A stretch of 64,000 nucleotides of DNA from Cellulomonas terrae. GTDB taxonomy: Bacteria > Actinomycetota > Actinomycetes > Actinomycetales > Cellulomonadaceae. This document shows, one piece after another, positions 1 to 64,000 of this stretch. A program made the translations under genes and the position numbers. The notes under the pieces were generated by a model. That model did not search any database. It saw nothing but the letters and a program-made list of their open reading frames with translations, and was not told the origin of the DNA. The number at the start of each line of letters is the position of its first letter. Position 1 is the first letter of the stretch. The stretch spans positions 62,001 through 126,000 of the forward strand of contig NZ_BJWH01000004.1 in the NCBI RefSeq assembly GCF_007990265.1, given 5' to 3'.

Positions 1-2379
1 TGGGCGCAGGCGCCGTACGGCTCCAAGGCGGAGGTCGATGCGGCCTACCTCCGGCTCGTCGACCGCTCCCTGGACCCCGCCCGGACGGCCGCGCTGCGGG
101 TCGGCGTCGCCAGCCACAACCTGTTCCACGTCGCCGCGGCGCACCTGCTCGCGCAGCGCCGGGGGGTCGGCGAGGCGCTCGACGTCGAGATGCTCCAGGG
201 CATGGCGCCGGCCCAGGCGCGTGCGGTGCGGGACGAGGTCGGCGCGGTGCTCCTGTACACGCCGGTGGTCGCCCGGCACGACTTCGACGTCGCGATCTCC
301 TACCTCGTGCGCCGCCTGGAGGAGAACTCCGCGAGCCAGAACTTCCTGCACGCGCTCTTCGCGGAGGACGCCGCGATGGACGCCCAGGAGGAGGCGTTCC
401 GCGTCGCCTTCCGCGACCGGGACGAGCCGTCGACCGCAGCGCGACGTGCGGCGCGACCGCCTGCCGACGCGGCCGGGTCGATCCCGTTCGCCAACACCCC
501 CGACACCGATCCGGCCGTCGGGGTCGCCCGTGCCTGGGCTCGTGGCCTCGTGGCGCGGGACGTGCCGGTGCCGGACGGAGCGGTGACGGTGTCCACGACG
601 GACGAGGTCGACGCGGTCGTCGCGCGAGCGGCCTCGGCGCTCCCCGGCTGGGCCGCGACACCGCCCGCGGACCGCGCCCGAGCACTCCACGCGGTCGCCG
701 TCGCGCTGGAGGACGCGCGCGCGGACCTCGTCGCGACGATGGTCCACGAGACCGGCAAGACCGTCGCGGAGGCCGACCCGGAGGTCAGCGAGGCCGTCGA
801 CTTCGCCCGCTACTACGCCGACCGAGCGGCCGAGCTCGCCGACGGCACCGTCCCCGGCGCGGTGCACCGCCCCGCCGGCCTCACCGTCGTCACCCCGCCG
901 TGGAACTTCCCGGTGGCGATCCCGGTCGGCTCGGTCCTGGCCTCGCTCGCCGCCGGGAGCCCGGTGCTGGTCAAGCCGGCGCCCCAGGCGCCGCGGTGCG
1001 GACAGGTCGCGATGGCCGCGATCCGGCGTGGGCTCGACGAGGCCGGGGCGCCCGGCGGCATCCTCACGGTCGTGCTGAGCCCCGAGGGAGACGTCGGGCG
1101 ACGGCTGGTCACCCACCCCGACGTCGCCCGCGTCATCCTCACCGGCTCCATCGAGACCGCGCAGCTGTTCGCCGGCTGGCGGTCCGACCTCGACGTCCTC
1201 GCCGAGACCTCCGGCAAGAACGCGCTGGTCATCACGCCGTCCGCCGACGTGGACCTCGCCGTCGCCGACCTGGTGCGGTCCGCGTTCGGGCACGCCGGGC
1301 AGAAGTGCTCCGCGGCGTCCCTGGCGATCCTCGTCGGCTCGGCGGGCCGCTCCGACAGGTTGCGCCGCCAGCTCGCCGACGCCGTGGCGTCCCTGCGCGT
1401 CGGCCCGGCAACGGACCTCGGCACCTCCGTCGGCCCCCTGACCGAGCCCGCGTCCGGCAAGCTCCTGCGCGCCCTCACCACGCTCGACCCGGGGGAGTCG
1501 TGGCTGGTCGCCCCGCGGCAGCTGGACGAGGAGGGCCGCCTGTGGAGCCCCGGGGTGAAGCACGGCGTCGCACCCGGGTCGTGGTTCCACACCACGGAGT
1601 GCTTCGGTCCCGTGCTCGGCATCATGCGCGTCCAGACCCTCGACGAGGCGATCGACCTGCAGAACGCCGTCGCGTTCGGCCTCACCGGTGGGCTGCACTC
1701 CCTCGACGAGGGCGAGATCGAGCACTGGCTGGACCGCGTCGAGGTGGGCAACGCGTACGTCAACCGGCACATCACCGGGGCGATCGTGCAGCGCCAGCCG
1801 TTCGGTGGGTGGAAGGCGTCGACCGTCGGTCCCGGTGCCAAGGCCGGCGGACCGCACTACGTCGCGCAGATCGGAGACTGGCAGGACTCCGCCGACGTCC
1901 CGCAGGACGACGCCGCCTGGCTGGCCTGGGCCCAGGCAGACGACGCCCGCGTCTGGGCAGACGAGCTCTCGCGGGAGCACGACCCGTCCGGGCTGCGCGT
2001 CGAGTCCAACGTCCTGCGCTATCGGCGCGTCCCGCAGCTGACCGTCCGCACCGGCTCCGACGCTCCCGCCCGGGAGGTCGACCGCGTCTGCCATGCGGCA
2101 CGGACCGCCGGGGTCCACGTGACGGTCAGCGATGTGTCCGGCGAGTCCCACGAGGCGTTCGCCGCGCGGGTCCGGTCCGGTGCGGTGACCGGCCGTATCC
2201 GGGTCGTCGGCTCGGCACCCGGCCTGCGCGACGCCGCGGCGACCCGCGTCGGCGAGGTCACCGTGCTCGACGGGCCCGTGCTCGCCAGCGGAGCGCGGGA
2301 GCTGCTCACGGTCGTGCGGGAGCAGGCCGTGAGCCGCACGCTGCACCGCTTCGGGCACGTGCCGCCCCCGACGGACTGA
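1..2379 (+). CDS. Proline dehydrogenase / delta-1-pyrroline-5-carboxylate dehydrogenase, 3' part
   Basis: The reading frame is open from base 1, so the 5' end lies outside the window; 792 residues are visible. The first ~125 residues match the C-terminal part of a proline dehydrogenase barrel (VASHN, then a typical EMLQGMAP segment and the RRLEEN motif). The rest is an aldehyde dehydrogenase of the P5C dehydrogenase type, with a general-base Glu in AETSGKN (about residue 402) and a nucleophilic Cys in GQKCSAA (codon at 1306). Such bifunctional proteins oxidise proline to glutamate with FAD and NAD in the cytoplasm. There is no sign of a frameshift. A strong hairpin follows directly, so the gene ends its transcript here. 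The family assignment is firm; whether an N-terminal DNA-binding domain exists cannot be seen. Confidence 0.93.
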   Translation, partial: WAQAPYGSKAEVDAAYLRLVDRSLDPARTAALRVGVASHNLFHVAAAHLLAQRRGVGEALDVEMLQGMAPAQARAVRDEVGAVLLYTPVVARHDFDVAISYLVRRLEENSASQNFLHALFAEDAAMDAQEEAFRVAFRDRDEPSTAARRAARPPADAAGSIPFANTPDTDPAVGVARAWARGLVARDVPVPDGAVTVSTTDEVDAVVARAASALPGWAATPPADRARALHAVAVALEDARADLVATMVHETGKTVAEADPEVSEAVDFARYYADRAAELADGTVPGAVHRPAGLTVVTPPWNFPVAIPVGSVLASLAAGSPVLVKPAPQAPRCGQVAMAAIRRGLDEAGAPGGILTVVLSPEGDVGRRLVTHPDVARVILTGSIETAQLFAGWRSDLDVLAETSGKNALVITPSADVDLAVADLVRSAFGHAGQKCSAASLAILVGSAGRSDRLRRQLADAVASLRVGPATDLGTSVGPLTEPASGKLLRALTTLDPGESWLVAPRQLDEEGRLWSPGVKHGVAPGSWFHTTECFGPVLGIMRVQTLDEAIDLQNAVAFGLTGGLHSLDEGEIEHWLDRVEVGNAYVNRHITGAIVQRQPFGGWKASTVGPGAKAGGPHYVAQIGDWQDSADVPQDDAAWLAWAQADDARVWADELSREHDPSGLRVESNVLRYRRVPQLTVRTGSDAPAREVDRVCHAARTAGVHVTVSDVSGESHEAFAARVRSGAVTGRIRVVGSAPGLRDAAATRVGEVTVLDGPVLASGARELLTVVREQAVSRTLHRFGHVPPPTD

Positions 2380-2385
2380 GACGTG

Positions 2386-2423
2386 CAGGAGGGCCCGGCG
2401 GGATGTCCCGCCGGGCCCTCCTG
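2386..2423. terminator. Bidirectional terminator hairpin between putA-like gene and lacI-type gene
   Basis: A perfect 17-bp inverted repeat (2386-2402 and 2407-2423) with a 4-nt loop lies between two convergent stop codons at 2379 and 2431. It has no long T tract, as is common in high-GC actinobacteria, and could serve both strands. Confidence 0.8.
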
Positions 2424-2430
2424 GGTCCCG

Positions 2431-3471
2431 CTACGCCGAGGCGCGGATGACGAGCTCCGGCGCGAAGATCAGTGGCGGCGACGGCGGCGCACCGTTCAGC
2501 TGGTCCAGGAGACGGGCGCCGGCAGCGCGAGCCATCGCGACGACCGGCTGGATCACGCTGGTCAGCGGGGGAGTGGTCGACGCCGCGACCCCGAGGTTGT
2601 CGTACCCGACGACGGCAACGTCCCCCGGGACGTCCTTGCCGTGCTCGGCCAGCACGCTGAGCGCACCGGCCGCCATCAGGTCGGACGCGATGAAGATCCC
2701 GTCGACGTCGGGGAACCGCGCGAGCAGCTCGCGGACGGCGATCGTGCCCGAGGCCATCGTGAAGTCCCCGCGCACCACCGCGTCGTCCGACATCCCCGCG
2801 GCCCGGATCGCGGTGCGCCAGCCGGTGAGCCGGTCGATGCCGGCAGACATGTCCGCCGGACCGGCGATCGTCGCGATGCGCCGGCAGCCCCGGTCGATGA
2901 GGCGCTGGGTGGCCAGCCGGCCACCCTCGACGTTGTCCGTGTCGACGTACTGGACGTCCCGCTCGTCCGCGGACAGCGGCCGCCCGACGAACACGTTCGG
3001 CACGCGACTGATCTGCAGCGCGCGGTCGAGCTCGTCGTTCGCGTGGTGCGACACGACGATCGCACCGTCGACGTGCCCGTTGCGCAGGTAGCGGACCGTG
3101 CGCTCGCTCTCGCCCGGACGGGCGATGACCAGCACGACCTGCATGTCCGAGTCCGCGAGCGAGCTGCTCAGCCCGTTCAGGGTGCCCGCGAAGAACGGGT
3201 CGGACAGAACCCGCTCGTCGGGCTCGGGCACCACGAGAGCGATCGAGTCCGTGCGCTTGGTGACCAGCGAGCGGGCAGCGCGGTTCGGGGTGTACCCGAG
3301 GTCGGTCACCGCGGCCTCGACCGAGGCGAGAGCCTCGGGAGACACACGCAGACCGCCGTTGATGGCGCGGGAGGCTGTTGAGCGTGAGACACCGGCGCGC
3401 TCGGCGACCTGCTCGAGCGTCGGCGCGGCGGGCCGCGCGGGGTCCACGTGGACCGGGATGTTGTCGACCAC
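2431..3471 (-). CDS. LacI family transcriptional regulator
   Basis: 346 aa, GTG start with a GGAGGG ribosome site about 10 nt upstream. Residues ~18-42 form a LacI helix-turn-helix (TLEQVAERAGVS followed by the recognition helix STASRAIN), and the rest is a periplasmic-binding-protein-like effector domain of normal length. It lies just downstream of a sugar ABC transporter operon on the same strand but behind a strong hairpin, so it is probably a local sugar-responsive repressor with its own or reduced expression. The likely operator is the CelR-like palindrome at 7056-7069. The effector is not known; cellobiose or another plant oligosaccharide is a guess from the operator type. Confidence 0.9.
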   Translation of the reverse strand: MVDNIPVHVDPARPAAPTLEQVAERAGVSRSTASRAINGGLRVSPEALASVEAAVTDLGYTPNRAARSLVTKRTDSIALVVPEPDERVLSDPFFAGTLNGLSSSLADSDMQVVLVIARPGESERTVRYLRNGHVDGAIVVSHHANDELDRALQISRVPNVFVGRPLSADERDVQYVDTDNVEGGRLATQRLIDRGCRRIATIAGPADMSAGIDRLTGWRTAIRAAGMSDDAVVRGDFTMASGTIAVRELLARFPDVDGIFIASDLMAAGALSVLAEHGKDVPGDVAVVGYDNLGVAASTTPPLTSVIQPVVAMARAAGARLLDQLNGAPPSPPLIFAPELVIRASA

Positions 3472-3519
3472 CGTTGGTCTTCCCTCCTGTGGCTGCCGAG
3501 GCAGCGATGACTAGCTGGT

Positions 3520-3564
3520 GATGGGAAAGGCGGGGTGCTGGGGTAGCACCCCGCCCTTCCCATC
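3520..3564 (-). terminator. Terminator after the sugar ABC transporter operon
   Basis: A 20-bp inverted repeat with a single mismatch (3520-3539 and 3545-3564) and a 5-nt loop. It sits between the last permease stop (3609) and the LacI start (3471), so it should separate the operon from the regulator. Confidence 0.8.
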
Positions 3565-3608
3565 CGCCGGGCTCACGCCCGGGGCGTGCCACGAACAGTG
3601 TGCGCGGA

Positions 3609-4523
3609 TCAGCCCTTGACGGCACCCTGCATGATGCCGGCGACGAGCTGACGCCCGGCGATGAAGAACAGGATGATGAGCGGGATCGTGGAGACGGTGA
3701 CGCCCGCCATGATCAGCGACATGTCCTTGAAGTACGACGCCTGCAGCAGCTGGATGGCCACGGGCAGGGTCGGGTTCTGGTTGCCCAGGACGATGAACGG
3801 CCAGAAGAAGTTCGTCCACGAGGCGACGAACGTGAACAGGCCGAGCATGACGGCCGCGGGACGCGCCGCCGGCAGGGCGATGTGCCAGAACGTCCGGATC
3901 ATCGACGCACCGTCGACGCGTGCGGCCTCGACGAGTTCGTAGGGCAGCGCCGACTCGAGGTACTGCGTCATCCAGAAGACACCGAACGCGGTGACCAGAC
4001 CCGGGACGATGACCGCGATGAGCTTGCCGGTCCACCCGAACTCGGACATCAGGATGAACAGCGGGACGATGCCCAGCTGCGTCGGCACGGCGGTCGTGGC
4101 GATGACGAACACGAGCAGGGCGTTGCGCCCACGGAAGCGCAGCTTGGAGAAGGAGAACCCGGCGAGCGTCGAGAACAGCACCACGGACAGCGAGGTGACG
4201 ACGCCCACGATGATCGAGTTCGACAGCGCCTTCCAGAACTGGATGTCGCCGTTGAGGACCTTGCCGACGTTGGTGAAGAACTCGCCCTGCGGGATGAGCG
4301 ACGGGATCGGGTTCTGCGCGATGTAGACCGAGTTCGACGACGCCAGCAGGAAGGCGTAGTACAGCGGAGCGATCGCCAGGACCACCGCGATGCCCAGCAG
4401 GGTGTACGTGACCCAGCCCGGGCGGCGATCGGAGCCCGCCGCCGTCGAGCGGCTGCGGCCGGCGGCACGAGCGGCACCGCGGCCGGCGGTCTGCCGGATG
4501 ACCGGCAGCGAGGGGGCGCTCAT
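3609..4523 (-). CDS. Carbohydrate ABC transporter permease (MalG type)
   Basis: 304 aa. I chose the ATG at 4523 because it overlaps the stop of the preceding permease gene in an ATGA junction; the open frame runs further upstream without a good start. About six membrane segments follow a cytoplasmic N-terminal tail, and the EAA loop (EAARVDGASMIRTFW) that contacts the ATPase lies in the second half. It forms the second membrane half of a CUT1 sugar importer with the neighbouring permease and lipoprotein. No ATPase gene is present here; such systems often share one MsiK-like ATPase encoded elsewhere. The substrate is not determined. Confidence 0.93.
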   Translation of the reverse strand: MSAPSLPVIRQTAGRGAARAAGRSRSTAAGSDRRPGWVTYTLLGIAVVLAIAPLYYAFLLASSNSVYIAQNPIPSLIPQGEFFTNVGKVLNGDIQFWKALSNSIIVGVVTSLSVVLFSTLAGFSFSKLRFRGRNALLVFVIATTAVPTQLGIVPLFILMSEFGWTGKLIAVIVPGLVTAFGVFWMTQYLESALPYELVEAARVDGASMIRTFWHIALPAARPAAVMLGLFTFVASWTNFFWPFIVLGNQNPTLPVAIQLLQASYFKDMSLIMAGVTVSTIPLIILFFIAGRQLVAGIMQGAVKG

Positions 4524-5527
4524 CGGGAAACCTTCTTCCGCTTGGTCGTCGACGAGTCGGACGAGATCTTGCGCGTGATCGAGAAGTTGATGATGCCGAT
4601 GATCACGATGATGAGGAACAGGATCCATGCGACCGCGGACGCACGTCCGAAGCTCTTCTGGTTACCCCAGCCGAGCTCGTAGATGTACATGGTCGCCGTC
4701 ATCCACTGGCGGCTCGGGCCACCCTGGCCGGTCTGGTCGAACAGACGCGGCTCGTCGAAGATCTGCAGGCCACCGATGGTCGACGTGATGACCACGAAGA
4801 TGATCGTGGGGCGCAGCATCGGGATGGTGACGGAGAAGAACTGCCTCACGCGCGTGGCACCGTCCAGGACGGCCGCCTCGTACAGGTCCTTCGGGATCGC
4901 CTGCATCGCGGCGAGCAGGATCAGCGTGTTGTAGCCGGTCCAGCGGAAGTCGACCATCGTCGCGATCGCGATGTGGCTGGGCAGGACCTGCGCGTGCCAG
5001 CCGATCGGGTCGATCCCGACGTAGCCGAGGACCGTGTTGATGAGGCCGGACTTGTCGGCGAAGAGCTTGCCGAAGATGAGGCTGACCGCGACGGGCGCGA
5101 CGACGTAGGGCAGCAGCACGCCCATGCGCCAGAAGGTGCGTGCACGCAGGTTCGCGTCGAGGAGCGCCGCGAGCACGATCGCGATGGTCAGCTGCGGGAC
5201 GGTCGACAGGAAGAAGATGCTGAAGGTGTTGCGCAGGCTCTTCCAGAAGTTGGGCTCCTGGACGACGAAGAGGTAGTTCTCGAAGCCGACGAAGGCACCC
5301 TTGCCCCCGATCAGGTTCCAGTCGTGGACGGACACGTAGGCCGTGTACACGAGGGGGAACAGACCCGTCAGGGCGAAGAGGATGAAGAACGGCGAGATGT
5401 AGAGGTACGGCGAGACCTTGACGTCCCAGCGACCGAGGGTCTGGCTGAAGCCGACCCGACGCGGGGCGCGCTCGGGGTCGCGCAGGCGACCGCTGTCGAG
5501 CTGAGGTGGGGTGGTGGAGGTGGCCAT
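4520..5527 (-). CDS. Sugar ABC transporter permease (MalF type)
   Basis: 335 aa, ATG start with an AAGGA ribosome site. There are about six membrane helices and an EAA loop (EAAVLDGATRVRQFF) typical of CUT1 permeases. It pairs with the downstream permease by a 4-nt overlap, which suggests translational coupling. Upstream lies the binding-protein gene, separated by a strong hairpin that may lower permease expression relative to the binding protein. Confidence 0.93.
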   Translation of the reverse strand: MATSTTPPQLDSGRLRDPERAPRRVGFSQTLGRWDVKVSPYLYISPFFILFALTGLFPLVYTAYVSVHDWNLIGGKGAFVGFENYLFVVQEPNFWKSLRNTFSIFFLSTVPQLTIAIVLAALLDANLRARTFWRMGVLLPYVVAPVAVSLIFGKLFADKSGLINTVLGYVGIDPIGWHAQVLPSHIAIATMVDFRWTGYNTLILLAAMQAIPKDLYEAAVLDGATRVRQFFSVTIPMLRPTIIFVVITSTIGGLQIFDEPRLFDQTGQGGPSRQWMTATMYIYELGWGNQKSFGRASAVAWILFLIIVIIGIINFSITRKISSDSSTTKRKKVSR

Positions 5528-5566
5528 CAGGTGTCCTTCGTGGCGGTGGTCAGGAGCCTACGCTGG

Positions 5567-5606
5567 CAGGGCCGGGCCGATGGATTGACCCATCGGCCCG
5601 GCCCTG
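5567..5606 (-). terminator. Intercistronic hairpin between binding protein and permease genes
   Basis: A perfect 17-bp inverted repeat (5567-5583 and 5590-5606) with a 6-nt loop lies inside the operon. It may act as a partial terminator or as a 3' stabiliser of the binding-protein message; both uses are known for binding-protein-dependent operons. Confidence 0.7.
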
Positions 5607-5615
5607 TGGCGTGCG

Positions 5616-6917
5616 TCAGCCGAGCGCGTTGACCGCGGCGACGAAGGTGTCCCACTGTGCGGCGGGGTCACCGCCGTTGACGTCGACCTCGGTCAGGGCC
5701 GACTGCATCGCGTCGTTGACGGCGAAGTAGTTCGGGCCCTTGAACGGGGCGATGATGCCCTTGGCGCGGTTGGCCAGGATCTGGCCGGCCGGGGCGTTGT
5801 TGAAGAACGCGTTCGTGGAGCTGAGCAGCTCGTCCGAGGCGAGCGCCTCGACCTGGCTCGGGAACGTGCCCTTGTTCTTGTACGCCTGGATCTGCTGCTC
5901 CGGGGCGGTGAGCCACGCGGCGAGCTTCTTGGCCTCCTCGGCGTGCTTGCTCTGCGCGGGGACGGTCAGGAACGAGCCGCCCCAGTTGCCGGCGCCGCCG
6001 GGGAAGACGTCCGCGATGTCCCAGCCGGTCACGCCGGCCGAGTTGCCCTCGATGACACCGAGCATCCAGCCCGGGGCCAGCATGGTCGCGAAGCCGTCCG
6101 TCTGGAACGAGGCGGTCCAGTCGTCGCTCCACTGGCCGAGGTGCGCCGACAGGTTGTCGGTGACGGAGGCGGTGGTGACGGCGTCGTAGATCGCCTTCAC
6201 CTCGGGGTTCTCGGCGGCGATGATCGTGCCGTCGTTCTCCTCGTAGGCGTTCTCGACCTGGTTGATCATGCCCTGGTAGATGGCACCGGCAGCGTCGAAG
6301 AACGGCTTGCCCGTGGCCTCGGTGTAGCGCTTGCCGAACGCGAAGTAGTCCTCCCACGTGGCGTCGGCGCCACCGAGCTCGGCAGCGACCTCCTCACGGG
6401 TGGAGGGCAGGCCGGCCGCGGCGAGCAGGTCGCCGCGGAACGCGATGGCCTCCGGGCCGATGTCCGTGCCGTAGCCGAGCAGGATGCCGTCGGGCGTCGT
6501 GGCCTGCGCGACCTTCCAGTCGAGCCAGCGGCCCTCGAGGGCCGGGTCCGTCAGGTCGGTGAACTTCTCCGGGTACTGCATGAGCTCGGGGAGCCAGTCG
6601 ATCTCGATCATCTCGATGTCCGAGGCGCCCGAACCCGACGCGAGACGCGTGTTCAGGTTGTCGCGGGCCTCGTTCGAGGTCGCGGCCTTCTTGTTCTCGA
6701 TCGTGATGCCGGGGTTCTCGGCCTCGTACGCGGCGAACATCTCGTCCGTGTAGCCGGGCTCGTTGAACGTGCCGAGCGTCAGGGTGATGTTCTCGGATCC
6801 GCCGTCGGAACCGTCGTCGCTGGGCGTCTCCGCGTTGCCGGAGCAAGCGGTGGCGAGGAGGGCGATGCCCGTGACCCCCGCCGCGGCCGCCCACATCTTG
6901 CTGGTGGTCTTGCGCAC
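5616..6917 (-). CDS. Sugar ABC transporter substrate-binding lipoprotein
   Basis: 433 aa, GTG start with a GGGAG ribosome site. It has a charged N-terminus, a hydrophobic stretch and a lipobox LATAC with lipidated Cys25, then a Gly/Ser/Asp linker. The mature part is an extracellular solute-binding protein of the CUT1 (family 1) type. It is the first gene of the transporter operon, and its upstream region holds a CelR-like operator, so it is probably repressed by a LacI-family protein. The ligand cannot be read from the sequence. Confidence 0.92.
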   Translation of the reverse strand: MRKTTSKMWAAAAGVTGIALLATACSGNAETPSDDGSDGGSENITLTLGTFNEPGYTDEMFAAYEAENPGITIENKKAATSNEARDNLNTRLASGSGASDIEMIEIDWLPELMQYPEKFTDLTDPALEGRWLDWKVAQATTPDGILLGYGTDIGPEAIAFRGDLLAAAGLPSTREEVAAELGGADATWEDYFAFGKRYTEATGKPFFDAAGAIYQGMINQVENAYEENDGTIIAAENPEVKAIYDAVTTASVTDNLSAHLGQWSDDWTASFQTDGFATMLAPGWMLGVIEGNSAGVTGWDIADVFPGGAGNWGGSFLTVPAQSKHAEEAKKLAAWLTAPEQQIQAYKNKGTFPSQVEALASDELLSSTNAFFNNAPAGQILANRAKGIIAPFKGPNYFAVNDAMQSALTEVDVNGGDPAAQWDTFVAAVNALG

Positions 6918-7055
6918 TGTGACTCCCTTGTCAGTCGGACGGCGTCCTCGCCGTACCCCTAGGGCACCCGTCGTCCGCCCGCGGAAAGGGGGCGTGCGAA
7001 CATCGGGTTGGGCCGTGTGGACCCGGCGCGGTCACGTTCCCTTCCGCAGTGATTG

Positions 7056-7069
7056 CGGGAGCGTTCCCA
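7056..7069. promoter_or_regulatory. CelR-like LacI-family operator
   Basis: The sequence CGGGAGCGTTCCCA agrees at 12 of 14 positions with the CelR operator palindrome TGGGAGCGCTCCCA of Thermobifida fusca and relatives. It lies about 140 nt upstream of the binding-protein start. The two palindrome halves differ only at the centre and at the outer base. Binding by the LacI protein at 2431-3471 is inferred. Confidence 0.6.
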
Positions 7070-7205
7070 CGCGCTGCGGAGTACTGTCGTCGGCGCCTCA
7101 CCGAGTGTCAAGGACGGTGAGTGGGGGAAATGCCGTGGTAGCGATCCCACACCAGCGTTTCTGCAGGTCAGAGCAATATGGACATCGGTCCGTGTTACCG
7201 AATCG

Positions 7206-7748
7206 TTACGGCTGCGGAGCCTGTCCGTAACCATCGCCCGAGCCGCCGCCCCGACCGTCGATCCACTCGCGCGCGACGCCCTGCTCGACCTCCAGCGCGG
7301 ACCGGATCGCGCCGGCCGCCGCCTGCTCGATCGCGGACGCGAAGAGCGGCACCGTGGCGCGGAGCTCGCCGTCGTAGGTGACCGTCGTCGAACCGGCGCC
7401 GGTCGGGGTCAGGGCGGTGCGCCCGCTGAGCCGGACAGGGGCGCCGGCGATCTCCACGACGACGGTCCCGACGCGTGACCCGTCGGGCGCGGGCGCCTCC
7501 CACGCCTCGACCTGCCGCACGTCGATCCGGGTGCCGACGAAGCCCCGCAGGTGGGCGGGGATCTGGTCGGTGGGCAGCGCGCGCCGGGTCGTCACCGTGA
7601 ACGCGTCGTCCGCCGACCCGGTGATGTCCACGTGCTGCTCGAGAGCGCCGCTCGCGCGGACCTTCTGGTGCACGTACTCCGGGTCTGCCAGGAGCGACGC
7701 CGCGGCGTGCGCATCCGTCGGGAGGTCGAGAGTCACGCTCAGTCGCAC
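7206..7748 (-). CDS. DUF2505 domain-containing protein
   Basis: 180 aa. The whole protein matches the actinobacterial DUF2505 family, a START/SRPBCC-like fold expected to hold a hydrophobic ligand in the cytoplasm. There is no signal peptide or membrane helix; the C-terminus is a Gly-rich tail. It is divergent from the sensor kinase gene on the other side, with about 95 nt between. Its function is unknown. Confidence 0.85.
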   Translation of the reverse strand: MRLSVTLDLPTDAHAAASLLADPEYVHQKVRASGALEQHVDITGSADDAFTVTTRRALPTDQIPAHLRGFVGTRIDVRQVEAWEAPAPDGSRVGTVVVEIAGAPVRLSGRTALTPTGAGSTTVTYDGELRATVPLFASAIEQAAAGAIRSALEVEQGVAREWIDGRGGGSGDGYGQAPQP

Positions 7749-7835
7749 GGTGGGTCCTTCGGTGATCGAGTCGGTGGGTCAGAGGCTATCCGCCCACGTC
7801 CTGACCGTCCTGCTCATCACCGGTCCGCCGCCACC

Positions 7836-7841
7836 TACCCT
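7836..7841 (+). promoter_or_regulatory. -10 box of leaderless pdtaS promoter
   Basis: TACCCT ends 7 nt before the GTG at 7849. This spacing places the transcript start on the start codon and favours that GTG over the in-frame GTG at 7843. Confidence 0.55.
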
Positions 7842-7848
7842 GGTGCCC

Positions 7849-9330
7849 GTGTCCACGCTGAGCACCCTCGCCGCTCGATACGCCGCGCTCGATGCTCAGG
7901 ACCTGGAGTGGCTGCACCTCCTGGTCGGGGACTGGCAGGTGCTGTCCGACCTCGCGTTCGCCGACCTCGTGCTGTGGCTGCCCACGACGGACGGCGACTT
8001 CGTCGCGATCGCCCAGGCCCGCCCCTCGACCGGCGCGACCGTCCACTACGACGACGTCGTCGGGTCGAGCGCCCCGGAGGGCCAGCGGCCTCAGCTGCAG
8101 CGGTCGCTGGACGAGCGCGCCGCGCAACGCTCCCGCGAGCCGCGCTGGTTCGGGTCGTACGCGGTGCGCGAGGAGGCCGTGCCCGTGGTGCGCAGCGGCA
8201 AGGCGATCGCGGTGCTCGCGCGCCAGACCAACCTCGGTGGCGCGCGCACGCCCAGCCGGCTCGAGCTCAACTACGTCGAGGCGGCTGACGACGTCTTCGC
8301 GATGGTCGGTCGTGGGGAGTACCCGGCGCCCGACGCCCCCACCGGACCACGCCGCGGAGCCCCCCGTGTCGGGGACGGGCTGGTCCGTCTCAACTCCGAG
8401 GGCGAGGTCCTCTACGCGAGCCCCAACGCCCTGTCCTGCTTCCACCGGCTCGGTGTCGTCGGCGACCTCGTCGGGCGGTCGCTGGTCGAGGTGACCGCCG
8501 AGCTGATCGAGCAGCACGACACCGTCGACGAGTCGATGCCGCTCGTGCTGATGGGGCGGGCGCCCTGGCGTGTCGACGTCGAGGCCCGCGGCGTCGCGCT
8601 GTCGCTGCGCGCGGTCCCGCTGACCGAGCACGGCCAGCGGGTCGGCGCCGTGCTGCTGTGCCGCGACGTCTCGGAGCTGCGGCGCCGGGAGCGCGAGCTC
8701 ATCACCAAGGACGCCACGATCCGCGAGATCCATCACCGGGTGAAGAACAACCTCCAGACCGTCGCGGCCCTGCTGCGGCTCCAGTCCCGGCGCGTGGCGT
8801 CCCCCGAGGCCAAGGAGGCGCTCGGCGAGGCGATGCGCCGGGTCGCCACGATCGCGCTCGTGCACGAGACCCTGTCGCAGACGCTCGACGAGAGCGTGCC
8901 GTTCGACGATCTCGTCGGCCGCAGCCTGCGGCTCGCCGCGGACGTGGCGACCGAGGGTGCGCACGTGCGCACCCTCGTCCGGGGCTCGTTCGGCTCGATC
9001 CCCGCGGAGGACGCCACGGCGCTCGCGCTCATCCTGACCGAGCTGGTGACCAACGCGGTCGAGCACGGGTTCGAGGGGCGGGAGTCGGGGACGGTCGAGG
9101 TGATCGTCGAGCGGCAGGACGACGCGCTGCGGGTCGAGGTGGCCGACGACGGCTCCGGGCTGCCGACCGAGCGCGGGGCCGGGACCGGGCTCGGGACGCA
9201 GATCGTGTCGACCCTGGTGACCAACGAGATGCGCGGCACGATCGAGTGGGCGAGCCGGGAGGGCGGCGGGACGTCCGTGGTCATCGAGGCCCGGTTGCGT
9301 GGGCCCCGGGACGCCGCGGCTCTGATCTGA
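7849..9330 (+). CDS. pdtaS: PdtaS-like sensor histidine kinase
   Basis: 493 aa with the chosen GTG start, which gives the N-terminus MSTLSTLAARY typical of the family. Domain order: an N-terminal GAF-like sensor (~1-150), a PAS domain (~165-285), a HisKA_2 phosphoacceptor box (IHHRVKNNLQ, His295/His296), and an HATPase domain with N box ELVTNAVEHGF and G boxes DDGSGLP and GTGLG. There are no membrane helices, so it is cytosolic. In mycobacteria PdtaS phosphorylates the RNA-binding antiterminator PdtaR; no pdtaR lies in this window. A longer open frame upstream is not supported because it reads through the divergent DUF2505 gene. Confidence 0.88.
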   Translation: MSTLSTLAARYAALDAQDLEWLHLLVGDWQVLSDLAFADLVLWLPTTDGDFVAIAQARPSTGATVHYDDVVGSSAPEGQRPQLQRSLDERAAQRSREPRWFGSYAVREEAVPVVRSGKAIAVLARQTNLGGARTPSRLELNYVEAADDVFAMVGRGEYPAPDAPTGPRRGAPRVGDGLVRLNSEGEVLYASPNALSCFHRLGVVGDLVGRSLVEVTAELIEQHDTVDESMPLVLMGRAPWRVDVEARGVALSLRAVPLTEHGQRVGAVLLCRDVSELRRRERELITKDATIREIHHRVKNNLQTVAALLRLQSRRVASPEAKEALGEAMRRVATIALVHETLSQTLDESVPFDDLVGRSLRLAADVATEGAHVRTLVRGSFGSIPAEDATALALILTELVTNAVEHGFEGRESGTVEVIVERQDDALRVEVADDGSGLPTERGAGTGLGTQIVSTLVTNEMRGTIEWASREGGGTSVVIEARLRGPRDAAALI

Positions 9331-9358
9331 GCCTGCCGTCCCGTCGCCGGACGCGACT

Positions 9359-9389
9359 CGGCCCCGCGGCGCGGTGCGCGGCGGGGCCG
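9359..9389. terminator. Hairpin between convergent pdtaS and whiB1
   Basis: A 9-bp GC stem (9359-9367 with 9381-9389) with a 13-nt loop lies between the two convergent stop codons. Confidence 0.45.
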
Positions 9390-9408
9390 GGTACGGGGTG
9401 GAGCGAGG

Positions 9409-9657
9409 TCAGCCGGCGCGACGCTGGCGCGCGGTCCGACGCTTGAGCGCGCGGCGCTCGTCCTCGGAGAGACCGCCCCAGACGCCCGCGTCCTGACCGG
9501 TCTCGATGGCCCACTTCAGGCACGTGTCGACGACGGGGCAGCGTCGGCAGACGGCCTTCGCCTCGTCGATCTGCAGCAGGGCGGGGCCGGTGTTCCCGAT
9601 GGGGAAGAACAGCTCCGGGTCCTCGTCGAGACACGCTGCGCGGTGGCGCCAATCCAT
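9409..9657 (-). CDS. whiB1: WhiB1/WblE-type iron-sulfur transcription factor
   Basis: 82 aa from the ATG at 9657, which has an AGGAG ribosome site; the open frame continues upstream but lacks family similarity there. The four cluster cysteines are Cys9, Cys37, Cys40 and Cys46, followed by the GVWGG turn and a basic C-terminus (RRALKRR) that contacts DNA. The start MDWRHRAACLDEDPELFFP is the signature of the WhiB1/WblE branch. These proteins carry a nitric-oxide-sensitive [4Fe-4S] cluster and bind the main sigma factor. It is monocistronic. Confidence 0.93.
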   Translation of the reverse strand: MDWRHRAACLDEDPELFFPIGNTGPALLQIDEAKAVCRRCPVVDTCLKWAIETGQDAGVWGGLSEDERRALKRRTARQRRAG

Positions 9658-10039
9658 GAGTTCTCTCCTAGGCACACGTCGAGGGGCGCCCGGGGTCAGG
9701 GCGCGCGAGTCTGGACGCGAGATCGGGGGTGGGGGACGTACTGCATCAAGGCTCGCACCGGTCCGGGAACTCCACAAGGGTTACGGGGAGGTTTCGTATC
9801 AGTAACGACTGAGGCGTTCGTCACACCTGTGGACGCGCTGTGCCTCGACGAGTCCCGCATGTTGCCGCAGGTGAGGGGGATAGTCGGACAAACATCCACG
9901 AGCCGACGTCGTCGCCGGGCGGTGATGAACGACACGGGGTGGCGTCAGTCACCCCGGATCCGTGGTATCGGAGAGTGAGCGTCCGTGCAGGTCAACGGTG
10001 ACGGCGACGCGTCGTGCGGCGCAGCCTAGGCTCGCTCCT
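9658..10039. other. Intergenic region upstream of whiB1
   Basis: 382 bases between divergent genes, AT-richer than the surroundings, with no credible gene. On the minus strand TTACTG (9805-9800) and TAACCC (9783-9778) are 16 nt apart and could be the whiB1 promoter, leaving a leader of about 110 nt. The right end carries the -10 of the membrane-protein gene. A TGTGA half-site near 9828 lacks a partner. Confidence 0.4.
10027..10032 (+). promoter_or_regulatory. -10 box of a leaderless promoter
   Basis: TAGGCT ends 7 nt before the GTG at 10040. Confidence 0.5.
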
Positions 10040-10435
10040 GTGACCGGACGCCCGCCTCCCGTGCTGCTCGTCGTCTGCCTCCTGGTGACCCTCGAGGCCG
10101 CCGCCTTCCTCGGGCTCGCCGTCGCGTGGGCAGCGGACGTCGTGCGGGGTGCCGCCACGATGCCGGCCGCGTCCCTGTTCCTCGTCGCCTTCGCCGCCGG
10201 GGTCGCGCTCCTGCTCCTGCTCGCAGCACGCGGGCTCTGGCGCGGCCGTCGGTGGGCGCGCTCGCCGGTCATCATGTGGCAGATCCTGCTCGCGGTGCTC
10301 GCGATCGGCTGGCTCGGGGCGGACCCGGCGGTGTGGCCCGTCGTGGTGCTGGTCGTCGCGGTGCTGATCGGTGGCGGGCTGCTGCTGCCCTCGGCGGTGG
10401 CCGCGACGGCGCGTCGTCAGGATCCGCCGGCGTAG
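10040..10435 (+). CDS. Small integral membrane protein
   Basis: 131 aa from a GTG placed at leaderless spacing from TAGGCT; the open frame starts earlier, but those residues are charged and look non-coding. Four hydrophobic segments (about residues 8-30, 42-65, 75-95 and 98-120) with short loops and an RRWARSP stretch between helices 2 and 3 suggest a four-helix membrane protein. I do not recognise a defined function. It converges with the long ATPase gene, their ends overlapping by about 19 nt. Confidence 0.7.
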   Translation: MTGRPPPVLLVVCLLVTLEAAAFLGLAVAWAADVVRGAATMPAASLFLVAFAAGVALLLLLAARGLWRGRRWARSPVIMWQILLAVLAIGWLGADPAVWPVVVLVVAVLIGGGLLLPSAVAATARRQDPPA

Positions 10436-13400
10436 ACCTGCACGACGACGGAGTCCCGACCGGCCAGCAGGACGCCTCGTCCGGGAGGTCGGGCGGACGG
10501 TTCGACGCACCACGCCGCGCGTGCGCCCACCAGCTCGGCGGACGCGTGGTCGTGCACGTCGAGGACGAGCATGCGTCGTCGGCGGACGAGCGCTGCGACC
10601 GTGCCCCGGAACGCCTGGGCGGCGGACGCCGACGTCACGCCGGCGACGAGGCTGACGGACGCGGGCAGCAGGTCGTCGAGCTCGGGGCGGGTGCGCAGCA
10701 GGTCGTCCAGGTCGTCGACGAGGAGCACAGCCGCGTCGCCGGCGCTCGCCACCGCCAGGTCCTCCGGCCCCACGTCCTGCACCCCGACCAGCGTGCTGAC
10801 CGGCGTCCCGGCAGGGTCGACCAGCCGGAGGACGCGCGCACCCGCCCGGGCCAGGGTGCGAGCCACCACGTCCAGCGCCGTGGAGCGGCCGGAACCCGGA
10901 GGTCCGGCGACCAGCAGCCCGGGACGCACGTCGACGCGCACGACGCCTGCGTCGTCGCCACCGAGCCCCAGGGGAACCTCGAGGCTGCCCGGCCGGGCGC
11001 TCCACCCTCGCGGCGGCTCCGCGCGGTGGGGGAGGGGCCGCACCAGCGTCACCGCCGGGTCCGAGCCGGCCGCCGCGATCGTCGGGGCCCGCACGGGCAG
11101 CACCACCTGGCACAGGTCCGCGCCCGTCGCGTGCAGGTGCACGGCCCGGCCGGCGGTCGTCCGCCGACCGGCCAGGGCGGTGGGCACCCCCGCGAGCGCG
11201 TCGAGCGCGGCGTCCGCCAGCGGGAGCACCAGGCGCTGGGCGAACGCGCCCGCGTGCTGCACCGCGGACGCTCCGGCGTCCGCTCCGGCCGCGAGCGCCG
11301 TGCCCCCGGTGCCCCCGCGCCAGAGGGCGGTCAGCCGGTCGGCGCCCTCGCCCCGCGCGAGCCGTCCGAGCGAGTCGAGGAGCAGGTCGAGGCGATCGAC
11401 GAGGAGGAGCGCGCGCGGCTGCCGCGTGCCGGCCAGGAGCTCGAGGAGACGAGCCACCGCGCGGGCGTCGTCCGTGTCGAGGACGCTGCCCAGGAGGCCG
11501 CGCCCGTCGCCTGCCCGCAGCCGGTCGACGGCCGCCGGGGGAAGGCCGACGGCGTGCACCGACCACCCCCGGTCGAGCGCCTCGAGGCCCGCGACGACCA
11601 GCGTCGTGGTGCGGCCGGAGCGAGGGCCGCCCAGGACCAGGAGCGGACCGTCGGAGGGGTCCCACCGCACCGGACCGCGCCGCTGCTCCTCGGGCAGGTC
11701 CGCGACGGCGATGCCGAGGCCCGGCCCGACCGGCACGTCGGCGGCCCGGACGACCGCCGGCAGCGCGGGTAGCCAGGGGCAGCCCTCGCCCCGGGGCCGG
11801 TCGGCCGTCGCCTGTGCCGCGGCCCGTAGCCACGCCGCGCGCAGGCCGTCGACCTGGGGGACGTCCTGCACCGCCGGCGACCAGGGAGCGCCGTCGTCCG
11901 TCCACCCGCGGGCGAGCCGCGCGGCCGGCGCGGCGGACACCTGGACGGGCCGCGCGACCTGGACCGGCTCGAGCGGCCGGGTCCCGCGCCGCACCCAGGC
12001 GCGACCAGGGGTCGCCGGGTCGAGGAGCGCGGCGTCCGGGGCGTCCAGCACGTCGGTCGAGTCGGCCGGGTCGGTCACCCGCAGGGCGATGCGCAGGGCG
12101 ACGTTCGCGCGCAGGTCGGCGCCGACCGCTCCCGCGGGACGCTGCGTGGCGAGCACGAGGTGCACGCCGAGCGCACGGCCCTGCGCGGCGATCCGGGTGA
12201 GGGCCGGGGCCGCGTCCGGGACGTCCTCCGTCAGAGCCCTCAGCTCGTCGACCACCACCAGCAGGCGGGGCGGGGTCATGGGGTCGGCGGGGTCGAGCTC
12301 CAGGAGGTCGCGAGCGCCCACCGCGGCGAGGATCCCCTCGCGTCGGCGGAGCTCCGCGCGCAGCGAGGCCAGGACCCGACGGGCGTGCGCGGCGTCGAGG
12401 TCGGTGACGTGCTCCAGCACGTGGGGGAGCCCGGCCACCGCTCCGAGTCCCGTCCCGCCCTTGAAGTCGACGAGCAGGATCGCCAGCCGGTCCGGCGGGT
12501 GGGTCAGCGCGAGCGCGAGGACCAGGGTGGTGAGCAGCTCCGACTTCCCGGCGCCCGTCGTCCCCGCGACCAGCGCGTGCGGTCCGTGGGCGACGAGGTC
12601 GACGGAGACGGTCCGTCCGCCGGGGCCCAGCCCGAGCGCCGCGACGAGCCCGCTGCGGATGGTCGACCAGGTCTCGGCCACCTGCCCCGGTGCGGGGACC
12701 CCGTCGAGCGCGGCCAGCGACGCCTGCGCGGGGAGGGCGGACTCGTCGCCCGCGCCGGAGGAAGTCATCGCGCGTGCCGCCGCCGCCGCGCGGACCTGCG
12801 CCAGGGCGAGCTCGGCGCCGGCCGCCTGCCGGGGGACGTCGTGCACGCTGCCGTCCGCCCCGTGCAGCCGGACCGTGCGCGGTCCCACCTCGAGCCGCGC
12901 CCGGCACCATGCGGGAACCGCTGCCGAGGACTCGGCGAGCAGGAGCAGCCGCTGCGACGCGGGCGCCGAGGACCTCCAGCGTGCCAGCGCCGCGGGGTCG
13001 GGCGGGTCGTCTGCGACCACGAGCGCCGCACCCGCACCCGGCGGTAGCGGTGCGTCGGGCGTGGTCGCCCAGACGCACCACGACCAGTCCAGCGGCTGGC
13101 GGGTCCGGACCGCGAGCGCGGCGGACAGGTGGGTGCCGAGGGCGCCCAGGGCGACGCCGCGGGCGACCGGGAGCGCCAGGGCGCGCGGGCCGACGACCGC
13201 CAGGCTGCCCCCGGGGTCCCAGGGCGGGTCGAGCACGACCGGGTCCGTCGCCGTGACCGACGCACGCGTCGTGGCGGCGACCAGCCCGGCGAGGTCGTGC
13301 ACGGTCGGGTCCTCGCGGACGTCGCGACGTCGCCGCCACCGGGTGCCGGCAGCCGTGCCGACGAGGACGAGGGGCACGGCGAGGCCGGCCAGGAGCAGGA

Positions 13401-14061
13401 CGGGTTGGCGCAGGGCGACGGCGAGGGCGGCCGACCCGACGAGCGGTGCCAGCCACGTGGCTGGTCGGGTGTCGAGGCTCGGCCCGGACGAGTCCTCCTG
13501 CGGTGCCGGGTCACGGATCGCACCCCGCAGCGCGAGCGTGGTCGTGCCGAGGCGGAGCGGGCGGTGAGGACGCCAGCGCCGCCACAGCCCGCCCGCACCG
13601 AGTCGCACGTGCACGCGGTCACCGCGTCGCCTGACCTGCACCAGGGGGAGCCCGGCATCGTCGACGGCGAGCACAGGGTGGTGCCGCGCGACGCCCGCGG
13701 GCGGGCCGATGGTCAGGTGCCCCGTCGTGGGGACCGCCGCCAGGCCGCCGCAGTCCGGACCGGCGACCACGGCGACGAACCAGTCCGCGCCGACGGCGAG
13801 CTCCGCGCCCGGTCGGGCTCCCGGCTCGGCACGCAGGACGCAGGCCTCGACGAGCGGCGGCTGGCCGACGACGTGGTGGTCGTCGAGCACGGCGTCCGCG
13901 ACCGCGGCACGGACACCGGCGCTCGCCCATCCCGCGTACCCGCTGACCCGGGCGAGCGCCGGACGCAGGGCGGTCAGGGCGGTGCCCGGGTCCGCCTCCA
14001 CGTCGGTCGGGACCAGGCCGTGGCCGCGGGCCGGGTCGGGGTGGAGCACCGTGAAACGCAC
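10417..14061 (-). CDS. EssC-like FtsK/SpoIIIE membrane ATPase with FHA-like N-terminus
   Basis: 1214 aa from the GTG at 14061 (CAGGGT box 6 nt upstream). The first ~190 residues look like an FHA-type module (LTIGPPAGVARHHP). Two membrane helices follow at about 202-239, then three FtsK-type ATPase domains. Domain 1 has a complete Walker A (GTTGAGKSE, Lys506) and Walker B (ILLVDFKGGTG). Domain 2 (GGPRSGRT, ~819) and domain 3 (GPPGSGRS, ~1059) have Arg instead of the Walker Lys. This is the EssC/EccC arrangement of type VII secretion motors. No WXG100, EccB, EccD or mycosin gene lies nearby, so its substrates are unknown. It could instead belong to an FtsK-like translocase of other function. 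Confidence 0.8.
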   Translation of the reverse strand: MRFTVLHPDPARGHGLVPTDVEADPGTALTALRPALARVSGYAGWASAGVRAAVADAVLDDHHVVGQPPLVEACVLRAEPGARPGAELAVGADWFVAVVAGPDCGGLAAVPTTGHLTIGPPAGVARHHPVLAVDDAGLPLVQVRRRGDRVHVRLGAGGLWRRWRPHRPLRLGTTTLALRGAIRDPAPQEDSSGPSLDTRPATWLAPLVGSAALAVALRQPVLLLAGLAVPLVLVGTAAGTRWRRRRDVREDPTVHDLAGLVAATTRASVTATDPVVLDPPWDPGGSLAVVGPRALALPVARGVALGALGTHLSAALAVRTRQPLDWSWCVWATTPDAPLPPGAGAALVVADDPPDPAALARWRSSAPASQRLLLLAESSAAVPAWCRARLEVGPRTVRLHGADGSVHDVPRQAAGAELALAQVRAAAAARAMTSSGAGDESALPAQASLAALDGVPAPGQVAETWSTIRSGLVAALGLGPGGRTVSVDLVAHGPHALVAGTTGAGKSELLTTLVLALALTHPPDRLAILLVDFKGGTGLGAVAGLPHVLEHVTDLDAAHARRVLASLRAELRRREGILAAVGARDLLELDPADPMTPPRLLVVVDELRALTEDVPDAAPALTRIAAQGRALGVHLVLATQRPAGAVGADLRANVALRIALRVTDPADSTDVLDAPDAALLDPATPGRAWVRRGTRPLEPVQVARPVQVSAAPAARLARGWTDDGAPWSPAVQDVPQVDGLRAAWLRAAAQATADRPRGEGCPWLPALPAVVRAADVPVGPGLGIAVADLPEEQRRGPVRWDPSDGPLLVLGGPRSGRTTTLVVAGLEALDRGWSVHAVGLPPAAVDRLRAGDGRGLLGSVLDTDDARAVARLLELLAGTRQPRALLLVDRLDLLLDSLGRLARGEGADRLTALWRGGTGGTALAAGADAGASAVQHAGAFAQRLVLPLADAALDALAGVPTALAGRRTTAGRAVHLHATGADLCQVVLPVRAPTIAAAGSDPAVTLVRPLPHRAEPPRGWSARPGSLEVPLGLGGDDAGVVRVDVRPGLLVAGPPGSGRSTALDVVARTLARAGARVLRLVDPAGTPVSTLVGVQDVGPEDLAVASAGDAAVLLVDDLDDLLRTRPELDDLLPASVSLVAGVTSASAAQAFRGTVAALVRRRRMLVLDVHDHASAELVGARAAWCVEPSARPPGRGVLLAGRDSVVVQVYAGGS

Positions 14062-14169
14062 GGTCCGACCCTGCCGTGGGCACGACGCAGGACCGGCCCG
14101 TCCCGGGGTGCTCCGGGGACGAGCCGGTCCGTCCACAGGGCCACCGGTCGGCTGGGCGGCCCAGCGGTG

Positions 14170-16761
14170 TCAGTCGACCGCGAGCGCCGCGACAGGTGAC
14201 GTGCGAGCGGCGGCCCGGCCCGGCAGCACCGAGGCGAGCAGGCCGGCGGCCAGCGCGACGACGAGCAGGACGCCCAGGTCGGCCCACGGGACGACGAGGA
14301 TGACGTCCCCGATCTCCCCGAACGTGATCACCGCTCCGGCCCAGCCGTACAGGAGCCCGAGCCCCGCGCCGAGGACGGCCCCGACGCCGGCGATGAGCAT
14401 CCCCTCGACCGCGAGCATCACGCGCAGCTGCCGGCGGGAGAGCCCGATCGCCCGCAGCGTCGCCGACTCACGGCGCCGCTCGAGCACCGACAACGACAGC
14501 GTGTTGGCCACGCCGATCAGCGCGATCACCACGGCGACGCCGAGCAGACCGACGACGATCGCGAGGAGCGTGTCGATCACGCGCTCGTTGGTCGCGCGCT
14601 CCGCTCCGGCGCTGCTCACCTCCGCCGGCGTGTCAGGCAGTGCGGAGCGGACGTCCTGGAGCACGAGTGCCGCGTCGGCACCGGGGTCCAGGGCGACCCA
14701 CAGCATCGACACGGGGGCCTCCGGGGCGAGCTTCTCGAGGGTCGCCGGGGTCACGAGGCCGTAGAAGCCACCCAGGTCGCTCGAGACCGCCTGCAGGTCG
14801 ACGGTCGCCCCGCCCGGCACCGGCTCGGGGCCGTCCGCCGTCGAGGAGTACGCACTGACCGGGGTGGTCCCGGCGGTCGCCATGTCTTCCCGCGGCTTCG
14901 GCAGCAGCAGCGTGCCGTCGCTCAGCGCGTCAGCGGTGCGCGGGTCGCGCAGGACGGACGTCGTGGAGCCGTCAGCAGGTGCGGCCACGAGGATCCCGTC
15001 GCCGTCGATCCACACGGACGCGGTCCGCATCTCGAGCACCGTGGCGACGCCGGTGACCGCGGCGACAGCGTCCGAGACGTCGGCCGGCAGGGCCGCGGTC
15101 TCGCCGTACACCGAGCCGTCGACCATGAGGTCCACCGGGTAGTGCTCGTCGAGCTCCTGTGCCAGGGACACCCGGGCGCTCGCGGCGCCGGTGCTCATCA
15201 TGGCGACGAGCGTCGCGCCGATGAGCAGCGCGGCACTGGTCGCGGCGGTCCTGCGCGGGTTGCGCACGGTGTTCGCCGCGGCGAGCCGGGCGCTGGTGCC
15301 GGTGCTCGCCAGCGCGCGCCCCACCCAGGACACGACCTTCGGCACCCAGAACACCGCACCGACCAGCACGCCGACGAACGACAGCCCGCCGGCGAGCGCT
15401 CCGACGCCCAGGAGGAGCGTGGGGTCGGCCCGACCGCTGCTGGACAGCACGGTGGCGAGGAGCATGACCCCGACACCCCCGAGCGTGAGCAGCAGCGACA
15501 GCGCCAGCCGGACCCGGCCGGCGCGGGCGCCGACCGCCGGGGCCTCCGCCGGGCGCAGCGCCGCGATCGGGGACACCCGCGTCGCCTCCCGGGCGGGCAC
15601 CAGCGACGCGAGCACGGTGACGACGGTGCCGACGAGGAGCGGGAGCAGCACGACCGGCGGGGTCACCTGGATGGTGGACGGCAGCGGCACACCGAGGTCG
15701 AGACGGCCCAGCACCATCAACGCCGACTGGCCGAGCACGAGGCCGAGGACCAGTCCGGCGACCGACGCGGCGACCCCGAGGATCGTCGCCTCCAGCAGCA
15801 CGGAGCGCCGCAGCTGTCCCTTGCCGGCGCCGACGCAGCGCAGGAGGGCGAGCGTGCGGGTGCGCTGCGCGACCAGCACCTGGAACGTGTTCGCGATGAC
15901 CAGGGCGGCGACGAGCAGCGCCACCGCGGCGAACCCGAGGACGACCGTGACGAGCACGTTCCCGCCGTCGGAGAACTCCGAGACGGCCTCCTGGGCGGCC
16001 TCGTCCCTGGTGAGGGCCTCGGCGCCGGGCGCGAGCGGGCCGACGGCGTCCAGCAGGGCCGTGGCAGCGACACCCGGGGCGGCGGCGACGAGGGTCGTCG
16101 AGCCGAGCTCGGTCAGCGACTCGACACCGCTCCAGCGCAGGGCGTCGGCAGGGGTCACGAGACCCGCGCCGCCGCTCTGCGACCAGGCAGAACCCGGGTC
16201 GGAGGCGATTCCCGTCACGACCACGTCCTCGTCGACCGTCCGCCAGACCTCCTCGCCGTCCTCGCGGGGCGGCGTGGGTTCGGCCGTCGCGTCGTCGGCG
16301 GGCTCGGACGTGGTCCAGCGGACCTGCACGCGGTCACCGACACCGACCCCGAGGGCCTCCGCGGTCGCGATCGGCAGGGCGATCTCGCCGCTGGCGGCGG
16401 GTACGGCGCCGTCCTCGACCACCAGCGAGCTCAGCCGCGGCTCGTCGGAGGTGGGCAGCATCAGCTGCCAGCGGCTCGTGCCGCCCTTGCGGACCTCGAT
16501 GCCGGTGGGGGCCAGGACGTCCGCGGCCAGGACGTCCGGCAGGGCGCGCACCGCGTCGAGCTCGTCGTCGGTCACGTCGCCGCTCAGGACCACGTCGGCG
16601 TCGGCGAGCGTCGCGGTGACGGCGTCGTAGCCGGTCCGGGTCATCACGTTCCCGGCGATCAGGGTGGTCGCGACGAACGCCGTGCCGATCGCGATGGCGA
16701 CGGCCGCGGCGGTCAGCCGGCCGAGGCTGAGGCGCATCTGCGCCCAGGTGAGCCGCAGCAT
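14170..16761 (-). CDS. ABC transporter permease, FtsX/MacB type
   Basis: 863 aa; its ATG overlaps the stop of the ATPase gene. It begins with a membrane helix (~15-40), then a long extracellular MacB-like domain, two FtsX-type membrane bundles (the first near residues 270-430, the second at the C-terminus), and a second extracellular part between them. The duplicated layout is typical of actinobacterial exporters for lipids, antibiotics or peptides, or of mechanical signalling to wall enzymes. The adjacent two-component genes suggest induced expression. Confidence 0.9.
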   Translation of the reverse strand: MLRLTWAQMRLSLGRLTAAAVAIAIGTAFVATTLIAGNVMTRTGYDAVTATLADADVVLSGDVTDDELDAVRALPDVLAADVLAPTGIEVRKGGTSRWQLMLPTSDEPRLSSLVVEDGAVPAASGEIALPIATAEALGVGVGDRVQVRWTTSEPADDATAEPTPPREDGEEVWRTVDEDVVVTGIASDPGSAWSQSGGAGLVTPADALRWSGVESLTELGSTTLVAAAPGVAATALLDAVGPLAPGAEALTRDEAAQEAVSEFSDGGNVLVTVVLGFAAVALLVAALVIANTFQVLVAQRTRTLALLRCVGAGKGQLRRSVLLEATILGVAASVAGLVLGLVLGQSALMVLGRLDLGVPLPSTIQVTPPVVLLPLLVGTVVTVLASLVPAREATRVSPIAALRPAEAPAVGARAGRVRLALSLLLTLGGVGVMLLATVLSSSGRADPTLLLGVGALAGGLSFVGVLVGAVFWVPKVVSWVGRALASTGTSARLAAANTVRNPRRTAATSAALLIGATLVAMMSTGAASARVSLAQELDEHYPVDLMVDGSVYGETAALPADVSDAVAAVTGVATVLEMRTASVWIDGDGILVAAPADGSTTSVLRDPRTADALSDGTLLLPKPREDMATAGTTPVSAYSSTADGPEPVPGGATVDLQAVSSDLGGFYGLVTPATLEKLAPEAPVSMLWVALDPGADAALVLQDVRSALPDTPAEVSSAGAERATNERVIDTLLAIVVGLLGVAVVIALIGVANTLSLSVLERRRESATLRAIGLSRRQLRVMLAVEGMLIAGVGAVLGAGLGLLYGWAGAVITFGEIGDVILVVPWADLGVLLVVALAAGLLASVLPGRAAARTSPVAALAVD

Positions 16762-17561
16762 CAGAGGGCCGCCTGGTCGAGCGTGCGGAGGGCCTCGAGG
16801 CCGGTGAGGACGGACTCCGGGGTCGGGTCGGCGATGTCGCCGGCGATCCGCCCGTCCGCCAGCAGCACCACGCGGTCCGCGTACGCCGCGGCCGTCGGGT
16901 CGTGCGTGACCATGATGATCGTGCGCCCCAGCTCGCGCACGGACCGGCGCAGGAAGCTCAGCACCTCGGCACCCGACCGGGAGTCCAGGTTGCCGGTGGG
17001 CTCGTCGGCGAAGACGACCTCGGGCTTCGCGATGAGCGCGCGCGCGATCGCCACCCGCTGCTGCTGGCCACCGGACAGCTCCGACGGCCGGTGCGTCAGG
17101 CGCTGGCCGAGCCCGAGGGTGGACACGAGGGTGTCGAACCACGCGCGGTCCACCGTGGTGCCGGCGAGCTCGAGCGGCAGCAGGATGTTCTGCTCGGCCG
17201 TGAACATGGGCAGCAGGTTGAAGCTCTGGAAAACGAACCCGACGCGGTCGCGGCGCAGGCGGGTCAGCGCGGTGTCGTCGAGCGCCGTGATCTCGGTGGC
17301 GCCGAGCCGCGCGGTGCCCGCCGTGGCCCCGTCGAGACCCGCCAGGACGTGCATCAGGGTCGACTTGCCGGAGCCGGACGGACCCATGATCGCGGTGAAC
17401 GCGCCGGCCGCGAAGTCGACGTCGACCCCGTCGAGCGCACGGACCTCGGCGGCACCCTGGCCGTAGACCTTGGTGAGCGACCGGGCGCTCACGGCGACCG
17501 GTGACCCGCCCGGCACGCGCGGCTGGTCCTCGTCGAGCGGGCGGAAGACGGTGGTGTCCAC
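16761..17561 (-). CDS. ABC transporter ATP-binding protein (MacB/LolD type)
   Basis: 266 aa, GTG start with a GAAGGAG ribosome site. Walker A GPSGSGKST, signature LSGGQQQR, Walker B VVFADEPTGNLD and switch His (MVTHDP) are all intact. It energises the permease encoded next, with which it shares an overlapping stop/start. A TAGCGT box lies upstream in the gap after the response regulator and could be its promoter. Confidence 0.94.
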   Translation of the reverse strand: MDTTVFRPLDEDQPRVPGGSPVAVSARSLTKVYGQGAAEVRALDGVDVDFAAGAFTAIMGPSGSGKSTLMHVLAGLDGATAGTARLGATEITALDDTALTRLRRDRVGFVFQSFNLLPMFTAEQNILLPLELAGTTVDRAWFDTLVSTLGLGQRLTHRPSELSGGQQQRVAIARALIAKPEVVFADEPTGNLDSRSGAEVLSFLRRSVRELGRTIIMVTHDPTAAAYADRVVLLADGRIAGDIADPTPESVLTGLEALRTLDQAAL

Positions 17562-17613
17562 GGAGGGGCTCCTTCGGGTGCGGTGATGACGTGCTCGACG
17601 CTACGGACGCACG

Positions 17614-17637
17614 CCGGGGCCGCACATCAGGCCCCGG
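17614..17637 (-). terminator. Hairpin between response regulator and ABC ATPase genes
   Basis: A perfect 8-bp stem (17614-17621 and 17630-17637) with an 8-nt loop in the 104-nt gap. It may separate the two-component transcript from the transporter transcript. Confidence 0.5.
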
Positions 17638-17665
17638 ACGGGTCGTCGGTCATCCCGTGGTCCGA

Positions 17666-18382
17666 CTAGGACCCCGGCCGCACCAGACCGGTCTCGTACG
17701 CCATCACGACGGCCTGCACCCGGTCCCGGACGTGCAGCTTGGCGAGGATGCGGCCCACGTGCGTCTTGACCGTGGCCTCGGCGACGAAGAGGTCGGCGCC
17801 GATCTCCGTGTTCGAGCGACCCCGCGCCATCAGCACGAGCACCTCGCGCTCGCGGTCGGTGAGGTCCGCGACGGCGAGACGCGCGGGGTCGGTCGGGCCG
17901 CCGGGCTCGTCGGGCGGGAGGGCGGTGACGAGGTGCTCCAGGAGCCGCTTGGTGCTCGACGGCGCGATGACGGCGTCGCCCTGGTGCACGGTCCGGATGG
18001 CGGCGAGCATCTCCTCCGGGGGCGCGTCCTTGAGCAGGAACCCGCTCGCGCCCGCCCGGATGGCGGCCAGGACGTACTCGTCGAGGTCGAACGTGGTCAG
18101 CACGATCACGCGGGGGGCCGGGATCTCGTCGGTCGACCGCGCGGTGATCTGCGCGGTCGCGGTCAACCCGTCCATCGTGGGCATGCGGACGTCCATGAGC
18201 ACGACGTCGACCGGCCCGGTGGCGGTCCGCGCCGCCGGCGCCAGGGCGCGCACGGCCTGGGCCCCGTCGCCCGCCTCGAGCACGACCTCGAGGTCCGCCT
18301 GCGAGTCGATGACCATGCGGAACCCGGCCCGGACCAGCTGCTGGTCGTCGACCAGGGCGACGCGGATCGTCTCGCCGCTCAT
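17666..18382 (-). CDS. NarL/LuxR-type response regulator
   Basis: 238 aa. Receiver domain with acidic pair Asp12-Asp13, phosphoacceptor Asp64 (VVLMDVRMP) and the conserved Lys in GFLLKDAP, then a LuxR helix-turn-helix (LTDREREVLVLMARG). Its ATG overlaps the kinase stop in an ATGA junction. It probably controls the ABC exporter downstream. Confidence 0.94.
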   Translation of the reverse strand: MSGETIRVALVDDQQLVRAGFRMVIDSQADLEVVLEAGDGAQAVRALAPAARTATGPVDVVLMDVRMPTMDGLTATAQITARSTDEIPAPRVIVLTTFDLDEYVLAAIRAGASGFLLKDAPPEEMLAAIRTVHQGDAVIAPSSTKRLLEHLVTALPPDEPGGPTDPARLAVADLTDREREVLVLMARGRSNTEIGADLFVAEATVKTHVGRILAKLHVRDRVQAVVMAYETGLVRPGS

Positions 18383-19701
18383 CGGGACGCCTCGTCCGGG
18401 GTGCTCGGCACGGGTGTGGTCCTCTCGTCGGTGGATGTGCTGGGGGATGCTGCTTCGGTCGGGGTGGGCAGCTCGGCGCGGACGCGGAAGCCACCGCCCG
18501 GGCGAGGGCCGGCGCTGATCGTGCCCCCGAACATCGTGGTGCGCTCGCGCATGCCGACGAGCCCCTGACCGAGCCCGTCGGAGTCCGCCGACGCGCCTCG
18601 CCCGTCGTCGCTGACCTCGAGCACGATGGCGTCGGGGAGCCACTGGACGAGCACGGTGACCTTGGGATCGGGACCGGCGTGCTTGAGCACGTTGGTCAGG
18701 GACTCCTGGGCGATCCGGTAGACCGTCAGGCCCGCGCCGGGAGGCAGGTTCCGCGGCTCGCCCATGCGCACCAGGGAGGCGCGCAGCCCGCTGGCCCGGA
18801 CCTGCTCGACCAGCGCGCCGACGTCGGACTCGGCAGGCTGCGGGGCGAAGCCCTGGCTCGTGGCGTGGCTCAGCCCGCCCGGGCCGGGGAGCACGGGGAC
18901 GGCGCCCGTCGAGGGGGGAGGCTCGGAGCCGCCCCGCAGCACGCCGAGCAGCCGCCGCATGTCGGTGAGAGCGGCTCGGCCGGTCTCGGCGATCGTGCTG
19001 AGCGCCCTCGTCGCGGCCGCGGGGTCGGCGTCGGCCGCGTACCGGCCACCGTCCGCCTGGGCGATCATGACGGTGAGCGAGTGGGCGACGATGTCGTGCA
19101 TCTCCCGGGCGATCCGGGCCCGTTCGGCCGCGGTCGCGATCTGGGACTGCTGGTCGCGCTCGACCTCGAGCCGCTCGGCCCGGTCGACCAGCGCCTCGAT
19201 GGTCTCCCGGCGCGAGCGCCGGACGAGCCCGAACGCCCACACCGTGAGGGCGAGGACACCGGTGAAGATCGCGGTCGACGCGGCTCCCGGGGCGTCGAAC
19301 CACCCGTTCATCGCGATGCCGAGCAGGACCGAGCCGACAAGCGTGCTGACCATCGCGACGCGGTGCGCCCACCGCGGGCCGTGCACCGTGACGGAGTACA
19401 GCGAGAGCAGGACGGCCAGGTCGGCGGGGACGACGAGCGGGGCGAAGAACGCCAGCTGGAGCAGGGCGGCCGAGTAGACGGCGACCGCGGAGGCGGTCGG
19501 CCGGACCCGCCGCCAGGCCAGGGGAGCGACCACCAGCATGGAGATCAGCGGGGTGGCGAGGGTGCGGGTGGCGTTCGCCGCGGCGCTGTTGATGTCCGTC
19601 GACGTCGCCGCCATGAGCAGCAGCAGGAACCCGGTGCCGGTCGCGTCGACCGCGAACCGGTGCGCCTCCTCCCACCGCAGCAGGCGTTCCCATCTCGTCA
19701 C
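18379..19701 (-). CDS. DesK/NarX-type sensor histidine kinase
   Basis: 440 aa from the GTG at 19701, chosen because TACCCT lies 6 nt upstream. The N-terminal half holds several membrane helices with short loops. A HisKA_3 box (ARIAREMHDIVAHSL, His202) and an HATPase domain (ESLTNVLKHAG, DDGRGA) follow. The small outside loops suggest sensing within the membrane, as in bacitracin- or lantibiotic-responsive systems, but the signal is unknown. It forms a pair with the response regulator. Confidence 0.92.
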   Translation of the reverse strand: MTRWERLLRWEEAHRFAVDATGTGFLLLLMAATSTDINSAAANATRTLATPLISMLVVAPLAWRRVRPTASAVAVYSAALLQLAFFAPLVVPADLAVLLSLYSVTVHGPRWAHRVAMVSTLVGSVLLGIAMNGWFDAPGAASTAIFTGVLALTVWAFGLVRRSRRETIEALVDRAERLEVERDQQSQIATAAERARIAREMHDIVAHSLTVMIAQADGGRYAADADPAAATRALSTIAETGRAALTDMRRLLGVLRGGSEPPPSTGAVPVLPGPGGLSHATSQGFAPQPAESDVGALVEQVRASGLRASLVRMGEPRNLPPGAGLTVYRIAQESLTNVLKHAGPDPKVTVLVQWLPDAIVLEVSDDGRGASADSDGLGQGLVGMRERTTMFGGTISAGPRPGGGFRVRAELPTPTEAASPSTSTDERTTPVPSTPDEASR

Positions 19702-19707
19702 CCCACG

Positions 19708-19713
19708 AGGGTA
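19708..19713 (-). promoter_or_regulatory. -10 box of leaderless kinase promoter
   Basis: TACCCT on the minus strand ends 6 nt before the GTG at 19701. Confidence 0.55.
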
Positions 19714-19842
19714 GGCGCGCGGCCGTGCCACGACGTGCCCCCGCAGGACGACCCCGCTCCCGTCATGGTCCGTCTGGAGGGGCACCCGGTTCACGGGAAC
19801 ATGTGGGCGCGCCCCCCTGGCGGTCAAGACCGTCCCATGACC

Positions 19843-19848
19843 TAGCAT
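19843..19848 (+). promoter_or_regulatory. -10 box of leaderless response-regulator promoter
   Basis: TAGCAT ends 6 nt before the ATG at 19855. Confidence 0.6.
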
Positions 19849-19854
19849 GGGCGA

Positions 19855-20553
19855 ATGACCCAGGTGCTGCTGGCCGAGGACGATCCCGCGATTGCCGAGC
19901 CTTTGGCCCGCGCCCTCGGGCGTGAAGGTTACGACGTGCGCGTGCAAGGTACTGGTCAAGGTGCGATCGACGGCGCCGCGGCGGCTGACCTGGTCGTCCT
20001 CGACCTGGGCCTGCCCGACATGGACGGCCTCGACGTCGCGCGCGCGATCCGCAACCTCGGCCTGACCACCCCCCTGCTCGTGCTGACGGCCCGCGCCGAC
20101 GAGGTCGACCTCGTGGTCGGGCTCGACGCCGGTGCCGACGACTACGTGACCAAGCCGTTCCGGCTCGCCGAGCTGCTGGCGCGCGTCCGGGCGCTGCTGC
20201 GCCGCAGCGTCGGGGACCCGGGCGACGAGGACGAGCTGCACGCGCAGAACGTCCGCGTCGACGTCGCCGCGCACCGCGCGTTCCAGGGCGAGCGGGAGCT
20301 GCACCTGACCGCCAAGGAGTTCGACCTGCTGCGGGTGCTCGTCGGGGCGGCCGGCACCGTCGTCGCGCGCGAGACCCTCATGCGCGAGGTCTGGGGCTCG
20401 GACCCGACGGGCTCGACCAAGACGCTCGACATGCACGTCTCCTGGCTGCGCCGCAAGCTCGGCGACGACGCCAACGCCCCGCGCTACGTCACGACGGTGC
20501 GCGGCATGGGCTTCCGGTTCGAGACGGGCGGCGCGAGCGCCGAGCGGGGCTGA
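19855..20553 (+). CDS. OmpR/PhoB-type response regulator
   Basis: 232 aa. Receiver with Glu8-Asp9-Asp10, phosphoacceptor Asp50 and Lys101 (DDYVTKPF), then a winged-helix DNA-binding domain (LTAKEFDLLRVL, VSWLRRKLG). It is first in a two-gene operon with a sensor kinase and is transcribed from a leaderless promoter. Target genes are unknown; the next gene downstream is manA. Confidence 0.94.
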   Translation: MTQVLLAEDDPAIAEPLARALGREGYDVRVQGTGQGAIDGAAAADLVVLDLGLPDMDGLDVARAIRNLGLTTPLLVLTARADEVDLVVGLDAGADDYVTKPFRLAELLARVRALLRRSVGDPGDEDELHAQNVRVDVAAHRAFQGERELHLTAKEFDLLRVLVGAAGTVVARETLMREVWGSDPTGSTKTLDMHVSWLRRKLGDDANAPRYVTTVRGMGFRFETGGASAERG

Positions 20554-20556
20554 GCC

Positions 20557-21879
20557 TTGCGTCGTCGCGTCCTGCAGGCGACGATCGCCGCGGTCACCGT
20601 CGCGGTGGTCCTGCTCGGCTTCCCGCTCGCGTTCCTCGGCGCCCAGCTGGTCCGGGAGAACGAGATGCAGGCGCTGTCCGCGCGCGCCGAGTCGGCCGCT
20701 CGGGCCGTCGACTTCCGCGTCGAGCAGGACGTCGACCTCACGGACCGGATGCTCGAGAACTACACCGGCGACGTGGGGGAGATCCCGGCCTCCGTGATCG
20801 TCCGCACCCCCGACGGCGAGATCTACCAGGCGGGAGACCGGATCCAGGGCCGCTCGCTGTCGGTGGAGGAGGCGTCCGACACCGGCGCGACGGTCACGCT
20901 GTACGTGTCGTGGTGGGACGTCTTCTGGCTCAGCGCCCGCGTGATCGCGCTCGTGGTGGTCGCGGCCGTCGTCGCGTTCGCCGCCGGTATCGCGATGGCG
21001 ATCTGGCAGGCCAACCGCCTGACCGCGCCGCTCGTCTACCTGGCGGCGTCCGCGGAGCAGCTCGGCGCCGGCCAGGTGCGGCCACGCCTCGAGCCGTCCG
21101 GCGTCGAGGAGATCGACCTCGTCGCCGCCGAGCTCGCGCGCAGCGCGGACCGGATGGCCGCGCGGCTGGCGGCCGAGCGACAGTTCGCCTCCGACGCCTC
21201 CCACCAGCTGCGCACCCCGCTCACGGCGCTGTCCATGCGGCTCGAGGAGATCATGGTCGCCACGGACGACCCCGACGTGAGCGAGGAGGCCCGGATCTCG
21301 CTCGAGCAGGTCGAGCGGCTCGTGCGGGTCGTCGACGACCTGCTGGCCAGCTCCCGCAGGCTGCAGGGCGGCACGACCGAGGCCGTGCGCCTGCTGGAGG
21401 TCGTCCACCAGCAGGAGGAGGAGTGGCAGCCGACGTTCCTCGCGTCGGGACGGCGTCTGGTCGTCGACGTCGACCGCTCGACCCAGGTGCTCGCGACGCC
21501 GGGGGCGCTCGCCCAGGTGATCGCGACGCTCATCGAGAACTCCCTGCGGCACGGTGCCGGCACCACGACCGTGCGCTCCCGGCCGAGCGGGCCGTCGGGC
21601 GCGGTGGTCGTCGAGGTGGCCGACGAGGGTGCCGGCGTGCCGGACGACCTGGCCCCGCGGATCTTCGAGCGCGAGGTGACGTCCGGGAAGGGCACCGGCC
21701 TCGGCCTCGCGCTCGCCCGCGACCTGGCGTCCGCCGACGGGGGGCGGCTCGAGCTGGCCCAGCGTCGGCCGGCCGTGTTCGCGCTGTTCCTCTCGGGCGT
21801 GCCGGCCTCGATGCGGCCCGACGTCGTGCTCCCGCTGGGTGCGGTGGTCTCGGCGCGGATGGACCGGCGCCGACGATGA
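20557..21879 (+). CDS. Sensor histidine kinase with HAMP domain
   Basis: 440 aa with a TTG start 3 nt after the response-regulator stop. Two membrane helices (about 7-30 and 120-150) enclose an extracellular sensor of about 90 residues. HAMP, HisKA (FASDASHQLRTPL, His216) and HATPase (IENSLRHGAG, DEGAGVP, GTGLGLA) domains follow. The final part is short and somewhat divergent. It is the partner of the OmpR-type regulator. The signal is not known. Confidence 0.92.
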   Translation: MRRRVLQATIAAVTVAVVLLGFPLAFLGAQLVRENEMQALSARAESAARAVDFRVEQDVDLTDRMLENYTGDVGEIPASVIVRTPDGEIYQAGDRIQGRSLSVEEASDTGATVTLYVSWWDVFWLSARVIALVVVAAVVAFAAGIAMAIWQANRLTAPLVYLAASAEQLGAGQVRPRLEPSGVEEIDLVAAELARSADRMAARLAAERQFASDASHQLRTPLTALSMRLEEIMVATDDPDVSEEARISLEQVERLVRVVDDLLASSRRLQGGTTEAVRLLEVVHQQEEEWQPTFLASGRRLVVDVDRSTQVLATPGALAQVIATLIENSLRHGAGTTTVRSRPSGPSGAVVVEVADEGAGVPDDLAPRIFEREVTSGKGTGLGLALARDLASADGGRLELAQRRPAVFALFLSGVPASMRPDVVLPLGAVVSARMDRRRR

Positions 21880-21932
21880 CCGATCCGGGCGGTATCACCC
21901 GGACCGTCGCCCAGGGACGGGCGACCGCCCAG

Positions 21933-21938
21933 TAATCT
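21933..21938 (+). promoter_or_regulatory. Likely -10 box of manA promoter
   Basis: TAATCT lies 42 nt before the manA GTG, giving a short leader that contains the AGGAGA ribosome site at 21967-21972. Confidence 0.5.
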
Positions 21939-21980
21939 GGGACGCCACCTGGCCGACGAGCACCGCAGGAGAGCACAGCC

Positions 21981-23177
21981 GTGTACCGCATCACACCCGC
22001 GACGCAGGACTACGCGTGGGGCTCGACGACGGCCATCCCGGACGCGCTCGCGAGGATCCCGGACGGTCGCCCGGTGGCGGAGGCGTGGTTCGGCGCCCAC
22101 ACGCGCGCGCCCGCCGTCGCGGAGACGGCCGACGGCCCGGTGCCGCTCGACCAGCTCATCGCCGCGGACCCCGACCTCCACCTGGGCGCCGACGTCGCCT
22201 CCCGGTTCCGCTCGCAGCTGCCCTACCTGCTCAAGATCATCGCCGCGGACGCCCCGCTGTCGCTGCAGGTGCACCCCGCCATCGAGCGCGCCCGCGCCGG
22301 CTTCGCGCGCGAGGAGGCCGCGGGCGTCCCCGTCGACGCGCCCGAGCGCAGCTACCGCGACGCGAACCACAAGCCGGAGCTGGTGTACGCACTGACCCGG
22401 CTCGACGCGATGGTCGGCTTCCGGGCGCCTCGCCGGGCCGCCGAGCTCCTCGCCGAGCTGGACGCGCCCCTCGCGGCCGACCTGCACGCGCTGCTGGTGG
22501 ACGACCCGACGTCCACCGGCGTGCGCGGGGCGTTCGAGTGGCTCCTGCTCCCCGACACGCGCCCGTCGGCGGCCGACGTCGCCAAGTTCGCCGACGCCTG
22601 CGCCCGGCGGCTCGCGGAGGGGTCGCCGTCGCCGCGCACCGACCGCACGGTCATCCGCCTCGCGGCCGCCTACCCGGGCGACCCCGGCGCGGTCACGTCC
22701 GTGCTCCTCAACCCGGTGACGCTCCGCCCCGGGGAGGCGCTGTTCATCCCGGCCGGCGCGGTGCACGCCTACCTGCGCGGCGTCGGGGTCGAGATCATGG
22801 CCAACTCGGACAACGTGCTCCGCGCGGGCCTGACCACGAAGCACGTCGACGTCGCCGAGCTGCTGAGCAACGTGGACTGCGTCGCCGCACCGCCGATCCG
22901 GATCGCCCCCGAGCGCGTCTTCACGTCGACCCGCATCTACTACGCGCCGGTCGACGACTTCGAGCTGTCCGTGACGCGTCTGACCGACGAGGGGCCCATC
23001 CGCATCCCCGGCCGCGGACCCCGGATCATGCTCTGCCTCGAGGGCGAGGCCGAGCTCTCGACCGGGTCCGGCCAGTCGTTCTCGCTCACCCGGGGGCAGT
23101 CGGCGTTCGTGCTGGCGACGGACGGGCACGTGACCGCCGCGGGCGACGCCCTGGTCGTGCAGGCCGACGTCCCCTGA
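21981..23177 (+). CDS. manA: Mannose-6-phosphate isomerase, class I
   Basis: 398 aa, GTG start with an AGGAGA ribosome site. The zinc-binding residues of the cupin fold are visible in LQVHP, DANHKPE and GAVHAYLRG. The enzyme interconverts fructose-6-phosphate and mannose-6-phosphate in the cytoplasm and so feeds GDP-mannose. The next operon begins with gmd, which uses GDP-mannose, so a supply role is plausible. Genes for phosphomannomutase and GDP-mannose pyrophosphorylase are not in the window. Confidence 0.94.
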   Translation: MYRITPATQDYAWGSTTAIPDALARIPDGRPVAEAWFGAHTRAPAVAETADGPVPLDQLIAADPDLHLGADVASRFRSQLPYLLKIIAADAPLSLQVHPAIERARAGFAREEAAGVPVDAPERSYRDANHKPELVYALTRLDAMVGFRAPRRAAELLAELDAPLAADLHALLVDDPTSTGVRGAFEWLLLPDTRPSAADVAKFADACARRLAEGSPSPRTDRTVIRLAAAYPGDPGAVTSVLLNPVTLRPGEALFIPAGAVHAYLRGVGVEIMANSDNVLRAGLTTKHVDVAELLSNVDCVAAPPIRIAPERVFTSTRIYYAPVDDFELSVTRLTDEGPIRIPGRGPRIMLCLEGEAELSTGSGQSFSLTRGQSAFVLATDGHVTAAGDALVVQADVP

Positions 23178-23223
23178 GCTCGGCGCAGGACCGCGCGTGG
23201 CCGGTCGCGCCCGGCGGCGTGGG

Positions 23224-23229
23224 TAGAGT
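23224..23229 (+). promoter_or_regulatory. -10 box in the manA-gmd gap
   Basis: TAGAGT ends 7 nt before a GTG at 23237, the spacing seen at leaderless genes in this window. Confidence 0.4.
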
Positions 23230-23236
23230 TGACCAG

Positions 23237-23392
23237 GTGTCGTCGCCGCGTGCCCTCCCTTCCCGGACGGAGCGCACGACCCCTCCACGCCGGCGCTCCC
23301 CGGCCGTGCACCCCTCGACGCAGCCGTCCGACGGACGCTGTCGCGTGCCGTCCACGGCGGCGGGCGTCCCCTCGGTGCGTGGGAGACTCTGA
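23237..23392 (+). CDS. Possible leaderless leader peptide upstream of gmd
   Basis: A 51-codon frame begins with GTG at leaderless distance from TAGAGT and stops at 23392, 55 nt before gmd. The product would be rich in Pro, Arg and Ser, with no recognisable domain. Codon usage gives no clear proof of coding. It is followed at once by a weak stem and a T6 run (23398-23403). It may be a leader peptide, a small protein, or only 5' untranslated RNA. Confidence 0.22.
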   Translation: MSSPRALPSRTERTTPPRRRSPAVHPSTQPSDGRCRVPSTAAGVPSVRGRL

Positions 23393-23403
23393 CGCAGTTT
23401 TTT
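23376..23403 (+). terminator. Weak stem plus T6 tract before gmd
   Basis: TGCGT and ACGCA can pair (23376-23380 with 23392-23396), followed by six T residues at 23398-23403, a rare run in this sequence. The stem is short, so this is only terminator-like. Confidence 0.25.
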
Positions 23404-23431
23404 GATCGCCACACCATCCGACCCACATTCC

Positions 23432-23437
23432 TAGATT
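23432..23437 (+). promoter_or_regulatory. -10 box of gmd operon promoter
   Basis: TAGATT lies in an AT-rich stretch and ends 10 nt before the ATG at 23448, so the main transcript could be nearly leaderless. There is no ribosome site in front of this ATG. Confidence 0.5.
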
Positions 23438-23447
23438 GGCTGCCACG

Positions 23448-24494
23448 ATGAAGAAGGCACTCGTCACCGGTATCACCGGGCAGGACGGTTCGTACCTGGC
23501 CGAGCTCCTGCTTCAGAAGGGCTACGAGGTGCACGGGATCGTGCGCCGGTCGAGCACGTTCGGCACGGACCGCATCGAGCACCTGTACAAGGACCCGCAC
23601 GACCCCGAGGCGCGGCTGTTCATCCACTACGGCGACCTCGCCGACGGCACCGGTCTGCGCCAGATCGTCGAGAAGGTGCAGCCCGTCGAGGTGTACAACC
23701 TCGGGGCCCAGTCGCACGTCGGGGTGTCCTTCTTCCAGTCCGAGTACACGGCCGACGTGGACGGGCTCGGCACGCTGCGGCTGCTCGAGGCGATCCGGGA
23801 CTACTCGCAGCGCACCGACCGCCAGGTCCGGTACTACCAGGCGGGCACCTCGGAGCAGTTCGGGGCCACGCCGCCGCCGCAGTCCGAGACCTCGGTGATG
23901 CACCCCCGCAGCCCGTACGCGGTGGCCAAGCTGTACGCCTACTGGCAGACCATCAACTACCGCGAGTCCTACGGGCTCTTCGCCTCGAACGGCATCCTGT
24001 TCAACCACGAGTCGGAGCGCCGCGGCGAGACCTTCGTCACGCGCAAGATCACGCGTGCGGCCACGCGCATCTCCCTCGGTCTGCAGGAGAAGCTCTATCT
24101 CGGCAACCTCGACGCCAAGCGCGACTGGGGCCACGCCCGGGACTACGTCGAGGCGATGTGGCTGATCCTCCAGCACGACACTCCGGACGACTTCGTGATC
24201 GCGACGGGCCAGATGTACTCCGTCCGGGAGTTCGTCGAGAAGGTCTTCGGACGCCTCGGCCTCGACTGGGAGCAGTACGTCGAGGTCGACCCCCGCTACT
24301 TCCGGCCCGCCGAGGTCGAGGCGCTGCAGGGCGACGCGACGAAGGCGCGGACGGTGCTCGGCTGGCAGCCGAAGGTCGGCATCGACGAGCTCGTGCAGCT
24401 CATGGTGGACAACGACCTGGAGCTCGCCCGCCAGGAGCGCACGCTGCGCGACGCCGGACACGTCGTCGCGGCGCGGTCCGGGGCCAACGATTGA
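23448..24494 (+). CDS. gmd: GDP-mannose 4,6-dehydratase
   Basis: 348 aa from the ATG, preferred over an upstream in-frame TTG that overlaps the -10 box. It is an extended short-chain dehydrogenase with NADP-binding [12 protein letters not shown] and catalytic TSEQFG and [12 protein letters not shown] (Tyr-x3-Lys). It turns GDP-mannose into GDP-4-keto-6-deoxymannose in the cytoplasm. It is first in an operon with a reductase, a ColD-like dehydratase, a glycosyltransferase and a flippase, all joined by 4-nt overlaps. Confidence 0.95.
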
Positions 24495-25435
24495 CGCGCC
24501 GGATCTACGTCGCGGGCCACACGGGGCTCGTCGGGTCGGCCCTGGGTCGGGCCGTGCGCTCCCGTGGGGACGTCTGTGCCCAGGGCGAGGAGCGGGTCGA
24601 CTTCCGGGACCGTGAGGCGACGTTCGCCGCCATCGCGGCCGGCCGGCCGGACGTGGTCGTCCTCGGGGCCGGGCGGGTGGGCGGTCTCGGTGCCAACCTG
24701 GCGCGCCCGGTCGAGTTCCTCGACGAGAACCTGCGCATCCAGGGCAACGTGCTCGCGGCGAGCCTCGCGGCAGGCGTCGAGCGGCTCCTGTTCGTCGGCA
24801 GCGCCAACGCGTACCCGGCGGCCGCGCCGCAGCCGATCTCGGAGGACGCCCTCGAGACCGCGGAGCTGGACCCGTCGACCCGGCCGTACGGCCTGGCCAA
24901 GCTGGTGGGGGCGCGGCTGTGCGAGGCGTACAGCGCCCAGCACGGCGTCACGTACCACTCCGTGATGCCGTGCAACCTGTACGGCCCGGGCGACCGGTTC
25001 GACCTCGCGACGGCCCACGTCGTGGCCGCGACGCTGCGCCGGTTCGGGGATGCGGTCGCCGACGGCCGCGAGCAGGTCGTCGTGTGGGGCTCGGGCAGTC
25101 AGCGGCGGCAGCTGATGCACGCGGACGACCTCGCGGCGGCGTGCCTGGTGCTCCTGGACCAGGAGCACCCCCCGTCGGTCGTGAACGCGGGACCGCGGGG
25201 CGACACGTCCGTCCGCGAGATCGCCGAGCTCGCAGCGGGCATCGTCGGATTCGACGGTGAGATAGCCTTCGATGCCACCAAGCCCGAGGGTGTCCTGCGG
25301 CGCGAGCTCGACACGAGCCGGATCCATGACCTCGGCTGGACTCCTCAGCACTCGCTCGAGGACGGCATGCGCTCGACGTGGCAGTGGTACGTGGAGCAGG
25401 AACGACGAGCCCCGATGACGGAGACCTTTGCATGA
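24491..25435 (+). CDS. GDP-fucose synthase / ColC-like GDP-4-keto-deoxyhexose reductase
   Basis: 314 aa with a TTG start overlapping the gmd stop (TTGA). Rossmann motif GHTGLVGS and family signatures GGLGAN and [11 protein letters not shown] are present. Against E. coli GDP-fucose synthase numbering (offset 3), Ser104, Tyr133, Lys137 and His176 match the catalytic Ser107, Tyr136, Lys140 and His179. The cysteine expected at 109 is Asn106 (GSANAYP). In GDP-fucose synthase that Cys takes part in epimerisation, while Ser-Tyr-Lys reduce the 4-keto group. Beside a ColD-like enzyme the likely substrate is GDP-4-keto-3,6-dideoxymannose. The product is colitose if epimerisation remains; otherwise it may be a non-epimerised 3,6-dideoxyhexose. 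Confidence 0.82.
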
Positions 25436-26628
25436 CGGCGTCACCCCGAGACATCCGCTATTCCCTGTCGCAGTCGTCCTGGGACGACGCCGAGTACGCC
25501 GCTCTGCAGCGCGTCATCGCCAGCGGCCAGTTCACGATGGCGAACGAGACCCTCGAGTACGAGCGGGTGTTCGCCGAGTACCTGGGCACGCCCTACTGCG
25601 TGGCCGTGAACTCCGGCAGCACCGCGAACCTCCTCATGGCCGCCGCCCTGCGCTACCGCAAGGTGAACCCCCTCCAGCCGGGCGACGAGGTGATCGTCCC
25701 CGCGGTGTCGTGGCCGACCACCTACTACCCGCTGAGCCAGTACGGGCTGCACCTGAAGTTCGTGGACATCGACGCCGAGACGCTGAACTACGACCTGGAC
25801 GCGCTCGAGGCCGCCATCAGCGACCGCACGCGGCTGGTCATGGTGGTGAACCTCCTCGGCAACGCGAACGACTTCGACCGCATCCGCGCCATCTGCGAGC
25901 CGCGCGGCATCGAGTTCATCGAGGACAACTGCGAGTCGCTCGGTGCGACCTTCGGTGACCGCCAGTGCGGGACCCACGGTGTGATGGGCAGCTTCAGCGG
26001 CTTCTTCTCGCACCACATCTCCACCATGGAGGGCGGCGTCATCTGCACCGCCGACGAGGAGCTGTACCACATCCTCCTCACGCTGCGGGCGCACGGCTGG
26101 ACGCGCAACCTGCCCAAGTTCAACCACGTGACGGGCGAGAAGAGCGACGACCCCTTCGAGGAGTCGTTCAAGTTCGTGCTGCCCGGGTACAGCGTCCGGC
26201 CGCTCGAGATGAGCGCCGCCGTCGGGATCGAGCAGATCGCCAAGCTGCCCGGGTTCGTGGCGGACCGCCGGCGCAACGCCACCCAGTACCTCGAGCTCAT
26301 GTCCCGCTACCCGCAGTTCATCGTGCAGCGGGAGATCGGCGAGTCGAGCTGGTTCGGCTTCAGCATGGTGGTGCGTCCCGACGCGCCGTTCGGCCGAGCC
26401 GACGTGGTCCGGGCGCTGCAGGCCGCCGGCGTGGAGTGCCGTCCGATCGTCGCCGGCAACTTCGCGAAGAACCCGGTCATGCGGTGGCTCGACCACTCGG
26501 TGCACGGCGAGCTCAGCAACGCGGACCTCATCGACACGAACGGCCTGTTCGTCGGCAACCGGGAGGGCGAGCTCGGCGCCGAGCTGTCCCTGCTGGCGAC
26601 GGTGCTGGACGAGCTGGTCGGGGCGTGA
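25432..26628 (+). CDS. colD: ColD-like GDP-4-keto-6-deoxy-D-mannose 3-dehydratase
   Basis: 398 aa, ATG in an ATGA overlap with the reductase gene. It has the fold of DegT/DnrJ/EryC1 aminotransferases, with GSTANLL (61-67) and the PLP-pairing Asp165 in EDNCES. The lysine that normally binds PLP is replaced: the motif reads FFSHHISTMEGG with His194-His195. This is the hallmark of ColD, where His188 takes the Lys position and the enzyme removes the C3 hydroxyl using PLP and glutamate. Stretches such as PAVSWPTTYYPLSQYG and RAHGWTRNLPKFN also match ColD as I know it. No iron-sulfur Cys pattern like that of the CDP-sugar enzyme RfbH/E1 is evident. Confidence 0.88.
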   Translation: MTASPRDIRYSLSQSSWDDAEYAALQRVIASGQFTMANETLEYERVFAEYLGTPYCVAVNSGSTANLLMAAALRYRKVNPLQPGDEVIVPAVSWPTTYYPLSQYGLHLKFVDIDAETLNYDLDALEAAISDRTRLVMVVNLLGNANDFDRIRAICEPRGIEFIEDNCESLGATFGDRQCGTHGVMGSFSGFFSHHISTMEGGVICTADEELYHILLTLRAHGWTRNLPKFNHVTGEKSDDPFEESFKFVLPGYSVRPLEMSAAVGIEQIAKLPGFVADRRRNATQYLELMSRYPQFIVQREIGESSWFGFSMVVRPDAPFGRADVVRALQAAGVECRPIVAGNFAKNPVMRWLDHSVHGELSNADLIDTNGLFVGNREGELGAELSLLATVLDELVGA

Positions 26629-27749
26629 CCGCCACGGCGCGCCCGAACGTCCTGGTCGACATGCTGTTCTGGACCGGGACGAAGGGCGGGATCGAGACCT
26701 ACGCGCGCGAGCTCTACTCCGCGCTGCGGGACACCGACCGGTACACGTTCACGGCCCTCGGCAGCACCGAGTTCGTCGCGTCGGACCCGGACTGGTTCCC
26801 GGGCCGCGTGGTCGACTCGGGCATCAGCGGCAACATCCTCGGCCTCAACCGCTTCCGGTGGTCCTGGGCCGAGCTCCAGGGCGTGTCGCGCTGGGCCGAC
26901 CGGCTGGGTGCGGACCTGATCCACTGCCCGTCGCTGCTGGGCCCCCGCCGCTCGTCGGTCCCGACGGTGGTGTCGATGCACGACCTGCTCTACTGGACGA
27001 ACCCGGAGCACATGCCGTCGCAGCTCTTCGTGAAGCCTGCGCAGTGGATGGAGTCCATGGTCGCGAAGAACGCGACCCGGATGATCACGATCAGCGAGTC
27101 CTCGGCCCGCGACATCGACAAGCACCTGCACTACCCCCGGGAGCGGCTCGACGTGATCCCGCTCGCGGGATCCGTCCGCGAGGCCGCCGCACGGCTGCGG
27201 ACCAGCACGCCGGAGAACGTCATCCTGGCGACCGGGAACCGGCTGGGGCACAAGAACTGGGGCTCGCTCATCCGGGCGCTGCCCCTGGTGCCCGAGGACG
27301 TCCGGCCGCGCCTCGTGATCACCGGCAGCAAGGGCGACGACCCGCTCATCCCGATCGTCGACGAGGTGGGGATGCAGGACTGGGTGGACCTGCGCGGCTG
27401 GGTCACGACCGAGGAGATGGACCACCTGCTCGCCAGCGCGGCGGCGCTCGCGATCCCCTCGTTCCACGACGGCTTCTGCCTCCCGGCGCTCGACGCGATG
27501 CTCATCGGGCTGCCGGTCCTGCTCAGCGACATCCCGGTGTACCGCGAGGTCGGGGGCGACGCCGCGATCTACGTCGACCCGCACTCGCTGCAGTCCATCG
27601 CGGACGGCATGACGATCGTCGCCACCGACCCGGACCGCATGCGCCGGGCGGCGGAGCTCGGGCGGGACCAGGCGGCACGGTTCTCGTGGGAGTCCACGGC
27701 GGCCCGCACGCTCGACGTCTTCGACAAGGCCCTGGCTCCGACCGCATGA
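26625..27749 (+). CDS. Glycosyltransferase, GT4 family
   Basis: 374 aa with a GTG start overlapping the colD stop. It has a GT-B fold: N-terminal acceptor loop GTKGGIETYARE, and a C-terminal donor site with the HDGFCLPALDAM variant of the EX7E motif. It probably transfers the deoxysugar made by the preceding genes, or a mannose, to a lipid-linked precursor at the inner membrane face. The substrate is inferred from context only. Confidence 0.85.
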   Translation: MTATARPNVLVDMLFWTGTKGGIETYARELYSALRDTDRYTFTALGSTEFVASDPDWFPGRVVDSGISGNILGLNRFRWSWAELQGVSRWADRLGADLIHCPSLLGPRRSSVPTVVSMHDLLYWTNPEHMPSQLFVKPAQWMESMVAKNATRMITISESSARDIDKHLHYPRERLDVIPLAGSVREAAARLRTSTPENVILATGNRLGHKNWGSLIRALPLVPEDVRPRLVITGSKGDDPLIPIVDEVGMQDWVDLRGWVTTEEMDHLLASAAALAIPSFHDGFCLPALDAMLIGLPVLLSDIPVYREVGGDAAIYVDPHSLQSIADGMTIVATDPDRMRRAAELGRDQAARFSWESTAARTLDVFDKALAPTA

Positions 27750-28987
27750 GCGAGGTCGTGCAGTCGGCGCCGCTCCGCCGGCTGTCCGTGCTGTCCCTGC
27801 TCGGGGGTGCTGCCTCCGGCGCCGGGATGTTCGCGCTCACGATCGTCGTCGCCCGGTCGCTGAGCCCGAGCGGGTTCGCGGACTTCGGGTTCTTCCTGGC
27901 GCTGTCCCAGGTGTGGTTCATCCTTGCCGTCGCGGGCCTGGAGCTCGCGGCGCCCCGGCTCCTCGCGCGGCAGCCCGCGGACCAGCGCGGGGTCGTCGTC
28001 GGCAGCGTCCTGACCGTGGCGTCGGTCCTGGCGGTCGTCGGGCTCGTCGTCGCCGTGGTCGCCTCGGAGCCGATCGCGCAGCTGACCCGGTCCACGCAGC
28101 TGCTCGTGCTGCTGGCCGCCGCGTTCGGGATGGCCACCGGGTGGCGGGCGGTGGTGGAGCGGCTGACGGCCGCCCTCGGCAGGGTCGGCGCCGTCGCGGT
28201 GGTCAAGGTCGTCGAGGCTGGCCTCATCGTCGTCGGCGCCCTCGTGGCCGTGCTGGTCCTGGGCACGCCGGCCTGGAGCACGTTCTCGATCCTCGTCGTC
28301 GTCGCGGCACTGCTCGCGGTCGGTGCGTACGTCGCGCTCGTCCGCCACCAGACCGCTCCGTGGCACACGACCTCGCAGACCCGCCGGCAGCTGATCTCGT
28401 TCGCCCGGTACGCCGCGCCGACCACCGTCTTCGCGGTCGCGATCATGTACATCGACAAGTTCACCCTGCGGATCGGCGGGACCGACCTGGAGTACGCGCA
28501 GTACTCGGCGTACTTCTCGGGCACGGTCCTCATCGCGGTGCAGGCGGTGTTCGTGCTGCAGAGCATCGTGCTGCCGGCCACCGTGCGGGCCGCGTCCGGA
28601 GTGACGGTCCGCCGGCAGATCATGCGGCTCCTGCCGGCGCTCGTCCTCGGGCTCCCGGTCCTCTACCTGTGCTCGGGCTGGGTCGTGCTCCAGGTCCTGG
28701 GCCCCAACTACGACTACGTGCTCGCCCAGGGCGCCCTCTTCGCCGGGTGGGCGACGCTCTACACGATCAACATCCTGTGCATGACCGCGTGCGTCGGCCG
28801 GGCGTCCCGTGCGATGCGCCGCGAGTCGATGGTGCTGGTGGCCCGGGTGGTCCTCGCCGTCCTGGCGCTGGGCGGCCTGGTCCTCACCGACCAGATCAGC
28901 ATCACGACGGTCGTGACCGTGATGGTGCTGCTCGAGCTGCTCGAGACCGTCAACGTCATGACGATGATGCGGCGCTACCTCGTCTGA
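27746..28987 (+). CDS. Polysaccharide flippase, Wzx/MATE-like
   Basis: 413 aa, ATG overlapping the glycosyltransferase stop. About 12 hydrophobic segments span the protein, and the N-terminal helix pair with RSLSPSGFADFGFF is typical of oligosaccharide flippases (MVF superfamily). It ends the gmd operon, so this module encodes sugar synthesis, transfer and translocation. The next gene lies on the other strand, 21 nt away. Confidence 0.88.
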   Translation: MSEVVQSAPLRRLSVLSLLGGAASGAGMFALTIVVARSLSPSGFADFGFFLALSQVWFILAVAGLELAAPRLLARQPADQRGVVVGSVLTVASVLAVVGLVVAVVASEPIAQLTRSTQLLVLLAAAFGMATGWRAVVERLTAALGRVGAVAVVKVVEAGLIVVGALVAVLVLGTPAWSTFSILVVVAALLAVGAYVALVRHQTAPWHTTSQTRRQLISFARYAAPTTVFAVAIMYIDKFTLRIGGTDLEYAQYSAYFSGTVLIAVQAVFVLQSIVLPATVRAASGVTVRRQIMRLLPALVLGLPVLYLCSGWVVLQVLGPNYDYVLAQGALFAGWATLYTINILCMTACVGRASRAMRRESMVLVARVVLAVLALGGLVLTDQISITTVVTVMVLLELLETVNVMTMMRRYLV

Positions 28988-29008
28988 GGCGTGCCGTCCG
29001 ACGGGGGA

Positions 29009-29527
29009 CTAGCGGTCGGGATGTCCGGCGGCGCCCGTGAACACCCAGCGCTTGTACCCCGCGTACCGCAGCACGGTGCCGATGCCGATCCCGATCACCG
29101 TCGCGACGTTGTCCGCGAGCGGGGTGGTCAGCGTCAGCACGTAGTGCGAGAACGCGAGCGTGAGGACGGGGATCGCCGCGCAGCCGATGTTGATCGCTGC
29201 GAACACGAGGAGCTCGCGGGTCCGGCGGTCCGTGCGGTGCCGGGAGAACGTCCAGTGCCGGTTGCCCAGCCAGGACACCAGGGTGGCGGCGACGAGCGAG
29301 ATGATCTTGGCCGTGAGCGGCTTGTGCTCGAGCACCTGGCCCGGTCCGAACCGCAGCAGGTTGAACAGGCCGAGGTCGACGACGAACGCGACCCCGCCGA
29401 CCGACAGGAACCGCGCGAGCTCGTACGCGCGTGCCCGGAGCGCGGCGGCGCGCAGGGCGGGTGCGACAGGGACCAGCGGGCTCGCCGAGACCGGCGGGCT
29501 GTCGGTCAGCTCGTCGCTCGAGCTCAT
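29009..29527 (-). CDS. GtrA family membrane protein
   Basis: 172 aa, ATG with a GGAGG ribosome site. Four membrane helices and the family motifs FLSVGGVAFVVDLGLF and WLGNRHWTFSR identify GtrA/DPMS3-like proteins. They act with polyprenyl-phosphate sugars, either flipping them or helping a GtrB-type transferase. It is single-gene here; a GtrB-like GT2 lies at 51.6-52.4 kb. Confidence 0.9.
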   Translation of the reverse strand: MSSSDELTDSPPVSASPLVPVAPALRAAALRARAYELARFLSVGGVAFVVDLGLFNLLRFGPGQVLEHKPLTAKIISLVAATLVSWLGNRHWTFSRHRTDRRTRELLVFAAINIGCAAIPVLTLAFSHYVLTLTTPLADNVATVIGIGIGTVLRYAGYKRWVFTGAAGHPDR

Positions 29528-29637
29528 GGAAACGCCTCCGGTGCTGTCGTTCGGTCACGAGAGGATAGCCCGCGAGCCTGGGACCACCGCGACCGGGGTC
29601 CGGGGCGAAGCGTTTCGGCGCGCTGGCGTGGCTCGGC

Positions 29638-29643
29638 TAGTGT
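29638..29643 (+). promoter_or_regulatory. -10 box of leaderless purK promoter
   Basis: TAGTGT ends 8 nt before the GTG at 29652. CGTTTCGGCG at 29611-29620 lies at about the -35 distance. Confidence 0.5.
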
Positions 29644-29651
29644 CGTCGCCC

Positions 29652-30818
29652 GTGACAGCACCCGTGGTGGCCGTGGTCGGTGGTGGGCAGCTCGCCCGCA
29701 TGATGGCGTCGCCGGCAGCGGCGCTCGGCGTGCACCTGCGGGTCCTCGTCGAGAGCCCGACGTCGTCCGCGGCGCAGGTGGTCGTCGACGCCCCCGTCGG
29801 CGCAGCGTCCGACGAGGCGGCGATCGCTCGCCTGGTGGAGGGTGCCGACGCGCTGACCTTCGAGCACGAGCACGTCCCGAACGCGCTGCTCGACCGGCTC
29901 GAGGGTGCCGGGGTCGCGGTGCGGCCCGACGCCGCGGCGCTCGTGCACGCCCAGGACAAGATCGTCATGCGGTCGCGGCTGGCCGCGCTCGGCCTGCCGG
30001 TCCCGCGCTGGACCGCCCTGGGCTCGGCCTCCGACCTCGCCGACTTCCTCGGGACGGTCGGCGGTGTCGCGGTGGTCAAGACCGCGCGCGGCGGGTACGA
30101 CGGCAAGGGCGTGCGCGTCGTCCGCAGCCCCGACGAGGTCGCCGACTGGCTGGCGGCCGCGGCGGACGGGTCGGGAGCGCCCCTGCTCGCCGAGGAGAAG
30201 GTCCCGTTCACGCGCGAGCTCGCGGTGCTCGTGGCGCGTCGACCCTCCGGTGAGGCGCGCGCATGGCCCGTCGTCGAGTCGGTGCAGCGCGACGGTGTCT
30301 GCGCCGAGGTCGTGGCTCCCGCGCCCGGTCTGCACGCGGCGACCGAGGCCGAGGCGATCGACGTCGCCACCCGGATCGCCACCGGCCTCGGCGTCACCGG
30401 GGTGCTGGCCGTGGAGCTCTTCGAGGTCGAGGGCGCGGACGGCGGCCCGCCCCGGGTGCTGGTGAACGAGCTGGCGATGCGACCGCACAACTCCGGGCAC
30501 TGGACCATCGACGGGTCCGTGACGAGCCAGTTCGAGCAGCACCTGCGGGCCGTGCTCGACCTCCCGCTCGGCGACACGTCGGCACGCTCCGCGTGGACGG
30601 TCATGGCGAACGTGCTGGGCAGCGCCCTGCCGGACCCGACCGCGGCGCTCGGGGACGTCGCCGTCCTGGACGCGGGCGCCAAGGTGCACCTGTACGGCAA
30701 GGAGGTGCGCGCGGGACGCAAGCTCGGGCACGTGAACGTGAGCGGCGAGGATCTTGCCGACGTGCGCCGTCGTGCGGTCGCCGCGGCGGCGCTGCTGCGG
30801 GGCGAGTCGTCCGCCTGA
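29652..30818 (+). CDS. purK: 5-(carboxyamino)imidazole ribonucleotide synthase
   Basis: 388 aa from a GTG at leaderless spacing. It is an ATP-grasp enzyme: N-terminal [11 protein letters not shown], central [12 protein letters not shown] glycine loop and C-terminal [14 protein letters not shown]. It makes N5-CAIR from AIR, ATP and bicarbonate in purine synthesis. The purE gene follows, as is usual. These housekeeping genes sit within the glycan region, and LCP genes follow. Confidence 0.95.
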
Positions 30819-30912
30819 CGCGAACAGGGCTCCCGGGGGCGGCACGGTCCGCTGCGCCTGGGACATGATGGGCGCGCGGCGTCACCGGGACGGCGTCAGG
30901 ACGGAGACGGTG

Positions 30913-31452
30913 ATGGCAGCGCAGGCCCAGGTGGGGATCGTCATGGGCTCGGACTCGGACTGGCCGGTCATGAAGGCAGCCGCCGAGGTGCTCGCCGAGT
31001 TCGACGTCCCCGTCGAGATCGACGTGGTCTCCGCGCACCGCCAGCCCGAGAAGATGATCGCGTACGGCCGCAGCGCCGCGGCTCGGGGCCTGCGGGTGGT
31101 GATCGCCGGCGCCGGCGGTGCCGCGCACCTGCCGGGCATGCTCGCCGCGGTCACGACGCTGCCCGTGGTCGGCGTCCCCGTGCCGCTCGCCTACCTGGAC
31201 GGCATGGACTCCTTGCTCTCGATCGTGCAGATGCCGGCCGGGGTCCCCGTGGCGACCGTCTCGATCGGGGGAGCGCGCAACGCGGGCCTGCTCGCGGTGC
31301 GCATCCTCGCCTCGGGCGACGGCGAGCAGGCGGTGCGGCTGCGTGCGGCCATGGAGGCCTTCCAGCAGGACCTGCAGGGTCAGGCCGACGGCAAGGGCGA
31401 GCGTCTCCGCGCCCAGACGTCGGCACGGCCGAGCGTGGGGTTCAGCGTCTGA
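30913..31452 (+). CDS. purE: 5-(carboxyamino)imidazole ribonucleotide mutase, class I
   Basis: 179 aa, ATG with GGAG upstream. The family core [21 protein letters not shown] and [11 protein letters not shown] is intact. It converts N5-CAIR to CAIR. It lies about 95 nt after purK. The stop codon sits in a 20-bp tandem duplication. Confidence 0.95.
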
Positions 31453-31482
31453 GCGAGCGGCTCAGCGTCTGAGCGAGCGGCT
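31443..31482. repeat. 20-bp perfect tandem duplication at the purE stop
   Basis: The unit CAGCGTCTGAGCGAGCGGCT occurs twice without a gap (31443-31462 and 31463-31482). The first copy covers the last purE codons and the TGA, the second is non-coding. It appears to be a recent slippage duplication. Confidence 0.85.
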
Positions 31483-31500
31483 CGGCGTCGGCGACGCCGA
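31482..31500. terminator. Short hairpin between convergent purE and LCP genes
   Basis: A perfect 8-bp stem (31482-31489 with 31493-31500) with a 3-nt loop lies between the two convergent stops. Confidence 0.45.
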
Positions 31501-31515
31501 CTCGCCCACGGACGG

Positions 31516-32928
31516 TCAGCCGACCGGCATGCCCCCGACGGGGCCGGGCGGGAGGGATCCGTCGCGGATCGCCGCGAAGAAGCCCGGGGTCGCGTCCGGG
31601 TCGAGCAGCACTGTCGACCCCGCGCCGTTGCCGGGACGGTAGTCGATGCTCACGATCGGGGGCGTCCCCGTGATGCCGCCCTCGCCGTTCGCGGCCTTGA
31701 ACGCGAGCGCGAGCTTCGCCAGGTCGACGATCCCCGCGTCGTCGTCGACGGTGAGCGCCCCGGTGCCCGCGTCGATGAGCGCCACCTGCTTCCCGGGGTT
31801 GAGCACCAGCGACGCCGGCTCGACCTTGCCCATCACGGCGCCGATCAGCTGACGCTGGCGCTCCGCCCGACCGACGTCGCCGGTGAGGTCCGCCTTGCGC
31901 ATCCGGGCGAACGCCAGTGCCTGGGTGCCGTCGACGTCGTGGCAGCCCGCCACCCAGACCATGCCGGAGTCGGCGTCGTTCACGTCGGCGTCGTGGCACA
32001 GGTTCACGCCGCCCACCGCGTCGACGATCTGCTCGACCCCCGCCATCCCGATCTCGGCGTAGTGGTCGACGGTGAGTCCGGTGAGACCTTCCACCGTCTG
32101 GACGAGCAGAGGCGCCTGTCCCCAGGAGAACGCCGCGTTGAGCTTCGCCGCGCCGTTCCCGGGGATCTCCACGTAGGTGTCCCGGGGCAGCGAGATCAGG
32201 GCCGTCGGGCCGCTGTCCGGCACGTGCAGCAGCAGGATGGTGTCGGTGCGGGAACCTTCGGTCCCGTCCTGCGCGATGCCACCGTCGGCGCGCGAGTCCG
32301 AGCCGGTGAGCAGGTACGTGGTGCCCGGGGTGTTCGCGGCCCCGCTGAGCGCCGGAGTGTGCTGGACCTTGCCGTTGGCCCACACCGCGAGACCGATCGG
32401 CCAGGCGAGCAGGGCGACCACGACCAGGGCCGCGACACCGCCGACGAGAGCCTTCCGGCTGCGCCGCGACCCGGGTTGCGCGGTCGGTGCCGGTGGCCGG
32501 GGGCCGGTCGGCCCGGCGGGCGGACGCCCACCGGCGGGCCGGACCGGCTGCGCCGGGCGACTCGTCGCCGGCCGTGACGACATGGACCGGGGCGCGGTGG
32601 CCGGCGCGGCAGCGGGGGTCGCCTGCTGACCGGAGCGTCCCGGGACCGGGACGCGCTCGGAGGCTCGAGCCGGCCGTGCGCCCTGCCCCGCGGGGGCGAT
32701 GGTCGGCGGGCGGCCCGCCGATGGCCGGGCGTCGGTGGAGCCGGCTGAAGGTCGGGGCGTCCGCCCCTCACCTGCGGCCGGAGCGCGGGTTGCCCGGTGC
32801 GGCGTCGCCGGACGAGACGGCCGGCCGACCACGATCGGCTCGGCGTCGGCCGGACGTGCCGGACGGGCCGAGGCACCGGGCGCGAAGCTCGGCGGGGGTG
32901 TGCGCGAGGTCCGCTCGTCGGAAGCCAT
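31516..32928 (-). CDS. LytR-CpsA-Psr (LCP) family glycopolymer ligase
   Basis: 470 aa. A Pro/Arg/Ala-rich cytoplasmic tail of ~150 residues is followed by one membrane helix (KALVGGVAALVVVALLAW) and an extracellular LCP domain: TGSDSRAD, the Arg-Asp pair in RTDTILLLHV, and SLPRDTYVEI. LCP proteins move polyprenyl-linked glycans onto peptidoglycan MurNAc. It starts 3 nt after the stop of another LCP gene, so they form an operon with rmlB upstream. The long disordered tail is unusual in length. Confidence 0.92.
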   Translation of the reverse strand: MASDERTSRTPPPSFAPGASARPARPADAEPIVVGRPSRPATPHRATRAPAAGEGRTPRPSAGSTDARPSAGRPPTIAPAGQGARPARASERVPVPGRSGQQATPAAAPATAPRSMSSRPATSRPAQPVRPAGGRPPAGPTGPRPPAPTAQPGSRRSRKALVGGVAALVVVALLAWPIGLAVWANGKVQHTPALSGAANTPGTTYLLTGSDSRADGGIAQDGTEGSRTDTILLLHVPDSGPTALISLPRDTYVEIPGNGAAKLNAAFSWGQAPLLVQTVEGLTGLTVDHYAEIGMAGVEQIVDAVGGVNLCHDADVNDADSGMVWVAGCHDVDGTQALAFARMRKADLTGDVGRAERQRQLIGAVMGKVEPASLVLNPGKQVALIDAGTGALTVDDDAGIVDLAKLALAFKAANGEGGITGTPPIVSIDYRPGNGAGSTVLLDPDATPGFFAAIRDGSLPPGPVGGMPVG

Positions 32929-32931
32929 GCG

Positions 32932-34176
32932 TCAGCAGACGTCCGTCGTGTCGTCGACGCTGAACGCCTCGTGCCCGGCCTTCTTCGTCTCCACCGGGGT
33001 CGGCTGCACCGGCGTCGCCGGGACCTCCGGGGCGGCGGTGGCGTCCGGGGCCGCGGGAGGGGCCGTCGTGGCAGGTGCCGTCGGGGCCTCGCCGAGAGCC
33101 GGCACGTCGTTGGCCATGTTCGCCCACACGGCGTCGGCCGCGGACGTCCACTCGACCCGGTTGGGGTCCGACTTCGCGGGGGCGAACGGGATCGTCATGA
33201 AGGTGATGTTGCCACTGCTGATGTTGCGAAGGTTGTAGGCGAGGCCGGTCATGTTGCCGATCGACATCCCGTTGTCCGTCGTCAGCGAGCCCGTCGCAGC
33301 GCTCAGGAACGAGATCAGCTTCTGCGGGTTGGTCAGGACGTCCCGGGAGAGGACCTCGCGGACCATCGCGGCGATGAGCTTCTGCTGGTTCCCGATGCGG
33401 TTCGTGTCCGAGCCGTCGCCCACCCCGGGACCCTTGCGCGCCCGGGCGTAGGCGAGGGCCGTCGGGCCGTCGAGCGTCTGGAAGCCAGGCTGGAGCGACA
33501 GCCCCGCCAGCTGGGACTCCATCTTCGTCGGGATGCACATGGGCACCCCGCCGATGGACGTGACCATCTGCTGGAAGCCGGCGAAGTCGACGACGACGAA
33601 GTGGTCGATGGTGAGGCCGGTGTTGAGCTGCACCGTGTTGATCGTGCAGGCGGCGGCCGACGTCATGTCGCCGCCGTTGTCCCAGCCCGTCGCGAAGGCC
33701 GAGTTGAACATGCCGTGGGTCGCGCGGGTGGTCTTCCCGTTCGTCATCGTGCACGACGGGATGTCCACCAGGGAGTCGCGCGGGATGGACACGAGCTCGA
33801 CCCGCGACCGGTCGGCGGAGATGTGCAGGACCATCGTCGTGTCGGAGCGCATGCCCGCGGCCTCGCCACCGATCTCGGCGTTCACACCGTCGCGCTGGTC
33901 GGAGCCGAGGATCAGGATGTTCACGGCCTGGCCGGCGTTCGGGTCGTCGGGGTCGGGCTCCGTGGTCGCCGAGGGCATCGGGTTCACGAGCGCCGAGACG
34001 TCGACCTTCTCCATGTTGCCGTTCAGCTTGGCTGCGACCGCGGCCACCCCGCTCGCGCCGAAGACGACGACGGCGACGACGCCGAGCGCGATCCCACGGA
34101 CGACGCCGTGGGTGCGCACACGACGGGAGTGCCGGGCGGCACGAGGGCGCTGAACAGCAGCGTGGCGGGAGGTCAC
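32932..34176 (-). CDS. LytR-CpsA-Psr (LCP) family glycopolymer ligase
   Basis: 414 aa from the GTG at 34176, selected for the TACGAT box 6 nt upstream; an in-frame start 16 codons earlier is possible. It has a short basic tail, one membrane helix, and an LCP domain with LGSDQRDG, RSDTTMVLHI and SIPRDSLVDI. The C-terminus is a Pro/Ala-rich tail ending in Cys. It may be partly redundant with the following LCP protein or act on another polymer. Confidence 0.92.
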   Translation of the reverse strand: MTSRHAAVQRPRAARHSRRVRTHGVVRGIALGVVAVVVFGASGVAAVAAKLNGNMEKVDVSALVNPMPSATTEPDPDDPNAGQAVNILILGSDQRDGVNAEIGGEAAGMRSDTTMVLHISADRSRVELVSIPRDSLVDIPSCTMTNGKTTRATHGMFNSAFATGWDNGGDMTSAAACTINTVQLNTGLTIDHFVVVDFAGFQQMVTSIGGVPMCIPTKMESQLAGLSLQPGFQTLDGPTALAYARARKGPGVGDGSDTNRIGNQQKLIAAMVREVLSRDVLTNPQKLISFLSAATGSLTTDNGMSIGNMTGLAYNLRNISSGNITFMTIPFAPAKSDPNRVEWTSAADAVWANMANDVPALGEAPTAPATTAPPAAPDATAAPEVPATPVQPTPVETKKAGHEAFSVDDTTDVC

Positions 34177-34182
34177 CGGACG

Positions 34183-34188
34183 ATCGTA
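34183..34188 (-). promoter_or_regulatory. -10 box of leaderless LCP promoter
   Basis: TACGAT on the minus strand ends 6 nt before the GTG at 34176. Confidence 0.5.
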
Positions 34189-34249
34189 GGAGCGCCACCC
34201 GTCTCTCCGGGGGAGCGCACGCACGGGCGTCGTGGAGGATCTGTGCAGA

Positions 34250-38084
<3,835 letters not shown>

Positions 38085-38135
38085 ACGGGGGATCACTGGA
38101 ACGTTTCGGCGTTGCGCGCTTGACCTCCTCACCTC

Positions 38136-38157
38136 CCCCTGCTTCCCTCGGCAGGGG
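38136..38157 (+). terminator. Small hairpin between wzt-type and amidase genes
   Basis: A 7-bp stem (38136-38142 with 38151-38157), loop of 8 nt, followed by TT. It lies 50 nt after the ATPase stop and just before the amidase ribosome site. Confidence 0.35.
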
Positions 38158-38176
38158 TTCTTCGGAGGGGGCAAGG

Positions 38177-40957
38177 ATGCGCGCACGGTCCAGGACGACC
38201 AGGGGGATGGCGATGCTCGCCGTCGGTGCGTCCGCGATGCTGGCCGTGCCGGTGACGGGCGTCGCTGCCGCGCAGGCCGGCCCGACTGCGTCGGCGTCGA
38301 CGCGGACAGCGCCCGCTGCTCCTCCGATCACACCCCCGGCCGACACGTCCGAGCTCGTCGTGGACCAGGTCCCGGTCGACATCGCGGCGCAGGTGCCCGC
38401 GAGCCCCACGGACGACACGGTGGCGACCAGGAGCGAGTCGGGCGGTGACCGGATCGTGAGCGAGACCGTGGCCGCCGACGGCTACAAGAGCGTCGGGGTC
38501 ACGTGGGAGGCCGAGCCGTCCGACCCCGGGGTCGAGGTCTCCGTGCGGACCCTGACGGACGGCACGTGGTCGGAGTGGATGGAGTTCGAGGGCGACTCGT
38601 CGGCGCCCGACACCGGGACGCTCGAGGCGTCCCGGGACATCCGGGCGGGCACGGGTTCGCTCTGGATCGACGGCGCGAGCCACCTGCAGCTGTCGTTCGA
38701 CGGCGCGGCCCGCAGCGTGGACGACGTCCGCGTCGCGCTGGTGGGCGACGCGACGACGGACGACGCGACGACGGACGACGCGACGACGGACGACGCGGAC
38801 GACGCGACGACGAGCGACGCGACGACGGACGACGCGACGACGGACGTGGTCCGGCGGTCGGAGGCCGGCGGCTCCGCCTCACGGTCGACGCTCGGTCGTG
38901 TCGAGTCCGTCGCCGTGTCCGCCGCCGCTCCGGCACCGGCGATCATCACCCGCGCCGGGTGGGGTGCGGCTCCGCAACGCTGCGCGTTCGACGTCGCGTC
39001 GACGCTCCTCGCGTCGGCGGTGCACCACACCGCGGGTCCCAACACGTACAGCACGGTCGCGCAGGCCATGGAGCAGCTGCGTGCCGACCAGCGGTACCAC
39101 CAGGACGCCCGGGGATGGTGCGACCTCGGCTACAACTACGTCGTCGACAAGTGGGGCAACGTCTACGAAGGCCGCGCGGGATCGGGCGAGCAGCCCGTCA
39201 TCGGCGTGCACGCGGGGGGCTTCAACACCGCGACCGTCGGCATCTCCATGCTCGGCGACTACAGCGCGACGGCCCCGTCGGCCGCGCAGCGGGAGAGCGT
39301 CGCGCGGCTCATCGCGTGGCGGATGGCCTCGTACCACCGTGACCCGGGCAGCACCGTCGGCTACACGACCCTGGGCGGGGACAACTCCCGCTACGCGGCG
39401 GGGACGTCGCTCGCGCTGCCGGTCGTCTTCGGGCACCGGGACGTGGCGTTCACGGCGTGCCCGGGCGAGGCGGGGTACGCGGTCCTGGGCGCGATCAAGC
39501 AGCGTGCCCGCGAGCTCGTCGGCGCCGCCTTCGTGAACCCGTCGCTGTCCACCTCCACCGTCCAGTACGGCGGTGGGCTCAGCGTGGTCGCGGGCGTCAA
39601 CTCCGCCATCAACTGGACGATGACCATCACCGACCAGCGCACGGGTGTCCAGCTCGTGAGCTCGACGGGGACCGCAGGCTCCAGCGGCGGGGGCACCGTC
39701 GTCGCCTGGGACGGCCGGTCGAACGCGGGCGTGCGGCTCGGTGCCGGCCCGTACCGCCTCGACCTCGTCGGGACGGAGGCGGGCACGGGCGCGAGCGTCA
39801 TCCCGTGGTCCCGGCCGTTCACGGTGCAGGGCAGCCAGAACCCGCCGACGGTGGCCGGCCGACCCCTCGGGACCGACCTCCACTTCGTGCCCATCTCTCC
39901 GACCCGCCTGGTGGACACCCGGCTCACGGGGGCCTCGCTCGGTCCGGCGTCACGCATGGACGTCACCGTCGCCGGCGTGGCAGGGGTCCCGGCCGACGCA
40001 GCCGCCGTGGCGCTGAACGTGACGTCCGTGGGGTCGTCGGGCGTGACGTTCCTGCGCACCTGGCCCGCCGGCGCCCCGATGCCCGACACGTCGAACCTGA
40101 ACACGGACGAGCGCTCGACCACGGCGTCGGGCGCCTTCGTGGGGGTGGGCGGCGAGGGAAAGGTCAGCATCTACAACAACGCCGGCTCGACCCACGCCAT
40201 CGTCGACGTCACGGGCTACTTCACGACCGACGCCAGCGCGCCGGCGTACCGACCTCTCGCCACGGGTGTCCGCGTCCTCGACTCCCGCTCCGACGGTGGC
40301 CAGCTGACGTCCACCGCGACCCGGCGCGTCCAGGTCGCCGGACGACAGGGCATCCCTGCCGACGCGCGAGCGGTCATGATGAACATCACGTCGGTCCTGC
40401 CGGGCGGGGTCGGCAACATCGTCGCCTATCCCAGCGGGGGCGCCCGGCCCGTCGTGTCGAGCGTCAACCACCTGCCGGGCAACAACGTCAGCAACCGCCA
40501 GGTCATCGTGCTCGGCTCCGACGGCGCCCTGGACCTCGCCCTGCAGGGTTCGTCGGCGCACGTCGTCCTCGACGTCGTCGGGTGGTTCGGCCCCGGGGGC
40601 ACCGACGGCTACAACCCGATGGTCCCGGTGCGGGCGGTGGACACGCGCGTGACGGGCGGGCCGCTGGGCCCGCAGGGGGTCCGGAGCGTCCCGCTGCGGC
40701 CGGCCGGTCTGCCGTCGAGCGCCACCGCCGGGATCGTCGTGGTCACCGCGACCCAGCAGTCCGCGGGGATGACCTTCCTCACGGCGTGGCGCTCGGGCGC
40801 CGCCCGTCCTCTGGCGTCCGACATGAACACCGGGTGGGGTCGGGACCAGGCGAACGTGGCGGTCGTCGGAACCGGTGCCGACGGTGTGATCCAGGTGTAC
40901 AACGACGCGGGGAGCGTGCAGGCGATCGTCGACCTGCAGGGGTGGTTCGGACCCTGA
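38177..40957 (+). CDS. Secreted N-acetylmuramoyl-L-alanine amidase with surface repeats
   Basis: 926 aa, ATG with GGAGG upstream. A signal peptide ends near AAAQA. A linker-like domain with a D-A-T-T-D repeat tract (residues ~191-223) precedes a PGRP/Amidase_2 domain of ~190 residues with zinc ligands in AVHHTAG, FGHRDV and TACPG. A FlgD-type Ig segment (TVVAWDGRSNAGVRL) and three copies of a ~110-residue repeat follow; each starts near RxxDTR or RVLDSR and ends near DVTGYF or DLQGWFGP. Such repeats are common on actinobacterial surface proteins. It would cut peptide stems from peptidoglycan. Its position between the exporter ATPase and permease genes suggests wall remodelling during polymer export. 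Confidence 0.88.
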   Translation: MRARSRTTRGMAMLAVGASAMLAVPVTGVAAAQAGPTASASTRTAPAAPPITPPADTSELVVDQVPVDIAAQVPASPTDDTVATRSESGGDRIVSETVAADGYKSVGVTWEAEPSDPGVEVSVRTLTDGTWSEWMEFEGDSSAPDTGTLEASRDIRAGTGSLWIDGASHLQLSFDGAARSVDDVRVALVGDATTDDATTDDATTDDADDATTSDATTDDATTDVVRRSEAGGSASRSTLGRVESVAVSAAAPAPAIITRAGWGAAPQRCAFDVASTLLASAVHHTAGPNTYSTVAQAMEQLRADQRYHQDARGWCDLGYNYVVDKWGNVYEGRAGSGEQPVIGVHAGGFNTATVGISMLGDYSATAPSAAQRESVARLIAWRMASYHRDPGSTVGYTTLGGDNSRYAAGTSLALPVVFGHRDVAFTACPGEAGYAVLGAIKQRARELVGAAFVNPSLSTSTVQYGGGLSVVAGVNSAINWTMTITDQRTGVQLVSSTGTAGSSGGGTVVAWDGRSNAGVRLGAGPYRLDLVGTEAGTGASVIPWSRPFTVQGSQNPPTVAGRPLGTDLHFVPISPTRLVDTRLTGASLGPASRMDVTVAGVAGVPADAAAVALNVTSVGSSGVTFLRTWPAGAPMPDTSNLNTDERSTTASGAFVGVGGEGKVSIYNNAGSTHAIVDVTGYFTTDASAPAYRPLATGVRVLDSRSDGGQLTSTATRRVQVAGRQGIPADARAVMMNITSVLPGGVGNIVAYPSGGARPVVSSVNHLPGNNVSNRQVIVLGSDGALDLALQGSSAHVVLDVVGWFGPGGTDGYNPMVPVRAVDTRVTGGPLGPQGVRSVPLRPAGLPSSATAGIVVVTATQQSAGMTFLTAWRSGAARPLASDMNTGWGRDQANVAVVGTGADGVIQVYNDAGSVQAIVDLQGWFGP
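38747..38845 (+). repeat. 15-bp coding tandem repeat (DATTD)n
   Basis: About six and a half imperfect copies of a 15-nt unit encode Asp-Ala-Thr-Thr-Asp inside the amidase gene. The acidic, Thr-rich stretch is probably a flexible and perhaps glycosylated linker. Nucleotide identity between copies suggests slippage and length variation. Confidence 0.9.
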
Positions 40958-41068
40958 CCGGTGAGGGTGCCGGTGGTCTGGGAGGTATCGTGTGCGGCTG
41001 TCGATGTATGACGTCCGGCCAGTCGAGATCACGCCCGCCGTCACCAATCCACCCTGCACGGAGGCGTT

Positions 41069-41902
41069 GTGAGTCTGGTCGCTGACATCCGGACGTCCCG
41101 CGAGCTCCTCGTCAACCTCACGCGTCGTGAGGTCAAGGGGAAGTACAAGCGGACCGTGCTGGGTCAGCTCTGGTCGCTGGCGAACCCGCTCGCGCAGATG
41201 CTCGTGTACACCCTCGTCTTCTCGGTGATCATCCGGATCGACCCCGGCCCGGGCGTGCCCAGCGGGCTCGACATCTTCGCGCTGTGGCTGATGTGCGCCC
41301 TGCTGCCGTGGTCGTTCTTCACGGCCGTCGTCACCGGGGGGATGTCCTCGCTGGTGGGGAGCGAGAACCTCATCAAGAAGGTGTACTTCCCGCGGTCGGC
41401 GCTGGTCGTGGCCAACACCCTGGCGTCCAGCTACACGTGGTCGATCGAGATGGTCGTCCTCGTCATCGCGATCCTCCTCGCCGGTGCGAACGTCCTGCCG
41501 TTCGTGCCCCTGGTCGTCGTGGCGATGGCGGTCCTGCTGGTGTTCTCGCTCGGTGTGGCGCTGATGCTGTCGATCGCGAACGCCTACTTCCGCGACACCC
41601 AGCACCTGGTGACGATCCTGTTCATGGTCTGGTTCTACCTCACGCCGATCCTGTACCCGATCTCGGAGGTCGCGAAGCAGTCCGCCCGGGTCGGGCCCCT
41701 GATCGGTGACATCACCGTGCTGGACATCTACCAGCTGAACCCGATGGAGAGCTTCACGGAGGTCTTCCGGAACCTGCTGTACGACAACCGCCTCCCGTCG
41801 GCGGGGTCGGCCATGGAGTGCGTGGTCTGGGCGCTCGTGGCGATCGTCGTGGGCGGCTGGGTCTTCGACCGGCACCAGCGTCGTCTGGCCGAGGTGCTGT
41901 GA
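41069..41902 (+). CDS. Polysaccharide ABC transporter permease (Wzm type)
   Basis: 277 aa, GTG with a GGAGG ribosome site. It is an ABC-2 permease with six membrane helices. NLTRREVKGKYKRTVLGQLWS at the N-terminus and YLTPILYPIS are typical of polysaccharide and teichoic acid exporters. It probably works with the Wzt-type ATPase at 36.8-38.1 kb. The downstream glycosyltransferase overlaps it by 4 nt. Confidence 0.92.
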   Translation: MSLVADIRTSRELLVNLTRREVKGKYKRTVLGQLWSLANPLAQMLVYTLVFSVIIRIDPGPGVPSGLDIFALWLMCALLPWSFFTAVVTGGMSSLVGSENLIKKVYFPRSALVVANTLASSYTWSIEMVVLVIAILLAGANVLPFVPLVVVAMAVLLVFSLGVALMLSIANAYFRDTQHLVTILFMVWFYLTPILYPISEVAKQSARVGPLIGDITVLDIYQLNPMESFTEVFRNLLYDNRLPSAGSAMECVVWALVAIVVGGWVFDRHQRRLAEVL

Positions 41903-43257
41903 GGCACCGCGTCCTGGTGGTGACGCTGGACCGCGTCGCCGACCAGATGGCCGGGCCCGCCATCCGCGCGTGGGAGATCGCCCAGCACCTGTCGGCGGAG
42001 CACGACGTCCGGCTCGTGACGTTCGGCGAGTGCTCGCGCAGGTCGGACGCCTTCGACGCCGTGCACATCGGCGTGGAGGACTTCCGCGCGGCCGTGGACT
42101 CGGCGGACGTGGTGGTCCTGCAGGGGTACGTCGCCGCCACCTTCCCCTGGTTGCGGCAGGCGGACGTGGTGCTCGTGGTGGACCTGTACGACCCGTTCCA
42201 CATCGAGAGCCTCGAGGTCGGGCGGCACCAGCCGCTCGCGCAGCGGGACGCCTCCCTGGCGTCGGCGCTGCGTGAGCTCGACGCGCAGATCGGTCGGGGT
42301 GACGTCTTCCTGTGCGCGTCGGACCGCCAGCGGGACCTGTGGGTCGGGCACCTCGCCGCAGCCGGCCGCCTCAACCCGCTCACGTACGACGCCGACCCGG
42401 GCCTGCGTGACCTCGTCCGCATCGTGCCGTTCGGGATCTCGCCGGACGCGCCGGTCCGCCGGTCCGTGGCGATCAAGGGTGTCGTGCCCGGCATCGGCCC
42501 GGACGACCTGGTCGTGCTCTGGGGCGGGGGCGTCTACAACTGGTTCGACCCGCTGACGCTGGTGCGCGCCGTCGATGCGCTGCGGCACACCGTGCCCGAG
42601 GTCCGGCTCTACTTCCTCGGCATGAAGCACCCGAACCCGGACGTGCCCGAGATGCGGATGGCCCGGTCGGTGCGGGAGCTGTCGGCGGAGCTGGGCCTCA
42701 CGGGAACCTTCGTCTTCTTCAACGAGGACTGGGTGCCGTACGAGCGTCGGGCCGACTACCTGCTCGACGCGGACCTGGGCGTCTCGTGCCACTACCCGGG
42801 CATCGAGACGGAGTTCTCCTTCCGGACCCGCATCCTCGACTACCTCTGGGCCGGTCTGCCGATCGTGAGCACGGACGGTGACGCCTTCGCGGGCCTCATC
42901 GAGCGCGAGGGCCTCGGTGTCGCGGTGCCGCCCGAGGACGTCGACGCGCTCGCCGACGCGCTCGGCGGCCTCCTGCGGGACCCGCTCGCACGCGCTGCGA
43001 CGGCGGCCAACGTGCGCCGCGTCGCGGAGGACTTCACGTGGCCCCGTGTCCTCGCGCCCGTCTCGGCAGTGTGCGCCGACCCGCGGCGCGCCGCCGACGC
43101 CGCGCGCCTGGCCGACACGCCCGCGGGCGGACCCGTGCGGGCGCGTCGGTCCGTGCGCGACGACGTGTCCGCTCTCGGCCGGCACCTGCGGCAGGGCGGT
43201 CTGCGGCACGCAGCGAGCAAGGTGGCCCACCGGCTCAAGGCCCTCGGGCAGCGCTGA
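41899..43257 (+). CDS. Glycosyltransferase, GT4 family
   Basis: 452 aa, GTG overlapping the permease stop (GTGA). GT-B fold with N-terminal DQMAGPAIRAWEIA, the donor-domain start VVLWGGGVYNWFDP, and SFRTRILDYLWAGLPIV at the nucleotide-sugar site. The C-terminus is a basic amphipathic helix that may touch the membrane. Coupling with the Wzm gene suggests it builds the polymer exported by Wzm/Wzt. Confidence 0.85.
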   Translation: MRHRVLVVTLDRVADQMAGPAIRAWEIAQHLSAEHDVRLVTFGECSRRSDAFDAVHIGVEDFRAAVDSADVVVLQGYVAATFPWLRQADVVLVVDLYDPFHIESLEVGRHQPLAQRDASLASALRELDAQIGRGDVFLCASDRQRDLWVGHLAAAGRLNPLTYDADPGLRDLVRIVPFGISPDAPVRRSVAIKGVVPGIGPDDLVVLWGGGVYNWFDPLTLVRAVDALRHTVPEVRLYFLGMKHPNPDVPEMRMARSVRELSAELGLTGTFVFFNEDWVPYERRADYLLDADLGVSCHYPGIETEFSFRTRILDYLWAGLPIVSTDGDAFAGLIEREGLGVAVPPEDVDALADALGGLLRDPLARAATAANVRRVAEDFTWPRVLAPVSAVCADPRRAADAARLADTPAGGPVRARRSVRDDVSALGRHLRQGGLRHAASKVAHRLKALGQR

Positions 43258-43280
43258 CCCGCTCCCGCGGCGCGAGCGGG
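43258..43280. terminator. Hairpin between convergent glycosyltransferase genes
   Basis: A 7-bp stem (43258-43264 with 43274-43280) with a 9-nt loop lies between the stops at 43257 and 43282. Confidence 0.4.
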
Positions 43281-43281
43281 A

Positions 43282-44790
43282 TCAGTGCACGCTGCGGGTG
43301 TTCTCCCACGGGTCGGCCCACGCCAGCCACGCCCACCGCTGCTGGAGCAGGTCGACCTCGGCGGTGAGGATCTCCGCGTCCCTGGTCGACGACTCGTAGT
43401 GGTGCAGACGTGCTGCCGGGGTCACCACGACGCGTCGACCCGAGCGCACGACCTTGTGGCACAGGTCGACGTCGTTGTAGTTGAGCGGCAGGTCCTCGGG
43501 AAGCCCGCCGAGCTCCAGGAAGTCCGCGCGGGACAGGAGCAGGCAGGCACCCGTCGCCGCGACGAAGTCCGTGTCCAGGAGGCCGAGCCCGAAGTGCGTG
43601 AAGCCGTCGGGGTTCCCCTGCAGCGCGTGCCACGGCAGCCAGCGGTCGGAGTAGACGACACCGACGTGCTGGAGCCTGCCGTCCTCGTGCACCAGGCGGG
43701 CGCCCACGGCGCCGATGGACGGGTCGTGCAGCACGGAGACCATCCGGCTCAACCAGTCGGCGTCGATGGACTCGATGTCGTCGTTCAGCAGCAGGACGTG
43801 GTCGCCCGTGGCGGCCGCGGCGCCGATGTTGACGGAGCGCGAGAAGTTGAACTCGCCGGGGGCGGGCGCGACCACGAGCCGGTCGCCGACGATCTGCCGC
43901 ACCTGGTCGACGACGGCGGGTGACGTGCCCTCGGAGGGGACGAGGACGAGCTCCCAGTGCTCGTAGTCGGTCCGCTCCACGAGCGAGCGCGCGCACAGCT
44001 CGACGAGGAGCTCGTCGCGGCCTCGTACCGTGCGTCGACCGCCTCCTGTGGGGACGACGATCGAGACCAGGGGCTGGTCGTCGGACTCGCGCCAGACCGT
44101 GATCCCGCCGGGGTACGGCCCCCGTCCCGTGCGTACCTGCTGCCCCGCACGGGCGAAGTGACGCGCCACCGCGTGCTCGCCCGCGTCCCAGGTGTCGTCC
44201 GTGACAGAGGGGGCCGCCGGACGGCTGACCCCGATGAACGGCAGGTGCGCGATCCGGTCCGTGCGCTCGACCACGCGCAGGTGCGCGTCCCACTCCTCGG
44301 CGCCGGCCGACTCGGCGGTGAACCCGCCGACGGCCAGGAGGAGCGTGCGACGCAGGAGGCAGATCCGGCCCAGGTAGTCGAGCCCGCGCTCGTACTCGGG
44401 CGCCCACGCGGGCTTGGTGAAGATGCCCTCGGCCCCGGCTCCGGGCCACTGCTCGTCGGTGTAGAGGACGTCGAGCTCCGGCGCGCTCCGGAGGCGGCTG
44501 TGCACGGCCTCCAGCGCGCCGGGCTCGAGGCGGTCGCCGGCGCCCAGGACCGCCACCCAGGTGCCGCGGGCCGCGGCGAGGGCTGCGGTGAGCTGTCCGC
44601 TCAGCGTGGCGTCCGGCACGACCAGCTCGCGCAGCCAGGGGTGGTGCACCCCCGTCGGCGTCGCGGTGACGAGGACCAGCTCCCAGGCGGCCGCGGCCTC
44701 CCGGACGAGCGCGGCGGCCCCGACGGTGGCGAGCGCGCCGTCGTGGTCGTGGCCGGCAGCGACGAGGAGCGAGAAGACGGGCGCGGTCAT
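43282..44790 (-). CDS. GT2 family glycosyltransferase with duplicated GT2-like halves
   Basis: 502 aa; its start overlaps the stop of a small upstream gene (ATGA). The second half (~240-502) is a GT2 domain with LLNDDIESID as the DxD region and FNFSRSVNIGAAAATG. The first half resembles another GT2 fold (VAVLGAGDRLEPGALE) but has a weak DxD-like motif, so it may be inactive. Such two-domain proteins assemble rhamnan or O-antigen-like chains. Confidence 0.82.
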   Translation of the reverse strand: MTAPVFSLLVAAGHDHDGALATVGAAALVREAAAAWELVLVTATPTGVHHPWLRELVVPDATLSGQLTAALAAARGTWVAVLGAGDRLEPGALEAVHSRLRSAPELDVLYTDEQWPGAGAEGIFTKPAWAPEYERGLDYLGRICLLRRTLLLAVGGFTAESAGAEEWDAHLRVVERTDRIAHLPFIGVSRPAAPSVTDDTWDAGEHAVARHFARAGQQVRTGRGPYPGGITVWRESDDQPLVSIVVPTGGGRRTVRGRDELLVELCARSLVERTDYEHWELVLVPSEGTSPAVVDQVRQIVGDRLVVAPAPGEFNFSRSVNIGAAAATGDHVLLLNDDIESIDADWLSRMVSVLHDPSIGAVGARLVHEDGRLQHVGVVYSDRWLPWHALQGNPDGFTHFGLGLLDTDFVAATGACLLLSRADFLELGGLPEDLPLNYNDVDLCHKVVRSGRRVVVTPAARLHHYESSTRDAEILTAEVDLLQQRWAWLAWADPWENTRSVH

Positions 44791-45149
44791 CGACCGGCGA
44801 CGCGGGTGGCGGACCGCACGATCCTGCCGGGGACGCGGGCGGCCCGCTGGACGAGGTGGGCGACGAGCGTGGCGGCGGGGGTGTGGGACGGCGCACCCGT
44901 GCCCGAGTGCAGGAGGGTCTCGATGCGGACGTCGCGCTCCGCGATGGCCACCTGGTGGTCCCGGAGCAGCTCGTCGCGCACCCGGACCGCGCCACGCAGG
45001 CCGTCGACCTGGGCGTGCAGCGCGGCGACGCGGAGGTGGAGCCCCGCGATCTCGCGGGCGGCGACCTCGGCGTCGAGCGCCTCGTGGATGTCACGGTCTG
45101 CGATGCGCAGGCCGGTGAGCCAGGCTGCTCGCTCGTCGTCGATCGGCAT
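44787..45149 (-). CDS. Small coiled-coil protein coupled to a glycosyltransferase
   Basis: 120 aa from an ATG 6 nt after a TACATT box. Residues ~15-85 are a long heptad-like helix rich in Ala, Leu, Glu and Arg, followed by a basic C-terminal helix (ARVPGRIVRSATRVAGR). There are no cysteines or membrane helices. I do not recognise a family. The overlap with the GT2 gene suggests a scaffold or length-control partner; this is inference. Confidence 0.6.
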   Translation of the reverse strand: MPIDDERAAWLTGLRIADRDIHEALDAEVAAREIAGLHLRVAALHAQVDGLRGAVRVRDELLRDHQVAIAERDVRIETLLHSGTGAPSHTPAATLVAHLVQRAARVPGRIVRSATRVAGR

Positions 45150-45155
45150 GTCAGC

Positions 45156-45161
45156 AATGTA
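45156..45161 (-). promoter_or_regulatory. -10 box of leaderless coiled-coil gene promoter
   Basis: TACATT on the minus strand ends 6 nt before the ATG at 45149. Confidence 0.5.
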
Positions 45162-45213
45162 GGGCATCCGGCGTCCTGGGCCGACGTCCAACTGGAGGTG
45201 ACCTGAGGGCGCC

Positions 45214-45219
45214 TACGAT
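45214..45219 (+). promoter_or_regulatory. -10 box of leaderless glycosyltransferase promoter
   Basis: TACGAT ends 7 nt before the GTG at 45227. The in-frame ATG at 45218 overlaps this box and so is unlikely to be the start. Confidence 0.55.
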
Positions 45220-45226
45220 GGGCCAG

Positions 45227-47722
45227 GTGCGCATCCTGGTCGTCTCCGCTCACTACCCTCCGAATCTCACGAGCGGCGGCACCCTCGTGCCGCAGCGGCT
45301 CGCCCGGGGCCTCGCCGCGCGTGGTCACGAGGTGCGGGTGTACGCGGGCCACCTCGGCGGCGAGCACGAGCCGTTGTCGGTGTGGGACGAGACGGACGAG
45401 ACCGGTCTGGACGTCCGCTGGATCTCCGTCACGCCGTTCACCGCGTGGTCGGACCCGCTCAACAGCCTGAACCCCGGCGCCGAGGAGGACTTCGCGCGGT
45501 ACCTCGACGAGCACCCCGTCGACGTCGTCCACCTGCACTCGCTGCAGACGATCGGCGCGGGTCTCGTGTCGGTGGCCAAGCGCTCGGGCGCCGCGGTCGT
45601 CGTGACGATGCACGACTTCTGGTGGACGTGCGCGCGGCAGTTCCTGGTCGCCCCGGACATGGCGCCCTGCTCCCTCGTGGTCTCGTGCGGGGCGTGCCCG
45701 TGCGCCGTCGACCACGCGTGGCTGCTCGACCGCAACCGTGCGCTCGCGACACACCTGCAGGACGCCGACGTGGTGCTCGCCCCGTCGCGCAGCGCGGCGG
45801 ACGTGATGATCGCCAACGGCGTCGACGAGCACCGGGTCCGGGTGGACGAGAACGGTCTGCCGCCCCGTCCGGCGTCCGACGTCGAGCGCAGCACGTCGGA
45901 CGAGCTGCGGTTCCTGTTCGCCGGTGGACCCGACCCGATGAAGGGCCTGCCCGTCCTGCTCGACGCCCTCGCGGAGGTCCCCGCAGGGGGGTGGTCCATC
46001 GACCTGTACGGGGTGGAGCCCCAGCCACGACGTGTGCTCGGCGACCACGTCCGACCGCGACCGTCGTACGCGCCCGACGAGCTGGACGCCGTCCTCGCGG
46101 AGCACGACGTGCTCGTCCTGCCGTCCGTGATGCGGGAGTCGCACTCGATCCTGACGAGGGAGGCGCTGGGCGCCGGCCTCGCGGTCGTGTGCACCGACAC
46201 GCTCGGTCCCGAGGAGGTCGTGCGCGACGGGATCAACGGGCTGGTCGTGCCCGCCGCCGACCCCCAGGCCCTCGGCCTCGCCCTGCGCTCGCTGGTCGGG
46301 GACCGTGAGGCCGTCCGCGCGATGCAGCGCACCGCCGTCGACGTCCGCATCCGTGCCCTGGACGACCAGGTGACGGGCCTGGAGGACCTCTACGCGGAGC
46401 TGCTCGACACCGCGGGCGCGCTGCCCGCGGAGCCGGACCCGCTGATCCGCCGGGTGCTCTTCGTCGTCGGCATCCAGGGCGCGCCGTTGCGGTACCGCGC
46501 GCAGCTGCCTGCGGAGTCCCTCCGGGAGCTCGGCGTCTTCACCGACGTGCGCCACTACCGCGATCCCGAGCTGCCCGCCCTCGCCGCCGTGGCCGACGCC
46601 GTGGTCGTCTACCGGGTGCCGGCCACCTACGAGGTGCTCGACCTGATCGACCAGGTGCGCGCGCGCGATCGGCGGGTGCCCGTCCTGTTCGACGTCGACG
46701 ACCTCATCGTCGACCCGGGCCTGCGCGGTTCCGTGCACGGTCTCGAAGGGATGAGCGAGGCCGAGCTGGACCTCTGGTGGCGTGGTGTCGCCCGCTACCG
46801 GACGACCCTCGAGGCGTGCGACGCGTACATCGGCAGCACGGCCGAGCTGTGCGCGGAGGTCGGCGAGCTCACCGGGATGCCCGTCTTCCGGTTCGCCAAC
46901 GGCGTCGGTGCCGCCCTCGCCCAGCTCAGCGAGCGGGCGCTGGCCCGCCCGCGTCGCCCCGGCCCGCTGCGGATCGGCTACTTCTCCGGCACGACCACGC
47001 ACGACGCGGACTGGGCGCTGGTCGAGCCGGCCGTGGTCGAGGTGATGCAGCGGCACCCCGACGTGGAGCTGTGGCTCGGCGGGCACCTCGGCACGGGCCC
47101 GGCGCTGGAGGCGGTGGCGGCCCGGGTCCGTCGGCTCCCGATGCTCCCGTGGACCGAGCTGCCCCACCGCCTCCGCGACGTCGACGTGAACCTGGCTCCG
47201 CTGGTGCTCGACAGCGTGTTCAACGAGGCGAAGTCCGCGATCAAGTGGCTCGAGGCCGCACTCGTCGCCACGCCGACGGTCGCCTCCCCGACGCAGCCGT
47301 TCCGCGAGAGCATCGACGACGGGGTCACGGGGCACCTCGCGGACGCCCACGGCGACTGGGTGGAGGCGCTCGAGCGACTGATCACCGACGAGCACCACCG
47401 CACGCTCGTCGGTACCAGGGCGCGCCGCGCCGCGCTCCTGCGCTGGTCGCCTGCCCACCAGGGCCACCGCTACCGCGAGATCCTCGTGGCCGCGCACCGC
47501 ACGGTGACGTCCGGCGCGGGCGAGCGCACGAGTGACTGGACCCCGGTCGCCACCCACGAGCCCCTGAGCGCCGCCGACGCGTGGGTGGAGACCTACCCCC
47601 CGCGTGCCGGCCGGCCCGTGCCGGCGTGGCGGCTCAAGGCCGTCGCCGCGCGACGCGTCTACCGTGCCGGGGGCGTGTCGGCTGTCGTGAGGCGGGTCAC
47701 CGGGCGGGTGCGGGCGCGCTGA
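45227..47722 (+). CDS. Fused double glycosyltransferase (two GT-B units)
   Basis: 831 aa. The start VRILVVSAHYPPNLTSGG fits a GT4 N-terminus. The first unit (~1-400) has a full GT4 donor site (VMRESHSILTREALGAGLAVV). The second (~410-760) is another GT-B-like unit with FDVDDLIVD and a donor region KSAIKWLEAALVATPTV. The C-terminus is basic. Each half is close to the usual GT4 length, so this looks like a fusion of two successive transferases or one active and one structural unit. It is divergent from the coiled-coil gene. Confidence 0.82.
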   Translation: MRILVVSAHYPPNLTSGGTLVPQRLARGLAARGHEVRVYAGHLGGEHEPLSVWDETDETGLDVRWISVTPFTAWSDPLNSLNPGAEEDFARYLDEHPVDVVHLHSLQTIGAGLVSVAKRSGAAVVVTMHDFWWTCARQFLVAPDMAPCSLVVSCGACPCAVDHAWLLDRNRALATHLQDADVVLAPSRSAADVMIANGVDEHRVRVDENGLPPRPASDVERSTSDELRFLFAGGPDPMKGLPVLLDALAEVPAGGWSIDLYGVEPQPRRVLGDHVRPRPSYAPDELDAVLAEHDVLVLPSVMRESHSILTREALGAGLAVVCTDTLGPEEVVRDGINGLVVPAADPQALGLALRSLVGDREAVRAMQRTAVDVRIRALDDQVTGLEDLYAELLDTAGALPAEPDPLIRRVLFVVGIQGAPLRYRAQLPAESLRELGVFTDVRHYRDPELPALAAVADAVVVYRVPATYEVLDLIDQVRARDRRVPVLFDVDDLIVDPGLRGSVHGLEGMSEAELDLWWRGVARYRTTLEACDAYIGSTAELCAEVGELTGMPVFRFANGVGAALAQLSERALARPRRPGPLRIGYFSGTTTHDADWALVEPAVVEVMQRHPDVELWLGGHLGTGPALEAVAARVRRLPMLPWTELPHRLRDVDVNLAPLVLDSVFNEAKSAIKWLEAALVATPTVASPTQPFRESIDDGVTGHLADAHGDWVEALERLITDEHHRTLVGTRARRAALLRWSPAHQGHRYREILVAAHRTVTSGAGERTSDWTPVATHEPLSAADAWVETYPPRAGRPVPAWRLKAVAARRVYRAGGVSAVVRRVTGRVRAR

Positions 47723-47729
47723 CGGCCGG

Positions 47730-48668
47730 TCAGCTCCCGGGCATGGGGCCGGAACGGCCGAGGGCACCGTCCCGCAGACCGCGCAGCAGCAGCGGGACGC
47801 GCCGCCGACGCGGTGCGACGGCCAGCACGTAGTAGACGGTGTACTTGCTGATCCACCACAGGTAGCCCCACCGCCACGCCGTCGGCAGCAGCGACGAGCG
47901 CACGAGCAGCAGCGTGTTGCGGGTCATGTAGTAGTTGCGGCCGACGGACTGCACGTGGACGGTGCGGTCGCGGCCGGGCACGGGCCGCGGGTCGTCGCCG
48001 AGCTCGTGCCGCAGGTCCGCACCGACGACGGCGTACAGCACCCAGCCCGCGCGCCGCGCGCGCACCCCCCACTCCAGGTCGACGTGGTCGATGAAGAAGT
48101 CCTCGCGCATGGGGCCCACCGACTCCAGCGCGCGGAGGTCGACCAGGCAGCCGGACGCGATGAGGAAGGCGACCTCGACGCGCGCGCCCGGCTCGGTCGG
48201 CAGCTCGACGCGACGCGGACCGAAGCGCTGGGCGGCGTACACGAACGGCGGCTCACCGTCACGGTCGTCCCGCGCGACGGCCCCCACGGCGCCGACCGGC
48301 CGGCCGTCGGGGGCGGGGGTCGCGAGCGCCCGCTCGAGGACCGCCACCATGTCCGGGGCCGGGACGGAGTCCTGGTCGAGCAGCAGGACGGCGGTGGCGC
48401 CACCCGCCGTCGCCCGCTCGACCCCCCGGTTCTGCGCTGTCGCGATCCCGAGGTTCTCGCCGAGCGCGACGACCTCGCCGTCCACCGCGGCGACGACGGT
48501 GCGCAGGGCCGCGAGCGTCTCCGGCGTGCTGCCGTTGTCGACGACGACGACCATGCCCACCTGCGGCGCGACCGCGTCGAGCAGCTCGCTCAGCGCCGCG
48601 ACGTCCGGGTGGTACGTGACGACGACCGCGGTGACGCGGTCCGGCGCGGGCGTGCGCGCCTCAGGCAC
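47730..48668 (-). CDS. GT2 family glycosyltransferase (rhamnosyltransferase-like)
   Basis: 312 aa with a GTG start that overlaps the rmlC stop by 8 nt. VVVTYHPDVAALSELLDAV, VVVDNGS, ENLGIATAQNRGV and LLLDQDSVP are typical of WbbL/RfbF-like rhamnosyltransferases. The C-terminal third carries hydrophobic helices near RNYYMTRNTLLLVRS. Coupling to rmlC supports a rhamnose donor. Confidence 0.87.
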   Translation of the reverse strand: MPEARTPAPDRVTAVVVTYHPDVAALSELLDAVAPQVGMVVVVDNGSTPETLAALRTVVAAVDGEVVALGENLGIATAQNRGVERATAGGATAVLLLDQDSVPAPDMVAVLERALATPAPDGRPVGAVGAVARDDRDGEPPFVYAAQRFGPRRVELPTEPGARVEVAFLIASGCLVDLRALESVGPMREDFFIDHVDLEWGVRARRAGWVLYAVVGADLRHELGDDPRPVPGRDRTVHVQSVGRNYYMTRNTLLLVRSSLLPTAWRWGYLWWISKYTVYYVLAVAPRRRRVPLLLRGLRDGALGRSGPMPGS

Positions 48669-49278
48669 CGAGCGTCGCGACGAACGACCGGACCGCGTCC
48701 CACGTCGGCAGCAGGCCCGCAGCCTCGGCCTCCGCCAGGGTCGGCGCCTCGGCGTCCTTCGGCGAGAGCAGGGGCGTCAGCGGGGAGCCGTCGCGGGCGA
48801 CCGTCGGCCAGTCGATGCCCAGCGCGGGGTCCAGCGGGTGGATGCCGTGCTCGCGGCCCGGGGCGTACGGCGCGGAGCACAGGTAGACGACGGTCGAGTC
48901 GTCCTCCAGCGAGATGAAGGCGTGCCCCAGTCCCTCGGCCAGGTAGATGGCACGACGGTCCGTGTCGTCGAGCAGCACCGAGTCCCACCGGCCGAACGTC
49001 GCCGATCCCACGCGGATGTCGACGACGACGTCCAGCACGGCGCCGCGGACGCAGGTGACGTACTTCGCCTGCCCCGGGGGAACGTCCGCGAAGTGGATGC
49101 CGCGCACCACGCCGGCGGCCGAGACCGACGCGTTGGCCTGCGCGAGGTCGAGCCGGTGACCGACCGCCTCCTCGAACGCCGCCCCGGCGAACCACTCGAG
49201 GAAGACGCCTCGGTCGTCGCCGAACTGGCGGGGGGTCAGCTCCAGCGCACCCGGAACGGTGAGCTCACGCACCTGCAT
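48661..49278 (-). CDS. rmlC: dTDP-4-dehydrorhamnose 3,5-epimerase
   Basis: 205 aa, ATG with an AAGGAGA ribosome site. Cupin fold with the family motif VVRGIHFAD (catalytic His) and VDIRVGSATFGRW. It epimerises C3 and C5 of dTDP-4-keto-6-deoxyglucose. It is divergent from rmlD, about 95 nt apart, and coupled to a rhamnosyltransferase-like gene. Confidence 0.94.
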   Translation of the reverse strand: MQVRELTVPGALELTPRQFGDDRGVFLEWFAGAAFEEAVGHRLDLAQANASVSAAGVVRGIHFADVPPGQAKYVTCVRGAVLDVVVDIRVGSATFGRWDSVLLDDTDRRAIYLAEGLGHAFISLEDDSTVVYLCSAPYAPGREHGIHPLDPALGIDWPTVARDGSPLTPLLSPKDAEAPTLAEAEAAGLLPTWDAVRSFVATLGA

Positions 49279-49361
49279 GGAATCTCCTTCGTCGTCATGA
49301 TCCGCAGGCCAGGGTACGGGAAGCCGGGGTCGCGACGACGAGCGGGGGTCGGTGCGACGGC

Positions 49362-49367
49362 TAGGGT
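49362..49367 (+). promoter_or_regulatory. -10 box of leaderless rmlD promoter
   Basis: TAGGGT ends 6 nt before the ATG at 49374. Confidence 0.6.
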
Positions 49368-49373
49368 TGGCCG

Positions 49374-50222
49374 ATGCGATTCGTTGTGGTGGGCGCCTCC
49401 GGCATGCTCGGTCAAGACCTCGTCCCGTTGCTCGAGCGGTCCGGTGAGGACGTCGTCGCGCTCGGCCGCACGGACCTCGACATCACCGACCTCGGTGCCG
49501 TCCGTGCCGCCGTCCAGGGGGCCGACGTCGTCGTCAACTGCGCGGCGTACACGGCGGTCGACGCGGCCGAGACCGCCGAGGCCGCGGCGTTCGCCGTGAA
49601 CGCGACGGGTGCCGCGAACGTGGCCCGGGCCGCCCACGAGCACGGCGCTCGCACCGTCCAGGTCTCGACCGACTACGTCTTCGACGGCGTCGCCTCCGAG
49701 CCGTACGCGGAGGATGCACCCGCGGCGCCCGCGTCGGCCTACGGGCGCACCAAGGCGGCGGGGGAGTGGGCGGTGCGGGCAGAGGCGCCCGACCACCTCG
49801 TCGTGCGCACGGCGTGGCTCTACGGTGCCCACGGCCCGTGCTTCCCGCGCACGATCGCGCGTGTGGCCGCCGAGCGTGGCGGTCTCGACGTGGTCGACGA
49901 CCAGGTGGGGCAGCCGACGTGGACCGTCGACCTCGCGGACCTCGTGCTGCGGCTCGTGCGCGCCGGCGCGCCGGCCGGGACGTATCACGGGACCGCGTCG
50001 GGCCGGACGTCCTGGCACGGGTTCGCGGGCGCCGTCGTCGGCGCCGCGGGCCTCGACCCCGCGATCGTGCGCCCCACGACGAGCGACGCCTACGTGCGGC
50101 CCGCACCGCGTCCGGCGTTCTCGGTCCTCGGGCACTCCGCGCTGCACGCGATCGGCATCGAGCCCATCGGCGACTGGCGGGCGCGGTGGGACGTCGCGTC
50201 GGCGGGGGTCCTCGGCGCCTGA
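49374..50222 (+). CDS. rmlD: dTDP-4-dehydrorhamnose reductase
   Basis: 282 aa. NADPH-binding GASGMLGQD, catalytic STDYVFDG and YGRTKAAGE (Tyr-x3-Lys), and the family segment VRTAWLYG are complete. It finishes dTDP-L-rhamnose. It is a single gene from a leaderless promoter. Confidence 0.95.
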   Translation: MRFVVVGASGMLGQDLVPLLERSGEDVVALGRTDLDITDLGAVRAAVQGADVVVNCAAYTAVDAAETAEAAAFAVNATGAANVARAAHEHGARTVQVSTDYVFDGVASEPYAEDAPAAPASAYGRTKAAGEWAVRAEAPDHLVVRTAWLYGAHGPCFPRTIARVAAERGGLDVVDDQVGQPTWTVDLADLVLRLVRAGAPAGTYHGTASGRTSWHGFAGAVVGAAGLDPAIVRPTTSDAYVRPAPRPAFSVLGHSALHAIGIEPIGDWRARWDVASAGVLGA

Positions 50223-50228
50223 CCCCGG

Positions 50229-51281
50229 TCAGAGCAGGCGGCGCGCGACCCGCCAGTAGGCCTGCAGCACCTTCTCGATGACGGCGCCGCCCGGCGGCAG
50301 AGGGAGCTGTGCGGCGTCGAAGGAGTCGGTCCACAGCGGTGCGAGGTCGCGGTCGCCCACCACGCGCGCGGCCTGCACGTCGCGCCGTCGCGCGCGCAGC
50401 CAGCCGACGTGGCCGAGCACCCACCACCGTGCCCGCCACCACTGCCGGCCCCAGCCCTGCGCGACCGCGACGGCCAGCAGCGCCACGTCGAACGCCAGCA
50501 GGGGCAGGGCGAGCAGGACCAGCGTCCGCGTCCCGTAGCAGGTCAGGACGAATGCGAGCCGGTTGCGGTCCACCAGGTACATCTTCAGGGGGCTGCGGCT
50601 GAACTCGTAGTGGTGGTCGGACACCGCGGTCGGGACGAAGCAGACCCGCAGCCCGCGCTGCCACGCGCGCCAGCTCAGCTCGAGGTCCTCGAGGTAGGCG
50701 AAGTACTCGTCGGGGAAGCCCCCGAGCGCGTCCCACACGGACCGGCGCACGGCCATGGTCGCGCCGGTGACGGAGGCCACGGTCGTGGGCTCGGTGTGCT
50801 CGGCCACGGGTTCGCCCATGTGGCCCGCCCAGGACAGCCCGAGGAGGTGGACCGGGTTGCCCACGGTGTTGACCAGGTCCGGGGTGGCCGCGAGGCGGAC
50901 GAGGCCGGACACCAGGCCGACACCCGGGTCGTCGAGGGCGCGGGCCAGCTCCACCAGCGCGTCCGGCTGGACGATCGCGTCGGAGTTGACGAGGGCCACC
51001 ACCGGCGCGGTCGTGCCGCGCACGCCGAGGTCGACGCCGCCGGTGAAGCCCAGGTTGTGGCTCGGGGTCAGCACCCGCACCCGCGGGTCGGCCAGGGCAC
51101 GGACCGCGTCGACCGAGCGGCCCGTCGCGCCGTTGTCCACCAGCACGAGCTCGAGCTCCACGCCCGTGGACGCCAGGACGGCGCGGACCGCCTCCTCGAG
51201 GTAGGGCTCCGCGCCGTACGCCAGCATGACGACCGAGAGCTCCCGGCGGTCGGGTGCGTCGGCCGGTCGGTCAGGCCTCAT
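50229..51281 (-). CDS. GT2 family glycosyltransferase
   Basis: 350 aa, ATG inside the end of the DUF2304 gene (11-bp overlap). SVVMLAYGAEPYLEEAV, LVDNGATG, SHNLGFTGG and ALVNSDAIVQPDALVEL show an intact GT2 catalytic domain. Two hydrophobic segments near residues 265-295 may anchor it. The acceptor is unknown. Confidence 0.87.
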   Translation of the reverse strand: MRPDRPADAPDRRELSVVMLAYGAEPYLEEAVRAVLASTGVELELVLVDNGATGRSVDAVRALADPRVRVLTPSHNLGFTGGVDLGVRGTTAPVVALVNSDAIVQPDALVELARALDDPGVGLVSGLVRLAATPDLVNTVGNPVHLLGLSWAGHMGEPVAEHTEPTTVASVTGATMAVRRSVWDALGGFPDEYFAYLEDLELSWRAWQRGLRVCFVPTAVSDHHYEFSRSPLKMYLVDRNRLAFVLTCYGTRTLVLLALPLLAFDVALLAVAVAQGWGRQWWRARWWVLGHVGWLRARRRDVQAARVVGDRDLAPLWTDSFDAAQLPLPPGGAVIEKVLQAYWRVARRLL

Positions 51282-51651
51282 CGTCGCCGGGCCGGGGTGC
51301 TCCGTCGGCCGCGTCCTCGAGCCGCGTCAGGCGTTCTCCGAGGATCGCCGTCTGCTCCGCGATGGTCCGCGTCTCCTCCTCGAGCGCCGAGATCTCCGTG
51401 CTCAGCTGGATCGCGACGAGCAGCAGGACCGCCAGGCTCGAGGCGAACAGCAGGTTCGACGGGGTCTCGACGCCGACGAGGTCCGACAGGCGGATCGCGA
51501 GCTGCGGGAACGCTGCGAGCACGATGATCGCCAGGGAGACGACGAGCCAGATGCCGGCGTACTTCTCGCGGAGCTGGCGACGTCGCAGGAGGTGCACGAC
51601 GAACAGGAGCGTGACGACCGACATCACGACCGCGAACAGGTAGCCGCTCAT
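51271..51651 (-). CDS. DUF2304 domain membrane protein
   Basis: 126 aa. Three membrane helices (about 3-20, 32-50 and 65-85) precede a coiled-coil tail (LSTEISALEEETRTIAEQ). DUF2304 proteins usually sit beside GtrB-like GT2 genes, as here, and may aid membrane localisation or flipping of polyprenyl-phosphate sugars. The ATG overlaps the stop of the upstream GT2 gene (ATGA). Confidence 0.85.
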   Translation of the reverse strand: MSGYLFAVVMSVVTLLFVVHLLRRRQLREKYAGIWLVVSLAIIVLAAFPQLAIRLSDLVGVETPSNLLFASSLAVLLLVAIQLSTEISALEEETRTIAEQTAILGERLTRLEDAADGAPRPGDDEA

Positions 51652-52397
51652 GATGCCGGCGCCAGGTGGTCGGGGGTCGCGAAGCGCGGGGCGGGCCGGG
51701 AGAGCGCGACGGCGAGCGCCAGGCCGGCGCGGCCGAGGAAGATCCCCGCCCGCCAGGGGCTGTGGGAAGGCTCGCCGCCCGCACGGGGGCGCATCTCGAC
51801 CGGGAGCTGGCGCACCGTCAGGCCCGCCCGGTGCGCGATGACGAGGGACTCGATCGTGTCGCCGAGGTACTCCGCCGGGTACTCGCGTGCGAAGAGCGAG
51901 ACCGCGCGGGGGCCGGAGAGCTTGAACCCGGAGGTCGTGTCCGTGAGCCTCGTGCCGACGAGCCGCGACAGCACCGTCGAGAGCAGGCGCATCGCCCACC
52001 GGCGCGGTCCGCGCGCTTCGTACGCGCCCGCGCCGGCGAAGCGGGCTCCGATGACCACGTCGGCCTCGGTGGCCTCGGCCGCAGCGACCAGGCGGGGGAT
52101 GTCCCGCGGGTCGTGCTGCCCGTCGGCGTCGCACTGCACGACCGAGTCGTAGCCGTTGACGAGCGCGAACTTGAAGCCGGCGCGCATCGCACCGCCGACG
52201 CCCAGGTTGATCGGGAGGTCGAGCACGCGGACACCGGACTGGCGGGCGACCTTGACGGTGCGGTCGGTCGAGCCGTCCGAGACGACGAGAACGTCGATCT
52301 CCGGCACGGCGTCACGCAGCTCCGCGAGCACCAGCGGGAGGGCGATCTCCTCGTTCCACGCGGGCAGCACGGCGAGAACTCGGTGGGGCGTGGGCAC
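51648..52397 (-). CDS. GT2 polyprenyl-phosphate glycosyltransferase (DPM1/GtrB-like)
   Basis: 249 aa from the GTG that follows TAGAGT by 7 nt. AVLPAWNEEIALPLVL, VVSDGSTDRT, the metal site CDADGQHDP and TDTTSGFKLSG match polyprenol-phosphate mannose or glucose synthases. No C-terminal membrane helices are present, so DUF2304 or the GtrA protein may provide the membrane part. Confidence 0.88.
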   Translation of the reverse strand: MPTPHRVLAVLPAWNEEIALPLVLAELRDAVPEIDVLVVSDGSTDRTVKVARQSGVRVLDLPINLGVGGAMRAGFKFALVNGYDSVVQCDADGQHDPRDIPRLVAAAEATEADVVIGARFAGAGAYEARGPRRWAMRLLSTVLSRLVGTRLTDTTSGFKLSGPRAVSLFAREYPAEYLGDTIESLVIAHRAGLTVRQLPVEMRPRAGGEPSHSPWRAGIFLGRAGLALAVALSRPAPRFATPDHLAPAS

Positions 52398-52404
52398 GGC
52401 CCAG

Positions 52405-52410
52405 ACTCTA
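52405..52410 (-). promoter_or_regulatory. -10 box of leaderless GT2 promoter
   Basis: TAGAGT on the minus strand ends 7 nt before the GTG at 52397. Confidence 0.5.
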
Positions 52411-52520
52411 TCCGACCGCCCGTGACGCTCGGGCGGGGCGTCCTGGGCAGCGTGGACCATGTGGGAGAATTGGTGCCCGTTCGCCGGTCGTGCTACCGGT
52501 CGCCGACGAAGGGACGCGCG

Positions 52521-54644
52521 TTGCGCGAGATCGCTGAGGACGTCACCGCCCCGGAACCCGCAGCAGTGGGCGACCGGCTCGACGTCGACCCGAGCGATCC
52601 TCCCCGCGGTCCTCGGCGACGTCGCGCGTGGGCCTGGGCGTGGGCCCTGCTCGCCGTGGTGGTCGTCGTCGGAGGTGTCGTCGCCGGCCTGGCCCAGCCC
52701 ATGGGCGCCGTCCGTGCGGACGTCACCGAGCACTTCGACCTGGCCACGCCGTCGGAGCCGGTCATGCCGGGCGAGCCGCAGACCTTCGAGATCCGTGCGG
52801 AGGAGGACCGGCTCAGCGAGGTCCGCGCCATCCTCGCGACGTACATGGGCACCATCAGCTGTCAGCTGGAGGCGACGCTCGACGACGGAGACCGCCAGAT
52901 CGCGACCAGCACGATCGAATGCGGCGCGATCCCGGACAACGAGCCGGTCACCCTGCTGCAGTTCGACCCGGTGGAGGACTCGGCCGGGACGACGTACGAC
53001 CTCACGCTCGCGGTGACGTCGTCGAGCGCGAACGGTCCGTCGGTGTGGGAGTCCACGCACGGCGTCGACTCCCTGATGACCTACTACGACCTCGACCGCC
53101 AGGGCGTGGACCGGGTCGGTCTGGTGCTGGACCGCATCGCCGACTACGCCCCGGCGTGGGGCACGCCCGTCGGGCTGGCCGTGCTGCTGGTCGTCGGCCT
53201 CGGCGCGATCGCGCTCCTGGTGGCGCGCCCGTCGTGGGGGCTCGTCGCGCTCGTGGTGCTCGTCGTGCTGCGGGGGCTCTTCTGGTCCGCGCTCGTGCCG
53301 CCCCTGCAGGGGATGGACGAGGGCGCGCACTTCGCCAACGTGCAGTTCATGGCGGAGGAGGGGCGGCCGACGGACCCGACCCCCGCCGAGCAGGAGCACG
53401 GGGCGTACTCGGAGTCGATGGAGGTCGCGTCCGGCGCGATGCACGTCTCGGCGCACAAGCCCACCGACCGGCCCGACTACGGCGACGAGGCGGTCGACGC
53501 GCTGGAGTCGGCGGACGCCGCGGTCGGCACCGACTCGGACGGGACCAGCCCGGCGGCGTCCTACCCGCCGGGGTACTACGGACCGGCGACGGCGTTCTAC
53601 CTCGTCGCGGTGGACGACACCGTGGCGCAGATCCAGTCGGTGCGCGTGTGGTCGGCCCTGCTCGGTGCCCTGGCGATCGTCTTCGCCTGGCTCTTCGCCG
53701 GCGAGCTCCTGCCCGGTCGACGCTGGGCGCGGGCCGGCCTGGTCACGGCGGTCGCCCTCCAGCCGATGCTCGCCCACCAGTTCGCGATCGTGAACAACGA
53801 CGCCTGGGTGATCGCGGCGGGCTTCGGCGCGCTGTGGCTCGGTGCCCGGCTCGTCCGGTCGGCGCGGGCGCCGTGGATCATGCTCGCCGCCGGTGCGGTG
53901 GTCGGCCTGGGGATGCTCGGCAAGCCCTTCGCGGCGATCGCGGTCTTCCCGGTCGCGATCGGCTGGTTGCTCGGCAAGGTGCAGCACCGGGTCCGGGACT
54001 GGCGGGTGCTCGTCATGGAGCCGCTGCTCGCGGGCGTCGGCGTCGCCGCGACCTACGGCGTGTGGTTGGTCGTGGCGAGGGCGCTCGGCATCGGCGCCGG
54101 GCTGGGCTTCCCCGCGCAGGAGGGCGGGTCACGGGACCTCGTCACGTACCTCGCGACGCAGTGGGACCCCGGGTTCCTGGAGTTCCGCGGCCTGTGGGTG
54201 ACCCAGTTCTGGGGGAACTTCGGCTGGGTCAACACACCCCTGCCGCAGATCGCCTACCTCGTGATCTGGTGGCTCTACCTCGCCCTCGCCGCCGCCCTGG
54301 TCGGCTGGCTCGTGGTGGTCGTCCGCCGGTGGCGGAGCCGTGACGACGAGGCACGCCGGATCGACCGGCTCATCACCCTCTGTGCCGGTTCGGGACTGCT
54401 CTCGTTGCTGGGCATGTACGCCATCGAGTACCTGTTCTTCGCCTCGTCGGGGCGGACGGACCTGCTCCAGGGCCGGTACCTGCTGATGATCGCCCCGGCG
54501 CTGCTCGCACTGCCCGTCCTGCTCGTCCAGCGGTTCGTCCCGCGACGGGCGGCGGCCACGGTCGCGGCCTGGAGCCTCGCGGCGCTGCTGGTCGTGCTGC
54601 ACCTCGTCTCGATCGGTGTCGTCGTCCGGCACTACTACCTGTGA
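52521..54644 (+). CDS. DUF2142-like multi-spanning membrane protein
   Basis: 707 aa from a TTG with GAAGGG upstream; a GTG at 52473 is an alternative. One membrane helix, an extracellular domain of ~130 residues, then about ten helices. The motif PLQGMDEGAHFANVQF in the first large loop is typical of DUF2142 proteins and resembles the acidic loop of GT-C transferases that use polyprenyl-phosphate sugars. It overlaps the next GT2 gene by 4 nt. It may be a GT-C glycosyltransferase acting outside the membrane. Confidence 0.8.
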   Translation: MREIAEDVTAPEPAAVGDRLDVDPSDPPRGPRRRRAWAWAWALLAVVVVVGGVVAGLAQPMGAVRADVTEHFDLATPSEPVMPGEPQTFEIRAEEDRLSEVRAILATYMGTISCQLEATLDDGDRQIATSTIECGAIPDNEPVTLLQFDPVEDSAGTTYDLTLAVTSSSANGPSVWESTHGVDSLMTYYDLDRQGVDRVGLVLDRIADYAPAWGTPVGLAVLLVVGLGAIALLVARPSWGLVALVVLVVLRGLFWSALVPPLQGMDEGAHFANVQFMAEEGRPTDPTPAEQEHGAYSESMEVASGAMHVSAHKPTDRPDYGDEAVDALESADAAVGTDSDGTSPAASYPPGYYGPATAFYLVAVDDTVAQIQSVRVWSALLGALAIVFAWLFAGELLPGRRWARAGLVTAVALQPMLAHQFAIVNNDAWVIAAGFGALWLGARLVRSARAPWIMLAAGAVVGLGMLGKPFAAIAVFPVAIGWLLGKVQHRVRDWRVLVMEPLLAGVGVAATYGVWLVVARALGIGAGLGFPAQEGGSRDLVTYLATQWDPGFLEFRGLWVTQFWGNFGWVNTPLPQIAYLVIWWLYLALAAALVGWLVVVVRRWRSRDDEARRIDRLITLCAGSGLLSLLGMYAIEYLFFASSGRTDLLQGRYLLMIAPALLALPVLLVQRFVPRRAAATVAAWSLAALLVVLHLVSIGVVVRHYYL

Positions 54645-55549
54645 GCGGGCACGAGCCGGCCGGCCCGCTGCGGACGGTCGCGGTGGTCACCGCGTACCGG
54701 CCGGGTCCCGCGCTCCGCGCGGTGGTCGCCGCGGCAGCGCCGCAGGTCGACGTCGTCGTCGTGGTGGACAACACGCCGGTCGGGACACCCGGAGCAGCGG
54801 AGGTCCTCGAGCCGTCCGAGGGCCTCGAGATCGTGTCGATGGGCTACAACTCCGGCCTGGCGGCGGCGCTGAACACGGGCATCGCGCGGCACCCCGACAG
54901 CGCGCAGGTGCTGCTGCTCGACCAGGACTCGTCGATCCCGCGCGACCTGGTCGAGCGCCTCGCCGACCGTCTGGGTGAGGACCCGCGGATCGGGGTGGTC
55001 GCGCCGGCCCCGTGGGACGCGGCCGCCGGTCGCTACCTGGACCCCCGGGCGAGCGGCCGCCCTGTCCTGGCCGACCTCGGCGCCGTCATCACCTCCGGCA
55101 TGCTGGTGCGTCGCGGGGTGCTCGACGAGGTGGGCGGGTTCCGCGAGGACTTCTTCGTGGACTGCGTCGACCAGGAGTTCTGCCTGCGCGTGCGCGCCGC
55201 CGGCTGGCGGGTGACCCAGGACCGGTCGGTGCTGCTGCCGCACGAGCTCGGTGAGACCCGATGGCACGGCTGGGGTCCGCTCCGGCTGCGCGCCACGCAC
55301 CACGCGACCTGGCGTCTCTACTGGATCGGCCGGAACTCCGCCGTGATGCTGCGCGAGCACGCGCGCTCGGAGACGGCCTGGTCGCTGCAGTGGGTGGCGA
55401 TCGTGGGGTACTGGGCGCTCACCATCGTCCTGTTCGAGCCGCCTCGGTGGGAGCGGCTCAGGACCCTGGCCGGGGGCCTGCGGGACGGTGCACGAGGTCG
55501 CGCGGTCCCGAGCCGCTACCGACCGCAGGGGCCGTCGACGCCCGGATGA
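54641..55549 (+). CDS. GT2 family glycosyltransferase (rhamnosyltransferase-like)
   Basis: 302 aa, GTG overlapping the DUF2142-type stop (GTGA). VVTAYRPGPALRAVV, VVVDNTP, YNSGLAAALNTGI and LLLDQDSSIP place it with RfbF/WbbL-type enzymes. It is similar in layout to the GT2 at 47.7-48.7 kb, including the helix RNSAVMLREHA. Confidence 0.87.
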   Translation: MSGHEPAGPLRTVAVVTAYRPGPALRAVVAAAAPQVDVVVVVDNTPVGTPGAAEVLEPSEGLEIVSMGYNSGLAAALNTGIARHPDSAQVLLLDQDSSIPRDLVERLADRLGEDPRIGVVAPAPWDAAAGRYLDPRASGRPVLADLGAVITSGMLVRRGVLDEVGGFREDFFVDCVDQEFCLRVRAAGWRVTQDRSVLLPHELGETRWHGWGPLRLRATHHATWRLYWIGRNSAVMLREHARSETAWSLQWVAIVGYWALTIVLFEPPRWERLRTLAGGLRDGARGRAVPSRYRPQGPSTPG

Positions 55550-55790
55550 GGTCCGCGGCTACCGCTCGTGCCGCTCGGCGCGCGTGGCGACACGCACGGA
55601 CGACGGGTTGTGAGGAACGTCACCGGTTCTCGGTACGGTTCGTGAACGGGTGGTCTTGCGCACCTGGAACACTTGTCGGCGACATCCGGACCGAACGCAT
55701 CGCGGCGTCCGTACCGGGCCCAGCCGCACCCTGTCCCTCATCGAGGCGACGCCTGTGCCGCCCACCGACACGACGGGCCGAGCGAACACC

Positions 55791-57779
55791 ATGACTGCCT
55801 CACCCACTCGCACGCCGGAGACCGCGGCGACCCCGCACGCGGACGGTGCAGGCGCCGTCCCGGGTGCCCGGGGGTGGCTCCGCCCGGTCCTCGTGGGCGG
55901 TGCCCTCGCGGTGGTCGTGGTGCTGGGTCGCGTCGCCGGAGTGCTCGACGGACCGGTCGGCCTGGTCGTGGCCACCGCCATCGTCCTGGCCGTGCCGACG
56001 TCACGCCTGCTCTCGCGCCGGATCGTGCTGGCGGTCCCGATCATCTTCGGGTGGTTCCCCCTGGTGGCGTGGCTGCACCTGCCCGTCGGGTCTCTCGGTG
56101 CGGTGACGATCGCCCTGGCCGTCGTCGCCGGAGCGCTCGGCGCCTGGGTGGCCCGGGCGCGCGGGCGGCTCGGTCTGGTCGTCCCGCGGCTCGCCCTGGT
56201 CGACGGCGTCCCGCTGGTCGCGCTCCTGCTGGCGGCCTACATGCTCGCCCCCTGGTTGCTGGCCCCCAGCGGCGGGTCGGCGGTGTCGATGCTCGCGAGC
56301 GGGTGGGACAACGTCGCGCACTTCAACATGGCGGAGATGATCCGGCAGCACGGCACGGTCGTCGCGCAGACGGCGCAGCCGGCCGACGGGACCTGGGCCT
56401 ACGCGCACTACCCGCAGGGCTACCACGCGATGACGTCGGCGGTGATGGAGCTCCTCGGCCCGGTCCAGGTGGGCGGACCGGCCCTGGAGGCCGTGCTCTA
56501 CGTGCACGCCCTCGGGCTGGTCTTCGTGACCGGGATCGTCGCCCTCGCGGCCGGGATCGCCGCCCTTCCGCCCCTGCGACGTCACCCCGGGGTCGCGCTG
56601 CTGGGAACCGGGCTGGTCGGCGCCGTGTTCCTCCTCGGTCCGAGCGGGTACGTCATCGTCGACGGCTTCCCCAACTTCCTGTACGCCTGCGTGCTGCTCT
56701 GCCTCGTCCCGCTCCTGGTCGTCGCGACCCCGCGGTGGACCGGCATCGTCGTCCTCCTCGCCCTGAGCGGCGCCCTCGTCGGCATCGCGCACAGCTGGGC
56801 GCTGCTGCTCACGATGGCGGCTCCCATGGCGGTCGTGATCCTCCTGCCGCTGCGCCGCCGGCTGCCGTCGAGCTGGCGGCACCGTGCCGCGATCATCGCC
56901 ATCGCCGTGGCGAGCGTGGTCGGCGTGGTGCTGGCCGTCCTGACGATCGAGATCCAGTCGATCGCGGCGATCATGCTGATCGGGGGTGGCATCTCGCCGC
57001 GCGGGCCGGCGGAGAAGTTCGTCATCGCGGCCTGGCTCGGCGCGGCCCTGGTGGCTCTCGCCCTGGTCGTGCCGCGCCCTCGCGGCGGTCACGTCCTGCG
57101 GGCGCTCGGGGTCGCCGTCGGTCCGCTGACCGGTATCGCCTTCACCGTGTGGATCATCGCCGTGCAGGCCGGGCACGAGGGCGCGGGCTACTACCTCCAC
57201 AAGTACGTCATCGCGCTCGAGCTGCTGATGGCGACCGTGGCGGTGGTGGCGGGCTCGCTCGCGCTCGCCCACCTCCACCGGCGCAGGAGGCTCGGTGTCC
57301 CGGTCGGGGTCGCCCTGGCCGCCACCGCGGGCGTGTTCGTGCTGGGGCTGTTCGGAGCGCCGACCACACCCCTGGCGACGAGCACAGGGCTCACCCTGGC
57401 GACCGGAGGGGTGGCGCGCGAGACCCTCGTCACGCGCTCGACGGCGCCCGCGCCGGGTGTGTCCGACCTGCTCGCCGCCGCGCAGCTCACCCGGGAGGTC
57501 GCGGGCCGCTCGGTCTACGTCCCGCTCGGTGCGGTGTTCGCCCACCCCGGGTCGATCGGGCAGTGGAACGCCGCGCTGGCCGGCCGGTGGGTCGACGAGG
57601 TGAACGCGCCGATCGGCACGATGCTCCGGTTCGACGTCGCGAGCTGCGACGACCCGCACTGGATCTACGGGATCGTCGCCAGCGAGCCCGACCTGACCGT
57701 GATCGTCCCGCCGGCATGCCTCGACGCCGCCCGGGCAGAGGTCGACGACCGGGACCGGGGCCGGATCCGCACCTGGTGA
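55791..57779 (+). CDS. DUF6541-like multi-spanning membrane protein (GT-C-like)
   Basis: 662 aa from the ATG; a GTG at 55755 is also possible, and neither has a strong ribosome site. About 13 membrane helices. The segment GWDNVAHFNMAEMIRQHG and the YPQGYHAMTS stretch resemble the catalytic loop of DUF6541/GT-C proteins. The C-terminal ~130 residues are extracellular. It may polymerise or decorate the glycan outside the membrane. Confidence 0.72.
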   Translation: MTASPTRTPETAATPHADGAGAVPGARGWLRPVLVGGALAVVVVLGRVAGVLDGPVGLVVATAIVLAVPTSRLLSRRIVLAVPIIFGWFPLVAWLHLPVGSLGAVTIALAVVAGALGAWVARARGRLGLVVPRLALVDGVPLVALLLAAYMLAPWLLAPSGGSAVSMLASGWDNVAHFNMAEMIRQHGTVVAQTAQPADGTWAYAHYPQGYHAMTSAVMELLGPVQVGGPALEAVLYVHALGLVFVTGIVALAAGIAALPPLRRHPGVALLGTGLVGAVFLLGPSGYVIVDGFPNFLYACVLLCLVPLLVVATPRWTGIVVLLALSGALVGIAHSWALLLTMAAPMAVVILLPLRRRLPSSWRHRAAIIAIAVASVVGVVLAVLTIEIQSIAAIMLIGGGISPRGPAEKFVIAAWLGAALVALALVVPRPRGGHVLRALGVAVGPLTGIAFTVWIIAVQAGHEGAGYYLHKYVIALELLMATVAVVAGSLALAHLHRRRRLGVPVGVALAATAGVFVLGLFGAPTTPLATSTGLTLATGGVARETLVTRSTAPAPGVSDLLAAAQLTREVAGRSVYVPLGAVFAHPGSIGQWNAALAGRWVDEVNAPIGTMLRFDVASCDDPHWIYGIVASEPDLTVIVPPACLDAARAEVDDRDRGRIRTW

Positions 57780-57788
57780 GCGCGGGCC

Positions 57789-60137
57789 TCAGCCCACGGT
57801 GACCGTGCGGCAGCCGAGGGTGGCGTTGGCACCTGCCGGGGTGTTGATGGCGTAGAGGCAGACGCTGTGGCTGCCGGGCGGGGCACTCATCGTGGTGGTG
57901 AAGCCGTGCCTGTCTCCCATGCCGAAGACCGCGGCGATGTCGGGGCGGGTCTGGTCAGCGACGAACGCCTGGCCGGTGCCGTCGACGTACATGTGCACGG
58001 CGATCGGGTCCGTGGTGTCCAGGTCGAGTGCCCAGCCCTTCACCGTCACGGAGTTCGCCGTGGTCGTGACCGAGTCGAGGAACCCTGTGGGCGTCCGGTT
58101 GGCGGCCGGCACGACGACCGTCCGGCAGCCCAGGGCGACGTTGGTGCCCGCGGGGGTGTTGATCGCGTAGAGGCAGACGTTCTTGCTGCCGGGCGTGGCG
58201 TTCATGGTCGCGCTGAAGCCGTGCCTGTCACCCTTGCCGAAGATGGCGCCGATGTCGGGGCGGGTCTGGTCGGCGACGAACGCCTGGCTGTTGCCGTCGA
58301 CGTACATGTGGATGGCGATCGGGTCGGTGGTGTCGGGGTCGAGCGCCCAGCCCTTCACCGTGACCGACCCGGGGGCGCCCGAGGTCGAGTCGATGAAGCC
58401 GGTGGGTGCGCTGTTGGTCACCGTCATCGTCCGGCAGCCCAGGGCGACGTTGTTGCCCGCGGGGGTGTTGATCGCGTAGAGGCAGACGTTGTGGCTGCCG
58501 GGGCTCGCGTTCATGGTCGCGGTGAAGCCGTGGTTGTCGCCCTTGCCGTAGATGGCGCCGATGTCCGGGCGGGGCTCGTTGGCGACGAACGCCTGGCTGT
58601 TGCCGTCGACGTACATGTGGATGGCGATCGGGTCGGTGGTGTCCGGGTCGAGCGCCCAGCCCTTGACCGTCACGGTCGACGGGGTCGTCGAGAACGTGTC
58701 GCGGAAGCCGGTGGGGCTCTGGTTGACGACAGAGACGGACCGGCAGGTCAGGGGCAGGTCCTTGCCCGGAGCCGGCTTGTGCGCGACGAGGCAGACCGTG
58801 TGCGTGCCGATCGACGCCGGCACGTGGGCGGAGAAGCCGTGCCGGGGCCCGGCGCCGTACGCCGCGTCGACGTCCGGGCGCGGCTGGTCGGCGGTGATGC
58901 TCGTCGCGACGCCGTCGACGAGCACGCTGACCGGGACGCTCGTGCCGGTCGAGTCGGGGTCGTACACCCAGCCGCTCACCGACACCCCCGTCGCGTCGGG
59001 TGTCACGGTGTCGACGAAACCTCGGAGCGGGTTGGGCACGGTCACGGTCCGGCAGCCGAGGAGGGTGTTGCCGGAGATCGTGTCGTTGTTGATCGCCCAG
59101 ACGCACACGTCCTGCGTCCCGGGGGAGACCTGCATCGACGCGACGTACCCGTGCTTGTCGCCGCGGTTGAACGGCGCCACCAGGTCCGGGCGGGAGACGT
59201 CGGCGACGAAGGCCTGGGCCGTGCTGCCCGCGTACACGTGGACGGCGATGGGCGCGTTCGTCTCCGGGTCGATGGCCCAGCCGGTCACGGTCACGGTGAG
59301 CCCGGACACCGTCACGGAGTCGAGGAAGCCGAAGGGCGGGCTCCCGGCCGGGTTGCCGAACCAGTCCGAGAAGTAGTTCCAGAAGTTGCGGTTGCCGTAC
59401 GACGAGCAGGCGTCGCCGGTCCCGTACCCGGCGGCGAGCGCGGCCGCGTTCGGCTGGTACGGCGTGTAGTTGTAGAGGCTCGCGGTCGCCTGGTTGCGGA
59501 TGAGCACGGGGGAGCTCCCGCAGGCCGCGTTCGGGTGGAAGCGGACGTTGTTGGTCAGGCCCGCGCGGTGCGAGTAGTTCTGCGGGTTGAGCGCGTAGTT
59601 CCGGAACTGCGAGGCCGCGGAGTAGACCTGGTTGAAGAAGCCGAAGTAGAGCGCGTCGCAGGCAGCGGTGTCCGGGCAGCCGTACCCCATCGCCTTCTGG
59701 TACGTGGAGGCCGGCTTCCCGCTCGACGCGGTCACCAGCCCCTGCTCCTTCTGCAGCGTGACGAGCAGGACCTGGGGGTTGATGCCGCAGGCGGCCGCGA
59801 CCTTGGCGACGATCGACGCGGCGCTCTCGTTCGCCGCACCCTCGTACGCGGCGCACCGGTTGGTCGCGGCGCGGGAGGTGGTGGACTCCGTGTAGCTCTT
59901 CAGACAGGTGCTGCCGGCGGCGGGTACGCAGCCGGCGCCCTTCTGGTCGATGAACGCCTTGACCTGCGCCGGGGTGAGCGCGGCGGAGTTGTAGAAGACG
60001 GGGTCGCTGATGATGAAGCCCGGGTCGAACCGGGCCAGGTCCGCGGCCCCGGCCGGTGCGGCGGACAGCGTGCCCAGCAGGACGAGCACGGCGGTGCCGA
60101 GCGCCGCGAGCGCGGCCGCGGCCAGGCGGCGGGTCAC
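57789..60137 (-). CDS. Secreted wall-hydrolase-like protein with five C-terminal repeats
   Basis: 782 aa, GTG overlapping the stop of the upstream gene (GTGA). A signal peptide ends at APAGA. A ~240-residue N-terminal domain has many Cys and the motif LLVTLQKEQGLV, resembling lysozyme-like or glucosaminidase folds with a possible catalytic Glu. Five repeats of ~103 residues follow, each with VxGWAxDPxT, VxVYVDG, RPDI, HGF and a paired-Cys end (CLYAIN, LGCRTVTV). There is no LPXTG or membrane anchor. It may bind the wall through its repeats. Enzyme activity is unproven. Confidence 0.75.
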   Translation of the reverse strand: MTRRLAAAALAALGTAVLVLLGTLSAAPAGAADLARFDPGFIISDPVFYNSAALTPAQVKAFIDQKGAGCVPAAGSTCLKSYTESTTSRAATNRCAAYEGAANESAASIVAKVAAACGINPQVLLVTLQKEQGLVTASSGKPASTYQKAMGYGCPDTAACDALYFGFFNQVYSAASQFRNYALNPQNYSHRAGLTNNVRFHPNAACGSSPVLIRNQATASLYNYTPYQPNAAALAAGYGTGDACSSYGNRNFWNYFSDWFGNPAGSPPFGFLDSVTVSGLTVTVTGWAIDPETNAPIAVHVYAGSTAQAFVADVSRPDLVAPFNRGDKHGYVASMQVSPGTQDVCVWAINNDTISGNTLLGCRTVTVPNPLRGFVDTVTPDATGVSVSGWVYDPDSTGTSVPVSVLVDGVATSITADQPRPDVDAAYGAGPRHGFSAHVPASIGTHTVCLVAHKPAPGKDLPLTCRSVSVVNQSPTGFRDTFSTTPSTVTVKGWALDPDTTDPIAIHMYVDGNSQAFVANEPRPDIGAIYGKGDNHGFTATMNASPGSHNVCLYAINTPAGNNVALGCRTMTVTNSAPTGFIDSTSGAPGSVTVKGWALDPDTTDPIAIHMYVDGNSQAFVADQTRPDIGAIFGKGDRHGFSATMNATPGSKNVCLYAINTPAGTNVALGCRTVVVPAANRTPTGFLDSVTTTANSVTVKGWALDLDTTDPIAVHMYVDGTGQAFVADQTRPDIAAVFGMGDRHGFTTTMSAPPGSHSVCLYAINTPAGANATLGCRTVTVG
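57800..58715 (-). repeat. Near-identical ~309-bp tandem repeats in the hydrolase-like gene
   Basis: The last three repeat units are alike at the DNA level: CCGGCAGCCC recurs at 58122 and 58431, exactly 309 bp apart, and a related copy lies about 315 bp before the first. The two earlier units (up to ~59340) are more divergent. Confidence 0.85.
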
Positions 60138-60685
60138 CGGGCCACCTCGATCGCGACCGGCGCGGCAGCGACCGAGCCGGCGGCGGTCGCGAACGTCAGG
60201 GTCGTGCTCCACGTGCCGGACCCGAGGCCGTCGCCGGAGACCGAGACGGTGCCGCAGGAGGTGGTGCTGGCGTCCGGCACGGCGGTCGACGTGCCCGTGA
60301 GGGTGGTGCCGTCCTTCGTCGCCGAGACCGTGCACGTCCCGCCGCCCAGGACGGCGTCCACGTACCCGCCCATGACGATGGCACCGGCGGCGGCGTCGTA
60401 CCCGGAGAACGTGACGGTGAGGGTGGTGCCGGCGAGGGGGTCGGTCGGGGCGGGCGCCTCGGGGGCCGGGGCCGGCTCCGTCGGCTCGGCCGGTGCCGCG
60501 GTGGGGGTGCTCTCCGGTGCCGAGGCGGACTCGGTCGGGGACGCGGGCGAGCTGGGGGAGGTCGTCGGCGAGGCTGCAGGGTCCGGTGCAGGCCGCTGCC
60601 AGGACGCGACCGCGGCGACCGCGGCGGCGACGAGCGCGACCACCGCGACCGAGACGACCACGACTCGCGAACGAGTGTTGAGCAT
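60134..60685 (-). CDS. Membrane-anchored extracellular protein
   Basis: 183 aa from the ATG with GGAGG upstream. One N-terminal membrane helix (VVVVSVAVVALVAAAVAAVA) is followed by a ~55-residue Pro/Ser/Thr/Glu linker and a ~100-residue beta-rich domain with two Cys. No family is recognised. It is translationally coupled to the secreted repeat protein, so they may act together at the wall. Confidence 0.75.
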   Translation of the reverse strand: MLNTRSRVVVVSVAVVALVAAAVAAVASWQRPAPDPAASPTTSPSSPASPTESASAPESTPTAAPAEPTEPAPAPEAPAPTDPLAGTTLTVTFSGYDAAAGAIVMGGYVDAVLGGGTCTVSATKDGTTLTGTSTAVPDASTTSCGTVSVSGDGLGSGTWSTTLTFATAAGSVAAAPVAIEVAR

Positions 60686-60820
60686 GACTGACGACCTCCG
60701 GGCGACGGCTGAGCGCACCACGCTAGCCGCCGTCGAAGCCATTCTGGCTCACCGCAGGAGCGGCGCGCCCGAGGGTGTCCGGATCATCCCGATAGCGTGT
60801 CGCCGGAGGGGGCCGCCCGG

Positions 60821-61690
60821 TCAGCGCTCGGCGTCGAGCAGCCCCAGGAGGTACGCGCCGTAACCGGACTTGACCAGCGCGGAGGCCCGCTCGGCGAGCT
60901 CGTCGTCGCTGAGGAACCCGCGGCGCCAGGCCACCTCTTCCGGGGCGCCGATCTTCAGGCCCTGGCGGTGCTCGATGGTCCGCACGTAGTCGGACGCCTC
61001 GAGCAGCGAGTCGAACGTGCCCGTGTCGAGCCACGCGGTTCCCCGGGGCAGCACCTCGACCTGGAGGCGCCCCTGCGCCAGGTAGGTCTTGTTGACGTCC
61101 GTGATCTCGTACTCGCCCCGGGGGGAGGGCTGCAGGTCCCGGGCGATGGCGACGACGTCGTTGTCGTAGAAGTAGAGCCCGGGGACCGCATAGTTGCTGC
61201 GGGGGTGCGTGGGCTTCTCCTCGAGCGAGAGGGCGCGTCCGTCGGCGTCGAACTCCACGACCCCGTACGACGTGGGGTCGGCGACGCGGTAGGCGAAGAC
61301 GGCCCCGCCGTCGATGCCCTCGAACCGCTGCAGGCGCGAGCCGAGACCGGGGCCGTAGAAGATGTTGTCGCCCAGCACGAGCGCCACCGAGTCGTCCCCG
61401 ACGAAGGACGCGCCGAGCACGAACGCCTGCGCCAGCCCGTTGGGCTCGGCCTGCACGGCGTACGTCAGGGAGATGCCGAACTGCGAGCCGTCGCCGAGCA
61501 GCCGACGGAACTGCTCCGCGTCGTGGGGGGTGGTGATGATGAGCACGTCACGGATCCCCGCGAGGATCAGCGTCGAGAGCGGGTAGTAGATCATCGGCTT
61601 GTCGTACACGGGGACGAGCTGCTTGCTCACGCCGAGGGTGATGGGGTGCAGTCGGGTACCGGAGCCGCCGGCCAGGATGATGCCACGCAT
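60821..61690 (-). CDS. rmlA: Glucose-1-phosphate thymidylyltransferase
   Basis: 289 aa from the ATG giving [16 protein letters not shown], the nucleotide-binding loop. [25 protein letters not shown] and [10 protein letters not shown] are standard. It makes dTDP-glucose, the first step to dTDP-rhamnose. The other rml genes lie 11-26 kb away. Confidence 0.95.
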
Positions 61691-61746
61691 GGGCAGCAAG
61701 TGTGCCGTACAACGTGGCCGCGCGGCGCATCGGGGCCTGACGGCGG

Positions 61747-62700
61747 TCAGAGCACGGTGACGACGAGCCCGGACTCCCGCACGACGGCGAGGAAGTCGTC
61801 GAGCCGCTCACGGGGCACGAACGCGTGGTTCCAGGCGAGGTCGTGGAAGCGCACGCGGTCGCCGACGACCGCCTCCCGCTCGCTCAGCCGCACGTCGACC
61901 AGCGACGCGTCGTCGAGCACGCGCTCCAGGGCGGCGAGGTCGGCGCGGGGCAGGACCTCCACGAACGACACCGGCCGCGACCGGAGCAGCAGCTCGGACG
62001 CACCCTGGAGCACCCGGTGCTCCGCTCCCTCGACGTCGATCTTCACGACGGTGACCTCGGGCCGGCCGACCTGGTGCCAGTAGGCGTCGAGGGTCAGCGC
62101 GGGCACGGGCACGGGGGTGCTCCCCGCACGGAACGACGCGTCGGTGGAGCAGCTGGTCTCGATCGCCGCGCTCGGCGGCGGGACGAACAGCTCGATCGTG
62201 CCGGACCGGTCCGACGCCGCGGCCTGCACGACCCGCACCCGCGCGGCCGACGGGTTGAGCGCCAGGTTCTCGCGGAGCAGCTCGGCGACCGGGGGGTACG
62301 CCTCGAACGCGTGCACGGCGGTACCGCGCACGCTCGCAGCGATGAGCGCGTAGACGCCTGTGTTGGCACCCACGTCGAGCACGGTGCCGGGCCTGCGTCG
62401 CAGTGCGCCGAGGAACAGGTCCGGCAGCGGTCGCTCGTACCCCAGCCAGCCGGCGAGCCGGAACGCCTCGACGCACTGGTCGCTGCCGTTCCGGCGGAGC
62501 GCCTTGATCCGGGGGGTGCTGCGCCACGCACGCGCCGACGGGGGGAGCCGGACCGCGACGATCTCGCCGTGCGCGACGATGCGGTCCGCGCGATCGGCCA
62601 GGGTGTGCGCCCGGAGTCCTTCGAGGGCGTGGACCGGCACCCGCGTCCGCGTGAGCACAGCGGCTGCCGTGCTGCGGAGCCGGGTCCTCATGGCCGTCAC
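61747..62700 (-). CDS. FkbM family methyltransferase
   Basis: 317 aa, GTG 6 nt after a TATGTT box. SAM motif [15 protein letters not shown], then FEAYPP and [16 protein letters not shown], the FkbM signature. Members methylate hydroxyl groups of sugars or lipids. Given the setting, it likely methylates a glycan sugar. The N-terminal ~70 residues are family-typical. Confidence 0.88.
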
Positions 62701-62706
62701 ACAGCG

Positions 62707-62712
62707 AACATA
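62707..62712 (-). promoter_or_regulatory. -10 box of leaderless FkbM-type gene promoter
   Basis: TATGTT on the minus strand ends 6 nt before the GTG at 62700. Confidence 0.5.
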
Positions 62713-62726
62713 GGTGCCGCCGTGCG

Positions 62727-63485
62727 CTACCGGAAGGTGCCCGGGCGGTCGGGCGTCCCGAGGGACTGCGTCGTGACCCGCTCGCTCGAGACCAGGAGCG
62801 CCGAGCGCGCGGGGTCGTCCCGGAGCTGCTGGGCCAGCGGGGCGGACACGACGACGGCCGACCCGTCGCCGCGGAGCACGCCGACGACCTCGGTCACGAG
62901 GTCGACCCCGGGTCCGGTGGTGGCAGGCAGGAGCGCACGCTCGCGCGCGGAGGGCTCGTCGCCGGGGAGCCCTGCCAGGAGCTCGGCGTGGGTGACCTGC
63001 CGTGCGCCGTCGTCGAGAGCGGCGGCGGCGGGGTCGACCGGGGGAGCCCAGCCGAGCACGTCGCCGTAGGTCATGACGGCGCCGGCCGCGTCGATCGCGC
63101 CGGGCGGCAGCGTCCCCTCGTACCGCCGGGCGAGCGCGGGCAGCGACACCACGACGAGGTCGCGGACCCCCGGGTGCCGGTCGGGACGGTCGGTCACGGT
63201 GACGTCGGCGCTCCCGTCACCGGTCACGACGCAGGCACCGACACGCCAGGTGGCGAGCGCCCACACGACCGTCCGCCAGTGCCCCGGCAGGTCCAGCCGG
63301 ACGCGCGTGCCGGGGGCGGAGTCGAACTCCTCGACGAGCAGGTTGGCGGTCTTGTTGACCCAGTTCTCCAGGACGGCGCCGGACAGCTCGACGCGCTCAC
63401 CGGCGTCCCCGTACCAGGTGATCCGCGGCCGTCCGGGCTCGCGGGTCAGCAGGTCCAGCAGGTCGGCGATCGTCGTCAGGGGCAC
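62727..63485 (-). CDS. TIGR03089 family protein (AMP-binding-like)
   Basis: 252 aa, GTG 6 nt after TAGGGT. The N-terminus (ADLLDLLTREPGRPRITW and LSGAVLENWVNKTANLL) looks like the first part of acyl-CoA synthetases, but the ATP-binding core motif of that superfamily is missing. It is widespread in actinobacteria. Its function is unknown; it may be a truncated relative that keeps only the fold. Confidence 0.85.
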   Translation of the reverse strand: MPLTTIADLLDLLTREPGRPRITWYGDAGERVELSGAVLENWVNKTANLLVEEFDSAPGTRVRLDLPGHWRTVVWALATWRVGACVVTGDGSADVTVTDRPDRHPGVRDLVVVSLPALARRYEGTLPPGAIDAAGAVMTYGDVLGWAPPVDPAAAALDDGARQVTHAELLAGLPGDEPSARERALLPATTGPGVDLVTEVVGVLRGDGSAVVVSAPLAQQLRDDPARSALLVSSERVTTQSLGTPDRPGTFR

Positions 63486-63491
63486 CGCTCC

Positions 63492-63497
63492 ACCCTA
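63492..63497 (-). promoter_or_regulatory. -10 box of leaderless TIGR03089 gene promoter
   Basis: TAGGGT on the minus strand ends 6 nt before the GTG at 63485. Confidence 0.55.
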
Positions 63498-63707
63498 GAT
63501 CGACACGCCCGGATCACCCGTCCGGGGCAAGTTCACCCGACAAAACCGGACAGTTACCACGTCTCCGCTTGACCAACGCGAACGACACGCGTGTAATTCC
63601 TTAGAACGGATTCATGAGCGAGCACCACCCGCGGCACTCGGAGAGCGTCGCACGCCGAGCCTTGGAACGAGCAGTTGAACCAGCAAGAAAACCGCACGGA
63701 GGCACGC

Positions 63708-64000
63708 ATGTGGAATCTGCTCGACAACGACGAGATCTTCCCGTCGGACGCACGGAGGAGTGCACAGACGCACGCTTCCAACGTCCTGCCGATCTTCGGC
63801 GCCCTCGAGGACGAGGGACCGATGGGCTGGCAGGAGCGCGCCCTGTGCGCGCAGACCGACCCTGAGGCGTTCTTCCCCGAGAAGGGCGGCTCGACGCGTG
63901 AGGCCAAGAAGGTGTGCACGGGCTGCGACGTGCGCTCGGAGTGCCTCGACTACGCCCTGCAGAACGACGAGCGCTTCGGCATCTGGGGCGGCCTGTCCGA
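63708..64000 (+). CDS. whiB2: WhiB2-like iron-sulfur transcription factor, 5' part
   Basis: 97 residues are visible from an ATG with GGAGG upstream; the gene runs past the window end. Cluster cysteines are Cys47, Cys70, Cys73 and Cys79, in ALCAQTDPEAFFPEKGGSTRE and VCTGCDVRSEC, then GIWGGLS. This pattern is the WhiB/WhiB2 (WhmD) branch, tied to septation and differentiation. The ~40-residue N-terminal extension is family-typical. The 222 bases upstream hold no gene. Confidence 0.93.
   Translation, partial: MWNLLDNDEIFPSDARRSAQTHASNVLPIFGALEDEGPMGWQERALCAQTDPEAFFPEKGGSTREAKKVCTGCDVRSECLDYALQNDERFGIWGGLS

Follow-up and report, generated by a model that had tools for sequence, protein, structure and literature searches.

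A ColD-type 3-dehydratase gene of Cellulomonas terrae lies next to a GFS-family SDR lacking the epimerase cysteine and may serve the synthesis of a GDP-3,6-dideoxy-D-hexose

Organization of the gmd-SDR-colD locus

The window analysed here, a stretch of 64,000 nucleotides from contig NZ_BJWH01000004.1 of Cellulomonas terrae, carries a group of sugar genes with the following features (window positions).

21981-23177, + strand: phosphomannose isomerase-like gene upstream of gmd, putative operon member (PF20511, 3.4e-25)
23448-24494, + strand: gmd, GDP-mannose 4,6-dehydratase (TIGR01472, 525 bits against a cut-off of 415, 8.2e-158)
24491-25435, + strand: GFS-family SDR, predicted C4 reductase without epimerase activity (NF047922, 334 bits, cut-off 500; residues SANYKH)
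24806-24808, + strand: codon of Asn106, at the place of GFS Cys109 in the motif GSANAYP (by alignment; ATG/TTG count from 24491)
25432-26628, + strand: colD, predicted GDP-4-keto-6-deoxymannose 3-dehydratase (2gms, E = 2.4e-149; ColD clade, 100/99)
26011-26013, + strand: codon of His194, at the place of the PLP lysine (by alignments)
26625-27749, + strand: GT4 glycosyltransferase (PF00534, 4.4e-20; PF13439, 2.8e-17)
27746-28987, + strand: Wzx-like flippase (PF01943, 9.1e-9)

The genes gmd, colD and that of the GFS-family SDR lie together in one operon, the ATG of colD overlapping the stop of the upstream SDR gene by 4 bases, and third-position GC is 0.96-1.0 in the colD blocks sampled downstream of the start. 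The colD product (398 amino acids) contains FFSHHISTMEGG, whose His pair lies at residues 194 and 195. An initial annotation had pointed to this His194-His195 motif and to gmd two genes upstream, and both are found, the motif in the translation of 25432-26628 and gmd at 23448-24494. Beyond wzx there are purK and purE on the + strand and, on the - strand, genes for two LCP glycopolymer ligases and a dTDP-glucose 4,6-dehydratase.

The order gmd-SDR-colD-GT4-Wzx is common to C. septica (L009) and genome G003 (L149), with 69-93% identity, gmd itself being 91-93% identical in both. The block from purK through purE and the two LCP genes to the dTDP-glucose dehydratase gene (29160-36871) is reversed relative to wzx in G003, and L009 matches the G003 orientation up to its contig end. 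An ABC transporter with a Wzt C-terminal domain, an ABC-2 permease and a glycosyltransferase, encoded at 36585-43254, apparently form a second surface-polysaccharide export system. A response regulator and a DraK-type histidine kinase are encoded at 19855-21879, ahead of the sugar genes; that this pair regulates the sugar genes is only a guess.

The DegT-family protein belongs to the ColD clade

In phmmer searches of the PDB the best solved relative of the window DegT-family protein was E. coli ColD (2gms, E = 2.4e-149 over residues 8-392), and because of this E value over that length the sequence similarity can be taken as not due to chance; E1/RfbH (1.4e-57) and perosamine synthetase (2.2e-32) matched more weakly. 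Identity to E. coli O55 ColD is 57.9%, and in a tree of 53 rows, built without PerA, the window protein falls inside a ColD clade of 38 rows (100/99) that includes E. coli O55 ColD, while RfbH (7 rows) and the Lys aminotransferases (5 rows) form clades separate from it. All 88 near-invariant ColD columns (at least 98% conserved in 97 other ColD rows) are kept, and Cys is found at only one of the six Cys columns that are invariant in the seven RfbH rows. The protein also stays below the cut-off of the RfbH equivalog NF011936 (259 bits against 423). Within its own genome colD is the sole strong PF01041 gene (3.7e-71), the five other matches ranging from 7.0e-6 to 5.5e-4.

His194 corresponds to His188 of E. 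coli O55 ColD in our own alignment, and in the phmmer alignments the first His of the motif pairs with N of 3b8x and K of 2r0t, which are E. coli ColD variants. The column holds His in 112 of 119 DegT-family rows and Lys in the other seven, which represent five distinct aminotransferases (two entered twice), including E. coli ArnB and WecE; His194 thus occupies the Lys position of sugar aminotransferases, as had been proposed from spacing. An aminotransferase was therefore rejected by the His in place of Lys and the separate clade, and RfbH/E1 by the sub-threshold NF011936 score, the separate clade and the single RfbH Cys column.

Judged by sequence, the product of 25432-26628 is a ColD-type 3-dehydratase ortholog, and the family assignment made initially held when the protein was aligned and placed in a tree with ColD, RfbH and other DegT proteins. 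It resembles ColD (WbdK) of E. coli O55:H7 over its full length, with His194 equivalent to His188 and without the RfbH cysteine set. RfbH/E1, the CDP-4-keto-6-deoxyglucose 3-dehydratase, shares the His-for-Lys replacement and C3 dehydration, as predicted for the window protein, but differs in clade and cysteines. Taken alone, the ColD call is fairly ordinary, that of a known-family member in an uncommon host. The system differs from that of E. coli O55:H7 in its actinobacterial host, in the LCP wall-ligase genes nearby and in a partner SDR that is not ColC.

Distribution of ColD and its operon

Although rare among actinobacteria, ColD is not confined to this genome: at E<=1e-90 the order yielded relatives in 8 of 396 genomes and the phylum in 3 of 396, own genome included in both counts. 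At E<=1e-70, nine of 81 genus genomes carried a relative, six at 56% identity or more and three in a sister clade at 41-44%. This second His-bearing DegT clade, present in three other Cellulomonas genomes (L155, 254-1276; L156, 8846-9904; L157, 8973-9998), is the sister of ColD (96/96) and has gmd and a GFS-family SDR nearby; two tabulated SDRs of this group, L008 and L098, still have Cys at the Cys109 position. Among GTDB contigs 111 ColD relatives were matched, and the best 80 of these, picked by likeness to the window ColD, come mainly from Rhodobacteraceae and beta/gammaproteobacteria (57-68% identical), with C. septica at 89%.

The initial annotation had considered such a sugar notable in an actinobacterium. 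ColD is indeed uncommon there, but the claim was overstated, given the eight genomes of the order and a genome survey of sugar pathways that already treated L-colitose across prokaryote phyla and gave it as absent from TACK archaea (PMC7725333). Our literature search, in which taxonomy journals were thinly covered, found no report of tyvelose or colitose in Cellulomonas, Agromyces or actinobacterial walls. A single clade of the window ColD with other actinobacterial ColDs was not rejected (p 0.145), and a separate transfer of colD into the lineage is only a possibility.

The gene order is widely kept: among the best 80 of the 111 GTDB relatives an SDR gene lies directly upstream of colD in all 80 loci, and the order gmd-SDR-colD is found in 73. 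In four of the seven loci with no gmd call the SDR lies within 270 bases of the locus end, and in L012, L071 and L086 gmd is absent there.

The middle SDR lacks the epimerase cysteine

At the positions of GFS Ser107, Ser108, Cys109, Tyr136, Lys140 and His179 the window SDR reads SANYKH, with Asn in the column of the epimerase base and with the Ser/Tyr/Lys reductase triad and His179 kept. Its best profile is that of GDP-L-fucose synthase (NF047922), at 334 bits below a cut-off of 500 that is a weak test, being passed in none of 81 genus genomes and in 16 of 198 phylum genomes. The SDR matches E. coli GFS at E = 2.2e-79; its identity is 41.4% with Fcl of E. coli K-12 and 31.9% with ColC of E. 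coli O55. It carries 16 changes at columns at least 90% conserved in 124 reference rows, several of them beside Tyr136 and His179; Cys109->Asn is one, and the 15 others are common to three Cellulomonas proteins.

The structural model (pLDDT 92.3; best PDB match E. coli GFS, 1gfs, TM 0.90) predicts an intact Rossmann fold. Estimates of dN/dS are 0.20-0.24 for the SDR gene, 0.12-0.16 for colD and 0.09-0.11 for gmd. By sequence the SDR gene is thus under purifying selection, although partial relaxation also fits, its value exceeding the colD value by a factor of about 1.5 and the gmd value by a factor of two. A decaying SDR was rejected on the open frame, the kept triad and this dN/dS. No other GFS-family gene of note was found in the genome, the remaining matches being 1.5e-6 or weaker.

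Among 93 colD-linked SDR rows, which include L008 and L098 with their 41-44% ColD relatives as partners, the residues are SSCYKH in 66, STCYKH in 20, SANYKH in 5 and TAAYKH in 2, that is, Cys in 86 and Asn or Ala in 7. The 37 unlinked rows have SSC (33), STC (3) or STA (1), so that Cys is present in 36. These alignments leave out L080, L096 and L116, which are short, L092 and L099, in which no SDR was found, and 12 loci whose genes were already represented. SAN is read in the window, L002, L009, L003 and Shewanella sp. AS1 (L068), TAA in Cellulomonas G018 and G833. Cys109 is absent from five of six Cellulomonas ColD operons, L002 and L009 being counted separately although probably one species, versus one of 78 rows of other GTDB loci (from the best 80 of 111). 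A distant GFS-family SDR of Cellulomonas G815 (L115), unlinked to colD and on a very long branch, has Ala at this position.

Repeated loss of the cysteine in colD-linked SDRs

A split setting the ColC rows apart from the trio to which the window SDR belongs has support of 97 in one tree (built without L002) and 100/100 in two others. These later SDR trees were built without the long-branch L115, L012, L049, L070 and L095 and part of the ColC/Fcl rows, one of them also without L068. In a tree of 71 rows the window trio adjoins the ColC stem at only 47/84, a tentative placement, as the trees are unrooted and the trio branch is long enough to draw a long-branch warning. The window SDR nevertheless is likely, from its sequence, to be an Fcl that replaced ColC, since identity is 41.4% to Fcl versus 31.9% to ColC. 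It shares with ColC, the GDP-L-colitose synthase of E. coli O55, the SDR family and the place before colD, but lies outside the ColC clade and has Asn for the epimerase Cys.

A mutated actinobacterial ColC, tested as a grouping of the trio with seven actinobacterial ColC rows, was rejected (AU p 0.00011), as was a Cys loss shared by the trio with G018/G833 (p 0.00011) or with Shewanella AS1 (p 0.0014). On these sequences, Cys was lost in three unrelated colD-linked SDR lineages, twice in Cellulomonas and once in Shewanella.

The window and Shewanella AS1 SDRs both depart at 9 of 69 conserved columns (at least 90% conserved in the 124 reference rows), versus 3.4 expected if changes were even, and four departures are identical (C109N, N133T, A137G, S178A). 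The hypergeometric value is 0.0004, or 0.0012 without C109, the residue used to pick the pair, and is a guide only, since change is not spread evenly over the columns. Among 3360 Fcl-by-ColC reference pairs none had nine shared or four identical departures; reference rows depart less by construction. Downstream of gmd, the SDR gene and colD in Shewanella sp. AS1 (L068, 5947-11698) lie a gene weakly matching GT4 and one for a Wzx flippase, an order similar to that of the window; this gmd was scored as adjacent in the survey of 80 loci.

Proposed pathway and alternatives

What the sequence shows is the ColD identity, the active-site His, the order of the genes, the absence of the Cys, an intact reductase triad and purifying selection, and with these we somewhat favour an operon that would make a GDP-3,6-dideoxy-D-hexose (tyvelose or its C4 epimer) rather than GDP-L-colitose, for a surface glycopolymer. 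Colitose and tyvelose are C5 epimers. Gmd would convert GDP-mannose to GDP-4-keto-6-deoxymannose, and ColD, forming PMP from PLP and glutamate and using His194 as acid/base, would remove the C3 hydroxyl to give GDP-4-keto-3,6-dideoxymannose. Since the SDR lacks the epimerase Cys and keeps the triad, it would reduce C4 with NADPH without C5 epimerisation, Asn replacing the base Cys109, and would yield a D sugar, either GDP-3,6-dideoxy-D-arabino-hexose (tyvelose) or the C4 epimer (lyxo), as the C4 configuration is not readable from sequence. The GT4 enzyme would then use the sugar, Wzx would flip it, and the LCP proteins encoded nearby might attach it. The substrates, the loss of epimerase activity, the C4 configuration and the fate of the sugar are what we infer here.

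Studied enzymes offer precedents for such a reductase. Epimerisation at C3 and C5 by GFS uses Cys109 as base and His179 as acid (PMC7949155, PMC12362431), a Cys/His dyad that in the window SDR is Asn/His. Campylobacter jejuni DdahC (Thr/His) and MlghC (Tyr/Arg) have the GFS fold with the dyad Cys likewise replaced, DdahC keeping His too, and are described as having no epimerase activity and as able to reduce the unepimerised mannose ketone (PMC7949155); they differ from the window SDR in their heptose substrates and separate cupin epimerases, and the window model is 30-31% identical to them in Foldseek (7anh, 7anc). According to the same source DdahC prefers the epimerised substrate and gained no epimerase activity from an added Cys (PMC7949155), therefore one residue does not decide. 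C4 reductases of C. jejuni are reported to turn unepimerised GDP-3,6-dideoxy-4-keto-heptose into D-arabino and D-lyxo products (PMC10440746, PMC10680097).

The strongest alternative is that the SDR still epimerises C5 through another base, such as a water, an Asn-positioned water or another side chain, and so gives GDP-L-colitose. The gene order is as in colitose-type loci and His179, the acid of the dyad, is retained, so that another base could serve; but the base Cys itself is missing and conserved columns are changed, several of them beside Tyr136 and His179, which makes this reading unlikely. The human GFS variants also speak against it: about 70% of the product of C116S was reduced ahead of C5 epimerisation, and C116A fell below detection (PMC12362431). 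The C116A result, however, counts against our favoured reading too, since loss of the Cys by itself may abolish all activity and need not yield a working reductase.

The SDR might instead act before or beside ColD, converting GDP-4-keto-6-deoxymannose to GDP-D-rhamnose or its C4 epimer and leaving the ColD product to an unseen enzyme. The C. jejuni reductases can act on the unepimerised mannose ketone (PMC7949155), but in each of the three Cellulomonas loci of the window type gmd and colD immediately flank the SDR gene, and the genome holds no further GFS-family reductase of note, in a search of that family, so that we consider this quite improbable.

A separate epimerase could also invert C5 ahead of reduction and give the L sugar, as with the separate cupin-type C5-epimerase of C. 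jejuni HS:5 and HS:11 (PMC10440746), and an RmlC-type epimerase, the only RmlC gene of the genome, is encoded at 48730-49263. This is nonetheless very improbable, given that the lone RmlC passes the cut-off of the dTDP-4-dehydrorhamnose epimerase family TIGR01221 and lies 20 kb away, and that tblastn with it (E<=1e-3, a search for near homologues) found no RmlC relative beside the Cys-less SDRs of L009, L149, L150, L151 and L068. Finally, a DegT protein acting on another nucleotide sugar, or with transaminase side activity, is hardly credible: the substrate is assigned from homology and gmd, but the 57.9% identity to E. coli O55 ColD, the 88 of 88 near-invariant columns and gmd in the operon all oppose it.

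Implications

A GDP-3,6-dideoxyhexose, as first suggested for this locus, is the natural reading of ColD with gmd; what the suggestion missed is the SDR without the epimerase Cys, which alters the likely product. On its sequence the altered partner sets the operon apart from known colitose loci, and the product is probably not colitose. More tentatively, Gmd, ColD and an epimerase-less GFS relative might convert GDP-mannose to tyvelose (3,6-dideoxy-D-mannose) or the C4 epimer of tyvelose by a GDP-linked route, independent of CDP-glucose and RfbH and arrived at convergently in Cellulomonas (twice) and Shewanella through loss of the epimerase Cys. Tyvelose is made by a CDP route with E1 (PMC8987622), and a literature search over limited spellings found no mention of GDP-tyvelose.

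If the D-hexose reading is true, colitose would be no default product for gmd-SDR-colD operons, and the middle gene would separate L-colitose from D-series 3,6-dideoxyhexoses. It would also mean a second biosynthetic origin of a tyvelose-type sugar and a repeated natural conversion of a bifunctional epimerase/reductase into a reductase only, and some Gram-positive bacteria would display 3,6-dideoxyhexoses at their surface.
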